From Burkholderia savannae (GTDB lineage: Bacteria; Pseudomonadota; Gammaproteobacteria; Burkholderiales; Burkholderiaceae): a stretch of DNA of 64,000 nt. How positions within the stretch are numbered: position 1 is the first letter of the stretch; every line of letters starts with the position of its first letter. The notes under the pieces are model-generated. The model was not told the DNA's origin. It was given only the letters and a program-made list of their open reading frames with translations, and made no database searches. Of this stretch, positions 1 through 64,000 are shown piece after piece. The position numbers and the translations under genes are program-made. The stretch lies in the NCBI RefSeq assembly GCF_001524445.2, contig NZ_CP013418.1:1922001-1986000 (forward strand), written 5' to 3'.

Positions 1-680
1 CCCGGAAAACGGGACGCCCGCATCCGCGTGCCGGATCGAAAATCGGCGATCGCGACGCATCGCGCGGCGCTCGGCTCGCCACGAGCGGCCCGCGGCTGCG
101 ATGCGCATTCGCGCCGTCGCTCTTCTTGTCGCCATCAGGCAAGATCCCCATCGATCTTGAAGCGATCGATGCGAACGCGTCGAGCATGTGATCGCCCGAC
201 GCTTTCGATCGAGAAAGACCCTCGAGCAGGCTGCCGCAGCAGCAAAGCGTGCGGCAACCACGGGGCAAAGGACATCTCGCCGCCCAACCAGCGTTCGCGC
301 CGCGATCTCGCCGCGGATCTCACCGTATCGCGGCCGATACGACGACGAACCTGCCTAACGGGCCGCCGGCGGGGCCGCCGGCGCGCGTCGACCGCCCTTT
401 CCGATCGCCGCTGACACGAAACGCCCCCATGCGGCCTCGAAGATCGAAGACGATCCGGGAGGCGCCGGCCCACACTTCGGGCACACGTCGACCTCGGCAG
501 CACCATCCGTCGACTTCTCGCCCATTACGTCAGCCAATGTCGCCGAACCGCTCCAAGTGCGCGGTCCGACACGCGCTCGCTGCCGCGTCTGCCACGTTGC
601 CAGCATTTTGTTACATGCAACGTTCGAACCTGGACAGGGCCTGCGGGTAAAATCGCGGGTCTTACGTAGAGAATGCACGC
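1..680. other. No convincing gene; upstream region of the alanine-rich protein gene
   Basis: I see no gene I can support here. The open frames on both strands are arginine-rich, overlap one another and match no family I know, as expected for stop-poor GC-rich DNA. The last 80 bases are less GC-rich and contain a TAAAAT box (about 651-656) that could be a -10 element for the gene starting at 681; no good -35 hexamer stands at the right distance. The window edge may also cut a gene whose bulk lies to the left. Confidence 0.4.
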
Positions 681-2300
681 ATGAACTTGAACGATCAGAT
701 CGATACGCTCGACAGCCGCGTCGATCAGCTCATCCATACGGTGTGCGACGTAGCGAGCGCCGCGCAGGAAGCCTCCGCGACCGCCGCCGAAGCCGCCGCG
801 GCGAAGCACGCGGAAGCCGCCCGAATGTCCGTCGAGCAGTCGACGCTCGAATCCCTCGCCGCCCAAGCGGCCGCCGACAAGAAGGCGGCCGAAGCGTTCG
901 CGACGCAAGCGGCCGCCGTCCAGGCCGCGGCCGAAGCCGCCGCCGCGCAGGCGGTCACCGACAAGACCGCGGCCGAAATGCTCGCGATGCAGGCGGCCGC
1001 GGATCGGGCCGCCGCCGAACAGGCCGCGGCACAAGCAGCGGCGGACAAATCGGCCGCCGAAGCGCTTGCCGCCCATACCGCAACGGAACGCGCGGCGACG
1101 GAACAGGCGTCGTCCGACAAGGCTGCCGCCGAAGCACTCGCCGCTCAGGCAGCGGCGGATCGCGCCGCCGCCGCGCACGCGACGGCGCAGGCCGAGGCTA
1201 ACAAGACCGCCGCCGAAGCGCTCGTCGCGCAGGCGACGTCGGAGCGCACGGCGGCCGAGCATGCCGCCGCGCTAGCGGCCGCGGACCGAGCCGCCGCCGA
1301 ACACGCTGCGACGCAGGCGGCCGCCGACAAGGCCGCGGCCGAATCGCTCGCGGCTCGAGCGGCGAGCGAGTGCGCAGCGGCGGATGCGGGCATCGCCGAG
1401 CGCGCAGCGGCCGATCGGGCCGCCGCCGAGCAAGCTGTCGCTCAGGCCGCCGACGACAAGGCAAAGGCGGACACGCTCGCCGCGCAAGCCGCGGCGGACC
1501 GTGCCGCCGCCGAGCAAGCCGCCGCTCAGGCGGCGGCCGACAAGGCCGCAGCCGAAGAGATCGCCGCCCAGGCGGCGGCCGATCGAGCCGCAGCGGAATT
1601 GCTCGCCGCGCAGGCCAGCGCCGAGCGCACTGCGGCCGAAACGCGCGCAACCGAACGAGAGACGGCGGAACGCAGCGCCGCCGACGCAGCGGCCGCACAA
1701 GCCGCCAACGACAAGGCGGAAGCCGAAACCCTCACCGCCCGAGCCGCGGCGGACCGCGCCGCGGCCGAGCAGGCCGCGGCCCAGGCGGCGGCCGACAAGG
1801 ACGCGGCCGAGTCGCTGTTCGCGCAGGCCACGACCGAACGTTCGGCCGCCGAGGCCGCCGCCGCACGCGCGGCGAGCTACAAGGCGGCGGCGGAATCGCT
1901 CGCGTCGCAGGCCGAGCAGAACCGGGCGGCCGCCGAAGCCGCGGCGCCGGTCGCGGCAGTGCAAGCGGCGAACGGCGAGCTATCGCTGCACGTTGCGCGG
2001 CCGTCGCAGGACCAGATCACGCTCACGCTCGGCGAGCACTCGGTGTCGCTGCCGCCTCAGCAGCTCAGCCAGTTGATCGAGGAATTGGCGCACGTGCGCG
2101 CGTCGATGACGATCGAGCAGCCGAACGGGCTGCCGAACGGCTGGCGCTTCGTGACGACGCGCAATCCGCTGATGGCGGTGCAGAAGCAGGCGAACGGCGA
2201 CCGCCTGCTCGTCGCGCGGCACAGCGGGTTCGGCTGGGTGCCGTTCACGTTCTCGCCGGAGGTCGTGATCCAGCTGTACATGCTGCTCACGCAGAAGTGA
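681..2300 (+). CDS. Alanine-rich coiled-coil repeat protein with a small conserved-looking C-terminal domain
   Basis: 539 residues. I do not recognise a family. Residues 1-50 form a polar helix. Residues from about 55 to 420 are an array of roughly 27 units of 14 residues (two heptads). 'Basic Lys' units of the form ADKAAAExLAAQAA alternate with 'basic Arg' units of the form ADRAAAEQAAAQAA, so the true period may be 28. A few units are shortened, which would introduce stutters. The last 110 residues (from about 430) are non-repetitive, of mixed composition and look like a folded domain with beta strands. There is no signal peptide or membrane segment, so a cytoplasmic rod with a C-terminal head is the simplest reading. 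ATG at 681 follows a weak GAGA Shine-Dalgarno. The long frame and composition make it a real gene; the function is unknown. Confidence 0.75.
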   Translation: MNLNDQIDTLDSRVDQLIHTVCDVASAAQEASATAAEAAAAKHAEAARMSVEQSTLESLAAQAAADKKAAEAFATQAAAVQAAAEAAAAQAVTDKTAAEMLAMQAAADRAAAEQAAAQAAADKSAAEALAAHTATERAATEQASSDKAAAEALAAQAAADRAAAAHATAQAEANKTAAEALVAQATSERTAAEHAAALAAADRAAAEHAATQAAADKAAAESLAARAASECAAADAGIAERAAADRAAAEQAVAQAADDKAKADTLAAQAAADRAAAEQAAAQAAADKAAAEEIAAQAAADRAAAELLAAQASAERTAAETRATERETAERSAADAAAAQAANDKAEAETLTARAAADRAAAEQAAAQAAADKDAAESLFAQATTERSAAEAAAARAASYKAAAESLASQAEQNRAAAEAAAPVAAVQAANGELSLHVARPSQDQITLTLGEHSVSLPPQQLSQLIEELAHVRASMTIEQPNGLPNGWRFVTTRNPLMAVQKQANGDRLLVARHSGFGWVPFTFSPEVVIQLYMLLTQK

Positions 2301-2748
2301 CGCGGCGCGGCCGACCACGGCCAGCGCCGGCGCCGCACCGTCGGAAGGAAAGGGGAAGTGGTGACCGGAACGGCGGTCGAGACGGCCGCCGGCCGGGAAA
2401 TGGCGAAGTCGCCCGATCGAGCGAGCGCATTCTCCTGAATAAACGCGGGGGACGCGCTCAATCGAGACCACTGACAACGGATAACGGCCCGCAGCAGCAA
2501 CCGAGCCCCGCGGGTCCGCAAGCATCCGCAGTTTTCGCGGCGCCGGCGCCACGCCCGCACACTCACACGCACCCGGACGATCGGGGAAACCGGGCCGCGT
2601 GCCCCGTGCCGCGCCCTCGCACCCCGACGAAACGCTTCGCGCAACAGCTTGCGCGCGCAGTCCGGCAAAGATCGCAGTCGAAGCCAAAACCGACGAACAA
2701 CCGGCCGACGCGGCCGCTCCCGAACGCCGCCGACCGGCCCGCAACGGT
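2301..2748. other. Convergent intergenic region, nothing recognised
   Basis: This is the space between the alanine-rich protein gene and the 3' end of hpnB, which converge here. It is GC-rich with several short inverted repeats, but none has a T-tract that would make a clear intrinsic terminator. The frames across it are low-complexity shadows. Confidence 0.4.
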
Positions 2749-3939
2749 TCAGCGATCCTGCACCGGCGCCTGCACGCGCGCCTTCCACTGCCCGCCCTTG
2801 CCGCGCCAGTAGCGCACCGCCGACGCGAACGTCGCGCCGACATAGAACAGCGCGACGAGCGGCAGCGCCGGCGCCCACCACGGCGAGCGGCGGTAATAGC
2901 TCAGCATCGGCGCATACGCGGTGCACATCGACGCCCACGCGAGCCACGCCGGCCACGCGCGCGCGCCATACGCGAGCGCGGCGACGGGCGGCATCAGATA
3001 GATAATCGTCATCCCGACGAGCGTGCCGAGCAGCAGCACCGGCGAATAGCGAAGCTGCGTGAACGCGGTGCGCGCGATCATGTTCCAGATGTCGCGCCAG
3101 CTATCGTACGGACGCAACGACACGCTGCGCTCGGCGAGGTCGAGCCGGATCGGGTGATGACCGGCGCCGCGATGCTTGATCTGCGCGGCGAGGCTGCAAT
3201 CGTCGATCAGCGCGCCGCGAATCGATTCGATGCCGCCCGCCTCCTCGAGCGCGTCGCGGCGCACGAGCATGCAGCCGCCCGCCGCGCCCGCCGTCTTGTT
3301 GCGCGGATCGTTGACCCACGAGAACGGGTACAGCTTCGCGAAGAAGAACACGAACGCCGGGATCAGCGCCTTTTCCCAGAACGAATCGCAACGCAACCGC
3401 ACCATCAGCGACACGAGATCGCGCTGCTCGGCCTGAGCGCGCGTGACGAGCTGCGCGAGCGCGTCCGGCGGATGGCCGATGTCGGCGTCCGTCAGCAGCA
3501 GGTAGTCGGCGGGCAGCCCGAGCGAGCGCACCGCGGCGATCCCCTGCGACTGCGCCCATACCTTCCCCGACCAGCCGGCGGGCAGCGCCTCTGCGGTCAG
3601 CACGGTCAGCCGGTCGGCGCGGCCGGCGGCGGCCGCGGCCGCGCGTGCGGCGTCGGCGGTGCCGTCGGTGCTGTGGTCGTCGACGACGATCAGATGAAAC
3701 GAGCCTGCGTAGTCCTGCTCGACGAGCGATTTGACGGCCTCGCCGATCACGTCGGCCTCGTTGCGGGCGGGCACGACGGCCGCCACCGCGGGCCAGCCGG
3801 CGCCGGCGGCCGCGCCGCGCGCGTCGGGCGGCAGCCGCCGCGCGGGGCGCGCGCGCCAGAAGCCGCCGCGCCCGAACAGCAGCACGAGCCAGATCACGAG
3901 CGACAGGCACGACAGCAGAAACACGACGATGAGCGTCAT
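2749..3939 (-). CDS. hpnB: Hopanoid-associated glycosyltransferase HpnB
   Basis: 396-residue family 2 glycosyltransferase of the HpnB type found in hopanoid gene sets. An N-terminal membrane anchor (about residues 2-22) is followed by a GT2 core. The core has the nucleotide-binding VPARNEAD segment, VVDDHSTDGT, the acidic LLTDADIGH motif and a downstream DDCSLA acidic site. Three hydrophobic helices close the protein, placing it in the inner membrane with a cytoplasmic catalytic domain. It is presumed to act on bacteriohopane side chains, but its exact substrate is inferred from the family. It is divergent from ispH-hpnH, so hopanoid precursor and side-chain genes share this promoter region. 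The ATG is preceded by a good GGAGGG ribosome site. Confidence 0.88.
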   Translation of the reverse strand: MTLIVVFLLSCLSLVIWLVLLFGRGGFWRARPARRLPPDARGAAAGAGWPAVAAVVPARNEADVIGEAVKSLVEQDYAGSFHLIVVDDHSTDGTADAARAAAAAAGRADRLTVLTAEALPAGWSGKVWAQSQGIAAVRSLGLPADYLLLTDADIGHPPDALAQLVTRAQAEQRDLVSLMVRLRCDSFWEKALIPAFVFFFAKLYPFSWVNDPRNKTAGAAGGCMLVRRDALEEAGGIESIRGALIDDCSLAAQIKHRGAGHHPIRLDLAERSVSLRPYDSWRDIWNMIARTAFTQLRYSPVLLLGTLVGMTIIYLMPPVAALAYGARAWPAWLAWASMCTAYAPMLSYYRRSPWWAPALPLVALFYVGATFASAVRYWRGKGGQWKARVQAPVQDR

Positions 3940-4320
3940 GCGCGGCCCTCCGCCCGTGCGCGGCGGCGGCCCGGCGCGCCGCCCGGACCGGCGGCCGCGC
4001 GCGCCGGCGCGCCCGTTTCGTTACGATCGACTTCCATGCAAATCAGCCCTTTAGGTGCCCTCCGGCGTCAGCGAGCCGAAAGGTTCGGTGAAAACCGCCT
4101 AGTTTACTGGGTTTGACGCGCGCAAGCGCCGGACCTCCGGGGTTGCTCCAATTGCCACAACGTCAGGAACGGTAAAGCACGCAAAAGCCGATAGGGTTAA
4201 AATGCGCGATTACTTCGGGGTGCCGGGCCCGTTCCTGCATTCATAACATCCAAGTTGGGGCGATCGGCCCGGCCTGCCGGCCGCTCGCACCCCGCGTCAG
4301 TCGTCGGAGTTCGCCCAAAT
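3940..4320. promoter_or_regulatory. Divergent hpnB / ispH promoter region
   Basis: A 381-base non-coding gap between oppositely oriented genes. On the plus strand a TTAAAAT box at 4197-4203 sits about 120 bases before the ispH start and is a plausible -10 element, but I find no strong -35 partner. An in-frame upstream extension from 4255 exists but reads through this leader; IspH proteins begin at the position corresponding to 4321, so the extension is treated as untranslated. Confidence 0.45.
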
Positions 4321-5262
4321 ATGCGAGTCATCCTTGCCCAGCCTCGCGGCTTTTGTGCGGGGGTTGTCCGCGCGATCGAGATCGTCGAGCGCGCGCTGCA
4401 ACAGCACGGCGCGCCGGTCTATGTACGTCACGAGATCGTCCATAATCGGCACGTAGTTGAAAACCTGAGAAATAAAGGGGCGCGATTCGTTGAGGAGCTC
4501 GACGAAGTGCCGCATGGCGCCGTGGCCATCTTCAGCGCGCACGGCGTCGCCCAGACCGTCGAAAAGGATGCCGATGCCCGGGGCCTCGACGTCCTCGACG
4601 CGACGTGCCCGCTCGTCACGAAGGTGCACGTGCAGGGGCGCCAGTACGTCGCGGCCGGCCGCCGGCTGATCCTGATCGGCCACGCCGGCCATCCGGAAGT
4701 CGAAGGCACGATCGGCCAGATTCCGGGCGAGGTGATCCTCGTCCAGAGCGAAGCCGAGGTCGATACGTTGACGCTGCCGGCCGACGCGCCCGTCGCGTAC
4801 GTCACGCAGACGACGCTGTCGGTCGACGACACGCGCGGCATCATCGAAGCGCTGCAGCGCCGGTTCACCGACATCGTCGGCCCGGACACGCGCGACATCT
4901 GCTACGCGACGCAGAACCGCCAGGCGGCCGTGCGCGAACTGAGCGAGCAGGTCGACGTGCTGCTCGTCGTCGGCGCGACGAACAGCTCGAACTCGAACCG
5001 GCTGCGCGAGATCGGCGCCGAAAGCGGCGTGCCGAGCTATCTCGTCGCGGACGGCTCGGAAATCCGCACCGAATGGTTCGCGAACGCGCGCACGGTGGGC
5101 CTCACGGCCGGCGCGTCGGCGCCCGAGGAAATGGTCGAGGACGTGATCGCCGCATTGCGCGCGCTCGGCCCGGTCGAGGTCGCGACGATGTCGGGCCGCG
5201 AGGAAAAAGTCGAATTCAAGCTGCCGGCGAAGCTCATGCAAGCTGTCGCCCGCGAAGTTTAA
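4321..5262 (+). CDS. ispH: 4-hydroxy-3-methylbut-2-enyl diphosphate reductase (IspH/LytB)
   Basis: 313 residues. It catalyses the last step of the MEP isoprenoid pathway, reducing HMBPP to IPP and DMAPP with a [4Fe-4S] cluster in the cytoplasm. The three cluster cysteines are present at residues 12 (in GFCAGV), 96 (in DATCPLVT) and 194 (in DICYATQNR). The substrate residues H41, H74, H124 and E126 (in HAGHPEVEG) are also in place. The chosen ATG gives the standard N-terminus [15 protein letters not shown] and full family length. It is followed after 12 bases by hpnH, so a shared transcript links isoprenoid supply to hopanoid side-chain synthesis. Many Burkholderia carry a second lytB paralog; this hopanoid-linked copy may be the accessory one (inference). 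Confidence 0.97.
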
Positions 5263-5274
5263 GGAGGACATCTC

Positions 5275-6435
5275 TTGTCTATTCCGCTGCTCCAGCAAGC
5301 CCGCGTCGGCGCGTACATCGTGCGCCAACACCTGTCCGGCAACAAACGCTATCCGCTCGCGCTGATGCTCGAGCCCCTCTTCCGCTGCAACCTCGCGTGC
5401 AACGGCTGCGGCAAGATCGATTACCCCGATCCGATCCTGAACCAGCGCCTGTCCATCGAGGAATGCCTGCAGGCCGTCGACGAATGCGGCGCGCCCGTCG
5501 TGTCGATCGCGGGCGGCGAGCCGCTGCTCCACAAGGAAATGCCGGAAATCGTCCGGGGCATCATGAAGCGCAAGAAGTTCGTCTATCTGTGCACGAACGC
5601 GCTGCTGATGGAAAAGAAGATGGACGACTACCAGCCGAGCCCGTATTTCGTCTGGTCGGTTCACCTCGACGGCGACAAGGACATGCACGACCATTCCGTG
5701 TCGCAGGACGGCGTGTACGACAAGGCCGTCGCGGCGATCAAGGAAGCGAAGCGCCGCGGCTTCCGCGTGAACATCAACTGCACGCTGTTCAACGATGCGA
5801 TCCCCGAGCGCGTCGCGAAGTTCTTCGATACGCTCAAGCCGATCGGCGTCGACGGCATCACGGTGTCGCCGGGCTACGCGTACGAACGCGCGCCGGATCA
5901 GCAGCACTTCCTGAACCGCGACAAGACGAAGAACCTGTTCCGCGAAATTCTGAAGCGCGGCGAAGGCGGCAAGCGCTGGTCGTTCAGCCAGTCGTCGCTG
6001 TTCCTCGATTTCCTCGCCGGCAACCAGACCTACAAGTGCACGCCGTGGGGCAACCCGGCGCGCACGGTGTTCGGCTGGCAGAAGCCGTGCTACCTGGTCG
6101 GCGAAGGCTACGTGAAGTCGTTCAAGGAACTGATGGAGACGACCGACTGGGACAACTACGGCGTCGGCAACTACGAGAAGTGCGCGGACTGCATGGTCCA
6201 CTGCGGCTTCGAGGCGACCGCCGTGATGGACACGATCGCGCATCCGCTGAAGGCGCTGCGCGTGAGCCAGAAGGGCATCAAGACCGACGGCCCGTTCGCG
6301 CCGGACATTCCGATCGACAAGCAGCGTCCGGCCGAGTACGTGTTCTCCCGCCACGTCGAGATCAAGCTCGAAGAGATCCAGCGCGCGGGCAAGGGCAAGC
6401 TGCAAAAGTCGCCGAAGCCGGCCGCGACGGCCTGA
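5275..6435 (+). CDS. hpnH: Adenosyl-hopene transferase HpnH (radical SAM)
   Basis: 386-residue radical SAM enzyme. It adds the 5'-deoxyadenosyl group to diploptene, the first step of C35 hopanoid side-chain formation. The radical SAM cysteines are C38, C42 and C45 (RCNLACNGCGK). GGEPLL follows as the SAM-binding GGE motif. A cysteine-rich C-terminal segment (CADCMVHCGF) is typical of HpnH/SPASM-like tails. The start is TTG, chosen because a perfect AGGAGG lies seven bases upstream and translation gives the usual N-terminus. It lies 12 bases after ispH, and a strong terminator follows 51 bases after the stop, so ispH-hpnH form a two-gene operon. Confidence 0.96.
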   Translation: MSIPLLQQARVGAYIVRQHLSGNKRYPLALMLEPLFRCNLACNGCGKIDYPDPILNQRLSIEECLQAVDECGAPVVSIAGGEPLLHKEMPEIVRGIMKRKKFVYLCTNALLMEKKMDDYQPSPYFVWSVHLDGDKDMHDHSVSQDGVYDKAVAAIKEAKRRGFRVNINCTLFNDAIPERVAKFFDTLKPIGVDGITVSPGYAYERAPDQQHFLNRDKTKNLFREILKRGEGGKRWSFSQSSLFLDFLAGNQTYKCTPWGNPARTVFGWQKPCYLVGEGYVKSFKELMETTDWDNYGVGNYEKCADCMVHCGFEATAVMDTIAHPLKALRVSQKGIKTDGPFAPDIPIDKQRPAEYVFSRHVEIKLEEIQRAGKGKLQKSPKPAATA

Positions 6436-6486
6436 CCCGACGATCGCCGGCGACGCGCGAGATTGCGCGCCCGCCGTCGACGGCCG

Positions 6487-6524
6487 AGGCGCCCCGAATG
6501 ACATTCGGGGCGCCTTTTGTTTTG
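6487..6524 (+). terminator. Intrinsic terminator of ispH-hpnH
   Basis: A perfect inverted repeat (AGGCGCCCCGAATG and its complement, separated by one base) is followed by TTTTGTTTT. The stem is GC-rich and the T-tract immediate, so this is a textbook Rho-independent terminator. Confidence 0.93.
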
Positions 6525-6673
6525 GCGCGCGTGTCGCCGGGGTCCGGCCGCGCCTTTGCGCAGTTCGCCGCGATGCATTTTTTCGGCGCGCCGTGCGTCG
6601 GTTGCGATACGTCGGTCGGCGCGCGACGGACGATGTTTTGGGATGAATGAGCGGTGTCAGGCCGGTGTCAGGC

Positions 6674-6743
6674 CGGTGGCGGTGGCGGTGGCGGTGGCGG
6701 TGGCCGTGGCCGTGGCGGTGGCGGTGGCGGTGGCCGTGGCGGC
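6674..6743 (+). repeat. GGTGGC/CGTGGC hexanucleotide tandem repeat
   Basis: About eleven imperfect copies of GGTGGC, some as CGTGGC, preceded by a duplicated CGGTGTCAGGC element. It is a simple-sequence tract likely to vary in copy number between strains. Confidence 0.9.
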
Positions 6744-6929
6744 ATCGGTACCGATATCGATGCCGATGCGATTTCGCATCGTCGAACGCCTCGACATGGA
6801 AATCCTGGCGCACGTTCAGCGAAATTCCCCGCTTCACGCGTCTTTGTCGCACTTTTTCGTCACGTCCGCTTGCGCAACCGATCGATGTCGCATGCGACGG
6901 CCGCCGAGCCGAGCCGGCGCCACACACAC

Positions 6930-6970
6930 CACTTGCGCCACTTGCGCCGCGTGCGCCACTTGCGCCGCTA
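6930..6970 (+). repeat. ACTTGCGCC nonamer tandem repeat
   Basis: Four to five degenerate copies of a nine-base unit (ACTTGCGCC, one as CGTGCGCC) lie just upstream of the DOPA-dioxygenase-family gene. The tract is short and non-coding. Confidence 0.75.
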
Positions 6971-7101
6971 ACCCGCAAGCACGCTTGCTCGCGCCGCGTT
7001 ACGATGCGCGTTGAGCCGGCGCCAACGACGCGCCGCCACCGACAACGATGCGCACGGGCGCACGACGCCGCCGCGCACGCGCAGACATTCCGAGAACCGC
7101 C

Positions 7102-7455
7102 ATGACATCTTCCGACGTCGCCGACATCATCGGCTGGCATGCCCACGTATATTTCGACGCATCGAGCCGCGACGCCGCGTGGGCGTTTCGCGCGATCGTC
7201 GAACGACGCTTCGGCGCGACCGTGCAGCTCGGCCGTTTTCACGAGCGACTCGTCGGGCCGCATCCGACGTGGTCGTATCAGATCGCGTTCGAGCCGGCGC
7301 AATTCGCCGAAGTCGTGCCGTGGCTCGTGCTGCACCACGGCGCGCTCGACGTGTTCCTTCATCCGAACACGGGCGACGAGCTGCGCGATCATCGCGACGC
7401 CGCGGTCTGGATCGGCCATTCATATGCGTTGAATCTCGATGCGTTGAGCGGCTAA
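7102..7455 (+). CDS. DOPA 4,5-dioxygenase family protein
   Basis: 117 residues, the usual length of bacterial members of this family. The family is named for extradiol cleavage of DOPA in fungi; bacterial substrates are mostly unknown. Histidine-rich metal-site motifs are present: WHAHVYF near residue 11, GPHPTWSYQIAF in the middle, and LHHGALDVFLHPNTGDELRDH near the end. ATG at 7102 gives the canonical compact form; a longer reading from 7048 adds an arginine-rich leader and is less likely. It stands alone, downstream of a repeat tract. Family placement is confident, substrate unknown. Confidence 0.85.
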   Translation: MTSSDVADIIGWHAHVYFDASSRDAAWAFRAIVERRFGATVQLGRFHERLVGPHPTWSYQIAFEPAQFAEVVPWLVLHHGALDVFLHPNTGDELRDHRDAAVWIGHSYALNLDALSG

Positions 7456-8199
7456 ACGACGCGACGCGCGCCGCATCGGCGTATCGCGCCGCGAAGTCGG
7501 CCACGTCGCGAAAGCGGCGAATCGGGCCGGATAGCGTCGGGTTCGACCGGGTCACGCTCGACCGGCGAACGCTCGACCGGCGCACGTCGAGCCGGGTTGG
7601 GTCGCGTCGAGCAGGAACATGTCGGACCGGGTCGGGTCGGGTCGAGCCAGGCCACGCGGGCCGAGTCACGTCGCGTCGCGTCGTGCCGAGCCGTGCCACG
7701 CCACGCCACGCCACGTCACGCCGTGCCGTACCGAGCCGGGCCGGGCCACGTCAGACCGAGTCGCGTCAGCCTCAAACCGGCGCACGTCAGACCGAGTCGC
7801 GCCGGGCCGAAGCACTTTCGCCCGCTCCGCATTCGATCGCGTCATATCGAGCTCGGCCCGCGTCGCAATCGAAGAAGTTCCGTCGAACGTCACGCCGCAC
7901 CCACGTCGACGGCCCGTCATCCGGATCGCGCGTGCGAGCGCCGTGCGGCGACACCGATCGCCCATGCAGCCGAATACGCGCGGATCTGCGCGAATATCTC
8001 GCCGCGAGACCGACATCGCAACGGATTGAGCGGCGACGCAGTTCGCGCGCCGTCGCATGCCCGAACCGGCGAACGAAGCCGCCGATACGTTCATCGAGCG
8101 TTGCGCGCCGCGCAATCGATGCGTGCGCCGCGGTAACGCCGGACGATCGACTCTCGCACTACCATTGCGTGGCATGCACGCCACGACACGGAGAAGCCG
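7456..8199. other. 744-base spacer with dense low-complexity repeats
   Basis: No gene supported. From about 7545 to 7815 the DNA is a patchwork of GTCGC, CGGGTC, CCACG and GAGCC words, with a duplicated 19-base element (see repeat). The remainder is ordinary GC-rich spacer. Open frames on both strands are serine/arginine-rich artefacts of these words. The promoter of the LysR gene should lie in the last 100 bases. Confidence 0.5.
7545..7815. repeat. Pentamer-based GC repeat tract with a 19-base duplication
   Basis: The tract is built from words such as GGTCG, GTCGC and CCACG repeated two to four times each. The element CACGTCAGACCGAGTCGCG occurs at 7747-7765 and again at 7783-7801. The pattern suggests local slippage or duplication; there are no dyad elements of REP type with regular spacing. 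Confidence 0.7.
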
Positions 8200-9123
8200 A
8201 TGGCCCCCGATCTGAATCTGCTGATTGCGCTCGACGCACTGCTCGAAGAAGGCAGCGTCGTCGGCGCCGCGCGCCGCATGAATCTCAGCCCGCCCGCGAT
8301 GAGCCGCACGCTCGCGCGCATCCGCGAAACCGTCGGCGATCCGATTTTCGTCCAGGCCGGGCGCAGGATGGTGCCCACGCCGCGCGCGCTCGCGCTGCGC
8401 GGCGTCGTGCGCGAGACCATCGAGCGCGCGTCGCAACTGCTCGCGCCGAGCGCCGAAATCGATTTGCGCACGCTCGACAAGCAGTTCAACGTGCGCGCGA
8501 ACGACATCTTCGTCGGCATGCACAGCGGCCGGCTGCTCGAGGAGATGGAGCGCGGCATGCCGCGCGCGATGCTGCGCTTCACGCCCGAGGAGGACGACGT
8601 CGACGACGACGCGCTGCGCAGCGGCCGCATCGACCTGTTCATCAGCGCGTCGCGCCGCCTCGGGCCCGAGATCCGCGTGCAGCCGCTCTTCACGACGACG
8701 TTCGTCGGGCTCGCGCGCAGCGATCATCCGATCTTCGGCGACGACATCACGCCCGAGCGCTTCGCGCGCTGGCCGCACATCGGCGTGTCGCGGCGCGGCA
8801 AGTCGTCCGGGCCGATCGACGCCGCGCTCGCTGAGCGCGGGCTGAAGCGCCGCGTCGCGCTCGTCGTGCCGACGCCGTACGCGGCGGTATTCGCGCTGCA
8901 CGCGTCGGATCTGATTCTGCCGCTGCCCGAGCATCTCGCGTGCGGCGCAGTGAAGGCGGGGCTCGACGTGCGCGCGTTCGAGCTGCCGGTGCCGCTCGAG
9001 ACCGTGCTGATCACGCAGGCGTGGCATCCGCGCTTCCAGAGCGACCCCGCGCATCAATGGCTGCGCCGCGTCGTGCGCGGGCTGTGCACGGGCCCGACCG
9101 CGTTGCAGCCGGCGCACGCGTGA
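8200..9123 (+). CDS. LysR-family transcriptional regulator
   Basis: 307 residues. An N-terminal winged helix-turn-helix (about 5-65) contains the family pattern LDALLEEGSVVGAARRMNLSPPAMSRTLARIR; a periplasmic-binding-protein-like effector domain follows (about 90-300). It lies 111 bases upstream of, and in the same direction as, the FUSC efflux genes. In related aromatic-acid efflux systems the LysR gene is divergent. Regulation of the downstream efflux operon is therefore probable but inferred. The effector may be an aromatic acid such as fusaric or hydroxybenzoic acid. Confidence 0.9.
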   Translation: MAPDLNLLIALDALLEEGSVVGAARRMNLSPPAMSRTLARIRETVGDPIFVQAGRRMVPTPRALALRGVVRETIERASQLLAPSAEIDLRTLDKQFNVRANDIFVGMHSGRLLEEMERGMPRAMLRFTPEEDDVDDDALRSGRIDLFISASRRLGPEIRVQPLFTTTFVGLARSDHPIFGDDITPERFARWPHIGVSRRGKSSGPIDAALAERGLKRRVALVVPTPYAAVFALHASDLILPLPEHLACGAVKAGLDVRAFELPVPLETVLITQAWHPRFQSDPAHQWLRRVVRGLCTGPTALQPAHA

Positions 9124-9234
9124 CGCGCGCGCGACGCGTGCGTCTCACGCATGCGCCGATTGCAAAGACTTCACTTTTCTGAACGCGAGCGACGCCCGTA
9201 GACTGCCTCCGTCATTCATCACGGAGCGCGATCA

Positions 9235-11361
9235 GTGCGTGACGCAGCAGATCAGACGGCCGCCGTCTCGGCGGCGCGCGGACGACCGAGCCGAGCGACG
9301 GCGGCGCTGCTCGCGCGCCTCGAGCGATTCGAATTCGATCTGTTCACGCCGCGCGGCGCGTATGTCGCGCGCTCGATCGCCGCGGCCGCGCTCGCGCTCG
9401 GCGTCGCGTATCTGCTGGCGCTCGAGACGCCGTATTCCGCCGCGTCGACGGTGCTGCTCGTGATCAATCCCGTGCAGGGCGCGGTGATCGGCAAGGGCGT
9501 GTGGCGCGTCGCCGGCACGATCGCCGGGATGCTCGTCGCGTTCGTGCTGATGGGCTGCTTCGCGCAGCAGCCGCTGCTCTTCATTCTAGGCTTCGGCTTT
9601 TGGCTCGGCCTGTGCGTCGCCGGCATGACGATGCTGCGGCACTTTCGCGCGTCGGGCACGGTGGTCGCCGGCTACACGATCGGCCTCGCGACATACGGCG
9701 CGATGCTGCGCCCCGAGCTCACCTTCGAACGCGTGATCGGCCGCGGCTCGACCGTCGTGATCGGCGTGCTGTGCCTGAGCCTCGTGTCGATGCTGTTCAG
9801 CGCCCGCGACGTTCGCGGCAAGCTCGAAGCGCTGGTGACGCGGCTCGCCGCGGCGGTCGCGCGCGCGATCGCCGCGCAGCGCGGCGGCATCGCGGCCGCG
9901 CCCGGCGACGACACGCGGCTCGCGCTGCTGGCCGACATCTACGGAATCGACGATCTGCTCGCGCTCGGCAAGGCCGAATCGGAGGACCTCGCGCAGCGCG
10001 CGATGGCCGTGCGGCACGGGATGGCGTCGCTGTTCGGCGCGCTCGCGGGCGGCACGCCGCCGCTGCCCGCGGACAGTCCGGGCGCACGCGCGATCGCGCG
10101 CCTGCAACCGCGGCTCGAGGCGGCGTGGCGGGCCGCCGCCGACGCGCTCGACGACGGTCCCGACGGCGCCGCGCACGCGGCCGCGCTGCTCGGCGACGCG
10201 CGCACGCGCTTGCGGAACGCGCTCGCCGGGATCGCGTTCGCCGACCCGCGCGACGAGGCGACGCTGCTGATCGCGGGCGAGCGCCTGATCGAGCAGATCG
10301 ACGACTATCTCGCCGCGCTGCGCGGCCTTGCCGAGTTGCAGCGGCCAAGGCCGCAGGGCAAGCCCGCGCCCGTGCGCTTTCATCGCGACGCGCGCTCGGC
10401 CGTGCGCAACGGCGCGCGCTCGATGTGCGCGATCGTGATCACGGGCGCGATATGGTTCGCGACCGGCTGGGATCAGGGCGACATGATGCTGCTCGTCGTC
10501 GCGCCGTATTGCGCGCTGCTCGCCACGGCCGGCGATCCCGCAGCAGGCGCGAAGGCATTCATCAAGGGCACGGTCGCCGCGGTGCCGGCCGCGTTCGTCT
10601 GCGCATTCGGCGTGCTGCCGCGCATCGAGGGCTTTCCGCTCCTCGTCGCGACGCTCGCGCTGTTCTGGCTGCCGGGCATCTATGCGACGAGCACGCCGAA
10701 GACCGCGCTCGCGGGCCTCGCGTATCTCGTCGCGTTCAACACGCTGAACGCGGCGACCAATCCGTTTCGCCCCGACCTCGGCCTGTTCCTCAATCAATCG
10801 GTCGCGTGGGTGCTCGCGACGTTCGTCACGCTGCTCGCGTTCCAGCTGATCCTGCCGCGCAACCTCGCCGCCGACATCGCGCGGCTACGCCGCACGATCC
10901 GCGACGATACGCTCGGGCTCCTCGCTTCTCGCCACAGGCGGCCGGCGGCGGCCCAGTGGCCGCAGCGGCAGCAACACCGCATCGCGCAGCTCGCCGCGCT
11001 GCTGAAAAGCCGGCCGGCCGCGATGACGCAGGCGAGCGTCGAAGGGCTCGCCGCGCTGCACGTCGGCAAGGAATTGCTGCGCATCCGGCGCTTCGTCGCG
11101 CGCGGCGATCTGCCCGCGCCCGCGCTCGACTGCGCACGCACCGGCCTCGCGCGGCTCGCGCGCCGCGCCGCCGAGCCCGCGCGCGCGGCGCTGCACGCGC
11201 GCCGCGCCGCCCGTGCGATCGCCCGGCTCGCCGCCGCGCATCCCGGCCACGACGTCGAGCTGAAGCGGCTGATGGCCGCGTTCGCCGACGTGCACACGCT
11301 GCTGCACACGCACGCCGCGTACTTCACCCCCGTTCCGCCGAGGTCCCGCCGTGCTCAGTGA
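9235..11361 (+). CDS. FUSC-family inner-membrane exporter (fusaric acid / aromatic acid efflux type)
   Basis: 708 residues, close to the usual 650-720 of AaeB/FusC-type proteins. It has the typical plan of two halves, each with a bundle of hydrophobic helices (about residues 40-190 and 390-530) followed by a soluble helical segment. The first helix block includes the family stretch SAASTVLLVINPVQGAVIGKGVW. The start is GTG at 9235. The next gene (DUF1656) overlaps its last codons, and the HlyD adaptor and outer-membrane factor follow, making a complete tripartite pump. The substrate is inferred from the family: aromatic carboxylates. Confidence 0.9.
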   Translation: MRDAADQTAAVSAARGRPSRATAALLARLERFEFDLFTPRGAYVARSIAAAALALGVAYLLALETPYSAASTVLLVINPVQGAVIGKGVWRVAGTIAGMLVAFVLMGCFAQQPLLFILGFGFWLGLCVAGMTMLRHFRASGTVVAGYTIGLATYGAMLRPELTFERVIGRGSTVVIGVLCLSLVSMLFSARDVRGKLEALVTRLAAAVARAIAAQRGGIAAAPGDDTRLALLADIYGIDDLLALGKAESEDLAQRAMAVRHGMASLFGALAGGTPPLPADSPGARAIARLQPRLEAAWRAAADALDDGPDGAAHAAALLGDARTRLRNALAGIAFADPRDEATLLIAGERLIEQIDDYLAALRGLAELQRPRPQGKPAPVRFHRDARSAVRNGARSMCAIVITGAIWFATGWDQGDMMLLVVAPYCALLATAGDPAAGAKAFIKGTVAAVPAAFVCAFGVLPRIEGFPLLVATLALFWLPGIYATSTPKTALAGLAYLVAFNTLNAATNPFRPDLGLFLNQSVAWVLATFVTLLAFQLILPRNLAADIARLRRTIRDDTLGLLASRHRRPAAAQWPQRQQHRIAQLAALLKSRPAAMTQASVEGLAALHVGKELLRIRRFVARGDLPAPALDCARTGLARLARRAAEPARAALHARRAARAIARLAAAHPGHDVELKRLMAAFADVHTLLHTHAAYFTPVPPRSRRAQ

Positions 11362-11545
11362 ATTCGCCGTGGCCGGCGTCTACCTGCCGCCGTTCTTCGT
11401 CTATGCATGCGCGACCGTGCCGCTCTACCTGGCCGTGCGCGCCGCGCTCGCGCGCGCCGGGCTGCTGCGCCGCGTGTGGCACCCGGCGCTGTTCGAGTTC
11501 GCGGTTTCGCTCGTGCTCGTCGCCGCGCTGATCCTCTTTCTCTAG
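11351..11545 (+). CDS. DUF1656 small membrane protein of the efflux system
   Basis: 64 residues with two hydrophobic helices (about 8-28 and 43-63), matching the AaeX/YdhI-type DUF1656 subunit that accompanies FUSC exporters. Its start overlaps the end of the FUSC gene by 11 bases, and the HlyD gene follows 16 bases later, so it is translationally coupled. Its role in the pump is not well defined in the family. Confidence 0.88.
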   Translation: MLSEFAVAGVYLPPFFVYACATVPLYLAVRAALARAGLLRRVWHPALFEFAVSLVLVAALILFL

Positions 11546-11561
11546 TTCGCCACATCGCACC

Positions 11562-12476
11562 ATGTCGCTCAAACCCCTGACCCGCTCCGTGGCGACGCTC
11601 GTCGCGATCGGCCTCGCGATCGCGCTCGTCGCCGCCCTCTGGCACGCGTACGTGCTCGCCCCCTGGACCCGCGACGGCCGCGTGAGCGCGCACGTCGTGC
11701 GAATCGCGCCGGAAGTGTCCGGAACCGTGATCGGCGTCGCTGTCGCCGACAACCAGCGCGTATCGAAAGGCGACGTGCTGTACCGGATCGATCCGCGGCG
11801 CTTCGCGCTCGCGCTCGAGCAGGCGCAGGCGCAAGTCGCCGCGAGCGCCGAGGCGATGCGGCAGAAACGCGACGAGGCGCGCCGCCGCACCGGCCTCGAC
11901 GATCTCGTGCCGCAAGAGGACATCCAGCGCTCGGGCCGCGCGGTGTCGATCGCGCAGGCCGAATACCGCAAGGCGCTCGCCGCGCTCGAAGTCGCGGAGC
12001 TCGATCTCGAGCGCGCGACGCTGCGCTCGCCGGTCGACGGCTACGTCACGCAGCTGCGCTTGCGTCGCGGCGACTACGCGGTCGCGGGCAAGCCCGGCAT
12101 CTCGGTGCTCGACGCGCACAGCTTCTGGATCACTGGCTATTTCGAGGAAACGAAGCTGCGCCGCATCGCAACGGGCGCGCCCGCGCGGATCAAGCTGATG
12201 GGTTTCGATCCGCTGCTGAGTGGCCGTGTGGCAAGCATCGGCCGCGGCATCGCCGACGAGAACGGCGGCCTCGACGAACTCGGACTGCCGAGCGTCAATC
12301 CGATGTTCAGCTGGGTGCGGCTCGCGCAGCGGATTCCGGTGCGCATCGAGCTCGATCGCGTGCCGGCGGGCGTGCTGCTCGCGGCCGGCATGACCTGCAG
12401 CGTCGAGATCGGCGAGGCCGGCCGCCGCTCGACGCCGCGCGGCCGGCTCGCGTCGTGGCTGCACACGTTGATGTAG
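11562..12476 (+). CDS. HlyD-family periplasmic adaptor (AaeA-like)
   Basis: 304 residues. One N-terminal transmembrane anchor (about 10-30) is followed by biotinyl-lipoyl-like and alpha-hairpin segments. The family opening APWTRDGRVSAHVVRIAPEVSG and the DNQRVSKGDVLYRIDPRRF barrel motif are present. It would bridge the FUSC exporter to the outer-membrane factor encoded 9 bases downstream. Length and gene order match AaeA/FusE-type adaptors. Confidence 0.92.
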   Translation: MSLKPLTRSVATLVAIGLAIALVAALWHAYVLAPWTRDGRVSAHVVRIAPEVSGTVIGVAVADNQRVSKGDVLYRIDPRRFALALEQAQAQVAASAEAMRQKRDEARRRTGLDDLVPQEDIQRSGRAVSIAQAEYRKALAALEVAELDLERATLRSPVDGYVTQLRLRRGDYAVAGKPGISVLDAHSFWITGYFEETKLRRIATGAPARIKLMGFDPLLSGRVASIGRGIADENGGLDELGLPSVNPMFSWVRLAQRIPVRIELDRVPAGVLLAAGMTCSVEIGEAGRRSTPRGRLASWLHTLM

Positions 12477-12485
12477 GCGGCGGCG

Positions 12486-13964
12486 ATGCGATCCATTTCT
12501 TTCCGTCCGCCACGATGCGCCGCCGCGCTCACGGCCGGCGCCTGCGCGATCGCGCTTGCCGCGTGCACGGCGGTCGGCCCCGACTATCGTCCGCCGCGGC
12601 CCGCGCATCCGTCCGACTGGACGGCGCGCGGCGGCGACGCCGCGCCGGCCGATCCCGCGCAATCGCAGGACTGGTGGCGCGCGTTCCGCGATCCGCTGCT
12701 CGACAAGCTGATCGCGCAGGCGATCGGCGGCAATCAGGACCTCGCGATCGCGCGCCAGCGGCTGTTGCAGGCGCGCGCCGAGCGCGACCGGATCGCGAGC
12801 CGGCTCGGCCCGGCCGTCTCCGCGGGCGGCACGGCCGACGCGCTGCGTTCGTCGCGCGCGCTCGACTGGCCGCCGGGCATCGGCCAATCGCGAACGTATC
12901 GGCTCGGTTTCGACGCGTCGTGGGAGCTCGACGTCTTCGGCGGCACGCGGCGCGCGATCGAATCCGCGGATGCGCAAGTCGAGGCGATCGACGAAGACCG
13001 CCGCGCGATTCTCGTGAGCCTCGTCGCCGAGCTCGCGTCCGATTACGCGGAACTGCGCGCGAGCCAGGCCCGGCTGCGGCTCGCGGCGGACAACGTCGCG
13101 AGCCTCGACGCGACGCTGCGGCTGACCGAGCGCGCGCAGCGGCGCGGTCTCGGCACATCGTTCGAGGTCGCGCAGGCGCGCGCCGAGCTCGAGCTCGCGC
13201 AGGCCGCGCTGCCGCCGCTGCAGGCGAGCGTCGCGCGGCTCGCGCACGCGATCGGCGTGCTGACGGGCGGCTTTCCCGGCGAGCTGCGCGACGCGCTCGC
13301 CGCGCCCGGCGCGACGCTGCCCGTCGCGCCGCAGTTGCCCGTCGCGCTGCCGGCCGACGTGATCCGCGAGCGGCCCGACATCCGCGCCGCCGAGCGGCGC
13401 TTCGCGGCCGCCACCGCGCAGATCGGCGTCGCGCGCGCCGCGCAATTGCCGCGCTTCGCGATTCCGCTGAGCGTCGGCTCGACCGCGAGCCTCGTGCAGG
13501 ACTTGTTCGCGAGCGCGAGCGTCGCGTGGTCCATTGCGCTCGAAGGCACGCAAACGCTCTACGACGGCGGCCGCGCGAAAGCGGGCGTCAGCGCCGCGCA
13601 GGCCGCCGCCGAGGCGGCGCGCATCGCGCATGCGCAGCGCGTGCGCGTCGCGTTCCGCGAGGTCGAGGACGCGCTGACCGCGATCCGCGCCGAGCGCGAC
13701 CGGCAGAAGGCGCTCGTCGCGGCGGCCGACAGCAGCCAGGACGCGCAGTCGCGCGCAATGCGCCTGTATCGCGGCGGACTGAGCGATTACCTGTCGGTGC
13801 TGACCGCGCAGCGCGCGACGTACCGCGCGCGCGACGCGCTCGCGCTGAGCCGCCTCGCGCATGTGCAGGGCGTGATCGCGCTGTACAAGGCGCTCGGCGC
13901 AGGCTGGCGGCGCGATGCGCCGGTCGCGCAAGCCGACGGCCCGCCGGACGCGCGCGGGCCTTGA
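12486..13964 (+). CDS. Outer-membrane efflux lipoprotein (NodT/OprM-type TolC factor)
   Basis: 492 residues. The signal peptide ends in a lipobox LAAC with the lipidated cysteine at residue 27, followed by the standard TAVGPDYRPP opening of NodT-family factors. Two OEP repeats follow, each with long amphipathic helices and the RPDIRAAERRFAAATAQIGVARAA hallmark near residue 300. It is the last gene of the FUSC-DUF1656-HlyD-OMF operon and supplies the outer-membrane channel. Confidence 0.93.
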   Translation: MRSISFRPPRCAAALTAGACAIALAACTAVGPDYRPPRPAHPSDWTARGGDAAPADPAQSQDWWRAFRDPLLDKLIAQAIGGNQDLAIARQRLLQARAERDRIASRLGPAVSAGGTADALRSSRALDWPPGIGQSRTYRLGFDASWELDVFGGTRRAIESADAQVEAIDEDRRAILVSLVAELASDYAELRASQARLRLAADNVASLDATLRLTERAQRRGLGTSFEVAQARAELELAQAALPPLQASVARLAHAIGVLTGGFPGELRDALAAPGATLPVAPQLPVALPADVIRERPDIRAAERRFAAATAQIGVARAAQLPRFAIPLSVGSTASLVQDLFASASVAWSIALEGTQTLYDGGRAKAGVSAAQAAAEAARIAHAQRVRVAFREVEDALTAIRAERDRQKALVAAADSSQDAQSRAMRLYRGGLSDYLSVLTAQRATYRARDALALSRLAHVQGVIALYKALGAGWRRDAPVAQADGPPDARGP

Positions 13965-14011
13965 CGGCCGCCGCGCTGCGCCGCTTCGCTTCGCGCCTCG
14001 TCGTGGCGTTC

Positions 14012-14038
14012 GCCTTTGCCTTTGCCTTTGCCTTTGCC
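14012..14038 (+). repeat. TTTGCC hexamer tandem repeat
   Basis: Four and a half exact copies of the hexamer (phase GCCTTT) lie between the efflux operon and the next small gene. In the frame of that gene an upstream ATG (14016) would read the repeat as leucine/proline, which argues that translation starts after it. Confidence 0.9.
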
Positions 14039-14090
14039 ATCGTCTTCGTCTTCGGATTTTTTTTTCGTCATCCATTCCGGGAGCATTGCC

Positions 14091-14528
14091 ATGAATCTCG
14101 ATCCGCAGGATTTCGTCGTGCACGACGTGAGCCGGTTTCCGATGTGCGTATTCCGCGAAAGCGCCGCGACGCCCGGCTACGCGACGCAATGGGAGAAGGA
14201 AATCGACGCGCTGATGCGCGGCGGCGCGCCGTTCGTCGTCGTGTACGTCTCGCTCGAAGCCGGCGAGAGCCACGACGACCGCAAGCATCGCGCGATGTGG
14301 CTCAAGCGGAACAGGACGGCGCTCGGCGCGGTGTGCAGGGCGCTCATCAGCGTCGAGCCCGATCCCGAGCGGCGCGCGGCCGTCGCCGAGCAAGGCCGGA
14401 TGGCCGTCAAGGCGTTCGGGATTCCGCACGAGGCGGTCGCGTCGCTCGGCGAGGCGACGGCGCTCGCCGCGCGGCTCACGGCAGCGAGCGGCGCAACCGG
14501 CGTCGAAACGCACGCGCGGCGGACCTGA
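14091..14528 (+). CDS. Conserved-looking hypothetical protein, 145 aa
   Basis: Not recognised with confidence. It is soluble, with mixed alpha/beta composition and no signal peptide. Features include a strand-like VHDVSRFPMCVF, an amphipathic helix QWEKEIDALMRGG, the strand PFVVVYVSL, and a charged helix around KHRAMWLKRNRTALG. The pattern resembles STAS/SpoIIAA-like small domains, but that is only an impression. ATG at 14091 is preceded by GGGAGC; an upstream in-frame ATG inside the TTTGCC repeat tract is rejected. It sits between the efflux operon and an aminotransferase gene without tight linkage to either. Confidence 0.7.
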   Translation: MNLDPQDFVVHDVSRFPMCVFRESAATPGYATQWEKEIDALMRGGAPFVVVYVSLEAGESHDDRKHRAMWLKRNRTALGAVCRALISVEPDPERRAAVAEQGRMAVKAFGIPHEAVASLGEATALAARLTAASGATGVETHARRT

Positions 14529-15027
14529 TGCGCAAGGCGGCGATCCGGGCCGAAGTCGCCACGCTCGGCCGTCGGCGCCGGCGCGAACGTGCGCCGGCGA
14601 TGCGCGGACGGCGCATGCCGGCGGCGTCGCTGCGGCGGCATGCCGATGCGACGTGGTCGGTTTCGACGCCGCGCCGCCGACGACGACGACACTCGCCGCC
14701 CGGCATAGGTGTCTTTCGGCGCGCTCGCCGCTCCGGTCTCGACGCCCGCAACGGCGGTCAATGCGCCGAGCGCCGGTGCCCGTCGATCGTCCGCGACGCA
14801 CTGCGACCGACAACGCCCGTTCGCCCATCGCCTTGCGCGACGCTTCCGACATCTCGCGGCGCGTTTCGCCGTCCCCCGCCCGTCCCCGCGCGCCGGCTCG
14901 ACCATCGCCTGTCGCGCCGGGCGCGCGCCGACGCCCGCCCGGCTCCCGCGGATCGACCAACTCGAATGAATATGCGAAGCTTTCGCCGACGTTCCGCGAT
15001 TCCGTTTCATTCCGCAAAGGAGCCCAC
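14529..15027. other. Spacer before the aminotransferase gene, no gene seen
   Basis: About 500 bases whose frames are arginine/proline-rich and match nothing. The aminotransferase frame stays open upstream to 14653, but that segment lacks any family similarity. The ribosome site AAAGGAG at 15016-15022 marks the likely true start just after this gap. Confidence 0.5.
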
Positions 15028-16386
15028 TTGGAAATTCGCCACGGAGTCAATCTGACGCGCGCCCGCGCGCTCCTCGCACGCGAACGCGACGCCTTCGAAC
15101 GAGCCATGCCGACATCGCGCGCGCGCTGCGCCGAAGCGGCGCAGCACCTGCTGTTCGGCGTGCCGCTGCACTGGATGCGCGACTGGTCGACGCCCTTCTC
15201 GCTGCACGTCGATCACGCGCGCGGCGCGCATTTCACCGACGTCGACGGCCATCGCTACGCCGACTTCTGCCTCGGCGACACGGGCGCGATGTTCGGCCAC
15301 GCGCCCGAGCCCGTCGCGCGCGCGCTCGCCGAGCAGGCAACGCGCGGCTACACGACGATGCTGCCGAGCGAGGACGCCGCGTGGGTCGGCGCGGAGCTCG
15401 CGCGCCGCTTCCGGCTGCCGTACTGGCAGTTCGCGCTGAGCGCGAGCGACGCGAACCGCTTCGCGCTGCGCTGGGCGCGCGCGGCAACGGGCCGCAAGCA
15501 CATCGTCGTGTTCAACGGCTGCTATCACGGCACCGTCGACGACGTGTTCGTCGATCTCGTCGACGGCAAGCCGGCGCAGCGCGACAGCCTGCTCGGCCAG
15601 GCGCACGATCTGCTCGCGTACACGCGCGTCGTCGAATTCAACGATCTCGCCGCGCTCAAAGCCGCGCTGGAGAGCGGCGACGTCGCGTGCGTGCTCGCCG
15701 AGCCGGCGCTGACCAACATCGGCATGGTGCTGCCCGACCCCGGCTTCTGGCGCGAAGCGCGCGCGCTGACGCGCCGCCACGGCACGCTGCTCGCGATCGA
15801 CGAAACCCATACGATCAGCAGCGGCCCCGGCGGCTACGCGGTCGCGCATGGGCTCGAGCCGGATCTGCTCGTCGTCGGCAAGCCGATCGGCGGCGGCGTG
15901 CCGTGCGCGGTGTACGGCTTCAGTGCGTCGTTCGCCGAGCGCGCGCAGCACGCGAAAGCGAGCGCGCCGCCCGGTCATTCCGGCATCGGCACGACGCTGA
16001 CCGCGAACATGCTGGCGATGCGCGCGATCCGCGCGACGCTCGCCGACGTGATGACGGACGCCGCGTACGCGCACATGTTCGACCTCGCCGCACGGCTCGC
16101 GGCCGGCCTCGAACAGGCGATCGCGCGGCGCGGGCTGCCGTGGTGCGTGACGCGGATCGGCGCGCGCACCGAATTCCAGTTCGCGCCGACGCCGCCGCGC
16201 AACGGCGCGATCGCCGGAATGCAGCTCGACGGCGAGCTCGAGCACATCGTGCATCTGTATCTGCTGAACCGCGGCGTGCTGATCACGCCGTTCCACAACA
16301 TGATGCTCGTGTGTCCGGAAACGGGCGCGGAAGACGTCGATCGGCTGGTCGCGGCATTCGATGCATGCATCGGGGAGATGGTCTGA
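15028..16386 (+). CDS. Class III PLP-dependent aminotransferase (glutamate-1-semialdehyde aminomutase-like)
   Basis: 452 residues. Fold-type I class III aminotransferase with the PLP lysine at about residue 285 in LLVVGKPIGGGVPC, the IDETH cofactor-binding motif at about 257-261, and the phosphate-site region around NGCYHG. It is longest-similar in feel to the HemL/GabT branch, but the ALSASDANRFALRWAR segment replaces the usual GTEA-type motif; an amino-acid or polyamine substrate is likely, not tetrapyrrole synthesis. TTG at 15028 was chosen because AAAGGAG stands six bases upstream and family similarity begins there. It appears to be transcribed alone. The substrate is unknown. Confidence 0.85.
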   Translation: MEIRHGVNLTRARALLARERDAFERAMPTSRARCAEAAQHLLFGVPLHWMRDWSTPFSLHVDHARGAHFTDVDGHRYADFCLGDTGAMFGHAPEPVARALAEQATRGYTTMLPSEDAAWVGAELARRFRLPYWQFALSASDANRFALRWARAATGRKHIVVFNGCYHGTVDDVFVDLVDGKPAQRDSLLGQAHDLLAYTRVVEFNDLAALKAALESGDVACVLAEPALTNIGMVLPDPGFWREARALTRRHGTLLAIDETHTISSGPGGYAVAHGLEPDLLVVGKPIGGGVPCAVYGFSASFAERAQHAKASAPPGHSGIGTTLTANMLAMRAIRATLADVMTDAAYAHMFDLAARLAAGLEQAIARRGLPWCVTRIGARTEFQFAPTPPRNGAIAGMQLDGELEHIVHLYLLNRGVLITPFHNMMLVCPETGAEDVDRLVAAFDACIGEMV

Positions 16387-16730
16387 GCGACGTCGCGCGG
16401 ACGCCATGAAGAGCGATGCGAGCGTGCGTGCGTGCATGCGTGCCGCGGGAACGCTTGTCGGCGACGGGAACACGGAGGATGCCGAATAGCGCGCCAGTTC
16501 GCACGAGTAACCGGATGCCAGACACATTATCTCACGCGAGTTAATTAAAACCTGACAACTGGATACTCGTCGCGACACAATGCGGAATTCAATGTCAGAT
16601 TGGGCGGCGAATAAAGCAGCCAAAATAAATCTTCTCAACCTTTCAACGCCAAGCCAAATATATCTCATATAGGCTATTAATAGCCTGATTGGTTGTCCGC
16701 TTCGATGATGTGCAGCCGCACAATGCGGCC
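16387..16730. promoter_or_regulatory. AT-rich intergenic region upstream of an HTH regulator
   Basis: In 16621-16680 only 19 of 60 bases are G or C, in sharp contrast with the flanking genes. Such a stretch is expected to hold the promoter of the regulator gene starting at 16731, possibly with its autoregulatory operator. A TTG at 16689 opens the same frame earlier, but ATG 16731 fits better. Confidence 0.5.
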
Positions 16731-17156
16731 ATGCCGACGCTCGAAGAAAAAGCGGCGTTCGCAGAACGCCTCAAATTCGCCCTGCAGCGCAGCCCGGAGA
16801 AAATCTCCGGCGCGACCGCCCTTGCGCTGCACTTCAATCTGCGGCATCGCGGCGAACACCCGATTTCTCCGCAAACCGCACACAAATGGCTGACGGGCCG
16901 CACGATCCCGACGCCCGACAAGTTGCGCACGCTCGCCGATTGGCTGCGCGTCGATCTGCATTGGCTCCATTACGGCCCGCCGCCCGGCGCGCCCGGCGGC
17001 AGGACGCACGAGCCGGCGCGACGCGACGAAAAATACGCGCCGACGGCGGAGACCATCGAGCTGGCATCGAAGATCGAGGCGCTCTCGCCGCATCATCGCT
17101 ATCTGATGCAGGAATTGATCGAGCATTTCTGCGGCGATCCGTCGAAGCGGCGCTGA
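16731..17156 (+). CDS. Small helix-turn-helix (Cro/CI-type) transcriptional regulator
   Basis: 141 residues. A DNA-binding helical domain occupies about residues 1-75: FAERLKFALQ, then ISGATALALHFNLR, then ISPQTAHKWLTGRTIPTPDKLRTLADWL, which reads as a XRE/lambda-repressor-like HTH with the recognition helix around SPQTAHKWL. The C-terminal half is short and charged, with a final helix LSPHHRYLMQELIEHF. There is no peptidase S24 domain, so it is not a full CI/LexA-type repressor. Its targets are unknown; it lies alone between the aminotransferase and the convergent cstA operon. The AT-rich upstream region may indicate transfer. Confidence 0.8.
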   Translation: MPTLEEKAAFAERLKFALQRSPEKISGATALALHFNLRHRGEHPISPQTAHKWLTGRTIPTPDKLRTLADWLRVDLHWLHYGPPPGAPGGRTHEPARRDEKYAPTAETIELASKIEALSPHHRYLMQELIEHFCGDPSKRR

Positions 17157-17258
17157 GCGGCGCAGATGTCGGCGGATACTCATCGGGCCATCGTCCATCC
17201 ATCCGCCTGGCCGTTCGCCGCTTCGATCCAACGCGTCGTCCCGCCGCATCCGCCCATG

Positions 17259-17292
17259 AAAAAAGCGCCACGGCTCGCACCGTGACGCTTTT
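17259..17292. terminator. Bidirectional terminator between the HTH gene and cstA operon
   Basis: AAAAAGCGCCACGG, a six-base loop, then CCGTGACGCTTTT form a hairpin with one mismatch. There are A and T tracts on the two sides, so it can stop transcription from both converging genes. Confidence 0.8.
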
Positions 17293-17345
17293 GCGCGATC
17301 GCGACAAGCGCATCGCGAAACCGCCGCCGCCCGCGGACTACGCCG

Positions 17346-17552
17346 TCAGCAGCATTTCCCCGCTCCCGAACCGTATCGCACATTCTGCCGTTCGCGGAAA
17401 AACTCCTCGTACGTCATCACCGGACGATCGGGATGCGTCGCGCGCATGTGCGCGACGTAGCCTTCGTAGTCGGGCAGGCCGACCATCAATCGCAGCGCCT
17501 GCCCCAGATAACGGCCCGCGGTGCGCAATTCGCCGCCGAGATCGGAGAACAT
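17346..17552 (-). CDS. YbdD/YjiX family protein (CstA partner)
   Basis: 68 residues. Matches the YbdD/YjiX family of short proteins encoded next to CstA-type transporters and thought to assist pyruvate/peptide uptake. The characteristic [34 protein letters not shown] segment occupies most of the protein. It starts 12 bases after the cstA stop, so the two are co-transcribed. The C-terminal SGAGKCC is typical of the family. Confidence 0.92.
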
Positions 17553-17564
17553 CGCGGCCTCCCG

Positions 17565-19643
17565 TCAGCGCCCGCTGCCGAGCGCCTGCGCGGCCGGCAT
17601 CGGCTCGTACGGCGTCTCGCGCGATGTCGGCTGCGCGGCACGGCGCGCGCGCGCGACCGCGATCACGCCGTACGCCGCGATGCTCACGACGACGAGGATG
17701 AACAGCGCCGCGAGCGCCGCGTCGACGTAGTCGTTGAAGATGATCCGCTGCATTTGCGCAAGCGTCTTCGCGGGCGCGAGCACCTTGCCGTCGGCCGCCG
17801 CCGCTTGCAGTTTCGCCGCGTGCGCGAGGAAGCTGACCTTCGGGTTCGAATCGAACACCTTCTGCCAGCCGGCCGTCAGCGTGCAAATCAGCAGCCACGC
17901 GGTCGGCACGATCGTCACCCACGCGTAACGCTCGCGCTTCATCTTGAACAGCACGACGGTGCCGAGCACGAGCGCGATCGCGGCGAGCATCTGGTTCGAA
18001 ATGCCGAAAAGCGGCCACAGCGTGTTGATGCCGCCGAGCGGATCGACCACGCCCTGATACAGGAAGTAGCCCCACGCGGCCACGCACAGCGCGGTCGCGA
18101 TCAGGTTCGCCGGCAGCGATTCGGTGCGCTTCAAGGCCGGATGGAACGTGCCGAGCAGGTCCTGCAGCATGAAGCGGCCCGCGCGCGTGCCCGCGTCGAC
18201 CGCGGTCAGGATGAAGAGCGCCTCGAACAGGATCGCGAAGTGATACCAGAACGCCATCATCGCCTGGCCGCCGATCACCTGGTGCAGGATCTGCGCCATG
18301 CCGACCGCGAGCGTCGGCGCGCCGCCGGCGCGCGCGATGATCGTCGTCTCGCCGACGGCCTTCGCCGTTTCGGTCAGCATGTCGGGCGTCAGCATGAAGC
18401 CCCATTGCGTGACGGTCTGCGCAACCGCCTCCGGCGTCGTGCCGAGCACGGCCGCGGGCGCGTTCATCGCGAAGTACACGCCCGGCTCGATCACGCACGC
18501 GGCGACGAGCGCCATGATCGCGACGAACGATTCCATCAGCATCGCGCCGTAGCCGATGAAGCGCGCGTTGGTTTCGTTGTCGAGCAGCTTCGGCGTCGTG
18601 CCCGACGCGATCAGCGAGTGGAAGCCCGACACCGCGCCGCACGCGATCGTGATGAACAGGAACGGGAACAGGTTGCCCGACCAGACCGGGCCCGTGCCGT
18701 CGACGAACTTCGTGAGCGCCGGCATCTTCAGCTCCGGCGCGACGATCAGGATGCCGATCGCGAGGCCGACGATCGTGCCGATCTTCAGGAACGTCGACAG
18801 ATAGTCGCGCGGCGCGAGCAGCAGCCACACCGGCAGCACCGACGCGACGAAGCCGTAGCCGATCAGAATCCACGTGAGCTGCGTGCCGCTGAACGTGAAC
18901 CACGCGGCGAGCGTCGGCGAATCGTGCACGTGCTGGCCGTACGCGATCGACGCCATCAGCAGCACGAAACCGATGATCGACACTTCGCCGATGCGGCCCG
19001 GCCGGATGTAGCGCGTGTAGACGCCCATGAAGAGCGCGATCGGAATCGTCGCGGCGACGGTGAACGTGCCCCACGGCGAATTCGTCAGCGCCTTCACGAC
19101 GATGAGGGCGAGCACCGCGAGAATGATCACCATGATCAGGAACGCGCCGAACAGCGCGATCACGCCGGGCACCGCGCCGAGCTCCATCTTGACGAGATCG
19201 CCGAGCGAGCGGCCGTCGCGGCGCGTCGAGATGAACAGCACGATGAAATCCTGCACCGCGCCCGCGAACACGACGCCCGCGAGAATCCACAGCATGCCGG
19301 GCGTGTAGCCCATCTGCGCGGCGAGCACGGGGCCGACGAGCGGGCCCGCGCCCGCGATCGCGGCGAAATGGTGGCCGAACAGCACGTATTTGTTGGTCGG
19401 CACGTAGTCGAGGCCATCGTTGAACTTGACGGCGGGGGTCATCCGCAGGCCGTCGAGCTGGACGACCTTGCTCGCGATGAAGCGGCTGTAAAAGCGATAC
19501 GCGATCAAATACACGCAAACGGCGGCGATCACGATCCATAGCGCGCTGACCCGCTCGCCGTGCGCGAGCGCGATCGTGCCGAACGCGAACGCGCCGAGCA
19601 GCGCGACGGCGATCCAGAGCAAATAACCGGAAGCCCGATTCAT
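17565..19643 (-). CDS. cstA: Carbon starvation protein A (CstA), pyruvate/peptide transporter
   Basis: 692 residues, against about 700 for E. coli CstA. It is a polytopic inner-membrane protein with around 16-18 hydrophobic segments. Family landmarks include PAVKFNDGLDYVPTNK near residue 75, FGHHFAAIAGAGPLVGPVLAAQMGY near residue 90, and ACGAVSGFHSLIASGTTPK in the middle. CstA transporters take up pyruvate or peptides during carbon limitation. The downstream YbdD partner completes the unit. A CTACGTA direct repeat upstream (see regulatory entry) may be the binding site of a response regulator. Confidence 0.95.
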   Translation of the reverse strand: MNRASGYLLWIAVALLGAFAFGTIALAHGERVSALWIVIAAVCVYLIAYRFYSRFIASKVVQLDGLRMTPAVKFNDGLDYVPTNKYVLFGHHFAAIAGAGPLVGPVLAAQMGYTPGMLWILAGVVFAGAVQDFIVLFISTRRDGRSLGDLVKMELGAVPGVIALFGAFLIMVIILAVLALIVVKALTNSPWGTFTVAATIPIALFMGVYTRYIRPGRIGEVSIIGFVLLMASIAYGQHVHDSPTLAAWFTFSGTQLTWILIGYGFVASVLPVWLLLAPRDYLSTFLKIGTIVGLAIGILIVAPELKMPALTKFVDGTGPVWSGNLFPFLFITIACGAVSGFHSLIASGTTPKLLDNETNARFIGYGAMLMESFVAIMALVAACVIEPGVYFAMNAPAAVLGTTPEAVAQTVTQWGFMLTPDMLTETAKAVGETTIIARAGGAPTLAVGMAQILHQVIGGQAMMAFWYHFAILFEALFILTAVDAGTRAGRFMLQDLLGTFHPALKRTESLPANLIATALCVAAWGYFLYQGVVDPLGGINTLWPLFGISNQMLAAIALVLGTVVLFKMKRERYAWVTIVPTAWLLICTLTAGWQKVFDSNPKVSFLAHAAKLQAAAADGKVLAPAKTLAQMQRIIFNDYVDAALAALFILVVVSIAAYGVIAVARARRAAQPTSRETPYEPMPAAQALGSGR

Positions 19644-19775
19644 GGCGTCTCCTGTCTATTTTTTCGAAATATGCGCGGCGGGGAGCCGCGCGCAACGACG
19701 GCAAGCGTCACGCTCCGTCGGGACGTAGCGATGGGGCCATATTGTTCGCCTTCGATGCAAACCTAACAAGCGCAT

Positions 19776-19812
19776 GACTACGTACGGCATCTACGTAGCA
19801 TTGCGTAGGGGT
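19776..19812 (-). promoter_or_regulatory. CTACGTA repeat upstream of cstA (candidate operator)
   Basis: On the plus strand CTACGTAC (19778-19785) and the palindrome CTACGTAG (19791-19798) repeat 13 bases apart, followed by GCGTAGG. They lie about 135-165 bases upstream of the cstA start, within the 263-base gap to the cytochrome gene. The spacing and symmetry suggest a dimeric regulator, perhaps a LuxR-type response regulator; which one is not known. Confidence 0.4.
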
Positions 19813-19906
19813 TTGCGAGGGGGTGAGCGCCGTTCGATTCCTCGGAATATAAAACCGAACGGCGACAAAGGAAACCGCCGCCTCGCCGGCGCGCTGCGGC
19901 GCGACA

Positions 19907-20425
19907 CTACGGTGCAAAACGCGTAAAGACGAAATCGCGATCCTTCACGCGGGCCTGATGGCACGCGAAGCAGGTCCGATGCTGCGCTTCGTCGGCCGGT
20001 GCGCCGTTGACGAAACGGCCGAAGCCCCAGCCTCCCGTCGACGCATACCGGCGCGAATCCTTGACCATCACCTGCACCGTCGTCGCCTGGCCCGGCACGG
20101 TCGCGGATTCGAACTCGGCGGACGGCTTGCGCTTGTACGCGAGCTTCACGAGCATCGCGCCGTCCGGAAACGGCAACGTCGCATGCTCGATCGCCTTCAC
20201 GGCGGCGGGATTGCCGAGCACCACGCGCAGTTCGTCGAGCGGCGCCGCCTCTTCGGCCGGCGCGATCATCTCCCACTTCCGATAGCCTTCGGGAAGCGTC
20301 ACACCGTAGATCGGCGACGCGGCCGGCTTCGATGCGTCCGCGAACGCGCCGCCGCCCCGCACCGCGAACAGCAGAAACGCGCCTGCGGCGAGCGCGCGGG
20401 CCATTCGAAAACTTCGCTTCGACAT
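19907..20425 (-). CDS. Cytochrome P460 family protein
   Basis: 172 residues with a Sec signal peptide (about 1-30, ending AFAD), so periplasmic. The single c-type haem site CFACH is at residues 152-156, close to the C-terminus as in cytochrome P460. The family oxidises hydroxylamine or related small nitrogen compounds or binds NO, but many members are uncharacterised. The usual YRKWEMIAP start of the mature domain is present. It is encoded 17 bases after an alpha/beta hydrolase gene with a strong GAGGA ribosome site, so the two likely form an operon. Confidence 0.88.
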   Translation of the reverse strand: MSKRSFRMARALAAGAFLLFAVRGGGAFADASKPAASPIYGVTLPEGYRKWEMIAPAEEAAPLDELRVVLGNPAAVKAIEHATLPFPDGAMLVKLAYKRKPSAEFESATVPGQATTVQVMVKDSRRYASTGGWGFGRFVNGAPADEAQHRTCFACHQARVKDRDFVFTRFAP

Positions 20426-20442
20426 CGACTATCCTCCTCGCG

Positions 20443-21540
20443 TCACAGATGCGCGACTTGCAGGATCGCGTCGGCGAACGCCTTCGGCGCCTCCTGCGGC
20501 AGGTTGTGCCCGACGCCGCCCGCGACGTCGCGATGCAGATACTTGCCGACGAACTTCTTCGCGTAAGCGGCGGGCTCGGGATGCGGCGCGCCGTTGGCGT
20601 CGCCTTCGAGCGTGATCGTCGGCACCGTGATCGCAGGCGCGGCCGCGAGACGCGCCTCGAGCGCGTCGAATCGACGCTCGCCCTGCGCGAGCCCCAGACG
20701 CCATCGATAGTTGTGGATGACGATCGCCGCGTGATCAGGATTCCGGAACGATTGCGCCGAGCGTTCGTACGTCGCGTCGTCGAAACGCCACTTCGGCGAC
20801 GCGAGCTGCCAGATCAGCCGGTTGAAATCGTCGCGGTTCGCCGCATAGCCGGCCGCGCCGCGCTCGGTTGCGAAATAGAACTGATACCACCACGCGAGCT
20901 CGGCCTTCGGCGGCAGCGGCTTGCGGTTCGCCTCCTGGCCGCCGATCAGATAGCCGCTCACCGACACGAGCGCCTTGCAGCGCTCGGGCCACAAAGCCGC
21001 GACGATGGCCGCCGTGCGCGCGCCCCAGTCGAAGCCGCCGAGCACGGCCTGATCGATCTTCAGTGCGTCCATCAGCGCGACGATGTCGGCGGCGATGACC
21101 GCCTGCTGGCCGTTGCGCGGCGTGTCGTCCGACAGCAAGCGCGTCGAGCCGTAGCCGCGCAGGTACGGCACCACGACGCGATAGCCGGCCGATGCGACGA
21201 GCGGCGCCACGTCGGCGAAGCTGTGGATGTCGTACGGCCATCCGTGCAGCAGGATGACGGCCGGACCGTCCTTCGGCCCGGCTTGCGCGTAGCCGACGTT
21301 GAGCGGGCCGGCGTCGATCTGATGGATCGTGTCGAACGTCGCGGCGTTCGCGGCGTTCGGGGCGTTCGGGACGTTCGGGACGTTCGGGGTGCTTGAATCG
21401 CCCGTTGCGCCGCTCGCGCCCGCCGAGCGCGGCGCGGACTGCGCGCGGGCGAGCCCGTCGAGACCGAGGTTCATCACGCCGACGCCCGCGAGCGCGGTTC
21501 CCATCAGCCGGCGGCGCCGGACGTTTATCGCATTGGACAT
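20443..21540 (-). CDS. Exported alpha/beta hydrolase, epoxide-hydrolase-like
   Basis: 365 residues. The N-terminus has a twin-arginine-like RRRRLMG followed by a hydrophobic stretch, so export is likely. An unusual Asn-Pro-rich linker (NVPNVPNAPNAANAA, about residues 53-67) precedes the catalytic domain. Motifs: HGWP oxyanion loop at 99-102; nucleophile elbow GGFDWGAR with Asp171, which is typical of epoxide hydrolases and haloalkane dehalogenases rather than Ser esterases; catalytic His in GGVGHNLPQ near the C-terminus. ATG at 21540 follows GGAGGA; the frame extends further upstream but without similarity. It is co-transcribed with the cytochrome P460 gene. Confidence 0.87.
   Translation of the reverse strand: MSNAINVRRRRLMGTALAGVGVMNLGLDGLARAQSAPRSAGASGATGDSSTPNVPNVPNAPNAANAATFDTIHQIDAGPLNVGYAQAGPKDGPAVILLHGWPYDIHSFADVAPLVASAGYRVVVPYLRGYGSTRLLSDDTPRNGQQAVIAADIVALMDALKIDQAVLGGFDWGARTAAIVAALWPERCKALVSVSGYLIGGQEANRKPLPPKAELAWWYQFYFATERGAAGYAANRDDFNRLIWQLASPKWRFDDATYERSAQSFRNPDHAAIVIHNYRWRLGLAQGERRFDALEARLAAAPAITVPTITLEGDANGAPHPEPAAYAKKFVGKYLHRDVAGGVGHNLPQEAPKAFADAILQVAHL
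21340..21391. repeat. Nonamer repeat inside the hydrolase gene
   Basis: GCGTTCGGG/ACGTTCGGG units in tandem encode the Asn-(Val/Ala)-Pro linker of the alpha/beta hydrolase. The nine-base period preserves frame, so copy-number change would only alter linker length. Confidence 0.75.
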
Positions 21541-21820
21541 GATCAGTCCTCCTTCAAGGTTGCCGGAAAACGCCGCATCGCATGCGGCGGCGAAATGCGC
21601 GGCGCATGGCGCGCCGCATGAACAGGCGATCGATCGGCATTGCGCGGCATCGCCCGGCCTCCCGGAACGAAGCAATGCATCGAATCGACGGACTGCGAAC
21701 CATCGGCGTCACCGGACACGCGGGCCGCGCCCGCATTCGCGGAACGGCGGGCGCGAGCCGGGCCGGCAGGCGGACGTCGCGCGCACCGGTGACGTGCAAT
21801 CGAATGGAAACGGAAACGAA

Positions 21821-23329
21821 CTAACGCATCGCCGCGCGAAACGCCCCGAAGGTCTGCCCGTTCGGCCGGAGGCGAATGTCCGGATCGAGGCGCGCCCACG
21901 CGAGATCCGCGGGATCGGCGGCCATCGGCCCCGGCGCTTTCGCGACGAGGATCGCCTCGGCGATCGCTTCGAAGTCCGCACGAAAATGAACCGAGCTCTT
22001 GTTCACGACGATCCGCATCCGCTCGGGCTCGATGCCCGCGACACGGAACTGGTTGCGCTCGAAGGTCTGCATCTTGTTCGTGCTCACCGCGATCCTGACG
22101 CCTTCGATGCGCAGGCAGGCCACCGCGCCGAGATCGCCGCGCGCGCCGTTGAACATCGGGCCGTCGAAACGAAAACACCCGTCGGACAGATGCTCGACCT
22201 CGAAATCGGCCGCGAGCGGCGCATCGCCGCGCACGCCCGAGCGGCCGCCGAGGCTCAGGCCGATGCGCGCGCCGACGCCCGCGCGGTGCGCGGCGGCCGC
22301 GGCGTCGGGGTCCCAGATCACGCCCACCGCCGCGTCCGTCGCCGCGCGGCGAAGCAGCGCCCGCACCATGCCCATCGTGTCGGCGTCGCCGCCCGCGCCG
22401 GGGTTGTCCTGCGTGTCGGCGATGACGACGGGTTTCGTCGCGCCGCGGCTCAGGCGAATCGCTTCGGCCACGGCGGCGTCGGGCGTCAGGAACGGCACGC
22501 CCCAGCGCGTTTCGTCGTCGACGAGTTTCGCGCACAGCACGTCGACCGCACGCTCGGCCGCGTCGCCATCGAACGCGTGCGCCCACACCGTGGGCCCGCA
22601 TTCCGGAAAATCGGCGGCCGGAAAACCCGGAGCGAACGACATCGATACGACGCCGTCCCGTTCGAGTTGCGCGAGCAATCGATACGCGCCGCCCGCGGGC
22701 TCCGCGTGCGTGCACATGCCGTTGATCGGGATCAGGAACGGCAGCCGGCGCATCGCGCAATGCAGCGGCCGGCGTTCGGACACGATTCGCTCGAGCACCT
22801 GCGCGGCGCGCTCGCCGGTTGCCGCCATGTCGACGTGAGGATAGGTGCGATACGCGACGAGCGCGCTCGCGTGCGCGGCCATCCGCGCGGTGACGTTCGC
22901 GTGCAGATCGAGCGACGCGACGATCGGCATCCGGCTGCCGACGATCCGCCGCACGCGCGCGAGGATCTCGCCTTCGCCGTCGTCGTGCTGCTCGGTGACC
23001 ATCGCGCCGTGCAGGTCGAGATAGATCGCGTCGAACCCGCCCGCCTCGACCGCGGCGACGATCTCGCCGCCGATCCGCTCGAACGCGTCGGCCGTGACGT
23101 GCGCGGACGGGCACGCGCCCGCCCAGATCACGGGCAGCAGCGCGTGCCCGTTCGCCTGAGCGGCCCGGATGAAGCCGCCGACCGGCACGTTGACGTCGCG
23201 CAGCGACAGCACGTCCGCGCCGCGCGCCAGCGGCGGAAAGCCTTCGCCGCGAACGAAGCTCTGATACGACGCCCGCGTCGGCGCGAACGTATTGGTCTCG
23301 TGCTGGAAGCCTGCAATCAGAATGTTCAT
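21821..23329 (-). CDS. M81 family metallopeptidase (MlrC-like)
   Basis: 502 residues, the normal size of the MlrC family. MlrC from Sphingomonas hydrolyses linearised microcystin; most relatives have unknown substrates and are often next to peptide or opine uptake genes. Landmarks: start MNILIAGFQHETNTFAP, metal-site segments DLHGAMV and SLDLHANVT, TQDNPGAGGDADTMG near residue 325, and the domain II end NKSSVHFRADFE. ATG at 23329 was preferred over an earlier in-frame ATG because family similarity starts there. It is divergent from a LysR gene that probably controls it. No partner transporter is adjacent. Confidence 0.9.
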   Translation of the reverse strand: MNILIAGFQHETNTFAPTRASYQSFVRGEGFPPLARGADVLSLRDVNVPVGGFIRAAQANGHALLPVIWAGACPSAHVTADAFERIGGEIVAAVEAGGFDAIYLDLHGAMVTEQHDDGEGEILARVRRIVGSRMPIVASLDLHANVTARMAAHASALVAYRTYPHVDMAATGERAAQVLERIVSERRPLHCAMRRLPFLIPINGMCTHAEPAGGAYRLLAQLERDGVVSMSFAPGFPAADFPECGPTVWAHAFDGDAAERAVDVLCAKLVDDETRWGVPFLTPDAAVAEAIRLSRGATKPVVIADTQDNPGAGGDADTMGMVRALLRRAATDAAVGVIWDPDAAAAAHRAGVGARIGLSLGGRSGVRGDAPLAADFEVEHLSDGCFRFDGPMFNGARGDLGAVACLRIEGVRIAVSTNKMQTFERNQFRVAGIEPERMRIVVNKSSVHFRADFEAIAEAILVAKAPGPMAADPADLAWARLDPDIRLRPNGQTFGAFRAAMR

Positions 23330-23487
23330 TTCGCCTTTCCGTGTGGAGGACGGCATCTCGTGCGTGCCTTCGCCGGACGATCGCTGCATGGCGTTCATGT
23401 TGGCAGCGCATGGCGCTACTAGCAAGAGCAACTAAGTTCACATATCGTTGACTCGTGAGCAACGACAGATCGACACGGGAGCCCTCG

Positions 23488-24447
23488 ATGCGAGACATCA
23501 ACCTCCAGCGCCTTCGGTACTTTCATGAAGTGCTGACGCACGGCACCATTCGCGGCGCAGCGGAGCACATCAACACGTCGCCGTCCGTCATCACGCGGCA
23601 GATCAGGCTGCTCGAGGAAGAGCTCGGCACCGCGCTGTTCGAGCGGCAGGCGCGCGGCGTGCGGCCGACTGAGGCCGCCGCGCATCTGCTCGAGTTCTGG
23701 CGGGGCTACCGGTCGCAACAGGAAAAGCTCGAAGACCAGCTTCACGCGCTGAAGGGCCTGCAGCAAGGGCACATCCGGATCGTCGTCAGCGAAGGATTCG
23801 TCGACACGCTCGTCGACGACGTGCTGGCGCCGTTCTGCGCGACATACCCGAAGCTCGCGATCGGCGTGGACATGCTGGCGGTCGATTCGATTCTCGAAGA
23901 GGTCGCGCAAAGCCGCGCGCACATCGGGCTCGCGTACAATCCGCCGCCCCATCCGCAGATCGCGTATCGCGCGAGCTCGCCGCAGCCGGTCGTGCTGTTG
24001 CTGCGGCGCGATCACCCGCTCGCGCGGCGCAAGCGGCCGGCGGCCATCGACGATCTTCGCGCGTACCCGCTCGCACTGATGCCGCCGACGTTCGGCATCG
24101 GTCACGTGGTGAAGATGCTGGAGCTGGCCGAGAACGTCGCGATCCGGCCGACGTTGACGACGAATTCGCTGACGGCCTTGAAGCGCATCGTCACCGCGGA
24201 GAACTTCATCACGCTGATCGGCGAGTTCGCCGCCTATCGGGAGATTGCGAACGGCGAGCTGACGACGGTGCCGATCGCGCATCCGCTATTCGAGGGGACG
24301 CATGCGCGGGTGCTCGTCAAGTCGGGACGGCCGCTCGCGCCCGGTCCGCTCGAATTGCTCAAATGGATCGAGACTCGGTTGGCGGTGTTTTCGGGGCCGG
24401 CTGCCGGCGGCGGCGAAAAACGAAAGAGTCGACACGGCAAGCATTGA
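23488..24447 (+). CDS. LysR-family transcriptional regulator
   Basis: 319 residues from ATG 23488 (a GTG at 23455 would add 11 residues). The N-terminal winged HTH runs over about residues 2-65: [42 protein letters not shown]. An effector domain follows, and the tail is lysine/arginine-rich. It is divergent from the MlrC gene across 125-160 bases, the standard arrangement for a LysR regulator and its target. The effector is unknown. A hairpin begins within the stop-codon region (see terminator). Confidence 0.9.
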
Positions 24448-24476
24448 ATGCTTGCATTCAGTGCTTGCTTCGTTTT
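24437..24476 (+). terminator. Terminator-like hairpin at the end of the LysR gene
   Basis: GCAAGCATTGAATGC and GCATTCAGTGCTTGC are inverted copies (15 bases, one mismatch) separated by TT and followed by TTCGTTTTG. The stem overlaps the stop codon. It probably ends the LysR transcript and marks the left boundary of the accessory segment. Confidence 0.6.
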
Positions 24477-24911
24477 GTCACGGTGGCTGACATGGGCGAA
24501 CGCGTCGATTGCAATGGGATTCACGGGCCACACGAGGAGCCGCGGAGATCCATGGTTTTCCTTGGCGGCCCTCAGGCGTCGCTGCCGGCCTTGCGTCGCG
24601 AGCCACGGAGCGCCATCGGCAATCCTGCGACATTGGCGCGTCAGCAAGAACCTCGTATTCGCCGCGAACGTATCGCGTTCGCACAAACAACGCCATCGCG
24701 CGCATGACCGTGACGAGTATCACCGGTGCATCGAATGGCGAACTCGCAACCGTCGCGGGTGGCTCATCGGGGCCGCGATGCGGCTTGGCCCGGCTTGTCG
24801 CAAACGCCTCCGCTCGAAATCGGGCAACTCCGATGGCGGCTCGAAATTCGCGAGACGCACCGGCCGAGCGGTTGCGGGCGGTTGCGGGCGGACGGCTCCG
24901 GTCCGCACGAT

Positions 24912-25022
24912 AGGAATGTCTGCCATGTTCGGCAACCTGTTCTTATCGAGCCTGAACAGCAGACCGGACCTTACCAGCACGGGGACGTAATAGTCGCCGG
25001 CGATCACGACGTCGTACCCACG
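24912..25022 (-). pseudogene. Fragment of a spermidine/putrescine-type solute-binding protein
   Basis: About 37 codons read GYDVVIAGDYYVPVLVRSG..LDKNRLPNM. This matches the PotD/PotF pattern 'GYDVVVPS.Y....I..G....LDK..LPN'. Both sides of the frame lose similarity, and the upstream part of such a gene is missing or frameshifted. Known: the motif is characteristic of polyamine-binding proteins. Inference: this is a remnant of a deleted transporter gene. Confidence 0.55.
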
Positions 25023-25160
25023 GCGTGTCGACCATGATGATGCAAGCGACGCAGCGTTGCCCTTGCTGCTTGAGCATCGCCTGTGCGAGCAAATCGGCAC
25101 GGGCCGGTCGCCCGGCCGATTCGCCATCGTGAAGCCCGCCCCATGGGCGGCGCTGAAACA

Positions 25161-25380
25161 CTGATCGTTGATTCCGTTCATCGCCGTGAATCTGCGTGAC
25201 CGACAACACCGCCGCGTCGAGCGGATTCTTGTTGCGTGTGACGATTCCTTGCAGCGCGGTCAGGATCTGCACGACCGCGAACACCAGATCGCAGCCGAGA
25301 TGCGGTATCGCGCCATGGCGGCCGGCGCCGCGCACGTCGATCCGGAACAGGCTCGTCGACGCCTTCAGCAGCCCCGGCCG
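25161..25380 (-). pseudogene. Fragment of an M20 amidohydrolase/peptidase gene
   Basis: About 70 codons match the dimerisation-domain region of hippurate hydrolase/M20 peptidases: RGAGRHGAIPHLGCDLVFA, then QILTALQGIVTRNKNPLDAAV and LSVTQIHGD. The N- and C-terminal catalytic parts are absent in any frame. It lies just upstream of the polyamine-binding-protein fragment on the same strand, so both may descend from one lost catabolic cluster. Confidence 0.65.
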
Positions 25381-25975
25381 CACCGCGAAGTGCCCGGCCA
25401 GTTGCGCAGACCGAACGCCGCGTCTTTATGCATGTGTCGTGCTGCCACTCTATGACGCCGCCGGAAAAGCGCGGATTGCGACCGCCGTCGACACCTCCCC
25501 CCTCTTCGATTTCGCTGACTTTCTTTTCGATTCCGATCGGTCAATTGATTTTTCTCACTGTAGCGCCGACGAAACACATCGCTGCATTTCCATTTCATCT
25601 AGACTATTATCTGGCGCCAAGAAATTCCATTCAAATTGATTTTGAATGGCCATTCTTCGGAATCCATCTTTCGAGTTAGTCCGATTTCTATTGATATAGA
25701 TTGTTGACGCAGGCTGCGTGGCACGGGTGGCCGGAATCGTTCTGCCGTCGTCTTTTGCCGGCAACGACCTCGTCAATCTTTCTGGATCGACTTCCCTGAG
25801 ACTGTTGAGGCGGCATCGCCGCATCTGATGACGAGACAATTGACTCATTCAAAATTCATTGCACGATTGTTTTTCAGTTCAATAAGTTTCTGAAATTCTA
25901 AAATCAAATAAATCAATATTTCTTTGGAAAATTCATTTCCATTGATTTTCCGCATATATCACGCATTCATCATCC

Positions 25976-27243
25976 ATGTCTGAATCCGTATTTCGCCCGT
26001 TGCTGGAAATTTCCCGCCGTCAAGACGTGCTGTTCTGTCTTGCGCTGACCACCTTCGAACTGCTCGCCCATCTCGCCAGCGATATGGTGATGCCCACGAT
26101 GTTGCAGGTCACCCACGACTTGTCCGCCGCGCGGCACCACGCGCCTGTCGCACTCCATGCCTTCCTGTTCGGCGACATCGCGTTCCAATGGCCGCGGGGG
26201 CCGCTGTCGGACCGCATCGGCTGCTGGCCGTTGCTGCTCACCGGCACTCTAGTGTTCGCAGCCGCCTGCCTGGCCGCGGTCGCCAGCCGGCATATCGGCG
26301 GCTTCAACCTGCGGCGCTTCGTCAAGGGCACCTTTTCGTCGTGGTCAGCTACCCGGCGCTGCAAGAGACCTTTGCCGAGCGCGACGCGGTACGGCTGATG
26401 GCGCTGTTCGCCGATATCGCGCTCCAGTCGCCACTCGCCGGACCGTTGGCCGGCACGCTGCTGCTGCGGGCACTGTCGTGGCGCGAGCTGTTCGTCGCGA
26501 TCGGCGCCGTTGGCGCGCTGGTCACACTGGGCCTGTGGCGCTGTATGCCGGAAACGGCGCGCGCCGCGCCGCCGCCCCGGCCGCCGCGCGCGTGGGCGGT
26601 GCTTGCCCACTACGCGACGCAGCCACGTCATCGAGACCCCGTGTACGGCAGCCTCACGCTCGGCCTGTTGCCGCTGCCGCCGATCGTGTCGATCGGCCTG
26701 CCGCCGCGGTTGATCCGCGATCCGGGGTACGGCGGGCTGGCCTACGGACTCTGGCAGCTTTCCGTGTTCGGCGCCGTGATCGCCGGCAACCTGGCATTGA
26801 ACCGGCTCACCGTCCGGCCCGACGTGTCCCGCTTGCTGCGCATCGCGCTGTACCCGGCTACCGCTGGCTTGCTACTGCTGGGCGCCGTCGTGCCGCTGTC
26901 ACCCACGCTGCCACTGCTGCGTGCCGGCCTCTCCGTCCACCCATTCGGCGTGGGCCTGGGTAACGCGACGCCTTATCGGCTGACGCTATACAGTACCGAC
27001 GAGGCCACGGGCAGCGTCGCCGCGCCGCTCGGCATGCCGTCCGTCGCGATGCCGGCGGCCGGCGGCGCAGCCCTCGCGTGGGTCCGCGCCGGGGATTCGC
27101 CGACCCGCTTCGGCATCAGCGTCAGCCTGGTCTCGCTGCTGGTCTCGCTGCTGGCCGCGCCGCTGCTCTGGCGCGTGCTGCGCCAAGCGCGCCCTGCTCC
27201 CACCGTCGCCCGATTTCCACCTTCCCCGCTCCCCCTCTCATGA
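25976..27243 (+). pseudogene. MdfA/Cmr-like MFS multidrug transporter, frameshifted
   Basis: The gene is readable along its full length as an MdfA-type drug/proton antiporter, but in two frames. Frame one runs from ATG 25976 through helices 1-3, including FELLAHLASDMVMPTML. That segment keeps the acidic residues corresponding to E26 and D34 of MdfA; PLSDRIGCWP is the MFS loop motif. At about 26325-26335 similarity jumps to a second frame (FVVVSYPALQETFAERD) and continues to the stop at 27243. Relative to MdfA, a few residues are missing at the junction, so a small out-of-frame deletion is likely. The junction should be resequenced before calling it dead. Its stop overlaps the start of the next gene (ATGA), so it was the first gene of the set. 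Confidence 0.8.
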
Positions 27244-28370
27244 CTACGCTGCCCCATGTGGACGCGCTCTGCGCGCTCGAACACCCATACCGCGCCGACG
27301 ACGCCTGCGACCGCCTGTTCGACGCCGCGATGCGCGAACTGGTCGCTTACCACTGCGACGCAAGCCCCGGCTACCGCCGCTGGCTGGAGCGGAACGGCTG
27401 TCCGCCCGCGGACCTGGGCGCACTGTCCGATTGGTCGGCATTGCCGCCGATCTTCGCCAACTACTTCAAGCGCAATCTGCTGCTCAGCGAAACCGGCCAG
27501 GACGCACTCGAGCTGACCTCGTCCGGCACCACCGGCCAGAAGAGCCGCATGCGCTACGACGCGCGCAGCATGGGCGCCGCCCAGCGGATGGTGGACCGGG
27601 TCTTCGAGCATTACGGCTGGCATACGCCGGATCAACCTTGCAACTACCTGCTGCTCAGCTACGAACCCCGCGGCGCGATCACGCTCGGCACGGCCTATAC
27701 CGACCAGTTCCTGTGCAAGTACGCGCCGGTCAATCACGCGGTCCATGTGCTTCGCCATACCGGCACGGGTCATGAGTTCGACCCGTTTGGCGCGATCCGC
27801 GCGCTGCAGCGTTTCGCCGACGAAGGCCTGCCGGTGCGCATCTTCGGTTTTCCCGCGTTCCTGTGGTTCACGCTTCGGCGCATGGGCGACATGGGCGTCC
27901 CGCCGCTGACGCTGCATCCCGACTCGCTGGTGTTTCTCGGCGGCGGCTGGAAAACCCATGCGGATGCCGCGATTCCAAAGCCCGAGCTGTATCGCCGCCT
28001 GGGCGAACAGCTCGGCGTGCCGGATTCGCGCTGTCGCGACGGTTATGGCTCGGTCGAGCATCCGGTGCCCTACGTCGAGTGTGCCCGCCATCGCTTTCAC
28101 GTGCCGAGCTGGGCGCGCGCGTGGGCCCGCGACACCGCCACGCTGGCCCGGCTGCCCTATGGTGCGCCGGGCTTTCTCCACCTGGCGTCGCCCTTCATTT
28201 CCTCCAGCCCGGCGCACAGCCTGCTGTTGAGCGACCTGGCCGTGTTGTGGCCGGCCGAGCGCTGCGGCTGCGGCGCGCCCACCGACTGGTTCGACCTGCT
28301 GGGCCGCGCCGGCACCAGCAAGAACCGGAGCTGCGCGATGGCGGCATCCGAACTGATCAAGGAGCGTTGA
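27240..28370 (+). CDS. LuxE-like acyl-protein synthetase (fatty-acid/aryl-acid adenylating, acyl-transferring)
   Basis: 376 residues of the LuxE/acyl-protein synthetase family. In the lux system LuxE activates a fatty acid as acyl-AMP, holds it on a C-terminal cysteine and passes it to LuxC for reduction. The adenylate-forming P-loop TSSGTTGQKSRM is near residue 96. The C-terminus GRAGTSKNRSCAMAA carries Cys365, matching the position of the acyl-accepting cysteine of LuxE (about 364). A CGCG pair lies just before it. ATG overlaps the transporter's stop, and a LuxC-like gene starts one base after its own stop. No luxAB luciferase genes are present, so light emission is not implied. Confidence 0.85.
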   Translation: MTTLPHVDALCALEHPYRADDACDRLFDAAMRELVAYHCDASPGYRRWLERNGCPPADLGALSDWSALPPIFANYFKRNLLLSETGQDALELTSSGTTGQKSRMRYDARSMGAAQRMVDRVFEHYGWHTPDQPCNYLLLSYEPRGAITLGTAYTDQFLCKYAPVNHAVHVLRHTGTGHEFDPFGAIRALQRFADEGLPVRIFGFPAFLWFTLRRMGDMGVPPLTLHPDSLVFLGGGWKTHADAAIPKPELYRRLGEQLGVPDSRCRDGYGSVEHPVPYVECARHRFHVPSWARAWARDTATLARLPYGAPGFLHLASPFISSSPAHSLLLSDLAVLWPAERCGCGAPTDWFDLLGRAGTSKNRSCAMAASELIKER

Positions 28371-28371
28371 C

Positions 28372-30774
28372 ATGTACCTGCTTCACGGCGTGCTGCACGC
28401 CGACCACGACCTCGACACGGCGCTCGCGCTGCTGCGCGAACGGCTCGCCGACACGCTCGCCGATCCGCTCGACAGCGAGACCGTGCTCGCCTGCGCCGAA
28501 CGTTTCGCCGAGGCGCTGCAGGAAGGCGCGCCGTCGGCGCTGCCGGACACCGCCGCGCGCGCCGAACTGGCCGCGTTCTGCCGGCGCCCGGCACTGCAAG
28601 CCAAGCTCTCGCGGGAATTGGGCGAGCAGCCCGGCTCGCTGCGTCGTCCGGATTACCGCGAGCCACGCTTCGAAGCATGGCGGCCACTCGGCGTGGTGCT
28701 GCACGTGACGCCCGCCAACGCCGCACTGCTGCCCTTCATGGCCGTGCTGGAAGGTCTGCTGGCGGGCAACATCAACTGGCTGCGCCCGAGCAGCCGCACC
28801 GACGACCTGAGCGCGCGCCTGCTCGCCGAACTGCTGCGACACGACGCGAGCGGCCGGCTCGCCGCGCACATCGCCGTGCTGCCGGTGCCGAGCGCGCGAC
28901 TCGGTGCGTTGCTGGCCTGCGCCGACGGCGTGTCCGCGTGGGGCGGCGCCACGGCGCTCGCGGCCCTGCGCGCGCAATTGCCGCCCGGTTGCCGCTGGAT
29001 CGACTGGGGGCACCGGATCAGCTTCGCCTACCTGGCTCCGGACGCCCTCAGCGACGCGCAACTCGACGCGCTCGCCGACGACGTGTGCCGCCACGACCAG
29101 CAGGCCTGCTCCAGTCCGCAGGCCGTGCTGGTGGACAGCGACGATCCGGCGACGCTCGACACGCTTGCGCGCCGGCTCGCCGCCGCGCTGCGACGCCGGG
29201 CGCCCCATTGGCCCGCGCTGCGCGCGGATCGGCAGGAGGCAGCGGAGATCAGCACCCGCATGGCCTTCCATCGGCTGGACCAGGCGTTCGCCGACGCGCC
29301 GGGCGAGGTCATCGACGGCGACGGTTGGCGGATCGCGTGGACCTTGCGCGAGGAATTGACGCCATCGCCGCTGTTCCGCACCGTCGAGCTGCGCCCGGCC
29401 CCGCGTGCGAGACTGGCCGGCATCCTGCGCCCGTGGCGCACTCGTCTGCAAAGTTGCGGACTGGTCGCCGCCGCCCGCGTGCCCGAGCTGAGCCGGCTGC
29501 TGCTCGCGGCGGGCGTGAGCCGCATCACGCCCGTCGGTCGCATGCACGACGGTTATGCCGGCGAGCCGCACGACGGCGCCTATGCGCTGCAACGCCTGTC
29601 GCGCCGCGTGTCGGTGAGCCTCGACCCCGCCACGCTGCCCGGCCACGCCCACCTGGACGCACCGCCTGCCATGCCGGAAGGCCTGCACGCGTCGCCGGTG
29701 ATGGACAAGGCCGCGTTCCAACACCAGCCCGATCACGCGCGGGCGCAACTCTACTTCCGGAGCGGCGGCAGCAGCGGCACGCCCAAGCTGGCCCGCTTCA
29801 GCTATCGCGACTACCACCGCCAGATGCGCGCCGCGGCCGACGGCCTGTTCGCCGCCGGACTGGACCCCGCCACCGATCGGGTGATGAATCTCCTCTACGG
29901 CGGCAATCTGTACGGCGGCATGCTCAGCTTCTTCACGATCCTCGAAGCGCTCGGGGTGCCGCAGTATCCGATGGGCGGCCCCGTCGACGATGATTTCAGC
30001 GAGATCGCCCGGCTGATCGTCGAACAGCGCATCGACACGCTGATCGGCATGCCGGGCACCGTGCACCGGCTGTTCGAACGCGAAAGCGACGCGCTGCGCC
30101 GCTACGGCGGGGTGCGCAAGGTGTTCTGCGGCGGCGAGCATGTCAACGCCGGGCAACGCACGTATCTGGCGAGCTTCGGCGTCGAGCTGATTCGCTCGGC
30201 GATCTACGGCTCGGTGGACGCCGGTCCGCTCGGCCATGCGTGTGCGAGCTGCGCCGACGGCGAGTTCCACCTGCTGGCGGACACGCAATGGCTGGAAGTG
30301 CTGGAGCCTGCGCGCGACGTCCCTGCCGCGCCGGGCGAGACCGGCCGGCTGGTGTTCACGTCGCGCCACCGCGAAGCCCAGCGGGTGCTGCGCTACGACC
30401 TGGGCGACCTGGGCCGGTGGTTACCGGGGGTCTGCCCATGCGGGCTGGAGACGCCGCGCTTCCGGCTCGCCGGCCGCCATGGCGCGCTGTTGCGGGTCGG
30501 CACGATCTTCGTCGATCCGGAGCAACTGAGCCGGCCCATCGGCCAGCCGATGCAGTGGCTGATCGATCGTGATGACGGTGGGCGCGACCGCATCCGGCTG
30601 CTCGTCGACGGTGATCCGGCCTCGATCCGCGCACGCGTGCTGGACGACGCCATGCTGAACCAGGTCGTGAGCGGCGGGCTGCTGCGCCTCGAGGTGAGCG
30701 CCGTTGCGGCCGCCGCGTTCCAGCGCCATCCACACAGCGGCAAGACGCCGTTCGTCATGGATCTGCGCGGCTGA
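28372..30774 (+). CDS. LuxC-like acyl reductase fused to a PaaK/CoF-synthetase-like adenylating domain
   Basis: 800 residues, about twice a normal LuxC. Residues 1-430 are LuxC/acyl-CoA reductase-like: PLGVVLHVTPANAALLPFMAVLEGLLAGNINWLRPSS at about 105-141 and the catalytic-cysteine motif DQQACSSPQ with Cys246. Residues 440-800 are a phenylacetate-CoA-ligase-like adenylating domain: P-loop SGGSSGTPK at 464-472, a mid-domain glycine-rich GGNLYGG, CGGEHV, and two CxxC pairs (HACASC and CPCG) as in CoF/PaaK enzymes with a zinc knuckle. The product is predicted to activate an acid and reduce an acyl-thioester to an aldehyde. Fusion of a reductase and a second ligase next to a LuxE is unusual. The gene starts one base after the LuxE stop, so translation is coupled. 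Confidence 0.82.
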   Translation: MYLLHGVLHADHDLDTALALLRERLADTLADPLDSETVLACAERFAEALQEGAPSALPDTAARAELAAFCRRPALQAKLSRELGEQPGSLRRPDYREPRFEAWRPLGVVLHVTPANAALLPFMAVLEGLLAGNINWLRPSSRTDDLSARLLAELLRHDASGRLAAHIAVLPVPSARLGALLACADGVSAWGGATALAALRAQLPPGCRWIDWGHRISFAYLAPDALSDAQLDALADDVCRHDQQACSSPQAVLVDSDDPATLDTLARRLAAALRRRAPHWPALRADRQEAAEISTRMAFHRLDQAFADAPGEVIDGDGWRIAWTLREELTPSPLFRTVELRPAPRARLAGILRPWRTRLQSCGLVAAARVPELSRLLLAAGVSRITPVGRMHDGYAGEPHDGAYALQRLSRRVSVSLDPATLPGHAHLDAPPAMPEGLHASPVMDKAAFQHQPDHARAQLYFRSGGSSGTPKLARFSYRDYHRQMRAAADGLFAAGLDPATDRVMNLLYGGNLYGGMLSFFTILEALGVPQYPMGGPVDDDFSEIARLIVEQRIDTLIGMPGTVHRLFERESDALRRYGGVRKVFCGGEHVNAGQRTYLASFGVELIRSAIYGSVDAGPLGHACASCADGEFHLLADTQWLEVLEPARDVPAAPGETGRLVFTSRHREAQRVLRYDLGDLGRWLPGVCPCGLETPRFRLAGRHGALLRVGTIFVDPEQLSRPIGQPMQWLIDRDDGGRDRIRLLVDGDPASIRARVLDDAMLNQVVSGGLLRLEVSAVAAAAFQRHPHSGKTPFVMDLRG

Positions 30775-30804
30775 ACTTCCGTCGTCCATACATTGCTCAT
30801 CACC

Positions 30805-32067
30805 ATGCATCCACGCCTCATTCCCCTCGTCGAGCATGCGCGCGCGCATTCGCCTCACTACCGCGCGCTGTACCGTGCGTTGCCCGCCCACGGCTGGCGC
30901 CTGACCGACCTGCCGACGATCGATCCCGCCGATTACTGGCGGGATTCGCAGGACCTGACGCGCTGGCGCGCGCTGACCGCCGCGCCGAACGACGGCCACG
31001 TGTTCAAGACCGGCGGCTCCACCGGCGACGGCAAGCTGTCGGTGTTCAGCCGCGCCGAATGGCGCGCGTTCGTGCAGGCGTTCGGCGCGGGCCTCGCGCG
31101 CCAGCTGCGCGACGGCGACCGGGTCGCCAACCTGTTCTTCGCGGGCGACCTCTACACCAGCCTGTTGTTCATCCACGGCGCGCTGTCGCATGCGCCCGTG
31201 GCCCTCGTCGAGTACCCGTTCACCTGCCATGTCGACCACGACGTGCTGGCGGCCGCGATTCGCCAGCACCGCATCAACGTCCTGGCCGGCGTGCCGGCGC
31301 AGTTACTGCGTTTCGCCCGTCACCTGGCGGCGCATGGCCACACCTTGCCGGACGTGCGGGCAGTGCTCTACGGCGGCGAGACCTTGTTCGACGAGCAGAT
31401 CGCGCTGCTCGCACAGGTATTGCCGCGTGCCCGCGTCGGCTCGGTGGGCTGCGCAAGCGTCGACGCGGGCCTGATCGGCTATGCCGATCAGGCTTGCGGG
31501 CACGGCGAACATCGCGTGTTCGACGACGACAGCATGATCGAGATCGTCGACGAGGAGAGTGGTGAGCCCATCGACGAAGCCGGGCGCCGGGGCGTCCTGC
31601 TGGTCACCAACCTGCAGCGCCGGTTGATGCCCGTGATCCGTTATCCCAGCGGCGATCTCGCGTGCTGGCGCGAACCGCCCGGCCCCGCGCGCAAGTTCGC
31701 GCTGCTCGGGCGCGCCGCGCATGGCCACCGGGTCCGTGTCGGCACGCTGTCGCTGTTTCCGGAGGCGCTCGGGCGCGTGCTCGACGCAGCATGCGCGCTG
31801 CTGGGGTGGCAACTGGAAGTCGCGCGCGCGGACGGCGTGGATTGCCTGACGCTGCTGCTGGCGGCGCGCGCGCCGCTGGATCTCGAACGAATCCGCGATG
31901 CCGTATTCATGGCTCAGCCGGCGATCGCGGCACTGTGCGCCGAACAGCAATTGCGCGTGGCGCTACGGCAGACGCCACTGGAACGGATGCGTACCCATCC
32001 GCGCTCGGGCAAGCTGCTGCGGATCGTCGACCAGCGCGACTACGCGCATGCGGAGGCCTGGCGATGA
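30805..32067 (+). CDS. PaaK-like (phenylacetate-CoA ligase/CoF synthetase family) adenylating enzyme
   Basis: 420 residues. The ATP-binding loop KTGGSTGDGK is near residue 70. YGGETLFDEQ and a domain with the YPSGDLACW adenine-site signature follow, and the C-terminal lid region contains HPRSGKLLRIVD. It lacks the paired cysteines seen in the fused ligase. Similarity in plan to the C-terminal half of the preceding protein suggests divergence from a duplicated ligase. ATG at 30805 was chosen over a TTG four codons upstream. It starts 30 bases after the LuxC-PaaK gene and its stop overlaps the next start (ATGA). The acyl substrate is unknown. Confidence 0.8.
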   Translation: MHPRLIPLVEHARAHSPHYRALYRALPAHGWRLTDLPTIDPADYWRDSQDLTRWRALTAAPNDGHVFKTGGSTGDGKLSVFSRAEWRAFVQAFGAGLARQLRDGDRVANLFFAGDLYTSLLFIHGALSHAPVALVEYPFTCHVDHDVLAAAIRQHRINVLAGVPAQLLRFARHLAAHGHTLPDVRAVLYGGETLFDEQIALLAQVLPRARVGSVGCASVDAGLIGYADQACGHGEHRVFDDDSMIEIVDEESGEPIDEAGRRGVLLVTNLQRRLMPVIRYPSGDLACWREPPGPARKFALLGRAAHGHRVRVGTLSLFPEALGRVLDAACALLGWQLEVARADGVDCLTLLLAARAPLDLERIRDAVFMAQPAIAALCAEQQLRVALRQTPLERMRTHPRSGKLLRIVDQRDYAHAEAWR

Positions 32068-33011
32068 GCGAGCGCGATCCGCTGGAGGCATTGGTGCGCG
32101 ACTATCAGGCGGCCGATGCCGAACCCGTCAGCGCGTTGTTTCGCGCGGTCTATGGCGAGCATTACGTGTATCCGGACGTCTATCTGCCGAGCCGGATTCA
32201 CGCGCACAACGTCAGCGGCCGATGGCGCTCGGCGGTGGCGGTCCGCGACGGGCGGCTGCTGGGCCACGCGACATTGTGGCGGGATGCGGCGCGGCCCGGG
32301 CTGGCGGAACTGGCGCTGAACGTTGTGCATCCGGACGCGCGCGGCCAGCGCATCGCGAGCCGGCTCGCCCGTCATCTGCACGCGACGGCGGGACGGCTCG
32401 GCGTCGGCATGGTGACGATCAAGCAGGTCTGTTCGCATCCGCGCAGCCAGCATGTCGCGCTGGCGCTGGGGTTTCGCAGCACGGCGCTGCTGATCGACTA
32501 CGTCGAATCGCCGTTCGGGCAGGCGGAACGGGAGAGCATCGTGGTCGGGTGCCTGCCGCTGCGTGCGTGGCCTCTGCCTCGGCTCGACTGGCCGGCGCAC
32601 TGGCGCGCATGGCTGGACAGTTTGCGCGCGGCGTTCGGCGAGGCGCCGCCGGCACCGGACTCCGCCGCGTCGGACTTCACGCTGACGCGGGACGGCTTGC
32701 GGGTCGTGCTGGAGACGTCGCGGGCAAGTGAAGCGCAGATCGCCGAGATTGCCGCGCTGCCCGCGCGTTCGTTGCTCGATCTGAGCTTGCCGGCCACGGC
32801 GGAAAATGTGGCGCACGCGCCCGTGTTGACGCGCGGCGGATTCCGTTTCGGCGGCTTGTTGCCCGCCGCGAACGGCGGCTGGCGGCTGCTTTGGCTGCGC
32901 GGACGGGGGCCACGGGAGCTACATCTGTGCGATCGTCAAGGCGAGCGTTTGTATCGGCTCTATGCGGAGGCGGAGCCAGGTGCGCGCGAATCAGGGAATC
33001 GCTGTCCATGA
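32064..33011 (+). CDS. GNAT-family N-acyltransferase with an extra C-terminal domain
   Basis: 315 residues. The N-terminal GNAT domain (about 10-150) shows LALNVVHPDARGQRIASRLARHLH, the acetyl-CoA-binding motif A with its R-G-Q-x-x-A pyrophosphate loop. The C-terminal 150 residues are not recognised but look like a second alpha/beta fold, possibly a degenerate GNAT repeat. It is translationally coupled to the upstream PaaK-like gene by an ATGA overlap and is the last gene of the set. It could transfer an acyl group to an amine formed by the pathway, or provide self-protection; both are inference. Confidence 0.75.
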   Translation: MSERDPLEALVRDYQAADAEPVSALFRAVYGEHYVYPDVYLPSRIHAHNVSGRWRSAVAVRDGRLLGHATLWRDAARPGLAELALNVVHPDARGQRIASRLARHLHATAGRLGVGMVTIKQVCSHPRSQHVALALGFRSTALLIDYVESPFGQAERESIVVGCLPLRAWPLPRLDWPAHWRAWLDSLRAAFGEAPPAPDSAASDFTLTRDGLRVVLETSRASEAQIAEIAALPARSLLDLSLPATAENVAHAPVLTRGGFRFGGLLPAANGGWRLLWLRGRGPRELHLCDRQGERLYRLYAEAEPGARESGNRCP

Positions 33012-33303
33012 ATTAGGCCTCGGCGTGCGACGGTCGTTGCTCGAAGTGGATCACGTTGCGGCGCGCGAATGTCACGCGCTCACCGAGCAAAAAGCCTCGG
33101 CGCGCCCGCGCGCGACGCCGGCCGGCGAGCAGACGGATTTCGTCGCAACGACGGAGATCGGGAACGGCCCGATTCGGCGGCACCGCGCGTAGCGGGGCCG
33201 GCACGGCGTCTCGATCATCGAGGCCGACGCCGGTCGCCGGGGCGGCCGATGAGCCTCGCGCCGCGCGACATCGCATCGCGCCGCAACGAAGGCCGCTCGC
33301 GGA
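33012..33303. other. Junction between the LuxCE-like set and the catabolic region
   Basis: Convergent gap of 292 bases. A minus-strand frame ending at 33013 (LLGERVTFARRNVIHFEQ near its end) has a protein-like C-terminus with no recognisable start and could be the tail of a truncated gene; I cannot assign it. No terminator hairpin with a T-tract was found. Confidence 0.35.
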
Positions 33304-34326
33304 TCAAGCCGCGCCGATGCGTTGCACCGCGATCGACGCGACGTCGACGCGGCGCGGCAGGATCGCGTCGCGCACCGCGCGATCGGCCACCTGCTGCAGC
33401 GTCGCGATGTCGGCCGCGCCGACCGCCCGCTGCGCGAGCGCCGCGCGGCGCGTGATGTCCGCCGCCGTGTCGAGCGATAACCGCGTGAGCGCCGCATAGA
33501 CCTTCGCGTATTCGTCCGGATGCGCGAGCGCCCAGCGCCCCGCCCGTTCGAGCCGCGCGAGCGCGTCGGCGAGCGCCGCGCGCTTCGCGCGGTCGTCGAG
33601 CGTACCGACGGGCGACGTCAGGAACGCGAGGCCCGAGTTGATGCCGCCGCCGTCGCGCACGACGCGCGCGCCGCGTCTCACGACATGCCCGTAATACGGA
33701 TCGAACGTCGCCCAAATATCGATACGCTTCGCCTCGAACGCGGCGAACGCATCGACGGGCAGCACGAATCTCACGTCGACGTCCTGCCGAGACAGCCCGC
33801 GCTCGGCGAGCGCGCCGTAAAGCTGGTACTGCGAAATGCTGCCGCGCGCGGACGATACGACAACCGTGCGCCCCTTCAGGTCGGCCACGTCGCGCACCGG
33901 CGAATCGGGCTGCACGACGATGCCGAGCGACGCCGGCGAGCCGACGCGCGTCGCGACGATCCGCAGCGCCGGATCGCCGAGCGCGGCGGTGAGCACCGGC
34001 AAGTCGCCCGCGGGCGCGAGGTCGATCGCGCCCGCGCGTTGCGCTTCGAAGAGCGGCGCCGCGCCCTGGAAATTCGCCCAGCGGAATCGATACGGCGTGT
34101 CGTTCAGCACGCGCGCCGCCTCGGCGAGCGCACGCAGGCCGCCCGCCTGATCGCCGAGCACGAGCGTGACGCCGGACACGTCGACGCCCGCCGTCGCGGC
34201 CGCCGCCCGCTGCGCCGCCGTTGTCGGCGCAACGCGGCCGGCGAGCGCCGCGGCCGACGCGACGGCAAGGCAGCGCAACGCGCGGCGGCGGGCGGCGAAC
34301 GGCGGCGGGAAAGCGTGACGATTCAT
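33304..34326 (-). CDS. ABC-type sulfonate/nitrate/taurine-like substrate-binding protein
   Basis: 340 residues with an N-terminal export signal (RRRALRCLAVASAAALAG) and a NMT1/SsuA-type periplasmic binding fold. Segments such as NFQGAAPLFEAQRAGAIDLAPAGDLPVLTA and VVVSSARGSISQYQLYGALAERG are family-typical. SsuA proteins bind alkanesulfonates and deliver them to an SsuBC transporter; no permease or ATPase gene is adjacent, so this is an orphan binding protein here. ATG at 34326 follows GAGAGG; a longer frame to 34386 has no signal-like start. Confidence 0.85.
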   Translation of the reverse strand: MNRHAFPPPFAARRRALRCLAVASAAALAGRVAPTTAAQRAAAATAGVDVSGVTLVLGDQAGGLRALAEAARVLNDTPYRFRWANFQGAAPLFEAQRAGAIDLAPAGDLPVLTAALGDPALRIVATRVGSPASLGIVVQPDSPVRDVADLKGRTVVVSSARGSISQYQLYGALAERGLSRQDVDVRFVLPVDAFAAFEAKRIDIWATFDPYYGHVVRRGARVVRDGGGINSGLAFLTSPVGTLDDRAKRAALADALARLERAGRWALAHPDEYAKVYAALTRLSLDTAADITRRAALAQRAVGAADIATLQQVADRAVRDAILPRRVDVASIAVQRIGAA

Positions 34327-34552
34327 CGGCGGAAGCCTCTCGAACGAACGTCGCCGCGCACGATCGCACGACCGACGAAACGCCAAGCTTATGGAATCGC
34401 CCGAAGCGGAACAAACATCGATTTGCGAAATGCTTATTGCAAAGCGCTATCCGGCAATGAGCGACGTGCGCGGACATCGCGCCGCACGCATCGCACTCAT
34501 CTCACTCATCGCACTCGCCGCGTGCGGCCCGCATCGCGCTCAGTCCGCACGC

Positions 34553-35143
34553 TCACGCGTCGCCACACGCGCTCGACCGAACGCCGCAGCACTCGGCGCC
34601 GCGTCCCGGCGGTCTCGACGCCGCACGCGCGCGGCTCATCCGCGCGGGCGCATCGTCAGGCGCATCGAGATTCGGTTCGTCGAGCAGCGCGACAGGCCGC
34701 GCGACGTAGTCGCACGGCGTGAGCCCGACCGCCCGCCGGAAATGCCGGCCGAGGTGGCTCTGGTCGAAGAAGCCGACTTCGGTCGCGACGACGGAAGGCG
34801 GCACGCCCCGCAGCAACAGATCCTGCGCGCGACGTATCCGCACGCGGCACAGATAGCGATGCGGCGACAGGCCCACTTCGTCTCGAAAGCGCGCCGCGAA
34901 TCGCGACACGCTCAGGCCCGCGACGTCCGCGAGCATGTGCAGATTGAGCGGCTGCGCGAAGTGCGTGTCGATGAAGCGCAGCGCGCAGCACACGGCGCGC
35001 GATACGGGGCGCGACTCGGGACGCGATACGGCGCGCGACTCGGGACGAGACCCGTGACGAGACTCCGGGCGTGCCCCAGGGCGCGCCGCCGCGCACGCCG
35101 CAGCGGGCGCGGCGGCGTCGATGCGATCCGGAACGTTCGCCAT
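34553..35143 (-). CDS. AraC-family transcriptional regulator with a repetitive N-terminus
   Basis: 196 residues. The C-terminal AraC DNA-binding domain (about 50-155) contains two HTH motifs: LNLHMLADVAGLSVSRFAARFRDEVGLSPHRYL, then the second with PPSVVATEVGFFDQSHLGRHFRRAVGLTPCDY. Instead of a sensing domain there is a short segment with repeated SRPESR/VSR units, and the tail is disordered. It starts 11 bases after the opine-oxidase-like subunit gene and is therefore likely co-transcribed with, and a regulator of, the amine/opine genes upstream. Confidence 0.85.
   Translation of the reverse strand: MANVPDRIDAAAPAAACAAARPGARPESRHGSRPESRAVSRPESRPVSRAVCCALRFIDTHFAQPLNLHMLADVAGLSVSRFAARFRDEVGLSPHRYLCRVRIRRAQDLLLRGVPPSVVATEVGFFDQSHLGRHFRRAVGLTPCDYVARPVALLDEPNLDAPDDAPARMSRARAASRPPGRGAECCGVRSSACGDA
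34993..35070. repeat. Imperfect 24-base repeat inside the AraC-family gene
   Basis: GGCGCGCGATACGGGGCGCGACTCGGGACG-type words recur about three times and encode the SRPESR units of the regulator's N-terminus. Repeats are in frame, so length variation would be tolerated. Confidence 0.65.
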
Positions 35144-35153
35144 GCGCGCTCCG

Positions 35154-36305
35154 TCACGCCGCCGCTTGCGCGACCGTTGGCGGCGACACGAAGCGCGCGA
35201 TCGAAAACGGCTCGATCGGGGTGCGCGTCGCGCCGCTGTCGATCAGTTCGGCCATCGTATCGCCGACGCCCGGCCCGAGCTGGAAGCCATGCCCGCAAAA
35301 GCCGAATGCGTAATAGAGGCCGTCGACCTTCGCGCTGCGTCCCATGATCGGGCGATCGTCGGGCATGTAGCCTTCCACGCCGCTCCACACGCGGATGATG
35401 TTCAGCCGCGCGAGCGCGGGCGCGACGCGCGCGAGCTGGCGAAACTGCAGCAGCGTGCTTTCCGGCAGCACCTTCGCGCGGCGCTCGTCGAGATACGCGC
35501 TCGCGCGCGCGCAGCCGCCGATCACGATGTTGCCGCGCTCCACCTGCCGGAAGTACACGACTTCCTCGATGTGCGGCGAAGATACGCCGACAACCGGCCG
35601 GATCGCGTACGGCACGGGCTCGGTGACGGCCATCTGCGGGCCGTTCACTTCGATCGGCACCGCTTCGCCGAACTGCGCGCTCAACTGGCTGCCCCACGCG
35701 CCCGCGGTCACGAGCAGATTCGGCGCGCAGAACACGCGGCCGTCGGCGGTGCTCGCGCGGAACGTGTCGCCGTCCTTCTCGACGGTCACGATCGCGGTGT
35801 TCTCCTCGATCCTCGCGCCCGCGCGCGCCGCCGCGCGGCCGAACGCCGGCGCCGCGAGCCGCGGGTTCGCATGGCCGTCCATCTCCGAATGCGACGCGCT
35901 CAGGATCTCGGGGCCGAGAAACGGAAACTTCGCGCGCATCGCCGCGCCCCGGTACAGATCGAGCTTCAGCCCGTAATGGCTCGCTTCCTTCGCGTAGGCC
36001 TCGAACGTGTCGTCCTGCTCCTGCCGGTAGCACACGCGAATGTGCCCGGTCTGCAGGAACTCCGCGCTGTGTCCGATCAGCTCGGGCAGCCGCCCCCAGA
36101 TCTCGCGCGACCGGTTCGCGAGCGGCAGTTGCGGCAGGTAGCGGCCCTGCCGGCGCACGTTGCCGAAGTTCGTGCCGCTCGCCTGCTGTCCGATCAGCGC
36201 GCGTTCGATCAGGATCACCGAACGTCCGCGCCGGCGCAGGAAGAACGCGGCCGCCGCGCCCATGAAGCCGCCGCCGACGATCACCACATCCGCATCGGCC
36301 CGCAT
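35154..36305 (-). CDS. FAD-dependent amine/opine oxidase, OoxB/HcnC-like subunit
   Basis: 383-residue DAO-type flavoenzyme. The N-terminal FAD dinucleotide-binding motif VVIVGGGFMGAAAAFFLRRRG occupies about 7-27, with a DadA-like catalytic fold and the C-terminal FAD contact YYAFGFCGHGFQLGPG. It resembles the B subunit of opine oxidase/hydrogen-cyanide-synthase-type complexes, which oxidise an amino acid or opine. ATG at 36305 overlaps the preceding subunit's stop (TGATG). It would act with the two upstream genes as a three-subunit dehydrogenase. The substrate is not deducible. Confidence 0.88.
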   Translation of the reverse strand: MRADADVVIVGGGFMGAAAAFFLRRRGRSVILIERALIGQQASGTNFGNVRRQGRYLPQLPLANRSREIWGRLPELIGHSAEFLQTGHIRVCYRQEQDDTFEAYAKEASHYGLKLDLYRGAAMRAKFPFLGPEILSASHSEMDGHANPRLAAPAFGRAAARAGARIEENTAIVTVEKDGDTFRASTADGRVFCAPNLLVTAGAWGSQLSAQFGEAVPIEVNGPQMAVTEPVPYAIRPVVGVSSPHIEEVVYFRQVERGNIVIGGCARASAYLDERRAKVLPESTLLQFRQLARVAPALARLNIIRVWSGVEGYMPDDRPIMGRSAKVDGLYYAFGFCGHGFQLGPGVGDTMAELIDSGATRTPIEPFSIARFVSPPTVAQAAA

Positions 36306-37723
36306 CACGATTCCTCCACTGTTTCGTCCGTCGCGCGGGTGCGCGGCGTGTCCTCGCTCGCGCGCGTGGCGATCGCGAGCGGCTTGACGGGCGCCTGCCC
36401 GCGCAACCGGCCGACCGCCTCGAGCGGCAGCTTCGTCGCGTCCGCGATCACCTCGGCCGCCGCGTGGCCGCAATAACGCCCCTGGCAGCGCCCCATGCCG
36501 ACGCGGCTGAACGCCTTCGCGCGATTCGCCTCGCACGCGCCCTCGTCGCGGATCACGCGGCGCAGCTCGCCCGCGCTGATGCCCTCGCAGCGGCACACGA
36601 TCGTATCGTCGGACAGTTGCGCAGCCTGCCGCGCGGGCCACGGAAACGCTTGCGCGAGGCCCGCGCGAAAGCGGTCCATCTTCGCGAGCGTGCGTTGCAG
36701 CGCGGCGATCCGGCGTTCGTCGACCGCACGCCCGAGGTCCTTCAACGCGGCGAGCGCGGCGAGCTCGCCCGCCGCCTCCGCGCCGTCCGCGCCGAGAATG
36801 CGCGCGCCGTCGCCCGCCAGATAGACGCGCTCGACGGTCGCCCGCCCCATGTCGTCGCGCTGCGGCAGCCACTGGCGCGTGCCGGCGTCGAAGCGGAACG
36901 CGCACCCCGCGAGATCGGCCAATTGCGTCTCGGGCCGCAGGTGATAGCCGAGCGCGACCGCATCGCAGCCGATGCGGCGGGCTTCGCCGCGCGCATCGCG
37001 ATAGCTCACGCCCGTCACGCCGCACGCGTCGCCGCCGTGGATTTCGACGGGCGTCACGCCGGTTTCGATCGTCACGCCGCGCTCCTTGAGCGACGCGACG
37101 AGCCGCGCTCCCTTGAACAGCGCGTCGGGCCGCGCGAGCAGCTTCGGCAGCGCGCGCAGCCGGTTGCGCGCGGGCGACGTGTCGAGCACCGCCGCGACGT
37201 TCGCCCCCGCCTGCACGTACTGGCTCGCGACCAGATACAACAGCGGCCCCGTGCCCATGAACACGACTTCCGAGCCGATCGCGCACGCCTGCGCCTTCAG
37301 CGCGATCTGCGACGCGCCCAGGCTGTATGCGCCCGCGTATTGCCAGCCCTTCACGGGCATCAGCCGATCGGTCGCGCCGGGGCAGAGGATCAGCGCATCG
37401 TACGGATGGCGCGCCGAGCAACCCGCGCGCATCGTGTAGAGCGCGCCGCCCGACACGTTCCACGCGAGCGTGTCGGGCGAGTAGTCGACCATCGCGCGCA
37501 GCCGCTCGAACGTGCCGTGCAGATCGAGCGCGCGTCGCGCCTCGGTGCCGTACAGCTTCGCATACGGCCGCGAGAACTGTTCGGGCTGCCGACGATAGAT
37601 CTGTCCGCCGTCGCGGCGCCCTTCGTCGATCACGAGCGCTCGCACGCCCGCCTCCGCCAGCGCCGCCGCGCAGCGCACGCCCGCCGGCCCCGCGCCGACG
37701 ACGATCACGCGAGGTTCGGCCAT
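36305..37723 (-). CDS. NAD(P)/FAD oxidoreductase subunit with BFD-type [2Fe-2S] domain (OoxA-like)
   Basis: 472 residues. The N-terminal FAD site VIVVGAGPAGVRCAAALAEAGVRALVIDEG (about 5-34) and a second dinucleotide site near SEVVFMGTGPLLYLVASQY are present. A C-terminal BFD-like [2Fe-2S] domain has CRCEGISAGELRRV and CQGRYCG cysteines. This is the layout of opine oxidase subunit A and of HcnB/SoxA-like proteins. It overlaps the upstream (2Fe-2S) protein gene by 19 bases and the downstream subunit by one base, so the three are strictly coupled. Confidence 0.88.
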   Translation of the reverse strand: MAEPRVIVVGAGPAGVRCAAALAEAGVRALVIDEGRRDGGQIYRRQPEQFSRPYAKLYGTEARRALDLHGTFERLRAMVDYSPDTLAWNVSGGALYTMRAGCSARHPYDALILCPGATDRLMPVKGWQYAGAYSLGASQIALKAQACAIGSEVVFMGTGPLLYLVASQYVQAGANVAAVLDTSPARNRLRALPKLLARPDALFKGARLVASLKERGVTIETGVTPVEIHGGDACGVTGVSYRDARGEARRIGCDAVALGYHLRPETQLADLAGCAFRFDAGTRQWLPQRDDMGRATVERVYLAGDGARILGADGAEAAGELAALAALKDLGRAVDERRIAALQRTLAKMDRFRAGLAQAFPWPARQAAQLSDDTIVCRCEGISAGELRRVIRDEGACEANRAKAFSRVGMGRCQGRYCGHAAAEVIADATKLPLEAVGRLRGQAPVKPLAIATRASEDTPRTRATDETVEES

Positions 37724-38013
37724 TGCGCCTCCGGCTGTCGCGTGACGACGTCGAGCGACGCGTCGACGAGCGTCGTGCACGCGCGCACGCGCCCGCCGTC
37801 GGCCGTCCATACCCAGCAGTCCTGACAAGCGCCCATCAGGCAGAAGCCCGCGCGCGCCTCGGGGCCGAATTCCGATTGCCGGACATGGCCCGTGTGGCAA
37901 AGCATCGCCACGAGCAGCGTGTCGCCTTCGAGCGCGTCGACCGCCCGCCCGTCGACGCGAAACGTCACGGTTGCGCGTTCGGTTTCGGCCAGCCGAACGA
38001 ATCGCGATTTCAT
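37705..38013 (-). CDS. Small (2Fe-2S) ferredoxin-like subunit (OoxC/HcnA-like)
   Basis: 102-residue Fer2_4 protein. The cluster cysteines lie in CHTGH..., GFCLMGACQDCWV and RAC near residues 45-80, as in the small subunit of opine/sarcosine-type oxidases. TVTFRVDGRAVDALEGDTLLVAML is the usual beta-grasp opening. ATG at 38013 is chosen because similarity starts there. It overlaps the next gene and transfers electrons within the complex. Confidence 0.88.
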   Translation of the reverse strand: MKSRFVRLAETERATVTFRVDGRAVDALEGDTLLVAMLCHTGHVRQSEFGPEARAGFCLMGACQDCWVWTADGGRVRACTTLVDASLDVVTRQPEAQWPNLA

Positions 38014-38092
38014 GGGTGCCCTCCAGTCGCTCCGCGTGAACGAAGCGCATCGTGATCGGAAGCGGCGCGGCGCGCGCCGGGCGTCGTCGGCT

Positions 38093-39370
38093 TCAATGCA
38101 GGATGTCCTGCAGGCGATAGTACGCACCGACGAACGGCAGGAACCACGCGTGCCCGAAGTGGCCCGGCATCGCCGGCCAGTCGAGCTCGCGCCACGGATT
38201 GCTCGCGGCCGCGCCGTACAGCACGTCCGCCATCACGCGGCCCATGTGCACCGACATCTGCACGCCGTGGCCGCTGTAGCCCATCGAGTAGTACAGCCCT
38301 TCGTGCTGGCCCGCGCGCGGCAGGCGGTCGGCCGTGATGTCGACGAGGCCGCCCCAGCAATAGTCGAGCCGCACGTTCGCGAGCTCCGGAAAATACGCGG
38401 CCATCCCCGCTCGCAGGATGTCGCCGCTCTTCGCGTCGGAGTGCGGATTCGACAGCGCGAAGCGCGCGCGGCCGCCGAACAGCAGGCGATCGTCGGGCGT
38501 CACGCGAAAGTAGTTGCCGATGTGGCGCGTCGTCACGTACGCGCGCCGGTTCGGAAACAGGCGATCGAGCTGCGCCTTCGGCAGCGGCTCGGTGACGACG
38601 ATGAAGCTGCCGACGGGCGCGATGCGGCGGCGGAACCACTGGAACGGGCCGAGCTGCGACGCGCCCGTCGCGACCAGCACGCGATCCGCGCGAATCGTGC
38701 CGCGCGTGCTCGTGATCTCATGGCGCTCGCCGTCGAGGCGCTTCAACTGCGTGACGGCCGCGTGCTCGTAGACGCGCGCGCCGCGCGCGACGGCCGCGCG
38801 CGCGAGCCCGACGCCGAACTTGCCCATGTGCATCTGCGCGCCGGTACGTTGCAGCAGGCCGCCGTAGAAGCGGTCCGAGCCGACTTCGTCGCGCATGTGC
38901 GCGGGTTCGATCAGCTCGACGTCCGGATCGACGTCGCGGCGCAGCAGCTCGAAAGTCTTCGCGAGCCCGGCGAAATGCTGCGGCTTCGCCGCGAGCTTCA
39001 GCTTGCCGGTGCGCAGGAAGTCGCAGTCGATCGCATGCTCGGCGACGATCGAATCGACGGTCGCGACGGCACTCGCATAAGCGCGATAGAACGCCTGCGC
39101 GCGCGGCGCGCCGACGCGCGCGGCGAGCGCCGCGTAATCCTGCGCGAGCCCGGTGTTGCACTGGCCGCCGTTGCGCCCGGACGCCTCGGCCGCGATCTGC
39201 CCCGCTTCGAGCACGACCGCCTGCACGCCGCGCTTCGCGAGTTCGAGCGCGGCCGACAGCCCGGTGAAGCCGCCGCCGATCACGACGACGTCCGCGCGCC
39301 CTTCGACGGGCGCCTCGCAGCCTTCGCAAAATTCCGGGCGCGTATCCAGCCAGTACGATTCGAATTTCAT
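38093..39370 (-). CDS. FAD-dependent oxidoreductase, gamma-glutamylputrescine oxidase-like (PuuB/OrdL)
   Basis: 425 residues, DAO family. FAD motif VVVIGGGFTGLSAALELAKRG is near residues 30-50, GRNGGQCNTGLAQDY is the PuuB/OrdL-type second motif, and YYSMGYSGHGVQMSVHMG is the C-terminal flavin contact. PuuB relatives oxidise secondary or primary amines such as gamma-glutamylputrescine to an aldehyde. The downstream opine-oxidase-like genes and the upstream aldehyde dehydrogenase suit an amine-to-acid route. ATG at 39370 gives family length. Confidence 0.88.
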   Translation of the reverse strand: MKFESYWLDTRPEFCEGCEAPVEGRADVVVIGGGFTGLSAALELAKRGVQAVVLEAGQIAAEASGRNGGQCNTGLAQDYAALAARVGAPRAQAFYRAYASAVATVDSIVAEHAIDCDFLRTGKLKLAAKPQHFAGLAKTFELLRRDVDPDVELIEPAHMRDEVGSDRFYGGLLQRTGAQMHMGKFGVGLARAAVARGARVYEHAAVTQLKRLDGERHEITSTRGTIRADRVLVATGASQLGPFQWFRRRIAPVGSFIVVTEPLPKAQLDRLFPNRRAYVTTRHIGNYFRVTPDDRLLFGGRARFALSNPHSDAKSGDILRAGMAAYFPELANVRLDYCWGGLVDITADRLPRAGQHEGLYYSMGYSGHGVQMSVHMGRVMADVLYGAAASNPWRELDWPAMPGHFGHAWFLPFVGAYYRLQDILH

Positions 39371-39434
39371 CGGTTCCTTCACACGATTGACCCACGCAGG
39401 CGAGCCGGCGTCGCGCGACGCCGGCTCGCGCCGA

Positions 39435-40103
39435 TCACAGCCCGACGACGCCCGCGAGGCCGCCGATGTCCTTGATCTCGGTGTAGCCGTAGAACGGCGT
39501 TGACGGCTCATGGCCGCGCGCGACGAACACCTTGTTCCGGATGCCGATGTCGTGCGCGGACATCAGGTCGTAGCGCAGACTCGACGACACGTGCAGGATG
39601 TCCTCCGGGCCGCAGCCGAGGTTGTCGAGCAGATATTCGAACGCCTGCAGCCGCGGCTTGTACGCCTGCGCCATCTGCGCGGTGTACACGCGATGGAACG
39701 GCGCGCCGAGCTTGTCGACGTTGCGCTGGATCTGATCGTTCGACGCATTCGACAGGATCACGAGCGGAATCTCCTTGGCGACCTTCGCGAGCCCTTCCGG
39801 CACGTCCGGATGCGGGCCCCAGGTCGGCACCGCGTCGTAGAACTTCTGCGCCTCGGCGTCGTCGTACGCGATGTGCCAGCGCTTGCAGGTGCGGCGGACC
39901 GCGTTCTTCACGACGTCCTGATAGGGCTTCCATGCGCCGAGCACTTCGTCGAGCCGGTACGCGGCGAAGTCCTTGACGAACTGCTCCATGTTCTCGGCGC
40001 TCACGCGATCGGCGAACAGCTCGCGCGCGAGGTCGCCCATCCGGAAGCGCGTGAGCGTGCCGTAGCAGTCGAACGTGATGTATTTGGGCTTGAATCGGGT
40101 CAT
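39435..40103 (-). CDS. Type II haloacid dehalogenase-like hydrolase
   Basis: 222 residues, HAD superfamily, close to L-2-haloacid dehalogenases. Nucleophile motif FDCYGTLTRF with the first Asp near residue 12, SNASND as motif II, KPRLQAFEYLL as the motif III lysine helix, and VSSSLRYDLMSAHDIG as motif IV. It hydrolyses a carbon-halogen bond in the type family, but relatives in amine-catabolic clusters may act on other acids. It lies 64 bases upstream of the PuuB-like gene on the same strand. Confidence 0.87.
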   Translation of the reverse strand: MTRFKPKYITFDCYGTLTRFRMGDLARELFADRVSAENMEQFVKDFAAYRLDEVLGAWKPYQDVVKNAVRRTCKRWHIAYDDAEAQKFYDAVPTWGPHPDVPEGLAKVAKEIPLVILSNASNDQIQRNVDKLGAPFHRVYTAQMAQAYKPRLQAFEYLLDNLGCGPEDILHVSSSLRYDLMSAHDIGIRNKVFVARGHEPSTPFYGYTEIKDIGGLAGVVGL

Positions 40104-40585
40104 GTCCTTGTCCTGTAGCTTGTCCAGTAATCAGCAAAACCAGGCCCGTGCGACGGGACCATTCGAAACTCGGAAACCGCGCGGCGGCGGGTGCGCGACG
40201 CATGCCCGCCGTCCGCCTTCGCGAAGCCGCGGCGCACCGCGATCACGCCGCCGGTCACGCCTGTTGCCAATCATTTAATCACCTTCAAAAAGCCGAGTTG
40301 CCTTGTATTGGCGCTCGCGCGGCACAGAATCCACCGTTTTTTCCGATCCGCGCAGCACACTATGCGGCGCGGATTTCGGCGCGGCGGCGCGGTGTTTTTC
40401 GGCCGCTGTCCGGGCGCTGCCCGGATGCTGTCCGAAAGCCGTCCGGCCGACGCCCGGCAGCTTTTCCGCCAGCGTCGAACGCTTCGCGATCGCGCAAGCG
40501 CGAGCGCAAGCGCACGCTCGCGCGATCGATCGGCGCATCGAACCGACACGTACCCGACGATGCACGCCGCGCATCCGCATCCGCA
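40104..40585. other. Intergenic region upstream of the dehalogenase gene
   Basis: About 480 bases. The part near 40270-40300 is less GC-rich (TTTAATCACCTTCAAAAAG) and may hold the promoter of the minus-strand dehalogenase/oxidase genes. The left and right flanks show arginine/serine shadow frames only. No gene is supported. Confidence 0.45.
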
Positions 40586-42067
40586 TCAGACGTTCTCGCC
40601 GAAATCGATCAGCACGCTCTTCACGCGCAGGTTCGCTTCGTAGGCGTGACGGCCGAGATCCTTGCCGATCCCCGAGCTCTTGTAGCCGCCCGTCGGAATC
40701 GCGAAATCCGCGGTGCGCCCGTAGCGGTTGATCCACACGGTGCCCGCCTCGATCGCGCGCATCATCCGCAGCGCGCGGCTCAGATCGGCCGTGTGCACGC
40801 CCGCCGCGAGCCCGTACCGGTCGTGCGCGGCGAGCGCGAGCGCCTCGTCGTCGTCGTCGAACGCCTGCACGGTCAGCACCGGCCCGAAGATTTCCTCGCG
40901 CACCGCCTCCGCCTGCGGCGTCACGCCGGTAAGGATCGTCGGCGCGTAGAACGCGCCGTCGCCCGCCAGCTCGATCCGCGCGCCGCCCGCGGCCGCGTGT
41001 GCGCCGCCGTCGAGCGTGCGCCGCACGATGCCGTCGATCCGCTGAAGCTGCGGCGCGGAGATGATCGGCGGCAGCGTCGTGCCGCGCGCCCACGTCGCGC
41101 CGGGGCGCAGCTCGGCGAACGCGGCCGCCACCGCGTCGACGAAGCGCGCCTGAACCTTGCGCTCGACGATCAGCCGCGAGCCCGCGACGCACACCTGCCC
41201 GGCGTTGCCCGCGATCGCCGCCGCGACGCGCCGCGCGACGCGCTCGAGATTCGGCGCGTCGGCGAACACGAGCTGCGGGCTCTTGCCGCCCAGCTCCAGC
41301 GTCACGGGCTTGGTGCCGTGCTGCGCGCACGCGGCCATGATCGCGGCGCCCGTCTGGCTCGAGCCCGTGAACGTCACTTTGGACACCTTCGGATGCCGGC
41401 ACAGCGCATCGCCCGTCGTGCGGCCGTCGCCGTGCACGACGTTGAAGACGCCGGGCGGCACGCCCGCCTCGATCGCGAGCTCCGCGAGCCGCACCGACGA
41501 GAACGGCGTGAGCTCCGACGGCTTCAGCACGACCGCGTTGCCGGCGGCGAGCGCCGGCGCGATCTTCCACGACGCCATCACGAGCGGAAAATTCCACGGT
41601 GCGATCGCGGCGACGACGCCGTACGGCTCGGTGATCGTCATCCCGAGATGGTCGGCGCGCGTCGCCGCGACTTCGCCGCCGACGCGGTCCGCGCACTCGG
41701 CGAAGAAGCGGATGCCTTCGGCCGTGAACGGCACGTCCCAGCGCGCGGCGTCGGCGATCGGGCGCGTCGAGCCGACCGCTTCGAGCGGCGCGAGCGTCGC
41801 GACGTCGGCCTCGATCAGCTCGGCCCAGCGGCGCATCGCGCGGGCGCGTTCGCGCGGCGCGCGGCGCGCCCAGTCGCTCGTCCTGAACGCAAGCCACGCA
41901 TCGTCCACCGCCCGGTCGACGAGCGACGCGTCCGCCGCCGGCAGCGCCGCGTAGGCGACGCCGTCCGACGGCCGCTTCACGTCGATGACGCCCGGGCCGT
42001 CGACATGCCGGCCGCCGATGAAGTGCGCGCTGCGGACCGCGACGCGCGCGGGATCGAAACTGTCCAT
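40586..42067 (-). CDS. Aldehyde dehydrogenase
   Basis: 493 residues, standard length for NAD(P)-dependent ALDH. Active-site glutamate motif LELGGKSPQLVF, catalytic cysteine motif GNAGQVCVAGSRL, and NAD-site WNFPLVMASWKIAPALAAGNAVVLKPSE. It would oxidise the aldehyde made by the nearby amine oxidase to the acid. ATG at 42067 is chosen because the upstream part of the frame has no similarity. It is flanked by 400-480-base gaps, so it may be transcribed separately. Confidence 0.93.
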   Translation of the reverse strand: MDSFDPARVAVRSAHFIGGRHVDGPGVIDVKRPSDGVAYAALPAADASLVDRAVDDAWLAFRTSDWARRAPRERARAMRRWAELIEADVATLAPLEAVGSTRPIADAARWDVPFTAEGIRFFAECADRVGGEVAATRADHLGMTITEPYGVVAAIAPWNFPLVMASWKIAPALAAGNAVVLKPSELTPFSSVRLAELAIEAGVPPGVFNVVHGDGRTTGDALCRHPKVSKVTFTGSSQTGAAIMAACAQHGTKPVTLELGGKSPQLVFADAPNLERVARRVAAAIAGNAGQVCVAGSRLIVERKVQARFVDAVAAAFAELRPGATWARGTTLPPIISAPQLQRIDGIVRRTLDGGAHAAAGGARIELAGDGAFYAPTILTGVTPQAEAVREEIFGPVLTVQAFDDDDEALALAAHDRYGLAAGVHTADLSRALRMMRAIEAGTVWINRYGRTADFAIPTGGYKSSGIGKDLGRHAYEANLRVKSVLIDFGENV

Positions 42068-42472
42068 CGTGTGTGTTCCTGAAACATGGAGAAAAAACGG
42101 CGCGACGCGCGCGGCGGCAGCGCTCGCGATGCGCGGCGACGACGGCGCATGCTCGCGCCGCGGGCGACGCCGTCGATGCCCGCAACGCCGGCCATGCGCG
42201 CAACGCGGCCGCCTCTTGCGGCACAAACCGAAACCGCGCCGCGAGAGACGCGTCGCGCGAGGCCCCGCGACGCCGTCAGCGCCGCTCGCATCGTGTGCAT
42301 TCGTCGCGCGGCGCCGCGCATCGCGCTACGCCGGCCGCACCCGTGGCGGATGCGCGCGGCGCGGCCCGGCGAACGACGCATCGACGAGTTCGCCGCCCCT
42401 GTCCGCGCGGCCGCCCGGATCGTCCGCGACGTACGCATCGGGCGCAGCGTTCGCACGACGCCGCGCATCGCG
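42068..42472. other. Gap between HyuB-like gene and aldehyde dehydrogenase gene
   Basis: 405 bases, GC-rich with repeated CGCGGC/CGCATC words and only shadow frames. I see no hairpin with a T-tract and no promoter I can defend. Confidence 0.4.
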
Positions 42473-44482
42473 TCACGCCGCCTGCGTCAATTGCGGATAC
42501 GCGCGGCACAGCTCGGCGAACAGCGCATCGACGAGTTCACCGCCGCCGCCCGCGCAACCGGCCCGGTCGGCTGCGATGCGCGCATCGAGCGCGTCGAACA
42601 GCCGATGCTTGATGAAGTGGCGCCATTGCACCGGCACGCCGGCGAGGATGCGCGTGAGCGCCGCGTAGCGCGCGGCCGTCCACTTCGCCTCGAACGCGTC
42701 GCGGTACGCGCCGAACGCGAACGCCGGCGCGGCGTCGCCCGCTAGCCGCGCACGCGCCGCTTCGCGCAGCGCGGCCGTTCCTTCGACGTCGATCTCGTCG
42801 CCGTCGAGCGCGACGCCGTACACGTCGCGCGCATCGTCGGCGCTCACGTAGCCGCGCAGCACGTCGTCGCGCACCTTCGCCGGCTCGCGCTCGATCGGCC
42901 GGCCGTAGCCGCCCGCGCCCGCGCCGACGAGCCGGATCACGTCGCCCGGCGCGCAGACGACGAGATCGTTGTTGTCGAGCGCCTCTTCGCGCGGCGTGCC
43001 CGGATTGCGCGTGAAGCGCGCGTTGCCGCCCGGCCGCCCTCCGTGCAGCCCCCACGACGCGAAGCGCGTGCGATCGCGATTGCGCGCGGTCACGAGCGTG
43101 TTCGGCGCGAACACCTGGAACTCCATCACGAGCCCCTGCCCGCCGCGATGCCGCCCCGCACCGCCCGAGCCCGGCGCGACGCCGTAGCGCGTGATCCGGA
43201 TCGGCACTTCCGTCTCGTTGATCTCGACCGGCGTGTTGCGCAGGAACGCGTTGTTCGCGCCGGAGCCGTCCTCGCCGTCGTCGGCGGCGCTGCCGCCCGC
43301 GCCGCCGCCGATCGGCCCGATCGACGCCATCACCGTCTGCCCTTCGCGGTTCATCGTCTTCACGCTGAGAATCGACAGCCCGCCCGCCGGGCACGCGGCG
43401 AGGCGCTCGGGCACCGCGCGCGCGAACGCGCCGAAGGTCAGCAGATGCAGCAGCTTGCACGTGAGGCTGCGCATGCCGACCGCGGCGGGCGGCACGGCGT
43501 TGACGACCGAGCCTTCGGGCAGCACGCAGCGCGCGACGCGCAGCATCCCGGTGTTCAGCAGGATGTCGGGATCGAGCGTATAGAGCACGTACACGAGGCC
43601 GACGAGCGCGAGCGCATGCCGCTCGTGTCCGCCCGTCGGCATGTTCAGCGACGATTGCAGTTGCGGATCGCTGCCCGAGTAGTCCATCTCGACCTCGCCG
43701 CCGCGAATGCGCGCGGTCAGCGCGACGCGCATCGGCTTGCCGTTCGCCGAATCCTCGTCCGCGTATTCGGCGAACGAGTAGTCGCCGTCGGGAATGCCGC
43801 GCAGGATCGTGCGCGCCTGCTCCTCCGAATAGTCGAGGAGCGCGCGCATCCCGGCCTTGAAGCCGTCGATGCCGAAGCGCTCGACGATCTCCAGCACGCG
43901 CCGCTCGCCGGTGTGCAGCGACGCGAGCTGCGCGAGCAGATCGCCGACGTTCTGCTCGGGCGCGCGCACGTTCGTCGCCATGATCCGCACGAGCGCGTCG
44001 TCGACGACGCCCGCGCGCACGATCTTGCAAGGCGGAAAGCGCACGCCTTCCTGCTGGATCTCGGTCAGCGTGCGCGACAGCGACGCCGGCACCGCGCCGC
44101 CCATGTCGGTGTTGTGGATGTGCCCGCCGACGAAGCAGACGATCTCGTCCGCGTAAAACACCGGCTTCCAGATCACGATGTCGGGCGTGTGGGTCGCGAC
44201 GAAGCCGCTGTACGCGTCGTTCGTCATGCAGACGTCGCCCGGCGCGTAGCTGTCGATCATCCGGATCACCGAGCCGTAGTCGAGCCCGACGTACCACGTC
44301 GCGCCGAGCGTCTTCGGCGACGCGAACGTGAGCCCGTCCGGCGTCATGATCGCGCACGAAAAATCTTCGGTTTCCTTCACGAACGTCGAATGCGCGGTTC
44401 GCACGAGCGTGTACGCCATGCTTTCCGCCGCCGCGACGCAATAGTTCGCGAAGATCTGCAGCACCGATTTGTCGAATTGCAT
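42473..44482 (-). CDS. Hydantoinase B / oxoprolinase family subunit (HyuB)
   Basis: 669 residues of the HyuB/N-methylhydantoinase-B family. Family landmarks: FCVAAAESMAYTLVRTAHSTFVKETEDFSCAIM near the N-terminus, CMTNDAYSGFVATHTPDIVIWKPVF, and GGAGRHRGGQGLVMEF in the C-terminal third. Together with the HyuA subunit it performs ATP-dependent opening of a lactam or hydantoin-type ring, or a related carboxylation. The ATG lies 13 bases after the HyuA stop with a GGAGA site. The substrate is unknown; the neighbouring transporter suggests an imported cyclic amide or opine. Confidence 0.92.
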   Translation of the reverse strand: MQFDKSVLQIFANYCVAAAESMAYTLVRTAHSTFVKETEDFSCAIMTPDGLTFASPKTLGATWYVGLDYGSVIRMIDSYAPGDVCMTNDAYSGFVATHTPDIVIWKPVFYADEIVCFVGGHIHNTDMGGAVPASLSRTLTEIQQEGVRFPPCKIVRAGVVDDALVRIMATNVRAPEQNVGDLLAQLASLHTGERRVLEIVERFGIDGFKAGMRALLDYSEEQARTILRGIPDGDYSFAEYADEDSANGKPMRVALTARIRGGEVEMDYSGSDPQLQSSLNMPTGGHERHALALVGLVYVLYTLDPDILLNTGMLRVARCVLPEGSVVNAVPPAAVGMRSLTCKLLHLLTFGAFARAVPERLAACPAGGLSILSVKTMNREGQTVMASIGPIGGGAGGSAADDGEDGSGANNAFLRNTPVEINETEVPIRITRYGVAPGSGGAGRHRGGQGLVMEFQVFAPNTLVTARNRDRTRFASWGLHGGRPGGNARFTRNPGTPREEALDNNDLVVCAPGDVIRLVGAGAGGYGRPIEREPAKVRDDVLRGYVSADDARDVYGVALDGDEIDVEGTAALREAARARLAGDAAPAFAFGAYRDAFEAKWTAARYAALTRILAGVPVQWRHFIKHRLFDALDARIAADRAGCAGGGGELVDALFAELCRAYPQLTQAA

Positions 44483-44495
44483 TGCGTTCTCCGGA

Positions 44496-46538
44496 TCAGT
44501 TCGCGCGCAAGAGGATCAGCTGGCCGAGCGCGTCGACGCGGCCGCGGTAGCCCGGCAGCACCGTCGTCGTGCAGTCGTCCTGCGCGATCACGGCCGGGCC
44601 GTCGAAGCGCTGGCCCGCCTTCAGGTCGCGGCGCAGGTAGAGCGCCGCGTCGTGGAACGCGCCGTTCATGAACACGCGGATCGTGCTCACGGGCGCGGGC
44701 GGCGCGTCGCTCGCGTCGACGGCCTTCAGCGCGGGCTTCGGCGTCGCGGCCGAGATCACGAGCCGCAGCGCGACCACCTGCACGCGCGCGCCCGGATCGC
44801 CGTGGCCGTACAGGCGCGCGTGCTCGCGATGAAACGCGTCGCGCAGCGGCGCGGGATCGCCGCCGTGCAGCCAGTCGAGCTCGAGCGGCGTGTCGATCTC
44901 GAACGACTGGCCCTTGTAGCGCATGTCCGCCGACACCGCGATTCGCGCGTCGCGATCGTCGCCGATCTGATCGGCGATCCACGCGCGCGCCGCGCGTTCG
45001 AGCGCGCGCGCGTCGTCGGAAAGGCGCGCGAGCGACGCCGCGTCGAGATCGTAGTAAGCGGTCTTCACGAAATCGTTGCGCGTATCGGCGATCAGGCCGC
45101 CCAGCGCGCTCAGCACGCCCGGCGCGATCGGCACGACGATCTCGTCGATGCCGATCGCGCGCGCGAAATGGCACGCGAGCATCGGCCCCGCGCCGCCGAA
45201 CGGCAGCAGCGCGAACGCGCGCGGATCGATCCCGAAGCGCGACACGATCCGGCTCACGCCCGCGTACATCCCCGACACCGCGACGTCGACGATCGCCTCG
45301 GCGGTGCGGTATGCATCCGCGCCGAGCCGCTCAGCGAGCGCGTCGATCGCGCGATGCGCGGCCGCTCGGTCGACCTTCACCGAGTCGTAGCCGAGGCTCG
45401 CGTTGCCGATCACGCCGAGCACGACGAACGCGTCGGTGATCGTCGCGCGCGTGCCGCCGCGCCCGTAGCAGACGGGCCCCGGATTCGAGCCCGCGCTGTC
45501 CGGGCCCACCTTCAGTACGCCGAAATCGTCGACCCACGCGATCGAGCCGCCGCCGTCGCCGATCGACGACACGGACACCGAAGGAATGTGGATCTGGAAA
45601 TCGCCGATGTATTCGCCGCTCGCGTACTGCGGCTCGCCGTCGACGATCAGCGCGACGTCGGCCGTCGTGCCGCCGATGTCGAGGCTCATGCAGCGCGCGA
45701 GGCCGCTCTGCCTCGCGACGTACGCGGCGCCGATCACGCCGGACGCGGTGCCGGACAGGATCATCTGCACGCAGTTGGTCTTGCCCGCTTCGGCGCTCAT
45801 CACGCCGCCGTTGGATTTCGTGACCTTCATGTCGCACGCCACGCCCGTCTGCGCGAGCGCGCGCTGCAGCGAGCCGAGATAATGCGACACCTTCGGCTGC
45901 ACGTAGCCGCCGATCACGGCGGTCGACGTGCGCTCGTATTCGCGGATGATCGGCCACACGTCCGACGAGCACGACACGAAGAAGCCCGGCATCTCGCGCT
46001 CGACGATCGCCTTCACCGCGTGCTCGTGCGCCGGATTGCGATACGCATGGAGCAGCGCGATCACCACGCCTTCGCACTTCGCGCGCCGCAGCCGCGCGAT
46101 CGCGTCGAGCACGCTCGCCTCGTCGACGGGCGTCTCGACGCCGCCGTCGGCCGCGAGCCGCTCGATCACGCCGAACACGCGCTCGCGCGGCACGAGCGGC
46201 GCGGGGCGCTTCGACAGCAGGTTGTACATGTCGGGGCCCTTCAGCCGCGCGAGGTCGAGCACGTCCTCGAAATGGCGCGTCGTCACGAGCCCGAGCCGCA
46301 GGCCCTTGCGCTGCACGACCGCGTTCACGCCGACCGTCGTGCCGTGCGTGAAGTACGCGACGTCGCGCGGCGCGATCCCGTAGCGCTCGCCGAGCGCCTC
46401 CATTCCGCGCAGCACTTCGCTGCCGGGGCTGTCCGGCCGCGAAAACACCTTCAGCGTCTTCAATTCGCCCGTCGCGTCGTCGAGCACCGCGAAATCGGCG
46501 AATGAGCCGCCGATGTCCACCCCGATTCGGATTCCCAC
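44496..46538 (-). CDS. Hydantoinase A / oxoprolinase family subunit (HyuA)
   Basis: 680 residues. Actin-like ATPase fold with the phosphate-1 motif GVDIGGSFADF near residues 6-16, VAYFTHGTTVGVNAVVQR, SLDIGGTTADVALI near residue 300 (phosphate-2), and GSNPGPVCYGRGG. It supplies the ATP-dependent activation for the HyuB partner encoded 13 bases downstream. The start is GTG at 46538 with a GAGGAA ribosome site. The gene is 126 bases after the ABC transporter ATPase gene on the same strand. Confidence 0.93.
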   Translation of the reverse strand: MGIRIGVDIGGSFADFAVLDDATGELKTLKVFSRPDSPGSEVLRGMEALGERYGIAPRDVAYFTHGTTVGVNAVVQRKGLRLGLVTTRHFEDVLDLARLKGPDMYNLLSKRPAPLVPRERVFGVIERLAADGGVETPVDEASVLDAIARLRRAKCEGVVIALLHAYRNPAHEHAVKAIVEREMPGFFVSCSSDVWPIIREYERTSTAVIGGYVQPKVSHYLGSLQRALAQTGVACDMKVTKSNGGVMSAEAGKTNCVQMILSGTASGVIGAAYVARQSGLARCMSLDIGGTTADVALIVDGEPQYASGEYIGDFQIHIPSVSVSSIGDGGGSIAWVDDFGVLKVGPDSAGSNPGPVCYGRGGTRATITDAFVVLGVIGNASLGYDSVKVDRAAAHRAIDALAERLGADAYRTAEAIVDVAVSGMYAGVSRIVSRFGIDPRAFALLPFGGAGPMLACHFARAIGIDEIVVPIAPGVLSALGGLIADTRNDFVKTAYYDLDAASLARLSDDARALERAARAWIADQIGDDRDARIAVSADMRYKGQSFEIDTPLELDWLHGGDPAPLRDAFHREHARLYGHGDPGARVQVVALRLVISAATPKPALKAVDASDAPPAPVSTIRVFMNGAFHDAALYLRRDLKAGQRFDGPAVIAQDDCTTTVLPGYRGRVDALGQLILLRAN

Positions 46539-46664
46539 GAAGATTCCTCGTTCATTGATGCCCGGCGGACGCGGCCCGCCGAACGACCGGAAAGACCATC
46601 CGAAGCCGCGCTTCGGGACGCGCGGCCGCGCGCCGGCGAGCGCCGCGCCGCTTGCCCGCCCGCT

Positions 46665-48539
46665 TCACGCGCGCTCCGCGCCCGCGAGCGCCGCCGCCGC
46701 GGGCAGCGCCTGGAACTGGATCAGGTCGGCCTCGCTGCGATGGCAGAGCACCTGCGCGCCGTTGTCGAGCGTGCGCATCGACGGCGTCGCCCGGTTGCAC
46801 ACGCCGTCGATGCGCGCCGCGCAGCGCGGCAGGAACGCGCACAGCTCGGGGTTGTCGGCCGGCGGGCCGATCGGCGCGAGCGGGCGGCGGCAGCGCTCGG
46901 TCGCGTCGTCGAGCCAGCCCGCGCGCAGCTCGGGCGCGGACGACACGAGCAGATGCGAATACGGATGGAACGGCGGCGCGCACAGCGCGTCGCGGCTGCC
47001 CGTCTCGACGCGCCGGCCCGCGTACAGCACGACGATGTCGTCGCTGATCGCGCGCACCTTCGCGATGTCGTGCGTGATGAACAGATACGACACGCCGAGC
47101 TTGCGTTGCAGGTCGCGCAGCAGCTCCATGATCGCCGCGCCGACCACCGTGTCGAGCGCGGACGTCACTTCGTCGCAGAGGATCAGATCCGGCTCGGCCG
47201 CGAGCGCGCGCGCGAGGTTCACGCGCTGCTTCTGTCCGCCGGACAGCTCGACCGTGCGGCGCGCGGCGATCGACGCCGGCAGCCGCACGAGCTCGAGCAG
47301 CTCGGCGACGCGCCGCCGCGCGCGCTCGCCCTTCATCCCGTGATAGAACGCGAGCGGCCGCGCGAGCGTGCGCTCGACCGTGTGCGCCGGATTGAGCGCG
47401 GTATCCGCGTTCTGGAACACGATCTGGATGCGCCGGTACTGCTCCTTCGTGCGGCGGCCCAGATCGCCCGGCAGCGGCGCGCCGTCGAGCAGCAGCTGGC
47501 CGCCCGCGGCCGGCACGAGGCCCGCGATCACCTTCGCGAGCGTCGTCTTGCCCGAGCCCGATTCGCCGATCACGCCGACGGTTTGTCCGCGGCCGATCGA
47601 CAGCTCGACGTCGTCGAGAATCGTCTTCGCGGGCCGGCCCTTCGCGTCCTTGCGGCCGTAGCCGGCCGTCACGCGCCGCACTTCGAGGAGCGGCCGCGCG
47701 GCGGCCCGCGCCGTCGCGCCCGAGGCCGCGCGCGCGAAATCGCTCGGCGTGACCGCGGCGATCAGGCTCTGCGTGTACGGATGCGCCGGCGCGTGCAGAA
47801 TCTGCTCGGTGTCGCCGATCTCGCGGATGCGGCCGTCGCTCAGCACGACGATCCGGTCCGCCATCTGCGCGACCACTGCGAGATCGTGCGACACGTACAC
47901 GGCCGTCATCCCGCACTGCCGGATCACGCGCTTGAATGCCTGCAGCACGTCGATCTGCGTGGTCACGTCGAGCGCGGTGGTCGGCTCGTCGAGGATCACG
48001 AGCTCCGGATCGGTGATGAGCGCCATCGCGGCCATCAGCCGCTGAAGCTGCCCGCCCGACACCTGGTGCGGGTAGCGCGCGCCGATCTTCTCCGGCTCGG
48101 GCAGCGCGAGCGCGCGGAACAGTTCGACCGCCTTCGCCTCGGCCGCGCGCCGCGTCAGCGTCTTGTGGATCAGCGCGCTCTCGATCACCTGATCGAGGAT
48201 CGTGCGCACCGGATTGAACGCGGCGGCCGCGCTCTGCGCGATGTACGCGACCTTGCGGCCGCGCAGCGACGCGAGCGCCGGGTCGGACAGCGCGCGCACG
48301 TCGGCGTCGCCGACGCGGATCGCGCCGCCCGCGATCCGGCAGCCGCTGCGCGCGTGGCCCATCAGCGACAGCGCGATCGTCGTCTTGCCGGAGCCCGATT
48401 CGCCGATCAGCGCGAGCACTTCGCCGCGCCGCACGTCGAAGTCGACGCCGTGCACGATCGTCGTGACGGGCTCGCCCGGGCGGCCGCCGACGACGCGCAG
48501 CCCGCGCACCTCGACGAGGTTTTCGCGATTCGCGTTCAT
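46665..48539 (-). CDS. Fused double ATPase of a dipeptide/opine-type ABC transporter
   Basis: 624 residues with two complete ABC modules (DppD- and DppF-like halves). First half: Walker A GESGSGKTTIALSL near residue 38, signature VSGGQLQR, Walker B ILDEPTTALD. Second half: Walker A GESGSGKTTLAKVIAG near residue 328, signature LSGGQKQR, Walker B ILCDEVTSALD. The C-terminal tail has the oligopeptide-family cysteine motif (CAFLPRCAARIDGVC). Its start directly abuts the upstream permease stop (TGAATG). It energises the adjacent permeases. Confidence 0.94.
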   Translation of the reverse strand: MNANRENLVEVRGLRVVGGRPGEPVTTIVHGVDFDVRRGEVLALIGESGSGKTTIALSLMGHARSGCRIAGGAIRVGDADVRALSDPALASLRGRKVAYIAQSAAAAFNPVRTILDQVIESALIHKTLTRRAAEAKAVELFRALALPEPEKIGARYPHQVSGGQLQRLMAAMALITDPELVILDEPTTALDVTTQIDVLQAFKRVIRQCGMTAVYVSHDLAVVAQMADRIVVLSDGRIREIGDTEQILHAPAHPYTQSLIAAVTPSDFARAASGATARAAARPLLEVRRVTAGYGRKDAKGRPAKTILDDVELSIGRGQTVGVIGESGSGKTTLAKVIAGLVPAAGGQLLLDGAPLPGDLGRRTKEQYRRIQIVFQNADTALNPAHTVERTLARPLAFYHGMKGERARRRVAELLELVRLPASIAARRTVELSGGQKQRVNLARALAAEPDLILCDEVTSALDTVVGAAIMELLRDLQRKLGVSYLFITHDIAKVRAISDDIVVLYAGRRVETGSRDALCAPPFHPYSHLLVSSAPELRAGWLDDATERCRRPLAPIGPPADNPELCAFLPRCAARIDGVCNRATPSMRTLDNGAQVLCHRSEADLIQFQALPAAAALAGAERA

Positions 48540-49535
48540 TCAGTGTTCTCCTGCGGCGAGCGCCGCGTCGCTGCGGCGGCCGCGGTGCGGCAGGCCGTCG
48601 ATCAGCAGGTTCACGCCGACCGTGACGATCGCGATCGCGAGCGCCGGCATGATGACGACGGGCGAGCCGTCGCCGAGCCCGGCGATGTTCTCGCGCACGA
48701 GCGAGCCGAGGTCCGCGTACGGCGGCTGCACGCCGAGGCCGAGAAAGCTCAGGCCGCTCAGGAGCAGCACGACGAACGTGAAGCGCAGGCCGGTGTCGGC
48801 GAGCATCGGGTGGATCATGTTCGGCAGCATCTCGACGCACGCGATGTAGACCGGGCTCTCGCCGCGCGCGCGCGCGACCTGCACGTATTCGTACGTGCTG
48901 ATGTTGAGCGCGAGCGAGCGCGCGATCCGGTACGAGCCCGGCATGTAGCTGATCGCGGCCGTGACGATCAAAAGCGGCAGCGACGAGCCGAACACCGCGA
49001 CCAGCATCAGCGCGAACATCTTCGACGGGATCGACGTGATCGCGTCGAGCAGGCGGCTCATCGTTTCGTCGACCGCGCGGCCCGCGACCGTCGCGAGCAA
49101 GCCGAGCGACGTGCCGGTGATCGCGGCGAGAAGCGCCGCCGCGAGCGCGAGCAGCACCGTCAGGCGCGTGCCGTAGATGATGCGGCTCAGCATGTCGCGG
49201 CCGAGGTAGTCGGAGCCGAGCGGCAGCTTCGCGCTGAACGCGGCGAACACGTCGGCCGACACGATCGAGCCGACCGAGTGCGGCGCGAGCCACGGCGCGA
49301 ACACCGCGACGAACAGCGCGACGCTCACCATCGCGAGGCCCGCCCAGCCGCCCTTGGACAGCCGCAGCCGCGCGGCGAGCGGCTTGCGCGCGGCGCGCGG
49401 GGCGGGCGCGCCGGGCGGCGAGCCGCCGTTCCACGCCGGCTCGCGGCCGTCGGCGGGCGTGGCGCTGCTGCGTTGAATCAGATCGGCGTGGTTCATGGGC
49501 CGCGTCTCCGTCGAAAGAGGTTCGGGGGTCGTCAT
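48540..49535 (-). CDS. ABC transporter permease (DppC-like)
   Basis: 331 residues, with six transmembrane helices and an N-terminal extension of about 60 residues rich in Pro/Ala before the first helix. The family motif LGSDYLGRDMLSRIIYGTR and the EAA-like loop YVQVARARGESPVYIACVEMLPN are present. The ATG overlaps the upstream permease stop (ATGA). An internal ATG 13 codons on is an alternative start. Confidence 0.92.
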   Translation of the reverse strand: MTTPEPLSTETRPMNHADLIQRSSATPADGREPAWNGGSPPGAPAPRAARKPLAARLRLSKGGWAGLAMVSVALFVAVFAPWLAPHSVGSIVSADVFAAFSAKLPLGSDYLGRDMLSRIIYGTRLTVLLALAAALLAAITGTSLGLLATVAGRAVDETMSRLLDAITSIPSKMFALMLVAVFGSSLPLLIVTAAISYMPGSYRIARSLALNISTYEYVQVARARGESPVYIACVEMLPNMIHPMLADTGLRFTFVVLLLSGLSFLGLGVQPPYADLGSLVRENIAGLGDGSPVVIMPALAIAIVTVGVNLLIDGLPHRGRRSDAALAAGEH

Positions 49536-50485
49536 GTCCGCAGCTTCGGATTCGAGACGATCGAGCACAGGTCGGCGAGCAGCACGAGCGCCAGATAGCC
49601 GGAGCAGAAGATCATCGTGCACGCCTGGACGAGCGGGAAATCGCGGTTCGACACCGCGTCGACCATCAGGCTCGCGAGGCCCGGGTAGTTGAAGATCGTC
49701 TCGACGACGATCACGCCGCCGAGCAGATACGACAGGCTCAGCGCAACCGCATTCGCGATCGGGCCGATCGCGTTCGGCAGCGCGTGGCGCAGCACGACGC
49801 GCGCGGGGCTCGCGCCCTTGAGCATCGCCATCTCGACGTACGACGCGCCGAGCTGCTCGATCACCGCCGCGCGCGTCATCCGCGCCATCTGCGCGATCAC
49901 GACCGCGCACAGCGTGAGCACCGGCATCGCATACGCGCGCAGGAAGTGATCGACGCTGTCGATCTCGCCGCCGTACGACAGCGCGGACAGCCAGTGCAGC
50001 TTGACCGCGAGCACGAGCACCGCGACCGTCGCGATCAGGAACTCGGGCGTCGCGACGAGCGACAGCGTGCCGAGGCTCACGATCCGGTCGATCACGGTCT
50101 CGCGTTTCACCGCCGCGAGGATGCCGAGCACGAGCGCGACCGGCACCGACACCGCCGTCGTGATCGCGGCGAGCGTCAGCGATTTCGGCAGCCGCCCGTC
50201 GATCATCTCGGCGACCGGCAGCCCGCTCGACAGCGACTTGCCGAAATCGCCGTGCAGCACCTGCGCGAGCCAGTGGCCGTAGCGCAGATGAACCGGCTGA
50301 TCGAGGCCGAACTGCTGGCGCAGCGCGGCGACCGTCTCCGGCGTCGCCGACTGCCCGAGCGCCGCTTGCGCGGCGTCGCCCGGCAGCAGGTTCGTGATCG
50401 CGAAGATGATCACCGACACGATCAGCAGCGTGAGCGCCGTCAGCGCGATCCGCTTGCCGATCAATTCGACTATGGTCTGGTTCAT
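49532..50485 (-). CDS. ABC transporter permease (DppB-like)
   Basis: 317 residues with six transmembrane helices. N-terminal signature RIALTALTLLIVSVIIFAITNLLPGD, then FGLDQPVHLRYGHWLAQVLHGDFGKS and the EAA loop SYVEMAMLKGASPARVVLRHALPNA are standard for dipeptide-family first permeases. It follows the binding-protein gene after 91 bases and overlaps the second permease. Confidence 0.93.
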   Translation of the reverse strand: MNQTIVELIGKRIALTALTLLIVSVIIFAITNLLPGDAAQAALGQSATPETVAALRQQFGLDQPVHLRYGHWLAQVLHGDFGKSLSSGLPVAEMIDGRLPKSLTLAAITTAVSVPVALVLGILAAVKRETVIDRIVSLGTLSLVATPEFLIATVAVLVLAVKLHWLSALSYGGEIDSVDHFLRAYAMPVLTLCAVVIAQMARMTRAAVIEQLGASYVEMAMLKGASPARVVLRHALPNAIGPIANAVALSLSYLLGGVIVVETIFNYPGLASLMVDAVSNRDFPLVQACTMIFCSGYLALVLLADLCSIVSNPKLRT

Positions 50486-50576
50486 GCTCGAAGCCTCTTC
50501 GATATGCGGCGAGCCGGGCCCGGGAGCGACGCGCGCCCGGCGATGCCGGCTCCATCACGTGCGCATCACGCGCGCG

Positions 50577-52154
50577 TCACGCTTCCCACCAGACATGCTC
50601 GGCGAACTGGAAGCCCATCAGCGCGCCCGTCGGGATCGAGCCGAGCCCCTTCAGGCGCTTGTCGTGCGCATCGAGCAGGCTGATGAACGCCGGAATGCCG
50701 ATCCCGCCCTGCTCCGATACGAGCGCCTGCATCTCGCCGTACATCTGCTTGCGCTTCGCCTCGTCGGTTTCCGAGCGCGCGGCGAGCAGCAGCTGGTCGA
50801 ACTTCGGGTTCTTCCAGCCCGACTCGTTCCACGTCGCATCCGACTTGAAGAACTGCGTGAACAGCACGTCGGCGCTCGAGCGCGGGTTGATGCTGCCGAA
50901 GCCGATCGGATGCTTCATCCAGTGGTTCGACCAGTAGCCGTCGGCGGGCACGCGGTTCACCGTCAGGTTCACGCCGATCTTCGCGGCCGTCTGCTGCAGC
51001 AGCACCGCCATCTCGACCGAGCCGTTCGCGTCGGTCGTCGCGTAGATCGGCGGCAGCGTCGTGCCGATCGCGCCCGCCTTCTGGAAATGGAACTTCGCGC
51101 GGTCGAGATCGAACGGCCGCTGCGCCAGCGACGCGTTGAAGTAGCGATGCCCGGGCGGAATCGGCTGATCGTTCGCGATCACCGAATAGCCGCGGAACAC
51201 GGCCGAGCGGATCTGCTCGCGGTCGAACAGGTACTTCATCCCGTTGACGAAATCCATGTTGCCCGTCATCGCGTTGTCGCGGCGCAGGATCAAGTCCGTG
51301 TAGAGGCCCGACTTCGTCTCCTTCACCACGAAGCCCGCCGTCGACGCAACCCGCTGCGTCGAGCGCGGATCGACGCCGTTGATGAGCTGCACATCGCCCG
51401 ACAGCAGCGCGTTCACGCGCGCGGCCGCGTCGCCGATGCCGATCAGCTCGATCTGGTCGAGATACGGCGCGCCCGATTTCCAGTAGCCGTCGTTGCGCAC
51501 GCCGACGGTCGACACGCCCGGCTTGAACGATTTCAGCTTGTACGGGCCCGTGCCGATCGCCTGCGAGAAATCGGTCGTGCCGTCCTTCACGATCACGAAC
51601 TGCGGCGTCGCCAGAATCACCGGCAGGTCGGCGTTCGCGTTGTCGAGCGTGAGCGTGACCTCGTTCGGGCCCGTCGCCTTGACGTCGGCGAACTGGTCGG
51701 CGAGCGACTTCACCTTCGACGCGGTCGCCGCGTTCTTGTGGCGCGTCAGCGAATAGACGACGTCGGCGGGCGCGAGCGGCTTGCCGTCGTGGAACGTCAC
51801 GCCGCGGCGCAGCTTGACGACCCAGGTCTTCGCATCCTTCGTCTGCACCGATTCGGCGATGTTCGGCTGCGGCGTGAGGCTCTCGTCGAGCTGCGTCAAG
51901 CCGCTGTAGAACAGGAAGCAGCGGATGTAGTCCGCGCCCGTCGAGCCCTTCGCCGGATCGAGCGTGTCGGCGGTCGAGCTCGCGTCGTACGCGACGCGGA
52001 TCTTGCCGCCGCGCTTGGGCGCCGGAGCGGCGAACGCGGATCGCGCGCCGGCCAGCAGCCCGCCCGCCGCGCCCGTCGCCAACACGCCCCCCGCGGCCAT
52101 CACGCGCATCATGTCGCGGCGCGTGAAGCCGCCATGCTTGATTTCGTCGCTCAT
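50577..52154 (-). CDS. Extracellular solute-binding protein, family 5 (dipeptide/opine type)
   Basis: 525 residues. The N-terminus has a twin-arginine motif TRRDMMR followed by a hydrophobic stretch and an AFA cleavage site, so Tat export to the periplasm is likely. The mature protein is an SBP_bac_5 fold: TFHDGKPLAPADVVYSLTRH and PDGYW-type signature elements are present. It should feed the two permeases and the fused ATPase downstream. Ligand inferred: peptide, opine or cyclic amide. The AGGAGC ribosome site and ATG at 52154 fix the start. It is the first gene of the region's main minus-strand operon. Confidence 0.93.
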   Translation of the reverse strand: MSDEIKHGGFTRRDMMRVMAAGGVLATGAAGGLLAGARSAFAAPAPKRGGKIRVAYDASSTADTLDPAKGSTGADYIRCFLFYSGLTQLDESLTPQPNIAESVQTKDAKTWVVKLRRGVTFHDGKPLAPADVVYSLTRHKNAATASKVKSLADQFADVKATGPNEVTLTLDNANADLPVILATPQFVIVKDGTTDFSQAIGTGPYKLKSFKPGVSTVGVRNDGYWKSGAPYLDQIELIGIGDAAARVNALLSGDVQLINGVDPRSTQRVASTAGFVVKETKSGLYTDLILRRDNAMTGNMDFVNGMKYLFDREQIRSAVFRGYSVIANDQPIPPGHRYFNASLAQRPFDLDRAKFHFQKAGAIGTTLPPIYATTDANGSVEMAVLLQQTAAKIGVNLTVNRVPADGYWSNHWMKHPIGFGSINPRSSADVLFTQFFKSDATWNESGWKNPKFDQLLLAARSETDEAKRKQMYGEMQALVSEQGGIGIPAFISLLDAHDKRLKGLGSIPTGALMGFQFAEHVWWEA

Positions 52155-53222
52155 CCGAACAGCTCCTAACAAGAAGGTTGATCCTGGGTGTCCAGCAGTT
52201 TTTTTGTTCCGACGTTTGGCCCGGGTCCGCCTGCTGGCGCCGGTTCCCGCGATGCGCGTTTCAAGACGATTTAAGCATCGAAAAAAATGCCGAATGTCGC
52301 GATTAGACGCGCCTCGACAACACGATTCGACCGTTTTGGGTGGTCCGCGCAGCACGATTTGCTGCGCATCCGCGAAAACCCGCCGGCGAACGGCGTCCCG
52401 GCGGCGCGGTTTCGGCTCGTCACGTCCTGGCGTAAATCGTAATGGGGCGCGCATCGCGGCAATCGTCGACAAAAAAGCCGATTCGGCACAACCGCCGCGT
52501 TCTTGCGCGCCGGACCATGCGTTTCGCATCGATTCGCGCGCCCGGCGGCGAGCGCCGCGCAAACGGGAAGATCGTCCTAGGCGGGCGCCGCTTCGGTGTG
52601 CCAGTGGCCGAAGCATCGGGGCGAGCGAAGGCGCCGCCCGACGCCGCGCGTGCGGTGCGCGCCGCGTCGCCGCTCGGGCCTGCGCGCGGCGGCCGCGCGC
52701 TTCGCATTCGCCGATGGCGACGGCAGCGACGGCGACGGCGGCGGCAGCGGCGGCGGCTTCGACGGCACACGCGCGCGAGCTGCCGCGAACGGCTCGGCTT
52801 CGTTCGCGCCGCCGTTGCGTCGCGCCGCGCGTCGCGGCGAGAGCGGGCGCCGATGGCGCGCGCGGCTGCGTCGAACGCGTGCGACGCGAAGGCCCGATCC
52901 AACGCCGCTTCGCGCACGACAAATGCGCGCGTTAGCCGATCTCCGGCCCATTCGCGAGCGTGCGCGCGGCAATGCATCGAAAGGAGGAGAGGAGAAGCGA
53001 ACGAAAGGTGACGAAAGCTGCGCAACCGCGGACGAACGAACGCGCGGCGGCGAGCGTGCGCAGCCGAATGCGCCGTGCAGGGCAATCGATGCGGCAGACG
53101 TGGCGTTTTCGCGAGCGGCGCGCGCGACACCGCCGACGCCACGCTGTTCGGCGGCCGCCGGCAGTGAGCGGCGCGCGCCCTCTCGCGCGATCTCGCCCCT
53201 CCAGCACCGGCATGCGCCGCCG
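52155..53222. other. 1.07-kb spacer between the ABC operon and the glycan operon
   Basis: I see no supportable gene. The first 250 bases, less GC-rich and with a run of seven T at 52199, should contain the promoter of the ABC transporter operon. The rest is GC-rich with repeated GGCGGC/GACGGC words around 52720-52760; frames on both strands are arginine-rich artefacts. Confidence 0.5.
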
Positions 53223-53609
53223 TCAGCGATACGTCCAGCGCCGATGCATCGCGAACGTCAACGGCGGCACGAGCGCGACGACGGCCGCGATGCTCCACGC
53301 GGCCGCGACGCCGAGCGCCTGCACGCCGCGCGAGATCGCCATCGTCAGCATCAGGCCCGCGGCCGACACCGCAAGGAAGCGCACGACGTTGCGCCAGCGC
53401 AGCGGCGCCGAAAAGCTCCACAACGTGTTCAGCAGATACGACGCGCCCGTCGCGCAGACGAACGCGACCGCGTTCGCCTGCACCGCGGTCGCGGCGAACG
53501 CACCCATCAGCGCGCCGGCGATCGCCGCGTGCAGCGCGGTGGACAGCGCGCCGGACACGCCGAAGCGCACGAGCCGCGCGCGCACGCCGATGTCGGTGAC
53601 GGCGCTCAT
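53223..53609 (-). CDS. GtrA-family small membrane protein
   Basis: 128 residues with four hydrophobic helices, the GtrA fold. Landmarks: LVRFGVSGALSTALHAAIAG, ATGASYLLNTLWSF and a final basic HRRWTYR. GtrA proteins are thought to flip or help flip an undecaprenyl-phosphate-linked sugar across the inner membrane. It overlaps the methyltransferase gene (ATGA) and is the last gene of the five-gene operon with a GtrB-like enzyme. Confidence 0.9.
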   Translation of the reverse strand: MSAVTDIGVRARLVRFGVSGALSTALHAAIAGALMGAFAATAVQANAVAFVCATGASYLLNTLWSFSAPLRWRNVVRFLAVSAAGLMLTMAISRGVQALGVAAAWSIAAVVALVPPLTFAMHRRWTYR

Positions 53610-54352
53610 TGCGGCGCGCTGTGCTTCGTCAGGACCGCGAACAGCGACACGCCGAACGGCAGCGAATGCTTCGGCAGCCAGCCGCGTTCCGCGCGGAAGA
53701 TGCGGTACAACGCGGAGTTGACCGCGCGCGGCCCGATCGCGTCGCCGCTCGAGCGCGCGCGATGCAGCAGCCGGTCGGTCATCCGCGCGGCGACGGCGAC
53801 CGGAAACAGCAGCGTGTTGAAATACGAGCTTCGCACGATCTTGCAGCCGGCCGCCTGCGCGCAGCGCTCGAGCGCCGCGCGGTCGTAGCGGCGGTAGTGA
53901 TGGAGAAACGTGTCGTGCGCGCTCCAGAGCCACTGATACGCGGGCACCGTGACGACGATCGCGCCGCCCGGCGCGAGATGGTCGCTCGCGCGGCGCAGCG
54001 CGGCCGCGTCGTCCTCGATGTGCTCGAGGCAATCGAAGAAGCAGATCAGATCGAAGCGCTGGTCGCCGAACGGCACGTCGTCCGGGCAGCGGCCCGCGCG
54101 AATGTCGAAGCGCCAGCCGGTTCGGCGGTTCGCGATCGAGCGCGCGGTGTCGTCCATCTCGAGTGCGCTCACCGCGCCGAATTCCTCCAGCATCTCGAGA
54201 TTGCCGCCCGTGCCGGAGCCGATCTCGAGTATGCGGGCGCCCGCCGGCAACGCGAGCTTCGCGAGCAACGCATGCAGGATGTCGCGCCGTGCGCGGAACC
54301 ACCAGTGCGTGGATTCGGTGGCGGCCATCTGCAGATAAGCTTCGGGTGACAT
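53606..54352 (-). CDS. Class I SAM-dependent methyltransferase
   Basis: 248 residues. SAM-binding motif I ILEIGSGTGGNLEML is near residues 40-54, the acidic motif LEMDDTARSI follows, and FDLICFFDCLEHIEDD is the motif IV region. Methyltransf_11/23-like proteins of this type act on small metabolites, lipids or sugars; here the glycan context suggests modification of a lipid-linked sugar. It starts 16 bases after the GT2 gene and overlaps gtrA. Confidence 0.88.
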   Translation of the reverse strand: MSPEAYLQMAATESTHWWFRARRDILHALLAKLALPAGARILEIGSGTGGNLEMLEEFGAVSALEMDDTARSIANRRTGWRFDIRAGRCPDDVPFGDQRFDLICFFDCLEHIEDDAAALRRASDHLAPGGAIVVTVPAYQWLWSAHDTFLHHYRRYDRAALERCAQAAGCKIVRSSYFNTLLFPVAVAARMTDRLLHRARSSGDAIGPRAVNSALYRIFRAERGWLPKHSLPFGVSLFAVLTKHSAPQ

Positions 54353-54368
54353 GGCGTCCTCCTGTCCG

Positions 54369-55430
54369 TCAGCGGCTCGCGGCGCGGGCGCGCGGCATCG
54401 CGCGCCGCCGCGCGAAATCGATCCGCGCGCCGTGCGCGGCGCGCGTCGCGGCGCTGCCGACAGGCAGCGCGCTCACCTTGGTGCGCGCCTGATAGCGGCG
54501 GCGCACGAGGTAGATCGGCCGTTCCTTCGATTCGTAGTAGATGCGGCCGATGTACTCGCCGACCACGCCGATGCCGACAAGCTCGATCCCGCCGATGAAC
54601 AGCATCACCGAGATCAACGAAGCATAGCCCGGCACCGGATTGCCCATCCACAGCGTGCGCGCGACGATGAAGCCGCCGTACAGGAACGCGAGCGCGGCGA
54701 TCCCGAGCCCGATGTAGGTCCAGCTGCGCAGCGGCACCGTGCTGAAGCTCGTGATTCCTTCGAGCGCGAAGTTCCAGAGCTTCCAGCCGGAGAACTTCGA
54801 ATGCCCGGCGCAGCGCGCCTCGCGTTGATACTCGACGATCACGGTCCGATAGCCGACCCACGCGAACAGCCCCTTCATGAAGCGCCGGCGTTCGGGCAGG
54901 CTGCGCAGCGCGTTGACGACCTGCCGGTCCATCAGCCGGAAATCGCCGACGTTGACGGGCAGCTTCACTTCGGACAACGCATTGTGCACGCGGTAATAGA
55001 GCGCGGCCGCGGTGCGCTTCGCGAACGTGTCGCACGCGCGGTTGCTGCGCTTGGCCGCGACCACCTCGGCGCCGCCGCGCCAATGCTCGATCATCACCGG
55101 AATGAGGCTCGGCGGGTCCTGCAAGTCCGCGTCGATCGGTATCACGGCGTCGCCGTTCGATTCGTCGAGGCCGGCCGTCAGCGCGGCCTCCTTGCCGAAG
55201 TTGCGCGTCAGATCGATCACGCGCACCCGGGCGTCCTGCGCGCTCACGGCGACGAGCTGATCGAGCGTATCGTCGCGGCTGCCGTCGTTCACGCAGACGA
55301 TCTCGAAGCGGATCGATTCGATCGCCTCCATCAACGGCACGACTTCCGCGAAGAACCGCGTGACCGCAGCGCCTTCGTTGTAGAACGGCACGACGAGCGA
55401 AATGAGCGGTGTGTTTATTTGATCCCGCAT
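54369..55430 (-). CDS. GtrB/ArnC-like polyprenyl-phosphate glycosyltransferase (GT2)
   Basis: 353 residues. A cytoplasmic GT2 domain comes first: LISLVVPFYNEGAAV near residues 8-22, VNDGSRDDT, and IDADLQDPP as the DXD metal site. Two C-terminal helices follow (WTYIGLGIAALAFLYGGFIV and SVMLFIGGIELVGIGVVGEYIGRIY). This is the layout of enzymes that charge undecaprenyl phosphate with glucose or L-Ara4N. With GtrA and the GT87 proteins it would form a three-component periplasmic glycosylation system. It overlaps the GT87 gene by 16 bases. Confidence 0.92.
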   Translation of the reverse strand: MRDQINTPLISLVVPFYNEGAAVTRFFAEVVPLMEAIESIRFEIVCVNDGSRDDTLDQLVAVSAQDARVRVIDLTRNFGKEAALTAGLDESNGDAVIPIDADLQDPPSLIPVMIEHWRGGAEVVAAKRSNRACDTFAKRTAAALYYRVHNALSEVKLPVNVGDFRLMDRQVVNALRSLPERRRFMKGLFAWVGYRTVIVEYQREARCAGHSKFSGWKLWNFALEGITSFSTVPLRSWTYIGLGIAALAFLYGGFIVARTLWMGNPVPGYASLISVMLFIGGIELVGIGVVGEYIGRIYYESKERPIYLVRRRYQARTKVSALPVGSAATRAAHGARIDFARRRAMPRARAASR

Positions 55431-56836
55431 GGTGTTTCTCCCTGATCCCCGTGACGACCGCGGCCGGCCAGCGGCGGCGCCGCTCGCGTGTGCCGCGCGG
55501 CGGCGTCCGATGCGCCGCGCGCCGTCATGAAACGAACTGAATCGATCGCGTCCGCCGCGTCTTCGTCGCCGGGCAGACACGGTGCGCTGCGGCGCTCGTG
55601 CGCGATGCGGCTCACGATCGCCGCGAGCGCGCCCGCCGTCACGAGCGGCAGGAACTGGAACCGCAGCGGGCCGGCCGCGAAGAGTCCCGCGAGCGGCATC
55701 CACGCGAGCAACGCGAGCCCTTCGCGTTCGAGCGGACGCCAGCCGTCGGCGCGCGCGTGGCGCACGGCCCACGCGATCACGATCCCGTACCACGCGAGGT
55801 CGTAGTCGTACAGGTACGGGCTCACGAGCAGGCTCGCGCAGACGAGCGCGGCCGAGCGCAGCGCATGCGAGCACGCGCCGCGCCACGCATAGATCACCGC
55901 GGCGGCCGCGAACGCGATCGAGCACGCCTGCAACAGCTGCGCGGCGGCGGGCGACAGCCCCGCGAACGTCGCCAACGCGAAGAACGTCGGAATCCGCGCG
56001 AGCGGCGCCTGCCCGGCGCCGATCGTCTGCATCACGGACGCGGCCGCGTGCGCGAACGCCGTCCACGCGCCGAAGCCGAACGCGAGCGTGCCGAGCGCCA
56101 GGACGAGCGCGACCGTCACGGCCCATGCGCGCAATGCGCGCCATTGCGACGCGCACAGCAGCGCGAGCGGAAACAGCGGCGCGAGCTGCGGCTTGATGAC
56201 GAGGAGCCCGAAGCAACAGCCGGCGAGCGCCGGGCGGCGGCGCAGCGCAACGAGGCCGAAGCCCGCGAGCGCGGCCGTCAGCAGGCTGTTCTGGCCGACG
56301 AGCGCAACGAAGAACGTGCCGGGGAACGCGAGCGCGCAGAGCGCCGCGAGACGGCGCGGCACGATCGCGCGCACCGTCGCGACGAACAGCGCGCCGGTGC
56401 CGGCGATCCACACGAACGCCGCGACCGGATACGGCAGCCAGCCGAGCGGCGACACGAGCAGCAGCGTCTGCGGCGGATACAGCCACAACAGCACGCCGCG
56501 CATGTCGCGCATCGAAGGCACCGCGTGCAGCTCGACCGCATGCAGCGTCGAGAATTGCCAAGCGTCGAGCGCATGACCGCGCACCGCGAGCCACGCGGCG
56601 CTCCAGGTCGGCACGAAGTCCATCGTCGGCGGCATCGGCGAGTCCGGTCCGCCCGACAGCCAGCGCATCACGCAGACGCCTGCGAACGCCGCATAGCAGA
56701 CGAGCGCCGCGATCGCATAGGTGCGCACCCGCTTCGCGTCGAGCCAGTGCGGACGGCGGCGCGGCCCGGCCGCCGGCAGCTCCGGGCACTCGACGTCGAG
56801 ACGCGTCGGCGCATGGCCGTGCGGATGCATTTTCAT
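55415..56836 (-). CDS. GT87-family (DUF2029) integral-membrane glycosyltransferase, copy 2
   Basis: 473 residues with about ten hydrophobic helices and an extracytoplasmic loop after the first one, typical of GT87/DUF2029 (mannosyl/arabinosyl transferases using polyprenyl-phosphate sugars). Motif GQNSLLTAALAGFGLVALRRRPALAG closely mirrors the upstream paralog. The C-terminal 60 residues are polar and disordered. The start overlaps the upstream gene (ATGA). Confidence 0.85.
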   Translation of the reverse strand: MKMHPHGHAPTRLDVECPELPAAGPRRRPHWLDAKRVRTYAIAALVCYAAFAGVCVMRWLSGGPDSPMPPTMDFVPTWSAAWLAVRGHALDAWQFSTLHAVELHAVPSMRDMRGVLLWLYPPQTLLLVSPLGWLPYPVAAFVWIAGTGALFVATVRAIVPRRLAALCALAFPGTFFVALVGQNSLLTAALAGFGLVALRRRPALAGCCFGLLVIKPQLAPLFPLALLCASQWRALRAWAVTVALVLALGTLAFGFGAWTAFAHAAASVMQTIGAGQAPLARIPTFFALATFAGLSPAAAQLLQACSIAFAAAAVIYAWRGACSHALRSAALVCASLLVSPYLYDYDLAWYGIVIAWAVRHARADGWRPLEREGLALLAWMPLAGLFAAGPLRFQFLPLVTAGALAAIVSRIAHERRSAPCLPGDEDAADAIDSVRFMTARGASDAAARHTRAAPPLAGRGRHGDQGETPCGIK

Positions 56837-58074
56837 CGCGCGGCTCCCGGCATCGCCCGCGCGCGGCGCACGACGATCAGCAGCACCGCGAGCAGCACGA
56901 CGGGCCCGATCTGCGGAAAGCGGGTCGCGCGATTGAAGAACTCGAAGAACGGCAGCAGCCAGCCGGCGACGAGCACCAGCTGCTCGCCGGGCAGCCAGCC
57001 GGTATCGAGCGCGCAGGCGAGCACGCAGAACAGCGCGATGCCGAGCCACGCGAGTTCGTAATGCCACAGATACGGCGTCGCGAGCAGCGTCGCGACGGCA
57101 AGCGCCGCCGCGCGAAGGCGCGCGTCGCTCGTGCGCAGCCACACGTTCAGCGCGGCCATCGCCGCGAGCGCGCCGATGGCGATCTGCACCGCATACGAGA
57201 CATGCAGCGAAGCGCCGGCGAGCCGCATCGTCGAGAACGGCGCGGGGGACGCGAGCCAGTATTGCGTGCCTTGCTCGAGCACGAGCTCGCGCAGCATCGT
57301 CGTGCCCGACAGGAACGCGTGCACGGACGCCGTGCCGCAAACGGCGACGCTCGCCGCCGCGAAGATCAGCGTGCCGGCGGCGGCGAAGAAGAACGCGCGC
57401 CACGCGCGCGTCGCGACGAGCAGCAGCGGAAACAGCAGCGCCATCTGCGGCTTGACCGCGAGCAGGCTGATGCAAAGCCCCGCGATCGCCGGCCGCTTCG
57501 CGAGCGATCGCACCGCAAGCGCCGCGCACGCGGCCGTCAGCAACGAGTTCTGTCCGATCGCGGCGGCGACGAGCACGCCCGGAAACGACAGGATCGCGAA
57601 CGATGCGAGACGCGGCCGCGCCAGCCGATCGCGCAAGCCCGACAGCGCGCCGACACCCTTCGCATAGGCGGCGAGGCCGAGCGCGCAGAAGAGCAGCAGC
57701 GACGGCACATAAGGCAGCAGCGCGAGCGGCGTGACGAGCACGAGCAGCGTCGGCGGATACACCCAGGGCAGGAAGCTGCGGTTCACGTACGCGCCGAGCT
57801 GCGCCGCCTCGACGCGCGAGAACGCCGGATAGTCGTAGACGCTCGCGGGCGCGCCGTGCAGCATCACGTGCGAGCCGCTCCAGAACACCGTGAAATCGAT
57901 GCCGGGCCGCACGGTCGTGTTCGCGGTGAAACCGTGTGTCGTCCATCCCCACGCGCCCAGCAGCGCGATGCTGAGAATCAGCGTCGCGCCGCCGTATGCG
58001 AGCACGCGATCGCCGGTCAGCCATCCGCTGGAACGCAACATGCCGAAGCATGTTCCCCGATTCGCAAGATCCAT
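56833..58074 (-). CDS. GT87-family (DUF2029) integral-membrane glycosyltransferase, copy 1
   Basis: 413 residues, polytopic. Carries GIDFTVFWSGSHVML after the first helix, FLPWVYPPTLLVLVTPLALLPY, and GQNSLLTAACAALAVRSLAKRPAIAGLCISLLAVKPQ. The last is shared in pattern with the downstream protein, so the two probably arose by tandem duplication. It is predicted to transfer a sugar from a polyprenyl phosphate carrier (made by the GtrB-like enzyme) on the periplasmic side. First gene of the operon. Confidence 0.85.
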   Translation of the reverse strand: MDLANRGTCFGMLRSSGWLTGDRVLAYGGATLILSIALLGAWGWTTHGFTANTTVRPGIDFTVFWSGSHVMLHGAPASVYDYPAFSRVEAAQLGAYVNRSFLPWVYPPTLLVLVTPLALLPYVPSLLLFCALGLAAYAKGVGALSGLRDRLARPRLASFAILSFPGVLVAAAIGQNSLLTAACAALAVRSLAKRPAIAGLCISLLAVKPQMALLFPLLLVATRAWRAFFFAAAGTLIFAAASVAVCGTASVHAFLSGTTMLRELVLEQGTQYWLASPAPFSTMRLAGASLHVSYAVQIAIGALAAMAALNVWLRTSDARLRAAALAVATLLATPYLWHYELAWLGIALFCVLACALDTGWLPGEQLVLVAGWLLPFFEFFNRATRFPQIGPVVLLAVLLIVVRRARAMPGAAR

Positions 58075-58542
58075 GATGCCCCGATGTGTGATTAAGCGTT
58101 TTGTTTAAACACGTCGAATTCTTTTATCGATTCATTCGGACGGCGTTCTTGTTTGCATGACGTCGTCGCGCTTCCATTGATAGATAAAAAAGCGAGTCGA
58201 TGCAAATCGCGGCGGCGCGCGATATCGCCGCGCGCAAGCCTGAAAAAGCGAATTCCGCATGAAAAATGACGAACGGCGGTGTCCGCGTTTCGGCGTTGAA
58301 ACACTTTCCTTCGCCGGACGTCTCCGCCGAAGTCGGCCGGCACGGCCCGATTCACGGAATGCCGGGTCAGGGAAAATCCCGACAAAATTTTTATGGCCTT
58401 GCCTGGCGGGCGTTTGCGGGCGGCGGCCACGCGCCGGCACGCGTTCGCGTGTATCAAATCCGAAACCTTCTGCACCGCGTCATGCCCGCCGCGTTACACC
58501 GGTGAGCCGCTCGTCCTTGTCCCGCCGTGCGTTCCCGAAAGC

Positions 58543-58557
58543 TGGCCCACTCCTTGC
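58543..58557 (+). promoter_or_regulatory. Sigma-54-like -24/-12 element upstream of the Flp pilin genes
   Basis: TGGCCC, five bases, then TTGC: GG and GC are spaced exactly as in the TGGCAC-N5-TTGC consensus. It points towards the pilin gene but lies about 690 bases upstream, so a long leader or a missed small gene would be implied. No enhancer-binding protein gene is seen in the window. Confidence 0.4.
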
Positions 58558-59045
58558 GAAATGTCCTGCGCGGCAAACGACGACGCGACGATCGAAAGAT
58601 TCACGGCATCCAGATCAACAGACAGAATCCGCCGACGTCACCCACGGGGTCGCATCCGGTGCAACGCATGCAAGTGCAAGTGCCGCGCCGGATGTGTACA
58701 GGGCAGTCGCCGTTCGACCAGCGGGGCGCCGGCTGCGGCCGTGCGCCAGGAAAAATTGCTCGTTGTGAATACCGGGGTGAAGGCAATGTCCACTTATTCC
58801 GTCCAGCGGCCCGTCGGCCGCTCAAGCAGTGAAACGGCGCGCACCTGCGCCGTCTCCCGCTATCCCTCCGCCGGCCGCAACGGCCGCCGGTTCCGCACTT
58901 TCCCAGGCTGGCGCCGCACGGCGCGCATCGATTCATGCGCGCGCGCCGGCAAGCCTCATCCCGCCGATCGCTCCGCTCGCGCAGGCGCATGCATTCGCGT
59001 GCAGGCCCCGCTGCGGCTGTTCTGATCCGCGGCCCGTTTTTTAGC

Positions 59046-59180
59046 AGTGCCTTGCAGTGCCTGTAGTGCCCTGTCGTGCCAGCAGCACCCGTAGTGCCTT
59101 GTAGTACCAGCAGTGCCTCGTAGTACCCGTAGTGCCTTGCAGTTCCGGCAGCACCTTGTAGTCGAAGCAGTTCCCGTTGT
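59046..59180 (+). repeat. AGTGCC-type tandem repeat with strict 10/9-base alternation
   Basis: Fourteen units beginning AGTGCC, AGTACC, AGCACC or AGTTCC start at 59046, 59056, 59065, 59075, 59084, 59093, 59103, 59112, 59122, 59131, 59141, 59150, 59160 and 59169. The average period is 9.5 bases. The tract ends about 55 bases before the pilin start. It is the most regular non-coding pattern in the window. Confidence 0.85.
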
Positions 59181-59235
59181 ACGTCCCGCGCCATCGATGG
59201 CAAGGGGTTTTTTTGTTATCCGAAAGGAGAGAGTC

Positions 59236-59406
59236 ATGTCCAGCCTCGTTCAATACGTGAAGCAGTTCGTTCGCGACGAGGGCGGCGTCAGTGCCATCGA
59301 ATACGGCCTGATCGCTGCTCTGATCGCGATCGTGATCATCGGTGCGGTGAAGACGGTCGGTACCAACCTCAACACCGTCTTCTCGACGATCGGCAACGAT
59401 CTGTAA
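59236..59406 (+). CDS. flp: Flp-family type IVb pilin
   Basis: 56 residues, the major-pilin size. A short leader ends at the processing region GGVSAIEYGLIAALIAIVIIGA, with the conserved Glu and Tyr of Flp pilins and a hydrophobic helix to about residue 43. It is cleaved by the CpaA/TadV peptidase encoded downstream and assembled into Tad pili. A strong AAAGGAGA ribosome site precedes the ATG. High expression is expected relative to the rest of the locus. Confidence 0.96.
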   Translation: MSSLVQYVKQFVRDEGGVSAIEYGLIAALIAIVIIGAVKTVGTNLNTVFSTIGNDL

Positions 59407-59423
59407 GGGCGCGTCGGCGGAAA

Positions 59424-59475
59424 GACGGATGGCTATGTCCCCACTCGCCGTCCGTCGCTTCCCTTCCGTTCGTTT
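59424..59475 (+). terminator. Attenuator-like hairpin between the two pilin genes
   Basis: GACGGATGGC and GCCGTCCGTC pair (one G-U) around a 13-base loop, followed by a pyrimidine-rich stretch (CTTCCCTTCCGTTCGTTTCCTTT). It could partly stop transcription after the first pilin so that pilin mRNA exceeds that of the assembly genes. Confidence 0.4.
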
Positions 59476-59514
59476 CCTTTAGATGTTCCGTTCGATACCG
59501 CTGAGGAGCGATTC

Positions 59515-59733
59515 ATGAGAACCCATTCCTTTTGCCGGGAGTCGACCCGTCCGCACCGGATCGACGCGCAACCCGCCCATGCCTTCATGCATTGGCTGCG
59601 CGACGAATCGGCGGTGTCCGCGATCGAATACGCGCTGATCGCATCGCTCATCGCGATCGTGATCATCGGCTCGGTACAGATCGTCGGCACCAATCTGCAG
59701 TCGGTGTTCAGCACTATCGCTTCGGATGTGTGA
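59515..59733 (+). CDS. Second Flp-family type IVb pilin, long leader
   Basis: 72 residues. The mature part closely resembles the first pilin: ESAVSAIEYALIASLIAIVIIGSVQIVGTNL. The leader is about 30 residues, much longer than in the first pilin, with two histidines and several arginines. GAGGAG precedes the ATG. It may be a minor pilin or an alternative subunit. A shorter start inside (MHWLRDE) is possible and would give a normal leader. Confidence 0.93.
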   Translation: MRTHSFCRESTRPHRIDAQPAHAFMHWLRDESAVSAIEYALIASLIAIVIIGSVQIVGTNLQSVFSTIASDV

Positions 59734-59824
59734 ACTCAAGCCCGCCTGGTTGCGCCAGTCCGGCATGCCGGCTGGCGTCACCAAAGCAGCTCATCGAACG
59801 ATCGAATACGACACGAGGCCTTCA

Positions 59825-60364
59825 ATGTTCTCCGCCCTGCCGCCGCAACCGATCCCGCTCTGCGTGACGTTGCTTGCAATCGCAGCAGCCAGCATCGATC
59901 TGGCGAGCCGGCGCATTCCCAATCGACTGATCGCGCTCGGCCTCGTGGGCGCGCTCGTCGCGCAGTGCTGGCTGCCCGGCCCGCACACCGGCTTCGCCGT
60001 GTGGCTCGCCGGAGCGGCCACGGGCGCCGGCCTGCTGCTGCCGTTCTACCTCGTGCGCGGGATGGCCGCGGGCGACGTGAAGCTGATGCTCGCGATCGGC
60101 GCGTGGGTCGGCCCTTCGCTCGCGCTGCACATCGTGCTCGCGACGTTCGTCGTCGGCGGCGCATGGGCGCTCGCGGTCGTGCTCAAGCGCGGCCGGTTCC
60201 GCAAGCTGCTCGCGAACGTGCGTCATCTGCTCGTGAGCGCGGCGCTGCTGCGCAATCCGTCCGCGCCGCGCGCCGCACCCGAGTTCGACTCGGTCGGGAC
60301 GCTGCCGTACGGCGTCGCGATCGCGATTGGCACGCTCGGCGTGCTGTTCACGGCGGCGGCCTGA
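59825..60364 (+). CDS. Prepilin peptidase CpaA/TadV
   Basis: 179 residues, an integral-membrane aspartic protease. The two catalytic Asp motifs are present: ASIDLASRRIPN near the N-terminus and GMAAGDVKLMLAIG in the middle (the GxGD type). About five or six helices are seen. It lacks the N-terminal methyltransferase domain of PilD, as expected for the TadV branch. It processes the two Flp pilins. ATG at 59825 gives the family length; an earlier in-frame ATG is less likely. Confidence 0.93.
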   Translation: MFSALPPQPIPLCVTLLAIAAASIDLASRRIPNRLIALGLVGALVAQCWLPGPHTGFAVWLAGAATGAGLLLPFYLVRGMAAGDVKLMLAIGAWVGPSLALHIVLATFVVGGAWALAVVLKRGRFRKLLANVRHLLVSAALLRNPSAPRAAPEFDSVGTLPYGVAIAIGTLGVLFTAAA

Positions 60365-60401
60365 TGCGCATGCCGCCTCCCACCCAACGATTGGAGCGAC
60401 C

Positions 60402-61784
60402 ATGAACCTGGATCAAGCAGAACCGCGGCATGACGCGCAGATCGCCCATCTGCCGGAGCCATCCGCACTGCGCGCATACCGCGCAAGGCACGCCGCGCGC
60501 CTGCCCGCCGCGCCGCGCACGCTCGCGGAAACCGGCCTGGACGAAGCCTTCGTCGCGGCGCTGCTGCTGAAATCGATGCTCGCGCACGGACGCTCGAGCC
60601 TCACCGAAATCGTCGAGCGTCACGGCCTGCCGCCCGTCGTGCTCGACGAAGTGCTGACGTTCCTCGCGTGCGAGCGCCTGATCGAAGTCACGCACCGCGG
60701 CCTGTCCGACATCGACATGACGCTGCGCCTGACCGACCTCGGCCGCGCGCTCGCGCTCGAGGAAAAAGCGCGCAACAGCTACTGCGGCCCGGCGCCCGTC
60801 ACGCACGAAGCGTACGTCGCGAGCGTCGCCGCGCATTCGGTGCGGCACGTGACGATTTCGCGCGCCGACGCACACGCGGCGTTCCAAGGCGTCGTGATCG
60901 AGCCGTCGATGCTCGACGCGGCGGCCGCGTCGATGAACGCGGGCCGCCCGCTGCTGATCTACGGCCCCGCGGGCAGCGGCAAGACCTATCTCGCAGAGCG
61001 CCTCGGCTCGCTGCTGCGCGGCAACGTGCCGATTCCGTATGCGATCTATGCGTCGGGCGAGGTGATCAAGATTCATGATCCGCACGCGCACGTCGACGCG
61101 CCGCGCCCAACCGACAGCGCGAACGGCGACCGCCGCTGGCGCCTGTGCCGCCGGCCCATCGTGCTGTCGGGCGGCGAGCTGACGCTCGCCGAGCTCGACC
61201 TGCGCCGGGACGACTCGACGGGCTACTACCAGGCCCCGCCGCACGTGAAGGCGAACATGGGCCTCTACATCGTCGACGATCTCGGCCGCCAGCGCATCGC
61301 GCCGCGCGATCTGCTCAACCGCTGGCTGCTGCCGCTCGATCGCAACGTCGATCAGCTGACGTTCGCGAGCGGCGTGCGGCTCGAAATGCCGTTCGACGTG
61401 TGGCCGGTGTTCTCGAGCAACCTCGCGCCCGCGCAGTTCAGCGACGAAGCGTTCCTGCGCCGGCTCGGCTCGAAGCTGCACGTCGGGCCGCTGCCCGTCG
61501 CCCGCTATCGCGACCTGTACGACGCGAGCTGCGCATCGCTCGCGCTGCACTCGGACGCATCGACGTTCGACTACCTGCTGCAACGCCTGCACGCGCCCGC
61601 GCGGATGCCGTTTCTCGCGTGCTATCCGGGCGACCTGCTGCGGCTCGTCGCGGCGTCCGTGCACTATCGCGGCGACACGCCCACGGTCACGCCGCAGGCG
61701 CTGCACGAAGCGTGGCGCAGTTTCTTCGGCTCGGCGCCCGACGAACCGCCGCTCACCCCGCCGGATGCGGATCGCGATTGGTAG
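60402..61784 (+). CDS. AAA-type ATPase of the Tad locus
   Basis: 460 residues. An N-terminal helical region of about 120 residues, winged-helix-like around LTEIVERHGLPPVVLDEVLTFLACERLIEVTHRGL, precedes an ATPase core. Walker A GPAGSGKT is at about 188-195 and a Walker B-like LYIVDDLG at about 287-294. It is not the CpaF/TadA secretion ATPase or the CpaE/TadZ localisation protein, which would come further downstream. It lies between the prepilin peptidase and CpaB genes, so a role in pilus assembly or its regulation is inferred. The DNA-binding-like N-terminus is odd for a pilus motor. Confidence 0.8.
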   Translation: MNLDQAEPRHDAQIAHLPEPSALRAYRARHAARLPAAPRTLAETGLDEAFVAALLLKSMLAHGRSSLTEIVERHGLPPVVLDEVLTFLACERLIEVTHRGLSDIDMTLRLTDLGRALALEEKARNSYCGPAPVTHEAYVASVAAHSVRHVTISRADAHAAFQGVVIEPSMLDAAAASMNAGRPLLIYGPAGSGKTYLAERLGSLLRGNVPIPYAIYASGEVIKIHDPHAHVDAPRPTDSANGDRRWRLCRRPIVLSGGELTLAELDLRRDDSTGYYQAPPHVKANMGLYIVDDLGRQRIAPRDLLNRWLLPLDRNVDQLTFASGVRLEMPFDVWPVFSSNLAPAQFSDEAFLRRLGSKLHVGPLPVARYRDLYDASCASLALHSDASTFDYLLQRLHAPARMPFLACYPGDLLRLVAASVHYRGDTPTVTPQALHEAWRSFFGSAPDEPPLTPPDADRDW

Positions 61785-61829
61785 CGTCCGGCCCATTGGT
61801 TCTTGATACGACTAGCGAGGAGTACCGCC

Positions 61830-62678
61830 ATGAAAAACAGTCGCGCATTCACGATGCTCGCCATCGCCATCCTGGCGGGGCTGGCCGCCGTCGCCTTCGC
61901 TTCGCGATGGCTCGTGCAAACCTCGAGCAGCGCCATCACGCCCGTCGCGGTCGCCGCGACCGACGTGAATCTCGGCGAGCCGCTCGGCCCGAACCAGCTG
62001 CGCATCGTCAACTGGCCGACGGCGAGCGTGCCGCCCGGCGCGTTCAACGACGTCAAGTCGCTCGAAGGCCGCGTCGTGCGCACGAGCCTCGCGCGCGGCG
62101 AGCCCGTGCTCGGCTCGAAGCTCGCGCCCGTCGGCACGAAGGGCGGCCTGTCCGCCGTGATCGCCCCCGGAGACCGCGCGATCACCGTGCGCGTGAACGA
62201 TGTCGTCGGCGTCGCGGGCTTCGCGCTGCCCGGCAATTACGTCGACGTGATCGTCAACACGCAGGAACAGGCGAAGGCCGATCCGCAGCAGAGCATCTCG
62301 AAGATCGTGCTCGAGAAGATCCTCGTGCTCGCCGTCGCGCAGCAAGTGAGCCGCGACGACACCGCACCGAAGGTCGTCAACGCGGTCACGCTCGAAGTCA
62401 CGCCCGACCAGGCGGAAAAGCTCGACCTCGCGCGCAGCGTCGGCACGCTGTCGCTCGTGCTGCGCAACCAGGTCGACAAGGACGCGCTGAACACCGGCGG
62501 CGCGACGAAGAACACGCTGCTCGGCCAGCCGGCGGCCGCGGCAGCGCCCGTCGCGGCGCCCGCCGCGCAACCGCGCACCGTGCGCACGCGCGTCGTCGTC
62601 GCGCATGCGCGCGCGGCGGCCGGCCGCGACTGCGTCGGCGTGCTGTCCGGCGTGACGGGCAGCGTCGAATGTTTCTGA
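61830..62678 (+). CDS. cpaB: Flp pilus assembly protein CpaB/RcpC
   Basis: 282 residues. One N-terminal transmembrane helix (about 8-28), then a SAF domain starting with AVAATDVNLGEPLGPNQLRIVNWP, and the CpaB/RcpC core GDRAITVRVNDVVGVAGFALPGNYVDVIV. CpaB is a periplasmic/outer-membrane partner of the CpaC secretin. The C-terminal tail ends in a two-cysteine segment (DCVGVLSGVTGSVECF). AGGAG precedes the ATG. Confidence 0.93.
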   Translation: MKNSRAFTMLAIAILAGLAAVAFASRWLVQTSSSAITPVAVAATDVNLGEPLGPNQLRIVNWPTASVPPGAFNDVKSLEGRVVRTSLARGEPVLGSKLAPVGTKGGLSAVIAPGDRAITVRVNDVVGVAGFALPGNYVDVIVNTQEQAKADPQQSISKIVLEKILVLAVAQQVSRDDTAPKVVNAVTLEVTPDQAEKLDLARSVGTLSLVLRNQVDKDALNTGGATKNTLLGQPAAAAAPVAAPAAQPRTVRTRVVVAHARAAAGRDCVGVLSGVTGSVECF

Positions 62679-62791
62679 CATAAGCGGCAAAGCACTGACG
62701 ATGCCTGGCGTTTCCGCTGCCCGCTTGCGTTCCGGCAGCTTTCGATAGTCAAACCCGGCGCACTGCGCCGGGCACTGGGGGACCACACGAA

Positions 62792-64000
62792 ATGGACACC
62801 AAATCGCAACTTTCCCGGCCGACGCCGACGCGCATGCGCGTCGTGCGCGGCGCGGCGCTCGCCGCCGCGTGCTGTGCCGGGCTCTTCACCGTCTTCGCCG
62901 CGTCCGCGCAGGACGCCGTCGAGAACGCCGCAATCGCGAAGGGCGCCTCGGCCGCGCCGATGGCGATCGGCCGCGGACCGATGCAGATGACGATCAGCAT
63001 GGCGCCCGCGCCCGTCGCCGGCGCCGCGGGTGCGGCGGCCGCCGCGCCGCTGCGCGGCCCGAACTGCGTCGGCGAGATGCGCGAATCGACCAGCGTGAGC
63101 GTGCCGCTCGGCAAGTCGCTGCTCGTGCCGCTCGACGAGCCGGTGCGCAACCGCACGATCGGCAATCCCGCCGTCGCGCAGGCGACGATGGTGTCGCCGC
63201 GCACGCTCTATCTCGTCGGCATGTCCGTCGGCACGACGAACATGATCGTCCAGGGCAAGAGCGGCGCGTGCCAGATCATCGACGTCGCGGTGGGCGCGGA
63301 CGCGGGCGGCCTGCAGGCGTCGCTGCGCCAGCTGATGCCGCACGAGCGCGACATTCGCGTGTCGACCGCGGCGGACACGATCGTCCTCGCGGGCAACGTG
63401 TCGAGCGCGCAGGCCGCGCAGCAGGCGGTCGCGATCGCGAAGGCGTACAGCGACCGCACGAACGCCGGCGCCGCCGCCAATGGCAACGGCAACGGCAACG
63501 GCGGCGGCGGCGGCCCGCGCGCCGACGTGCTCAACATGCTGACCGTCACGTCGCCGCAGCAGGTGATGCTCGAGGTGAAGGTCGCCGAGGTATCGAAGAC
63601 GCTGATCAACCAGATGGGATCGGCCGTCAACATCCAAGGCGGCTTCGGCTCGTGGACGGGCGCGCTCGTGACGAGCCTGCTCACGGGCGTGGGCAGCGGC
63701 ATCTCGGCGAGCAAGTCGAACAAGCTGCCGCTGAACGGCTCGATCGACGCGCAGAACACCGACCAGCCGGTGAAGATCCTCGCCGAGCCGCAGCTCGTCA
63801 CGATCAGCGGCCAGGAAGCGACGTTCCTCGCGGGCGGCAAGATCTTCATCCCGGTTCCGCAAAGCAGCGGCATCGGCACGAACACGATCACGCTGCAGGA
63901 AGAGGAATTCGGCGTCGGGCTGAAGTTCACGCCGACGGTGCTGTCGAACGGGCGGATCAGCCTGAAGGTCGCGCCCGAGGTGTCCGAGCTGTCGCCGACG
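62792..64000 (+). CDS. cpaC: Type II/III secretin of the Tad pilus (CpaC/RcpA), 3' end outside the window
   Basis: 403 residues are visible; the stop lies beyond the window. A Sec signal peptide (about 15-40, AASAQD) is followed by the pilus-assembly N-terminal domain (SVSVPLGKSLLVPLDEP... RTLYLVGMSVGTTNMIV). A low-complexity NGNGNGNGGGGG linker sits near residue 235. The secretin core then begins (VMLEVKVAEVSKTLINQMG, then FLAGGKIFIPVP). It forms the outer-membrane pore for the pilus. It follows cpaB after 113 bases. Confidence 0.94.
   Translation, partial: MDTKSQLSRPTPTRMRVVRGAALAAACCAGLFTVFAASAQDAVENAAIAKGASAAPMAIGRGPMQMTISMAPAPVAGAAGAAAAAPLRGPNCVGEMRESTSVSVPLGKSLLVPLDEPVRNRTIGNPAVAQATMVSPRTLYLVGMSVGTTNMIVQGKSGACQIIDVAVGADAGGLQASLRQLMPHERDIRVSTAADTIVLAGNVSSAQAAQQAVAIAKAYSDRTNAGAAANGNGNGNGGGGGPRADVLNMLTVTSPQQVMLEVKVAEVSKTLINQMGSAVNIQGGFGSWTGALVTSLLTGVGSGISASKSNKLPLNGSIDAQNTDQPVKILAEPQLVTISGQEATFLAGGKIFIPVPQSSGIGTNTITLQEEEFGVGLKFTPTVLSNGRISLKVAPEVSELSPT

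What the first reader, a model, noticed from the sequence alone, without database searches (positions are those of the whole stretch)
25976..33011. Luciferase-free LuxE / LuxC-PaaK / PaaK / GNAT gene set with an exporter: possible undescribed acyl-aldehyde or acyl-amide pathway
Seen: five genes in one direction joined by ATGA overlaps or 1-30-base gaps. They keep the LuxE C-terminal Cys (C365), the LuxC catalytic Cys motif (DQQACSSPQ), two separate PaaK-type P-loops and a GNAT motif. Known: LuxE plus LuxC turn a carboxylic acid into an aldehyde through acyl-AMP and acyl-enzyme stages. There are no luciferase, ketosynthase or carrier-protein genes here. Inference: three adenylating domains and one reductase could activate two or three different acids, reduce one to an aldehyde and let the GNAT enzyme acylate a product. 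I do not know of a described pathway with this exact order.
Basis: partly seen in the sequence, partly recalled or inferred. Interest (0 to 1): 0.78.

Follow-up and report, generated by a model that had tools for sequence, protein, structure and literature searches.

The report
Leupeptin gene cluster in a Burkholderia
These genes are a Burkholderia copy of the known operon that makes leupeptin, a small peptide that blocks protein-cutting enzymes, so the pathway is real but already described; its exporter gene looks broken here.

Summary
It matches the leupeptin operon, leupABCD. In G895, a genome placed in the Klebsiella group only by primer matches, two published leup primers match without mismatch. 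They enclose 1,235 bp, the published size, and lie in LuxE and LuxC-PaaK. G895 has the order transporter, LuxE, LuxC-PaaK, PaaK, GNAT, with 68/55/50/43% identity of the four enzymes to the window. A cited passage says leupeptin is made without an NRPS, by separate AMP-dependent ligases plus a reductase, in Xenorhabdus bovienii. An X. bovienii genome carries this set, with one LuxE and one LuxC match. The enzymes fit Ac-Leu-Leu-argininal: one acetylation, two amide bonds, one ATP-driven reduction. The best 80 relatives kept all share the four-gene order. Two corrections: the transporter is split over two frames here but reads in one frame in relatives, and the set is an accessory cassette, full length in 3 of 37 same-genus genomes. 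Product and expression in this strain are untested.

The parts
25976..26398 (+). first part of an MFS transporter (nearest to MdfA/Bcr-CflA type), separated by a frame break from the rest; candidate leupeptin exporter, probably inactive as sequenced
   Evidence: PF07690 E 1e-7, 31.5 bits, under the cut-off of 33.4; NCBIfam MdfA family E 1e-22, under its cut-off; aligned in a different frame from the second part
26188..27243 (+). ORF holding the second part of the same MFS transporter (homology from about 26335 to 27117)
   Evidence: PF07690 E 7e-8, 32.3 bits, under the cut-off of 33.4; MdfA family E 4e-44, under its cut-off; single-frame homologues in L141, L002 and L001
27240..28370 (+). leupA homologue: LuxE-type acyl-adenylating enzyme with C-terminal transfer Cys365
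   Evidence: PF04443 E 3e-21; aligns to LuxE chain 7xc6_E; 68% identical to the LuxE gene of G895 that holds the published leupA_f primer
28372..30774 (+). leupB homologue: LuxC-type acyl-thioester reductase (Cys246) fused to a PaaK-type adenylating domain
   Evidence: PF05893 E 2e-122 and a weak AMP-binding match; aligns to LuxC chain 7xc6_A; 55% identical to the gene of G895 that holds the published leupB_r primer
30805..32067 (+). leupC homologue by order: stand-alone PaaK-type adenylating ligase (TTG at 30793 is an alternative start)
   Evidence: PF00501 E 3e-8; PaaK structures matched; 50% identical to G895
32064..33011 (+). leupD homologue by order: GNAT N-acetyltransferase, proposed to acetylate leucine
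   Evidence: PF00583 E 7e-9; 43% identical to G895

Best explanation
This is a leupeptin operon (leupABCD) with a disrupted transporter gene in front. Proposed working: the GNAT protein acetylates leucine with acetyl-CoA. The two PaaK-type domains adenylate Ac-Leu and then Ac-Leu-Leu and couple them to Leu and Arg, giving the acid Ac-Leu-Leu-Arg. LuxE adenylates the C-terminal carboxylate with ATP and passes the acyl group through Cys365 to Cys246 of LuxC, which reduces it with NAD(P)H to the aldehyde Ac-Leu-Leu-argininal (leupeptin). The aldehyde traps the active-site Ser or Cys of trypsin-like and papain-like proteases. Shown here: homology, gene order, catalytic residues, and the match of a relative's operon to the published leup primers. 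Inferred: which ligase makes which bond, the residues used in this strain, and that the operon is expressed.
For: Published primers leupA_f and leupB_r match G895 with 0 mismatches and enclose 1,235 bp as published, inside LuxE and LuxC-PaaK; the insertion-site primers core_f and core_r lie on either side of the cassette; the order including the upstream MFS is the same. In the second genome, G904, the order is the same but the primers have 4 and 2 mismatches. Passages: leupeptin comes from a non-NRPS pathway of separate AMP-dependent ligases plus a reductase in X. bovienii SS-2004 (PMC11212599); leupeptin acid is reduced by an enzyme using NADH and ATP (PMC7714073). X. bovienii T228 has this set (L008; 74, 61, 62 and 44% identity to the window) and one LuxE and one LuxC family match at E 0.001. 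80 of 80 kept loci have the four-gene order.
Against: No metabolite data for this strain. The original leupeptin paper (Li et al. 2020) is not held, so gene functions rest on citing passages. Before it was found, the primers matched none of the loci tried: leupA_f exactly in 0 of 88, and either primer within 3 mismatches in 0 of 23 and 0 of 5. Identity to the G895 set is only 43-68%, so substrates could differ. The transporter is split over two frames.
Confidence: 0.93

Rival explanations
1. A leupeptin-family operon whose product in this Burkholderia differs from leupeptin in one or more residues or in the acyl group (for example lysinal, homoargininal, or another hydrophobic residue).
For: Known leup operons already vary: a lysine-leupeptin analogue in Klebsiella and homoarginine forms in Xenorhabdus and Photorhabdus (passages). 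Identity of 43-68% to the G895 proteins leaves room.
Against: The gene set and catalytic residues are conserved. The window's LuxC groups firmly with L001, L002 and G006 (100/99) and with moderate support (90/94, not starred) with Photorhabdus, Xenorhabdus and Chromobacterium haemolyticum. No specificity residue was tested.
Confidence: 0.3
2. A long-chain fatty aldehyde pathway like bioluminescence luxCDE without luciferase.
For: LuxE and LuxC families and catalytic cysteines.
Against: NCBIfam LuxE and LuxC equivalog scores are far below cut-off (54.9 against 550, 39.8 against 750). The presumed lux-operon LuxC of G733 lies on a very long branch away from this set, a row whose exact place the tool calls unsure. 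The PaaK ligase and GNAT accompany the set in 80 of 80 kept loci. LuxD was not searched for.
Confidence: 0.03
3. A decayed, non-functional operon: the transporter break shows the cassette is no longer used.
For: MFS split over two frames.
Against: The four biosynthetic genes are full length and open, with the catalytic residues. Xenorhabdus and Photorhabdus leup operons are reported productive (passages), and their fetched loci show no MFS match of this kind (27 of 80 loci lack one; the stretch before LuxE is under 2.3 kb in L006, L008, L022 and L030). The break could also be a sequencing error.
Confidence: 0.15

Closest known systems
leupABCD leupeptin operon of the Klebsiella oxytoca complex, Photorhabdus and Xenorhabdus (Li et al. 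2020, not held; passages of PMC8283571, PMC11480411, PMC11212599)
   Same: Same four proteins in the same order, with an MFS upstream in the primer-matched genome G895
   Different: Different genus and genomic site; 43-68% protein identity to the G895 set; transporter disrupted in the window
Bioluminescence fatty acid reductase LuxC-LuxE (PDB 7xc6)
   Same: LuxE adenylation and Cys transfer, LuxC Cys reduction (mechanism recalled); both cysteines align
   Different: Acts on fatty acids (recalled); the window's LuxC carries a PaaK fusion and sits with a ligase and GNAT; scores far below the lux equivalog cut-offs
Streptomyces five-gene set on plasmid NZ_CP108162.1 (L090)
   Same: Encodes PaaK-type ligase, MFS, GNAT, LuxE and LuxC-PaaK together; LuxE 54%, LuxC-PaaK 46% and PaaK 42% identical
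   Different: Gene order PaaK-MFS-GNAT-LuxE-LuxC-PaaK; its GNAT has only a weak pairwise match to the window's (best E 0.019), though Pfam calls it GNAT (E 3e-5)

Membership tests
leupABCD leupeptin operon | same genes as the locus found by the published leupA/leupB primers | tested here: met
   Both primers match G895 without mismatch, product 1,235 bp; the locus is homologous gene by gene to the window
leupABCD leupeptin operon | separate AMP-dependent ligases plus a reductase rather than an NRPS | tested here: met
   Three adenylating domains and one LuxC reductase in the four genes, none an NRPS; definition from a passage in PMC11212599. The rest of the genome was not searched for NRPS genes
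leupABCD leupeptin operon | gene order LuxE, LuxC-PaaK, PaaK, GNAT | tested here: met
   80 of 80 kept loci, G895 and G904; the Streptomyces set L090 has another order
leupABCD leupeptin operon | adjacent transporter | tested here: inconclusive
   MFS gene present at the same place but split over two frames in the window; 27 of 80 loci show none in the fetched stretch
leupABCD leupeptin operon | product Ac-Leu-Leu-argininal or a close relative | not testable with these tools
   needs culture and mass spectrometry
bioluminescence luxCDE fatty acid reductase | NCBIfam LuxE and LuxC equivalog cut-offs | tested here: not met
   54.9 of 550 bits and 39.8 of 750 bits
bioluminescence luxCDE fatty acid reductase | catalytic cysteines of LuxE and LuxC | tested here: met
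   alignment to 7xc6 chains

The most novel reading that the evidence does not exclude
The same non-NRPS gene set, in a rearranged order, stands on a Streptomyces plasmid (five kinds of protein annotated); a Streptantibioticus plasmid holds at least its LuxE, LuxC-PaaK and PaaK. Classical actinomycete leupeptin, attributed in two papers' passages to NRPSs, may therefore in some producers be made by this LuxE/LuxC/PaaK route, which would explain the ATP- and NADH-dependent leupeptin acid reductase. The Burkholderia set would be one branch of a cross-phylum family of stand-alone-ligase peptide aldehydes, possibly with its own end residue.
Probability: 0.35. Interest if true: 0.45.

Novelty: new member of a known kind. 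Interest (0 to 1): 0.22.

Why it matters
It shows that a Burkholderia genome can probably make a leupeptin-type protease inhibitor, and that leup-type sets occur beyond the Klebsiella, Xenorhabdus and Photorhabdus named in the passages I saw: Burkholderia, Chromobacterium, Rugamonas, Parachitinimonas, Pseudomonas and Streptomyces. Whether Li et al. 2020 already list these I could not check. LuxE/LuxC can be read here as a peptide-aldehyde release pair rather than a light-making one, which helps annotators who meet these genes without luciferase.

Tried and rejected
Rejected: lux-type fatty aldehyde pathway. Rejected: a link to the neighbouring M81 (MlrC-type) peptidase and LysR gene; in G006 that block lies on contig C2 while its leup set lies on C1. 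Rejected by test: my early guess that primer leupA_f marks the start codon of leupA (translation); in G895 it lies 52 bases inside LuxE and out of frame, so it is only a primer site. Rejected: an upstream gene shared by 14 Xenorhabdus loci as a substitute transporter; from its sequence it looks like an HI0933-type flavoprotein (name recalled, not searched).

Searches that gave nothing or little: papers with LuxE, LuxC, PaaK and gene cluster together, 0; acyl-protein synthetase, acyl-CoA reductase, phenylacetate-CoA ligase and Pseudomonas together, 0; a Salmonella leup-type copy against E. coli genomes in near mode, 0; class-wide genome sample, only the window's own genome of 369 at E 1e-60; genus of G576, 1 of 61, without the primers; genus of G700, 0 of 15. 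The paper search for leupeptin, Burkholderia and gene cluster listed 7 papers, none with a Burkholderia leupeptin operon in its title; only PMC11480411 of these was opened, by passages. The search for leupeptin plus LuxE counted 90 papers and listed 8, all unrelated by title. In PMC9177418 leupeptin occurs only in the reference list. My Pfam query for window 35154-36306 (-) gave no family and was probably a badly chosen piece.

Full report
What is there. The stretch holds, on the + strand, LuxE (27240-28370), LuxC fused to a PaaK-type domain (28372-30774), a stand-alone PaaK-type protein (30805-32067) and a GNAT protein (32064-33011). LuxE starts inside the end of the transporter reading frame as ATGA; from the coordinates, GNAT overlaps the PaaK gene in the same way. 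The transporter in front is not one gene as sequenced: its first part reads in one frame (25976-26398) and the rest in another (26188-27243). A Pseudomonas homologue used as probe aligns to both parts in different frames, while L002, L141 and L001 align in a single frame, the last with about 35 residues of the probe missing. It is nearest to MdfA-type MFS proteins but scores below the cut-offs of Pfam and NCBI.

Relatives. A scan of genome contigs with LuxC-PaaK found 133 relatives, of which the best 80 were kept. They come from Burkholderia, Chromobacterium, Rugamonas, Parachitinimonas, Photorhabdus, Xenorhabdus, Pseudomonas and two enterobacterial MAGs. In 80 of 80 the four genes LuxE, LuxC-PaaK, PaaK and GNAT stand on one strand in the same order. 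An MFS match of this type lies upstream in 53 of 80. The other 27, which are the Photorhabdus and Xenorhabdus loci and MAG L030, show none in the fetched stretch, which is under 2.3 kb before LuxE in four of them (counted by eye). With the crude gene calls, none of the numbered neighbour clusters (below 60) is shared between genera apart from these five genes, except that MAG L030 shares flanking genes with Xenorhabdus.

Distribution in whole genomes. LuxC-PaaK is full length in 3 of 37 same-genus genomes, own one included, in 1 of 369 of a class sample, the own one, in 1 of 61 of the genus of G576, in 0 of 15 of the genus of G700 and in 2 of 20 of the genus of G801. LuxE is in 15 of 392 of a family sample around X. 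bovienii. Among 72,556 plasmid records LuxC-PaaK was found in 6: two Salmonella, two Streptantibioticus, two Streptomyces. It is an accessory cassette. In G006, the genome with the closest LysR match (95%), the LysR block that stands beside the window's operon lies on contig C2, flanked by sequence like the window's but with other content between, while its own leup set is on C1.

Identification. The enzyme inventory suggested leupeptin, Ac-Leu-Leu-argininal: one acetylation, two amide bonds, one carboxyl reduced to an aldehyde. I tested this. PMC8283571 (passages) gives a leupABCD locus with an adjacent transporter in the Klebsiella oxytoca complex and PCR primers for it. The primers matched none of the loci tried first (leupA_f 0 of 88 exact; either primer within 3 mismatches 0 of 23, and 0 of 5). 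In 33 genomes picked by size, core_f matched 4 within 3 mismatches and G801 exactly; the genus of G801 held two genomes with LuxC-PaaK. In G895, leupA_f and leupB_r match with no mismatch and enclose 1,235 bp, the published size. They lie in LuxE and LuxC-PaaK, with core_f and core_r on either side of the cassette. The order is MFS, LuxE, LuxC-PaaK, PaaK, GNAT, with 68, 55, 50 and 43% identity of the four enzymes to the window. In G904 the order is the same and the primers have 4 and 2 mismatches. So leupA is the LuxE gene and leupB the LuxC-PaaK gene; C and D follow by order.

Supporting text. PMC11212599 (passages) states that leupeptin derives from a non-NRPS pathway using separate AMP-dependent ligases and a reductase in X. 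bovienii SS-2004, citing Li et al. 2020. That paper itself is not held. X. bovienii T228 carries the set (L008) and has one LuxC-family and one LuxE-family match. PMC7714073 (passages) says that leupeptin acid is reduced with NADH and ATP, which is what a LuxE plus LuxC pair would need. PMC11480411 (passages) describes the leup operon, a lysine analogue in Klebsiella, homoarginine forms in Xenorhabdus and Photorhabdus, and pyrazinones derived from leupeptin.

Catalytic residues. C246 of LuxC is in 86 of 86 rows; C365 of LuxE is in 85 of 86, the exception having no residue there. Lysines near the C-termini of both PaaK domains (K791 in 86 of 86, K403 in 85 of 86) and glycine-rich loop residues are near-invariant. 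The LuxE and LuxC cysteines align with chains of the solved complex 7xc6. In a LuxC tree of 25 rows, without G895, the window groups with L001, L002 and G006 (100/99) and, with moderate support (90/94), with Photorhabdus, Xenorhabdus and Chromobacterium haemolyticum.

How it most likely works. Inferred order: GNAT makes N-acetylleucine; the PaaK domains build Ac-Leu-Leu-Arg; LuxE and LuxC reduce its end to the aldehyde. I suggest that the PaaK domain fused to LuxC adds the last residue, so that the product is next to the reductase, but nothing here tests that. With the transporter split, export would need another route, or the break is a sequencing error.

What is not settled. No product is known for this strain, and substrate residues were not predicted. 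The actinomycete sets are a separate lead: L090 holds the five kinds of protein in another order, with LuxE, LuxC-PaaK and PaaK clearly homologous, but its GNAT has only a domain-level match; in L091 the GNAT was not found by tblastn. Against that lead, PMC10548850 (passages) lists leupeptin among NRPS-made Streptomyces compounds, and PMC11212599 (passages) ties leupeptin seen in two Streptomyces isolates to an antipain-type NRPS cluster. For this I lowered that reading from 0.4 to 0.35.

Verdict. It is a new member of the known leupeptin operon family, of modest interest.

Noticed in passing
window 24448-25975: A stretch in front of the operon inside a GC-poor part of the window (24001-26000 is 59% GC, its neighbours 69%), with no Pfam family in the one ORF tried; short pieces match scattered places in G006 (L140, L141), so it looks like worn gene or mobile remnants.
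   Followed up: partly
window 21821-23431 (-) and 23455-24447 (+): M81 metallopeptidase (MlrC type) and a divergent LysR regulator; this block is about 95% identical in DNA in G006, where leup is elsewhere.
   Followed up: partly
L090 (NZ_CP108162.1) 2887-10328: Streptomyces plasmid carries PaaK, MFS, GNAT, LuxE and LuxC-PaaK in a rearranged order, with three annotated family I36 peptidase-inhibitor genes just downstream.
   Followed up: partly
L089 (CP054717.1) 4872-10630: A leup-type four-gene set on a conjugative Salmonella plasmid near recombinase and toxin-antitoxin genes; the transporter match before it is short (92 residues of the probe).
   Followed up: no
window 34553-40103 (-): AraC-type regulator, a FAD-dependent oxidoreductase, a protein with pyridine-nucleotide/FAD and BFD-like 2Fe-2S domains and a haloacid dehalogenase-like protein; they look like an amine or amino-acid oxidation operon.
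   Followed up: no
G733:C15:19541-20587: A third LuxE-family gene in G733, a genome whose contig C82 has the length of a Photorhabdus namnaonensis contig, besides the presumed lux and leup copies.
   Followed up: no
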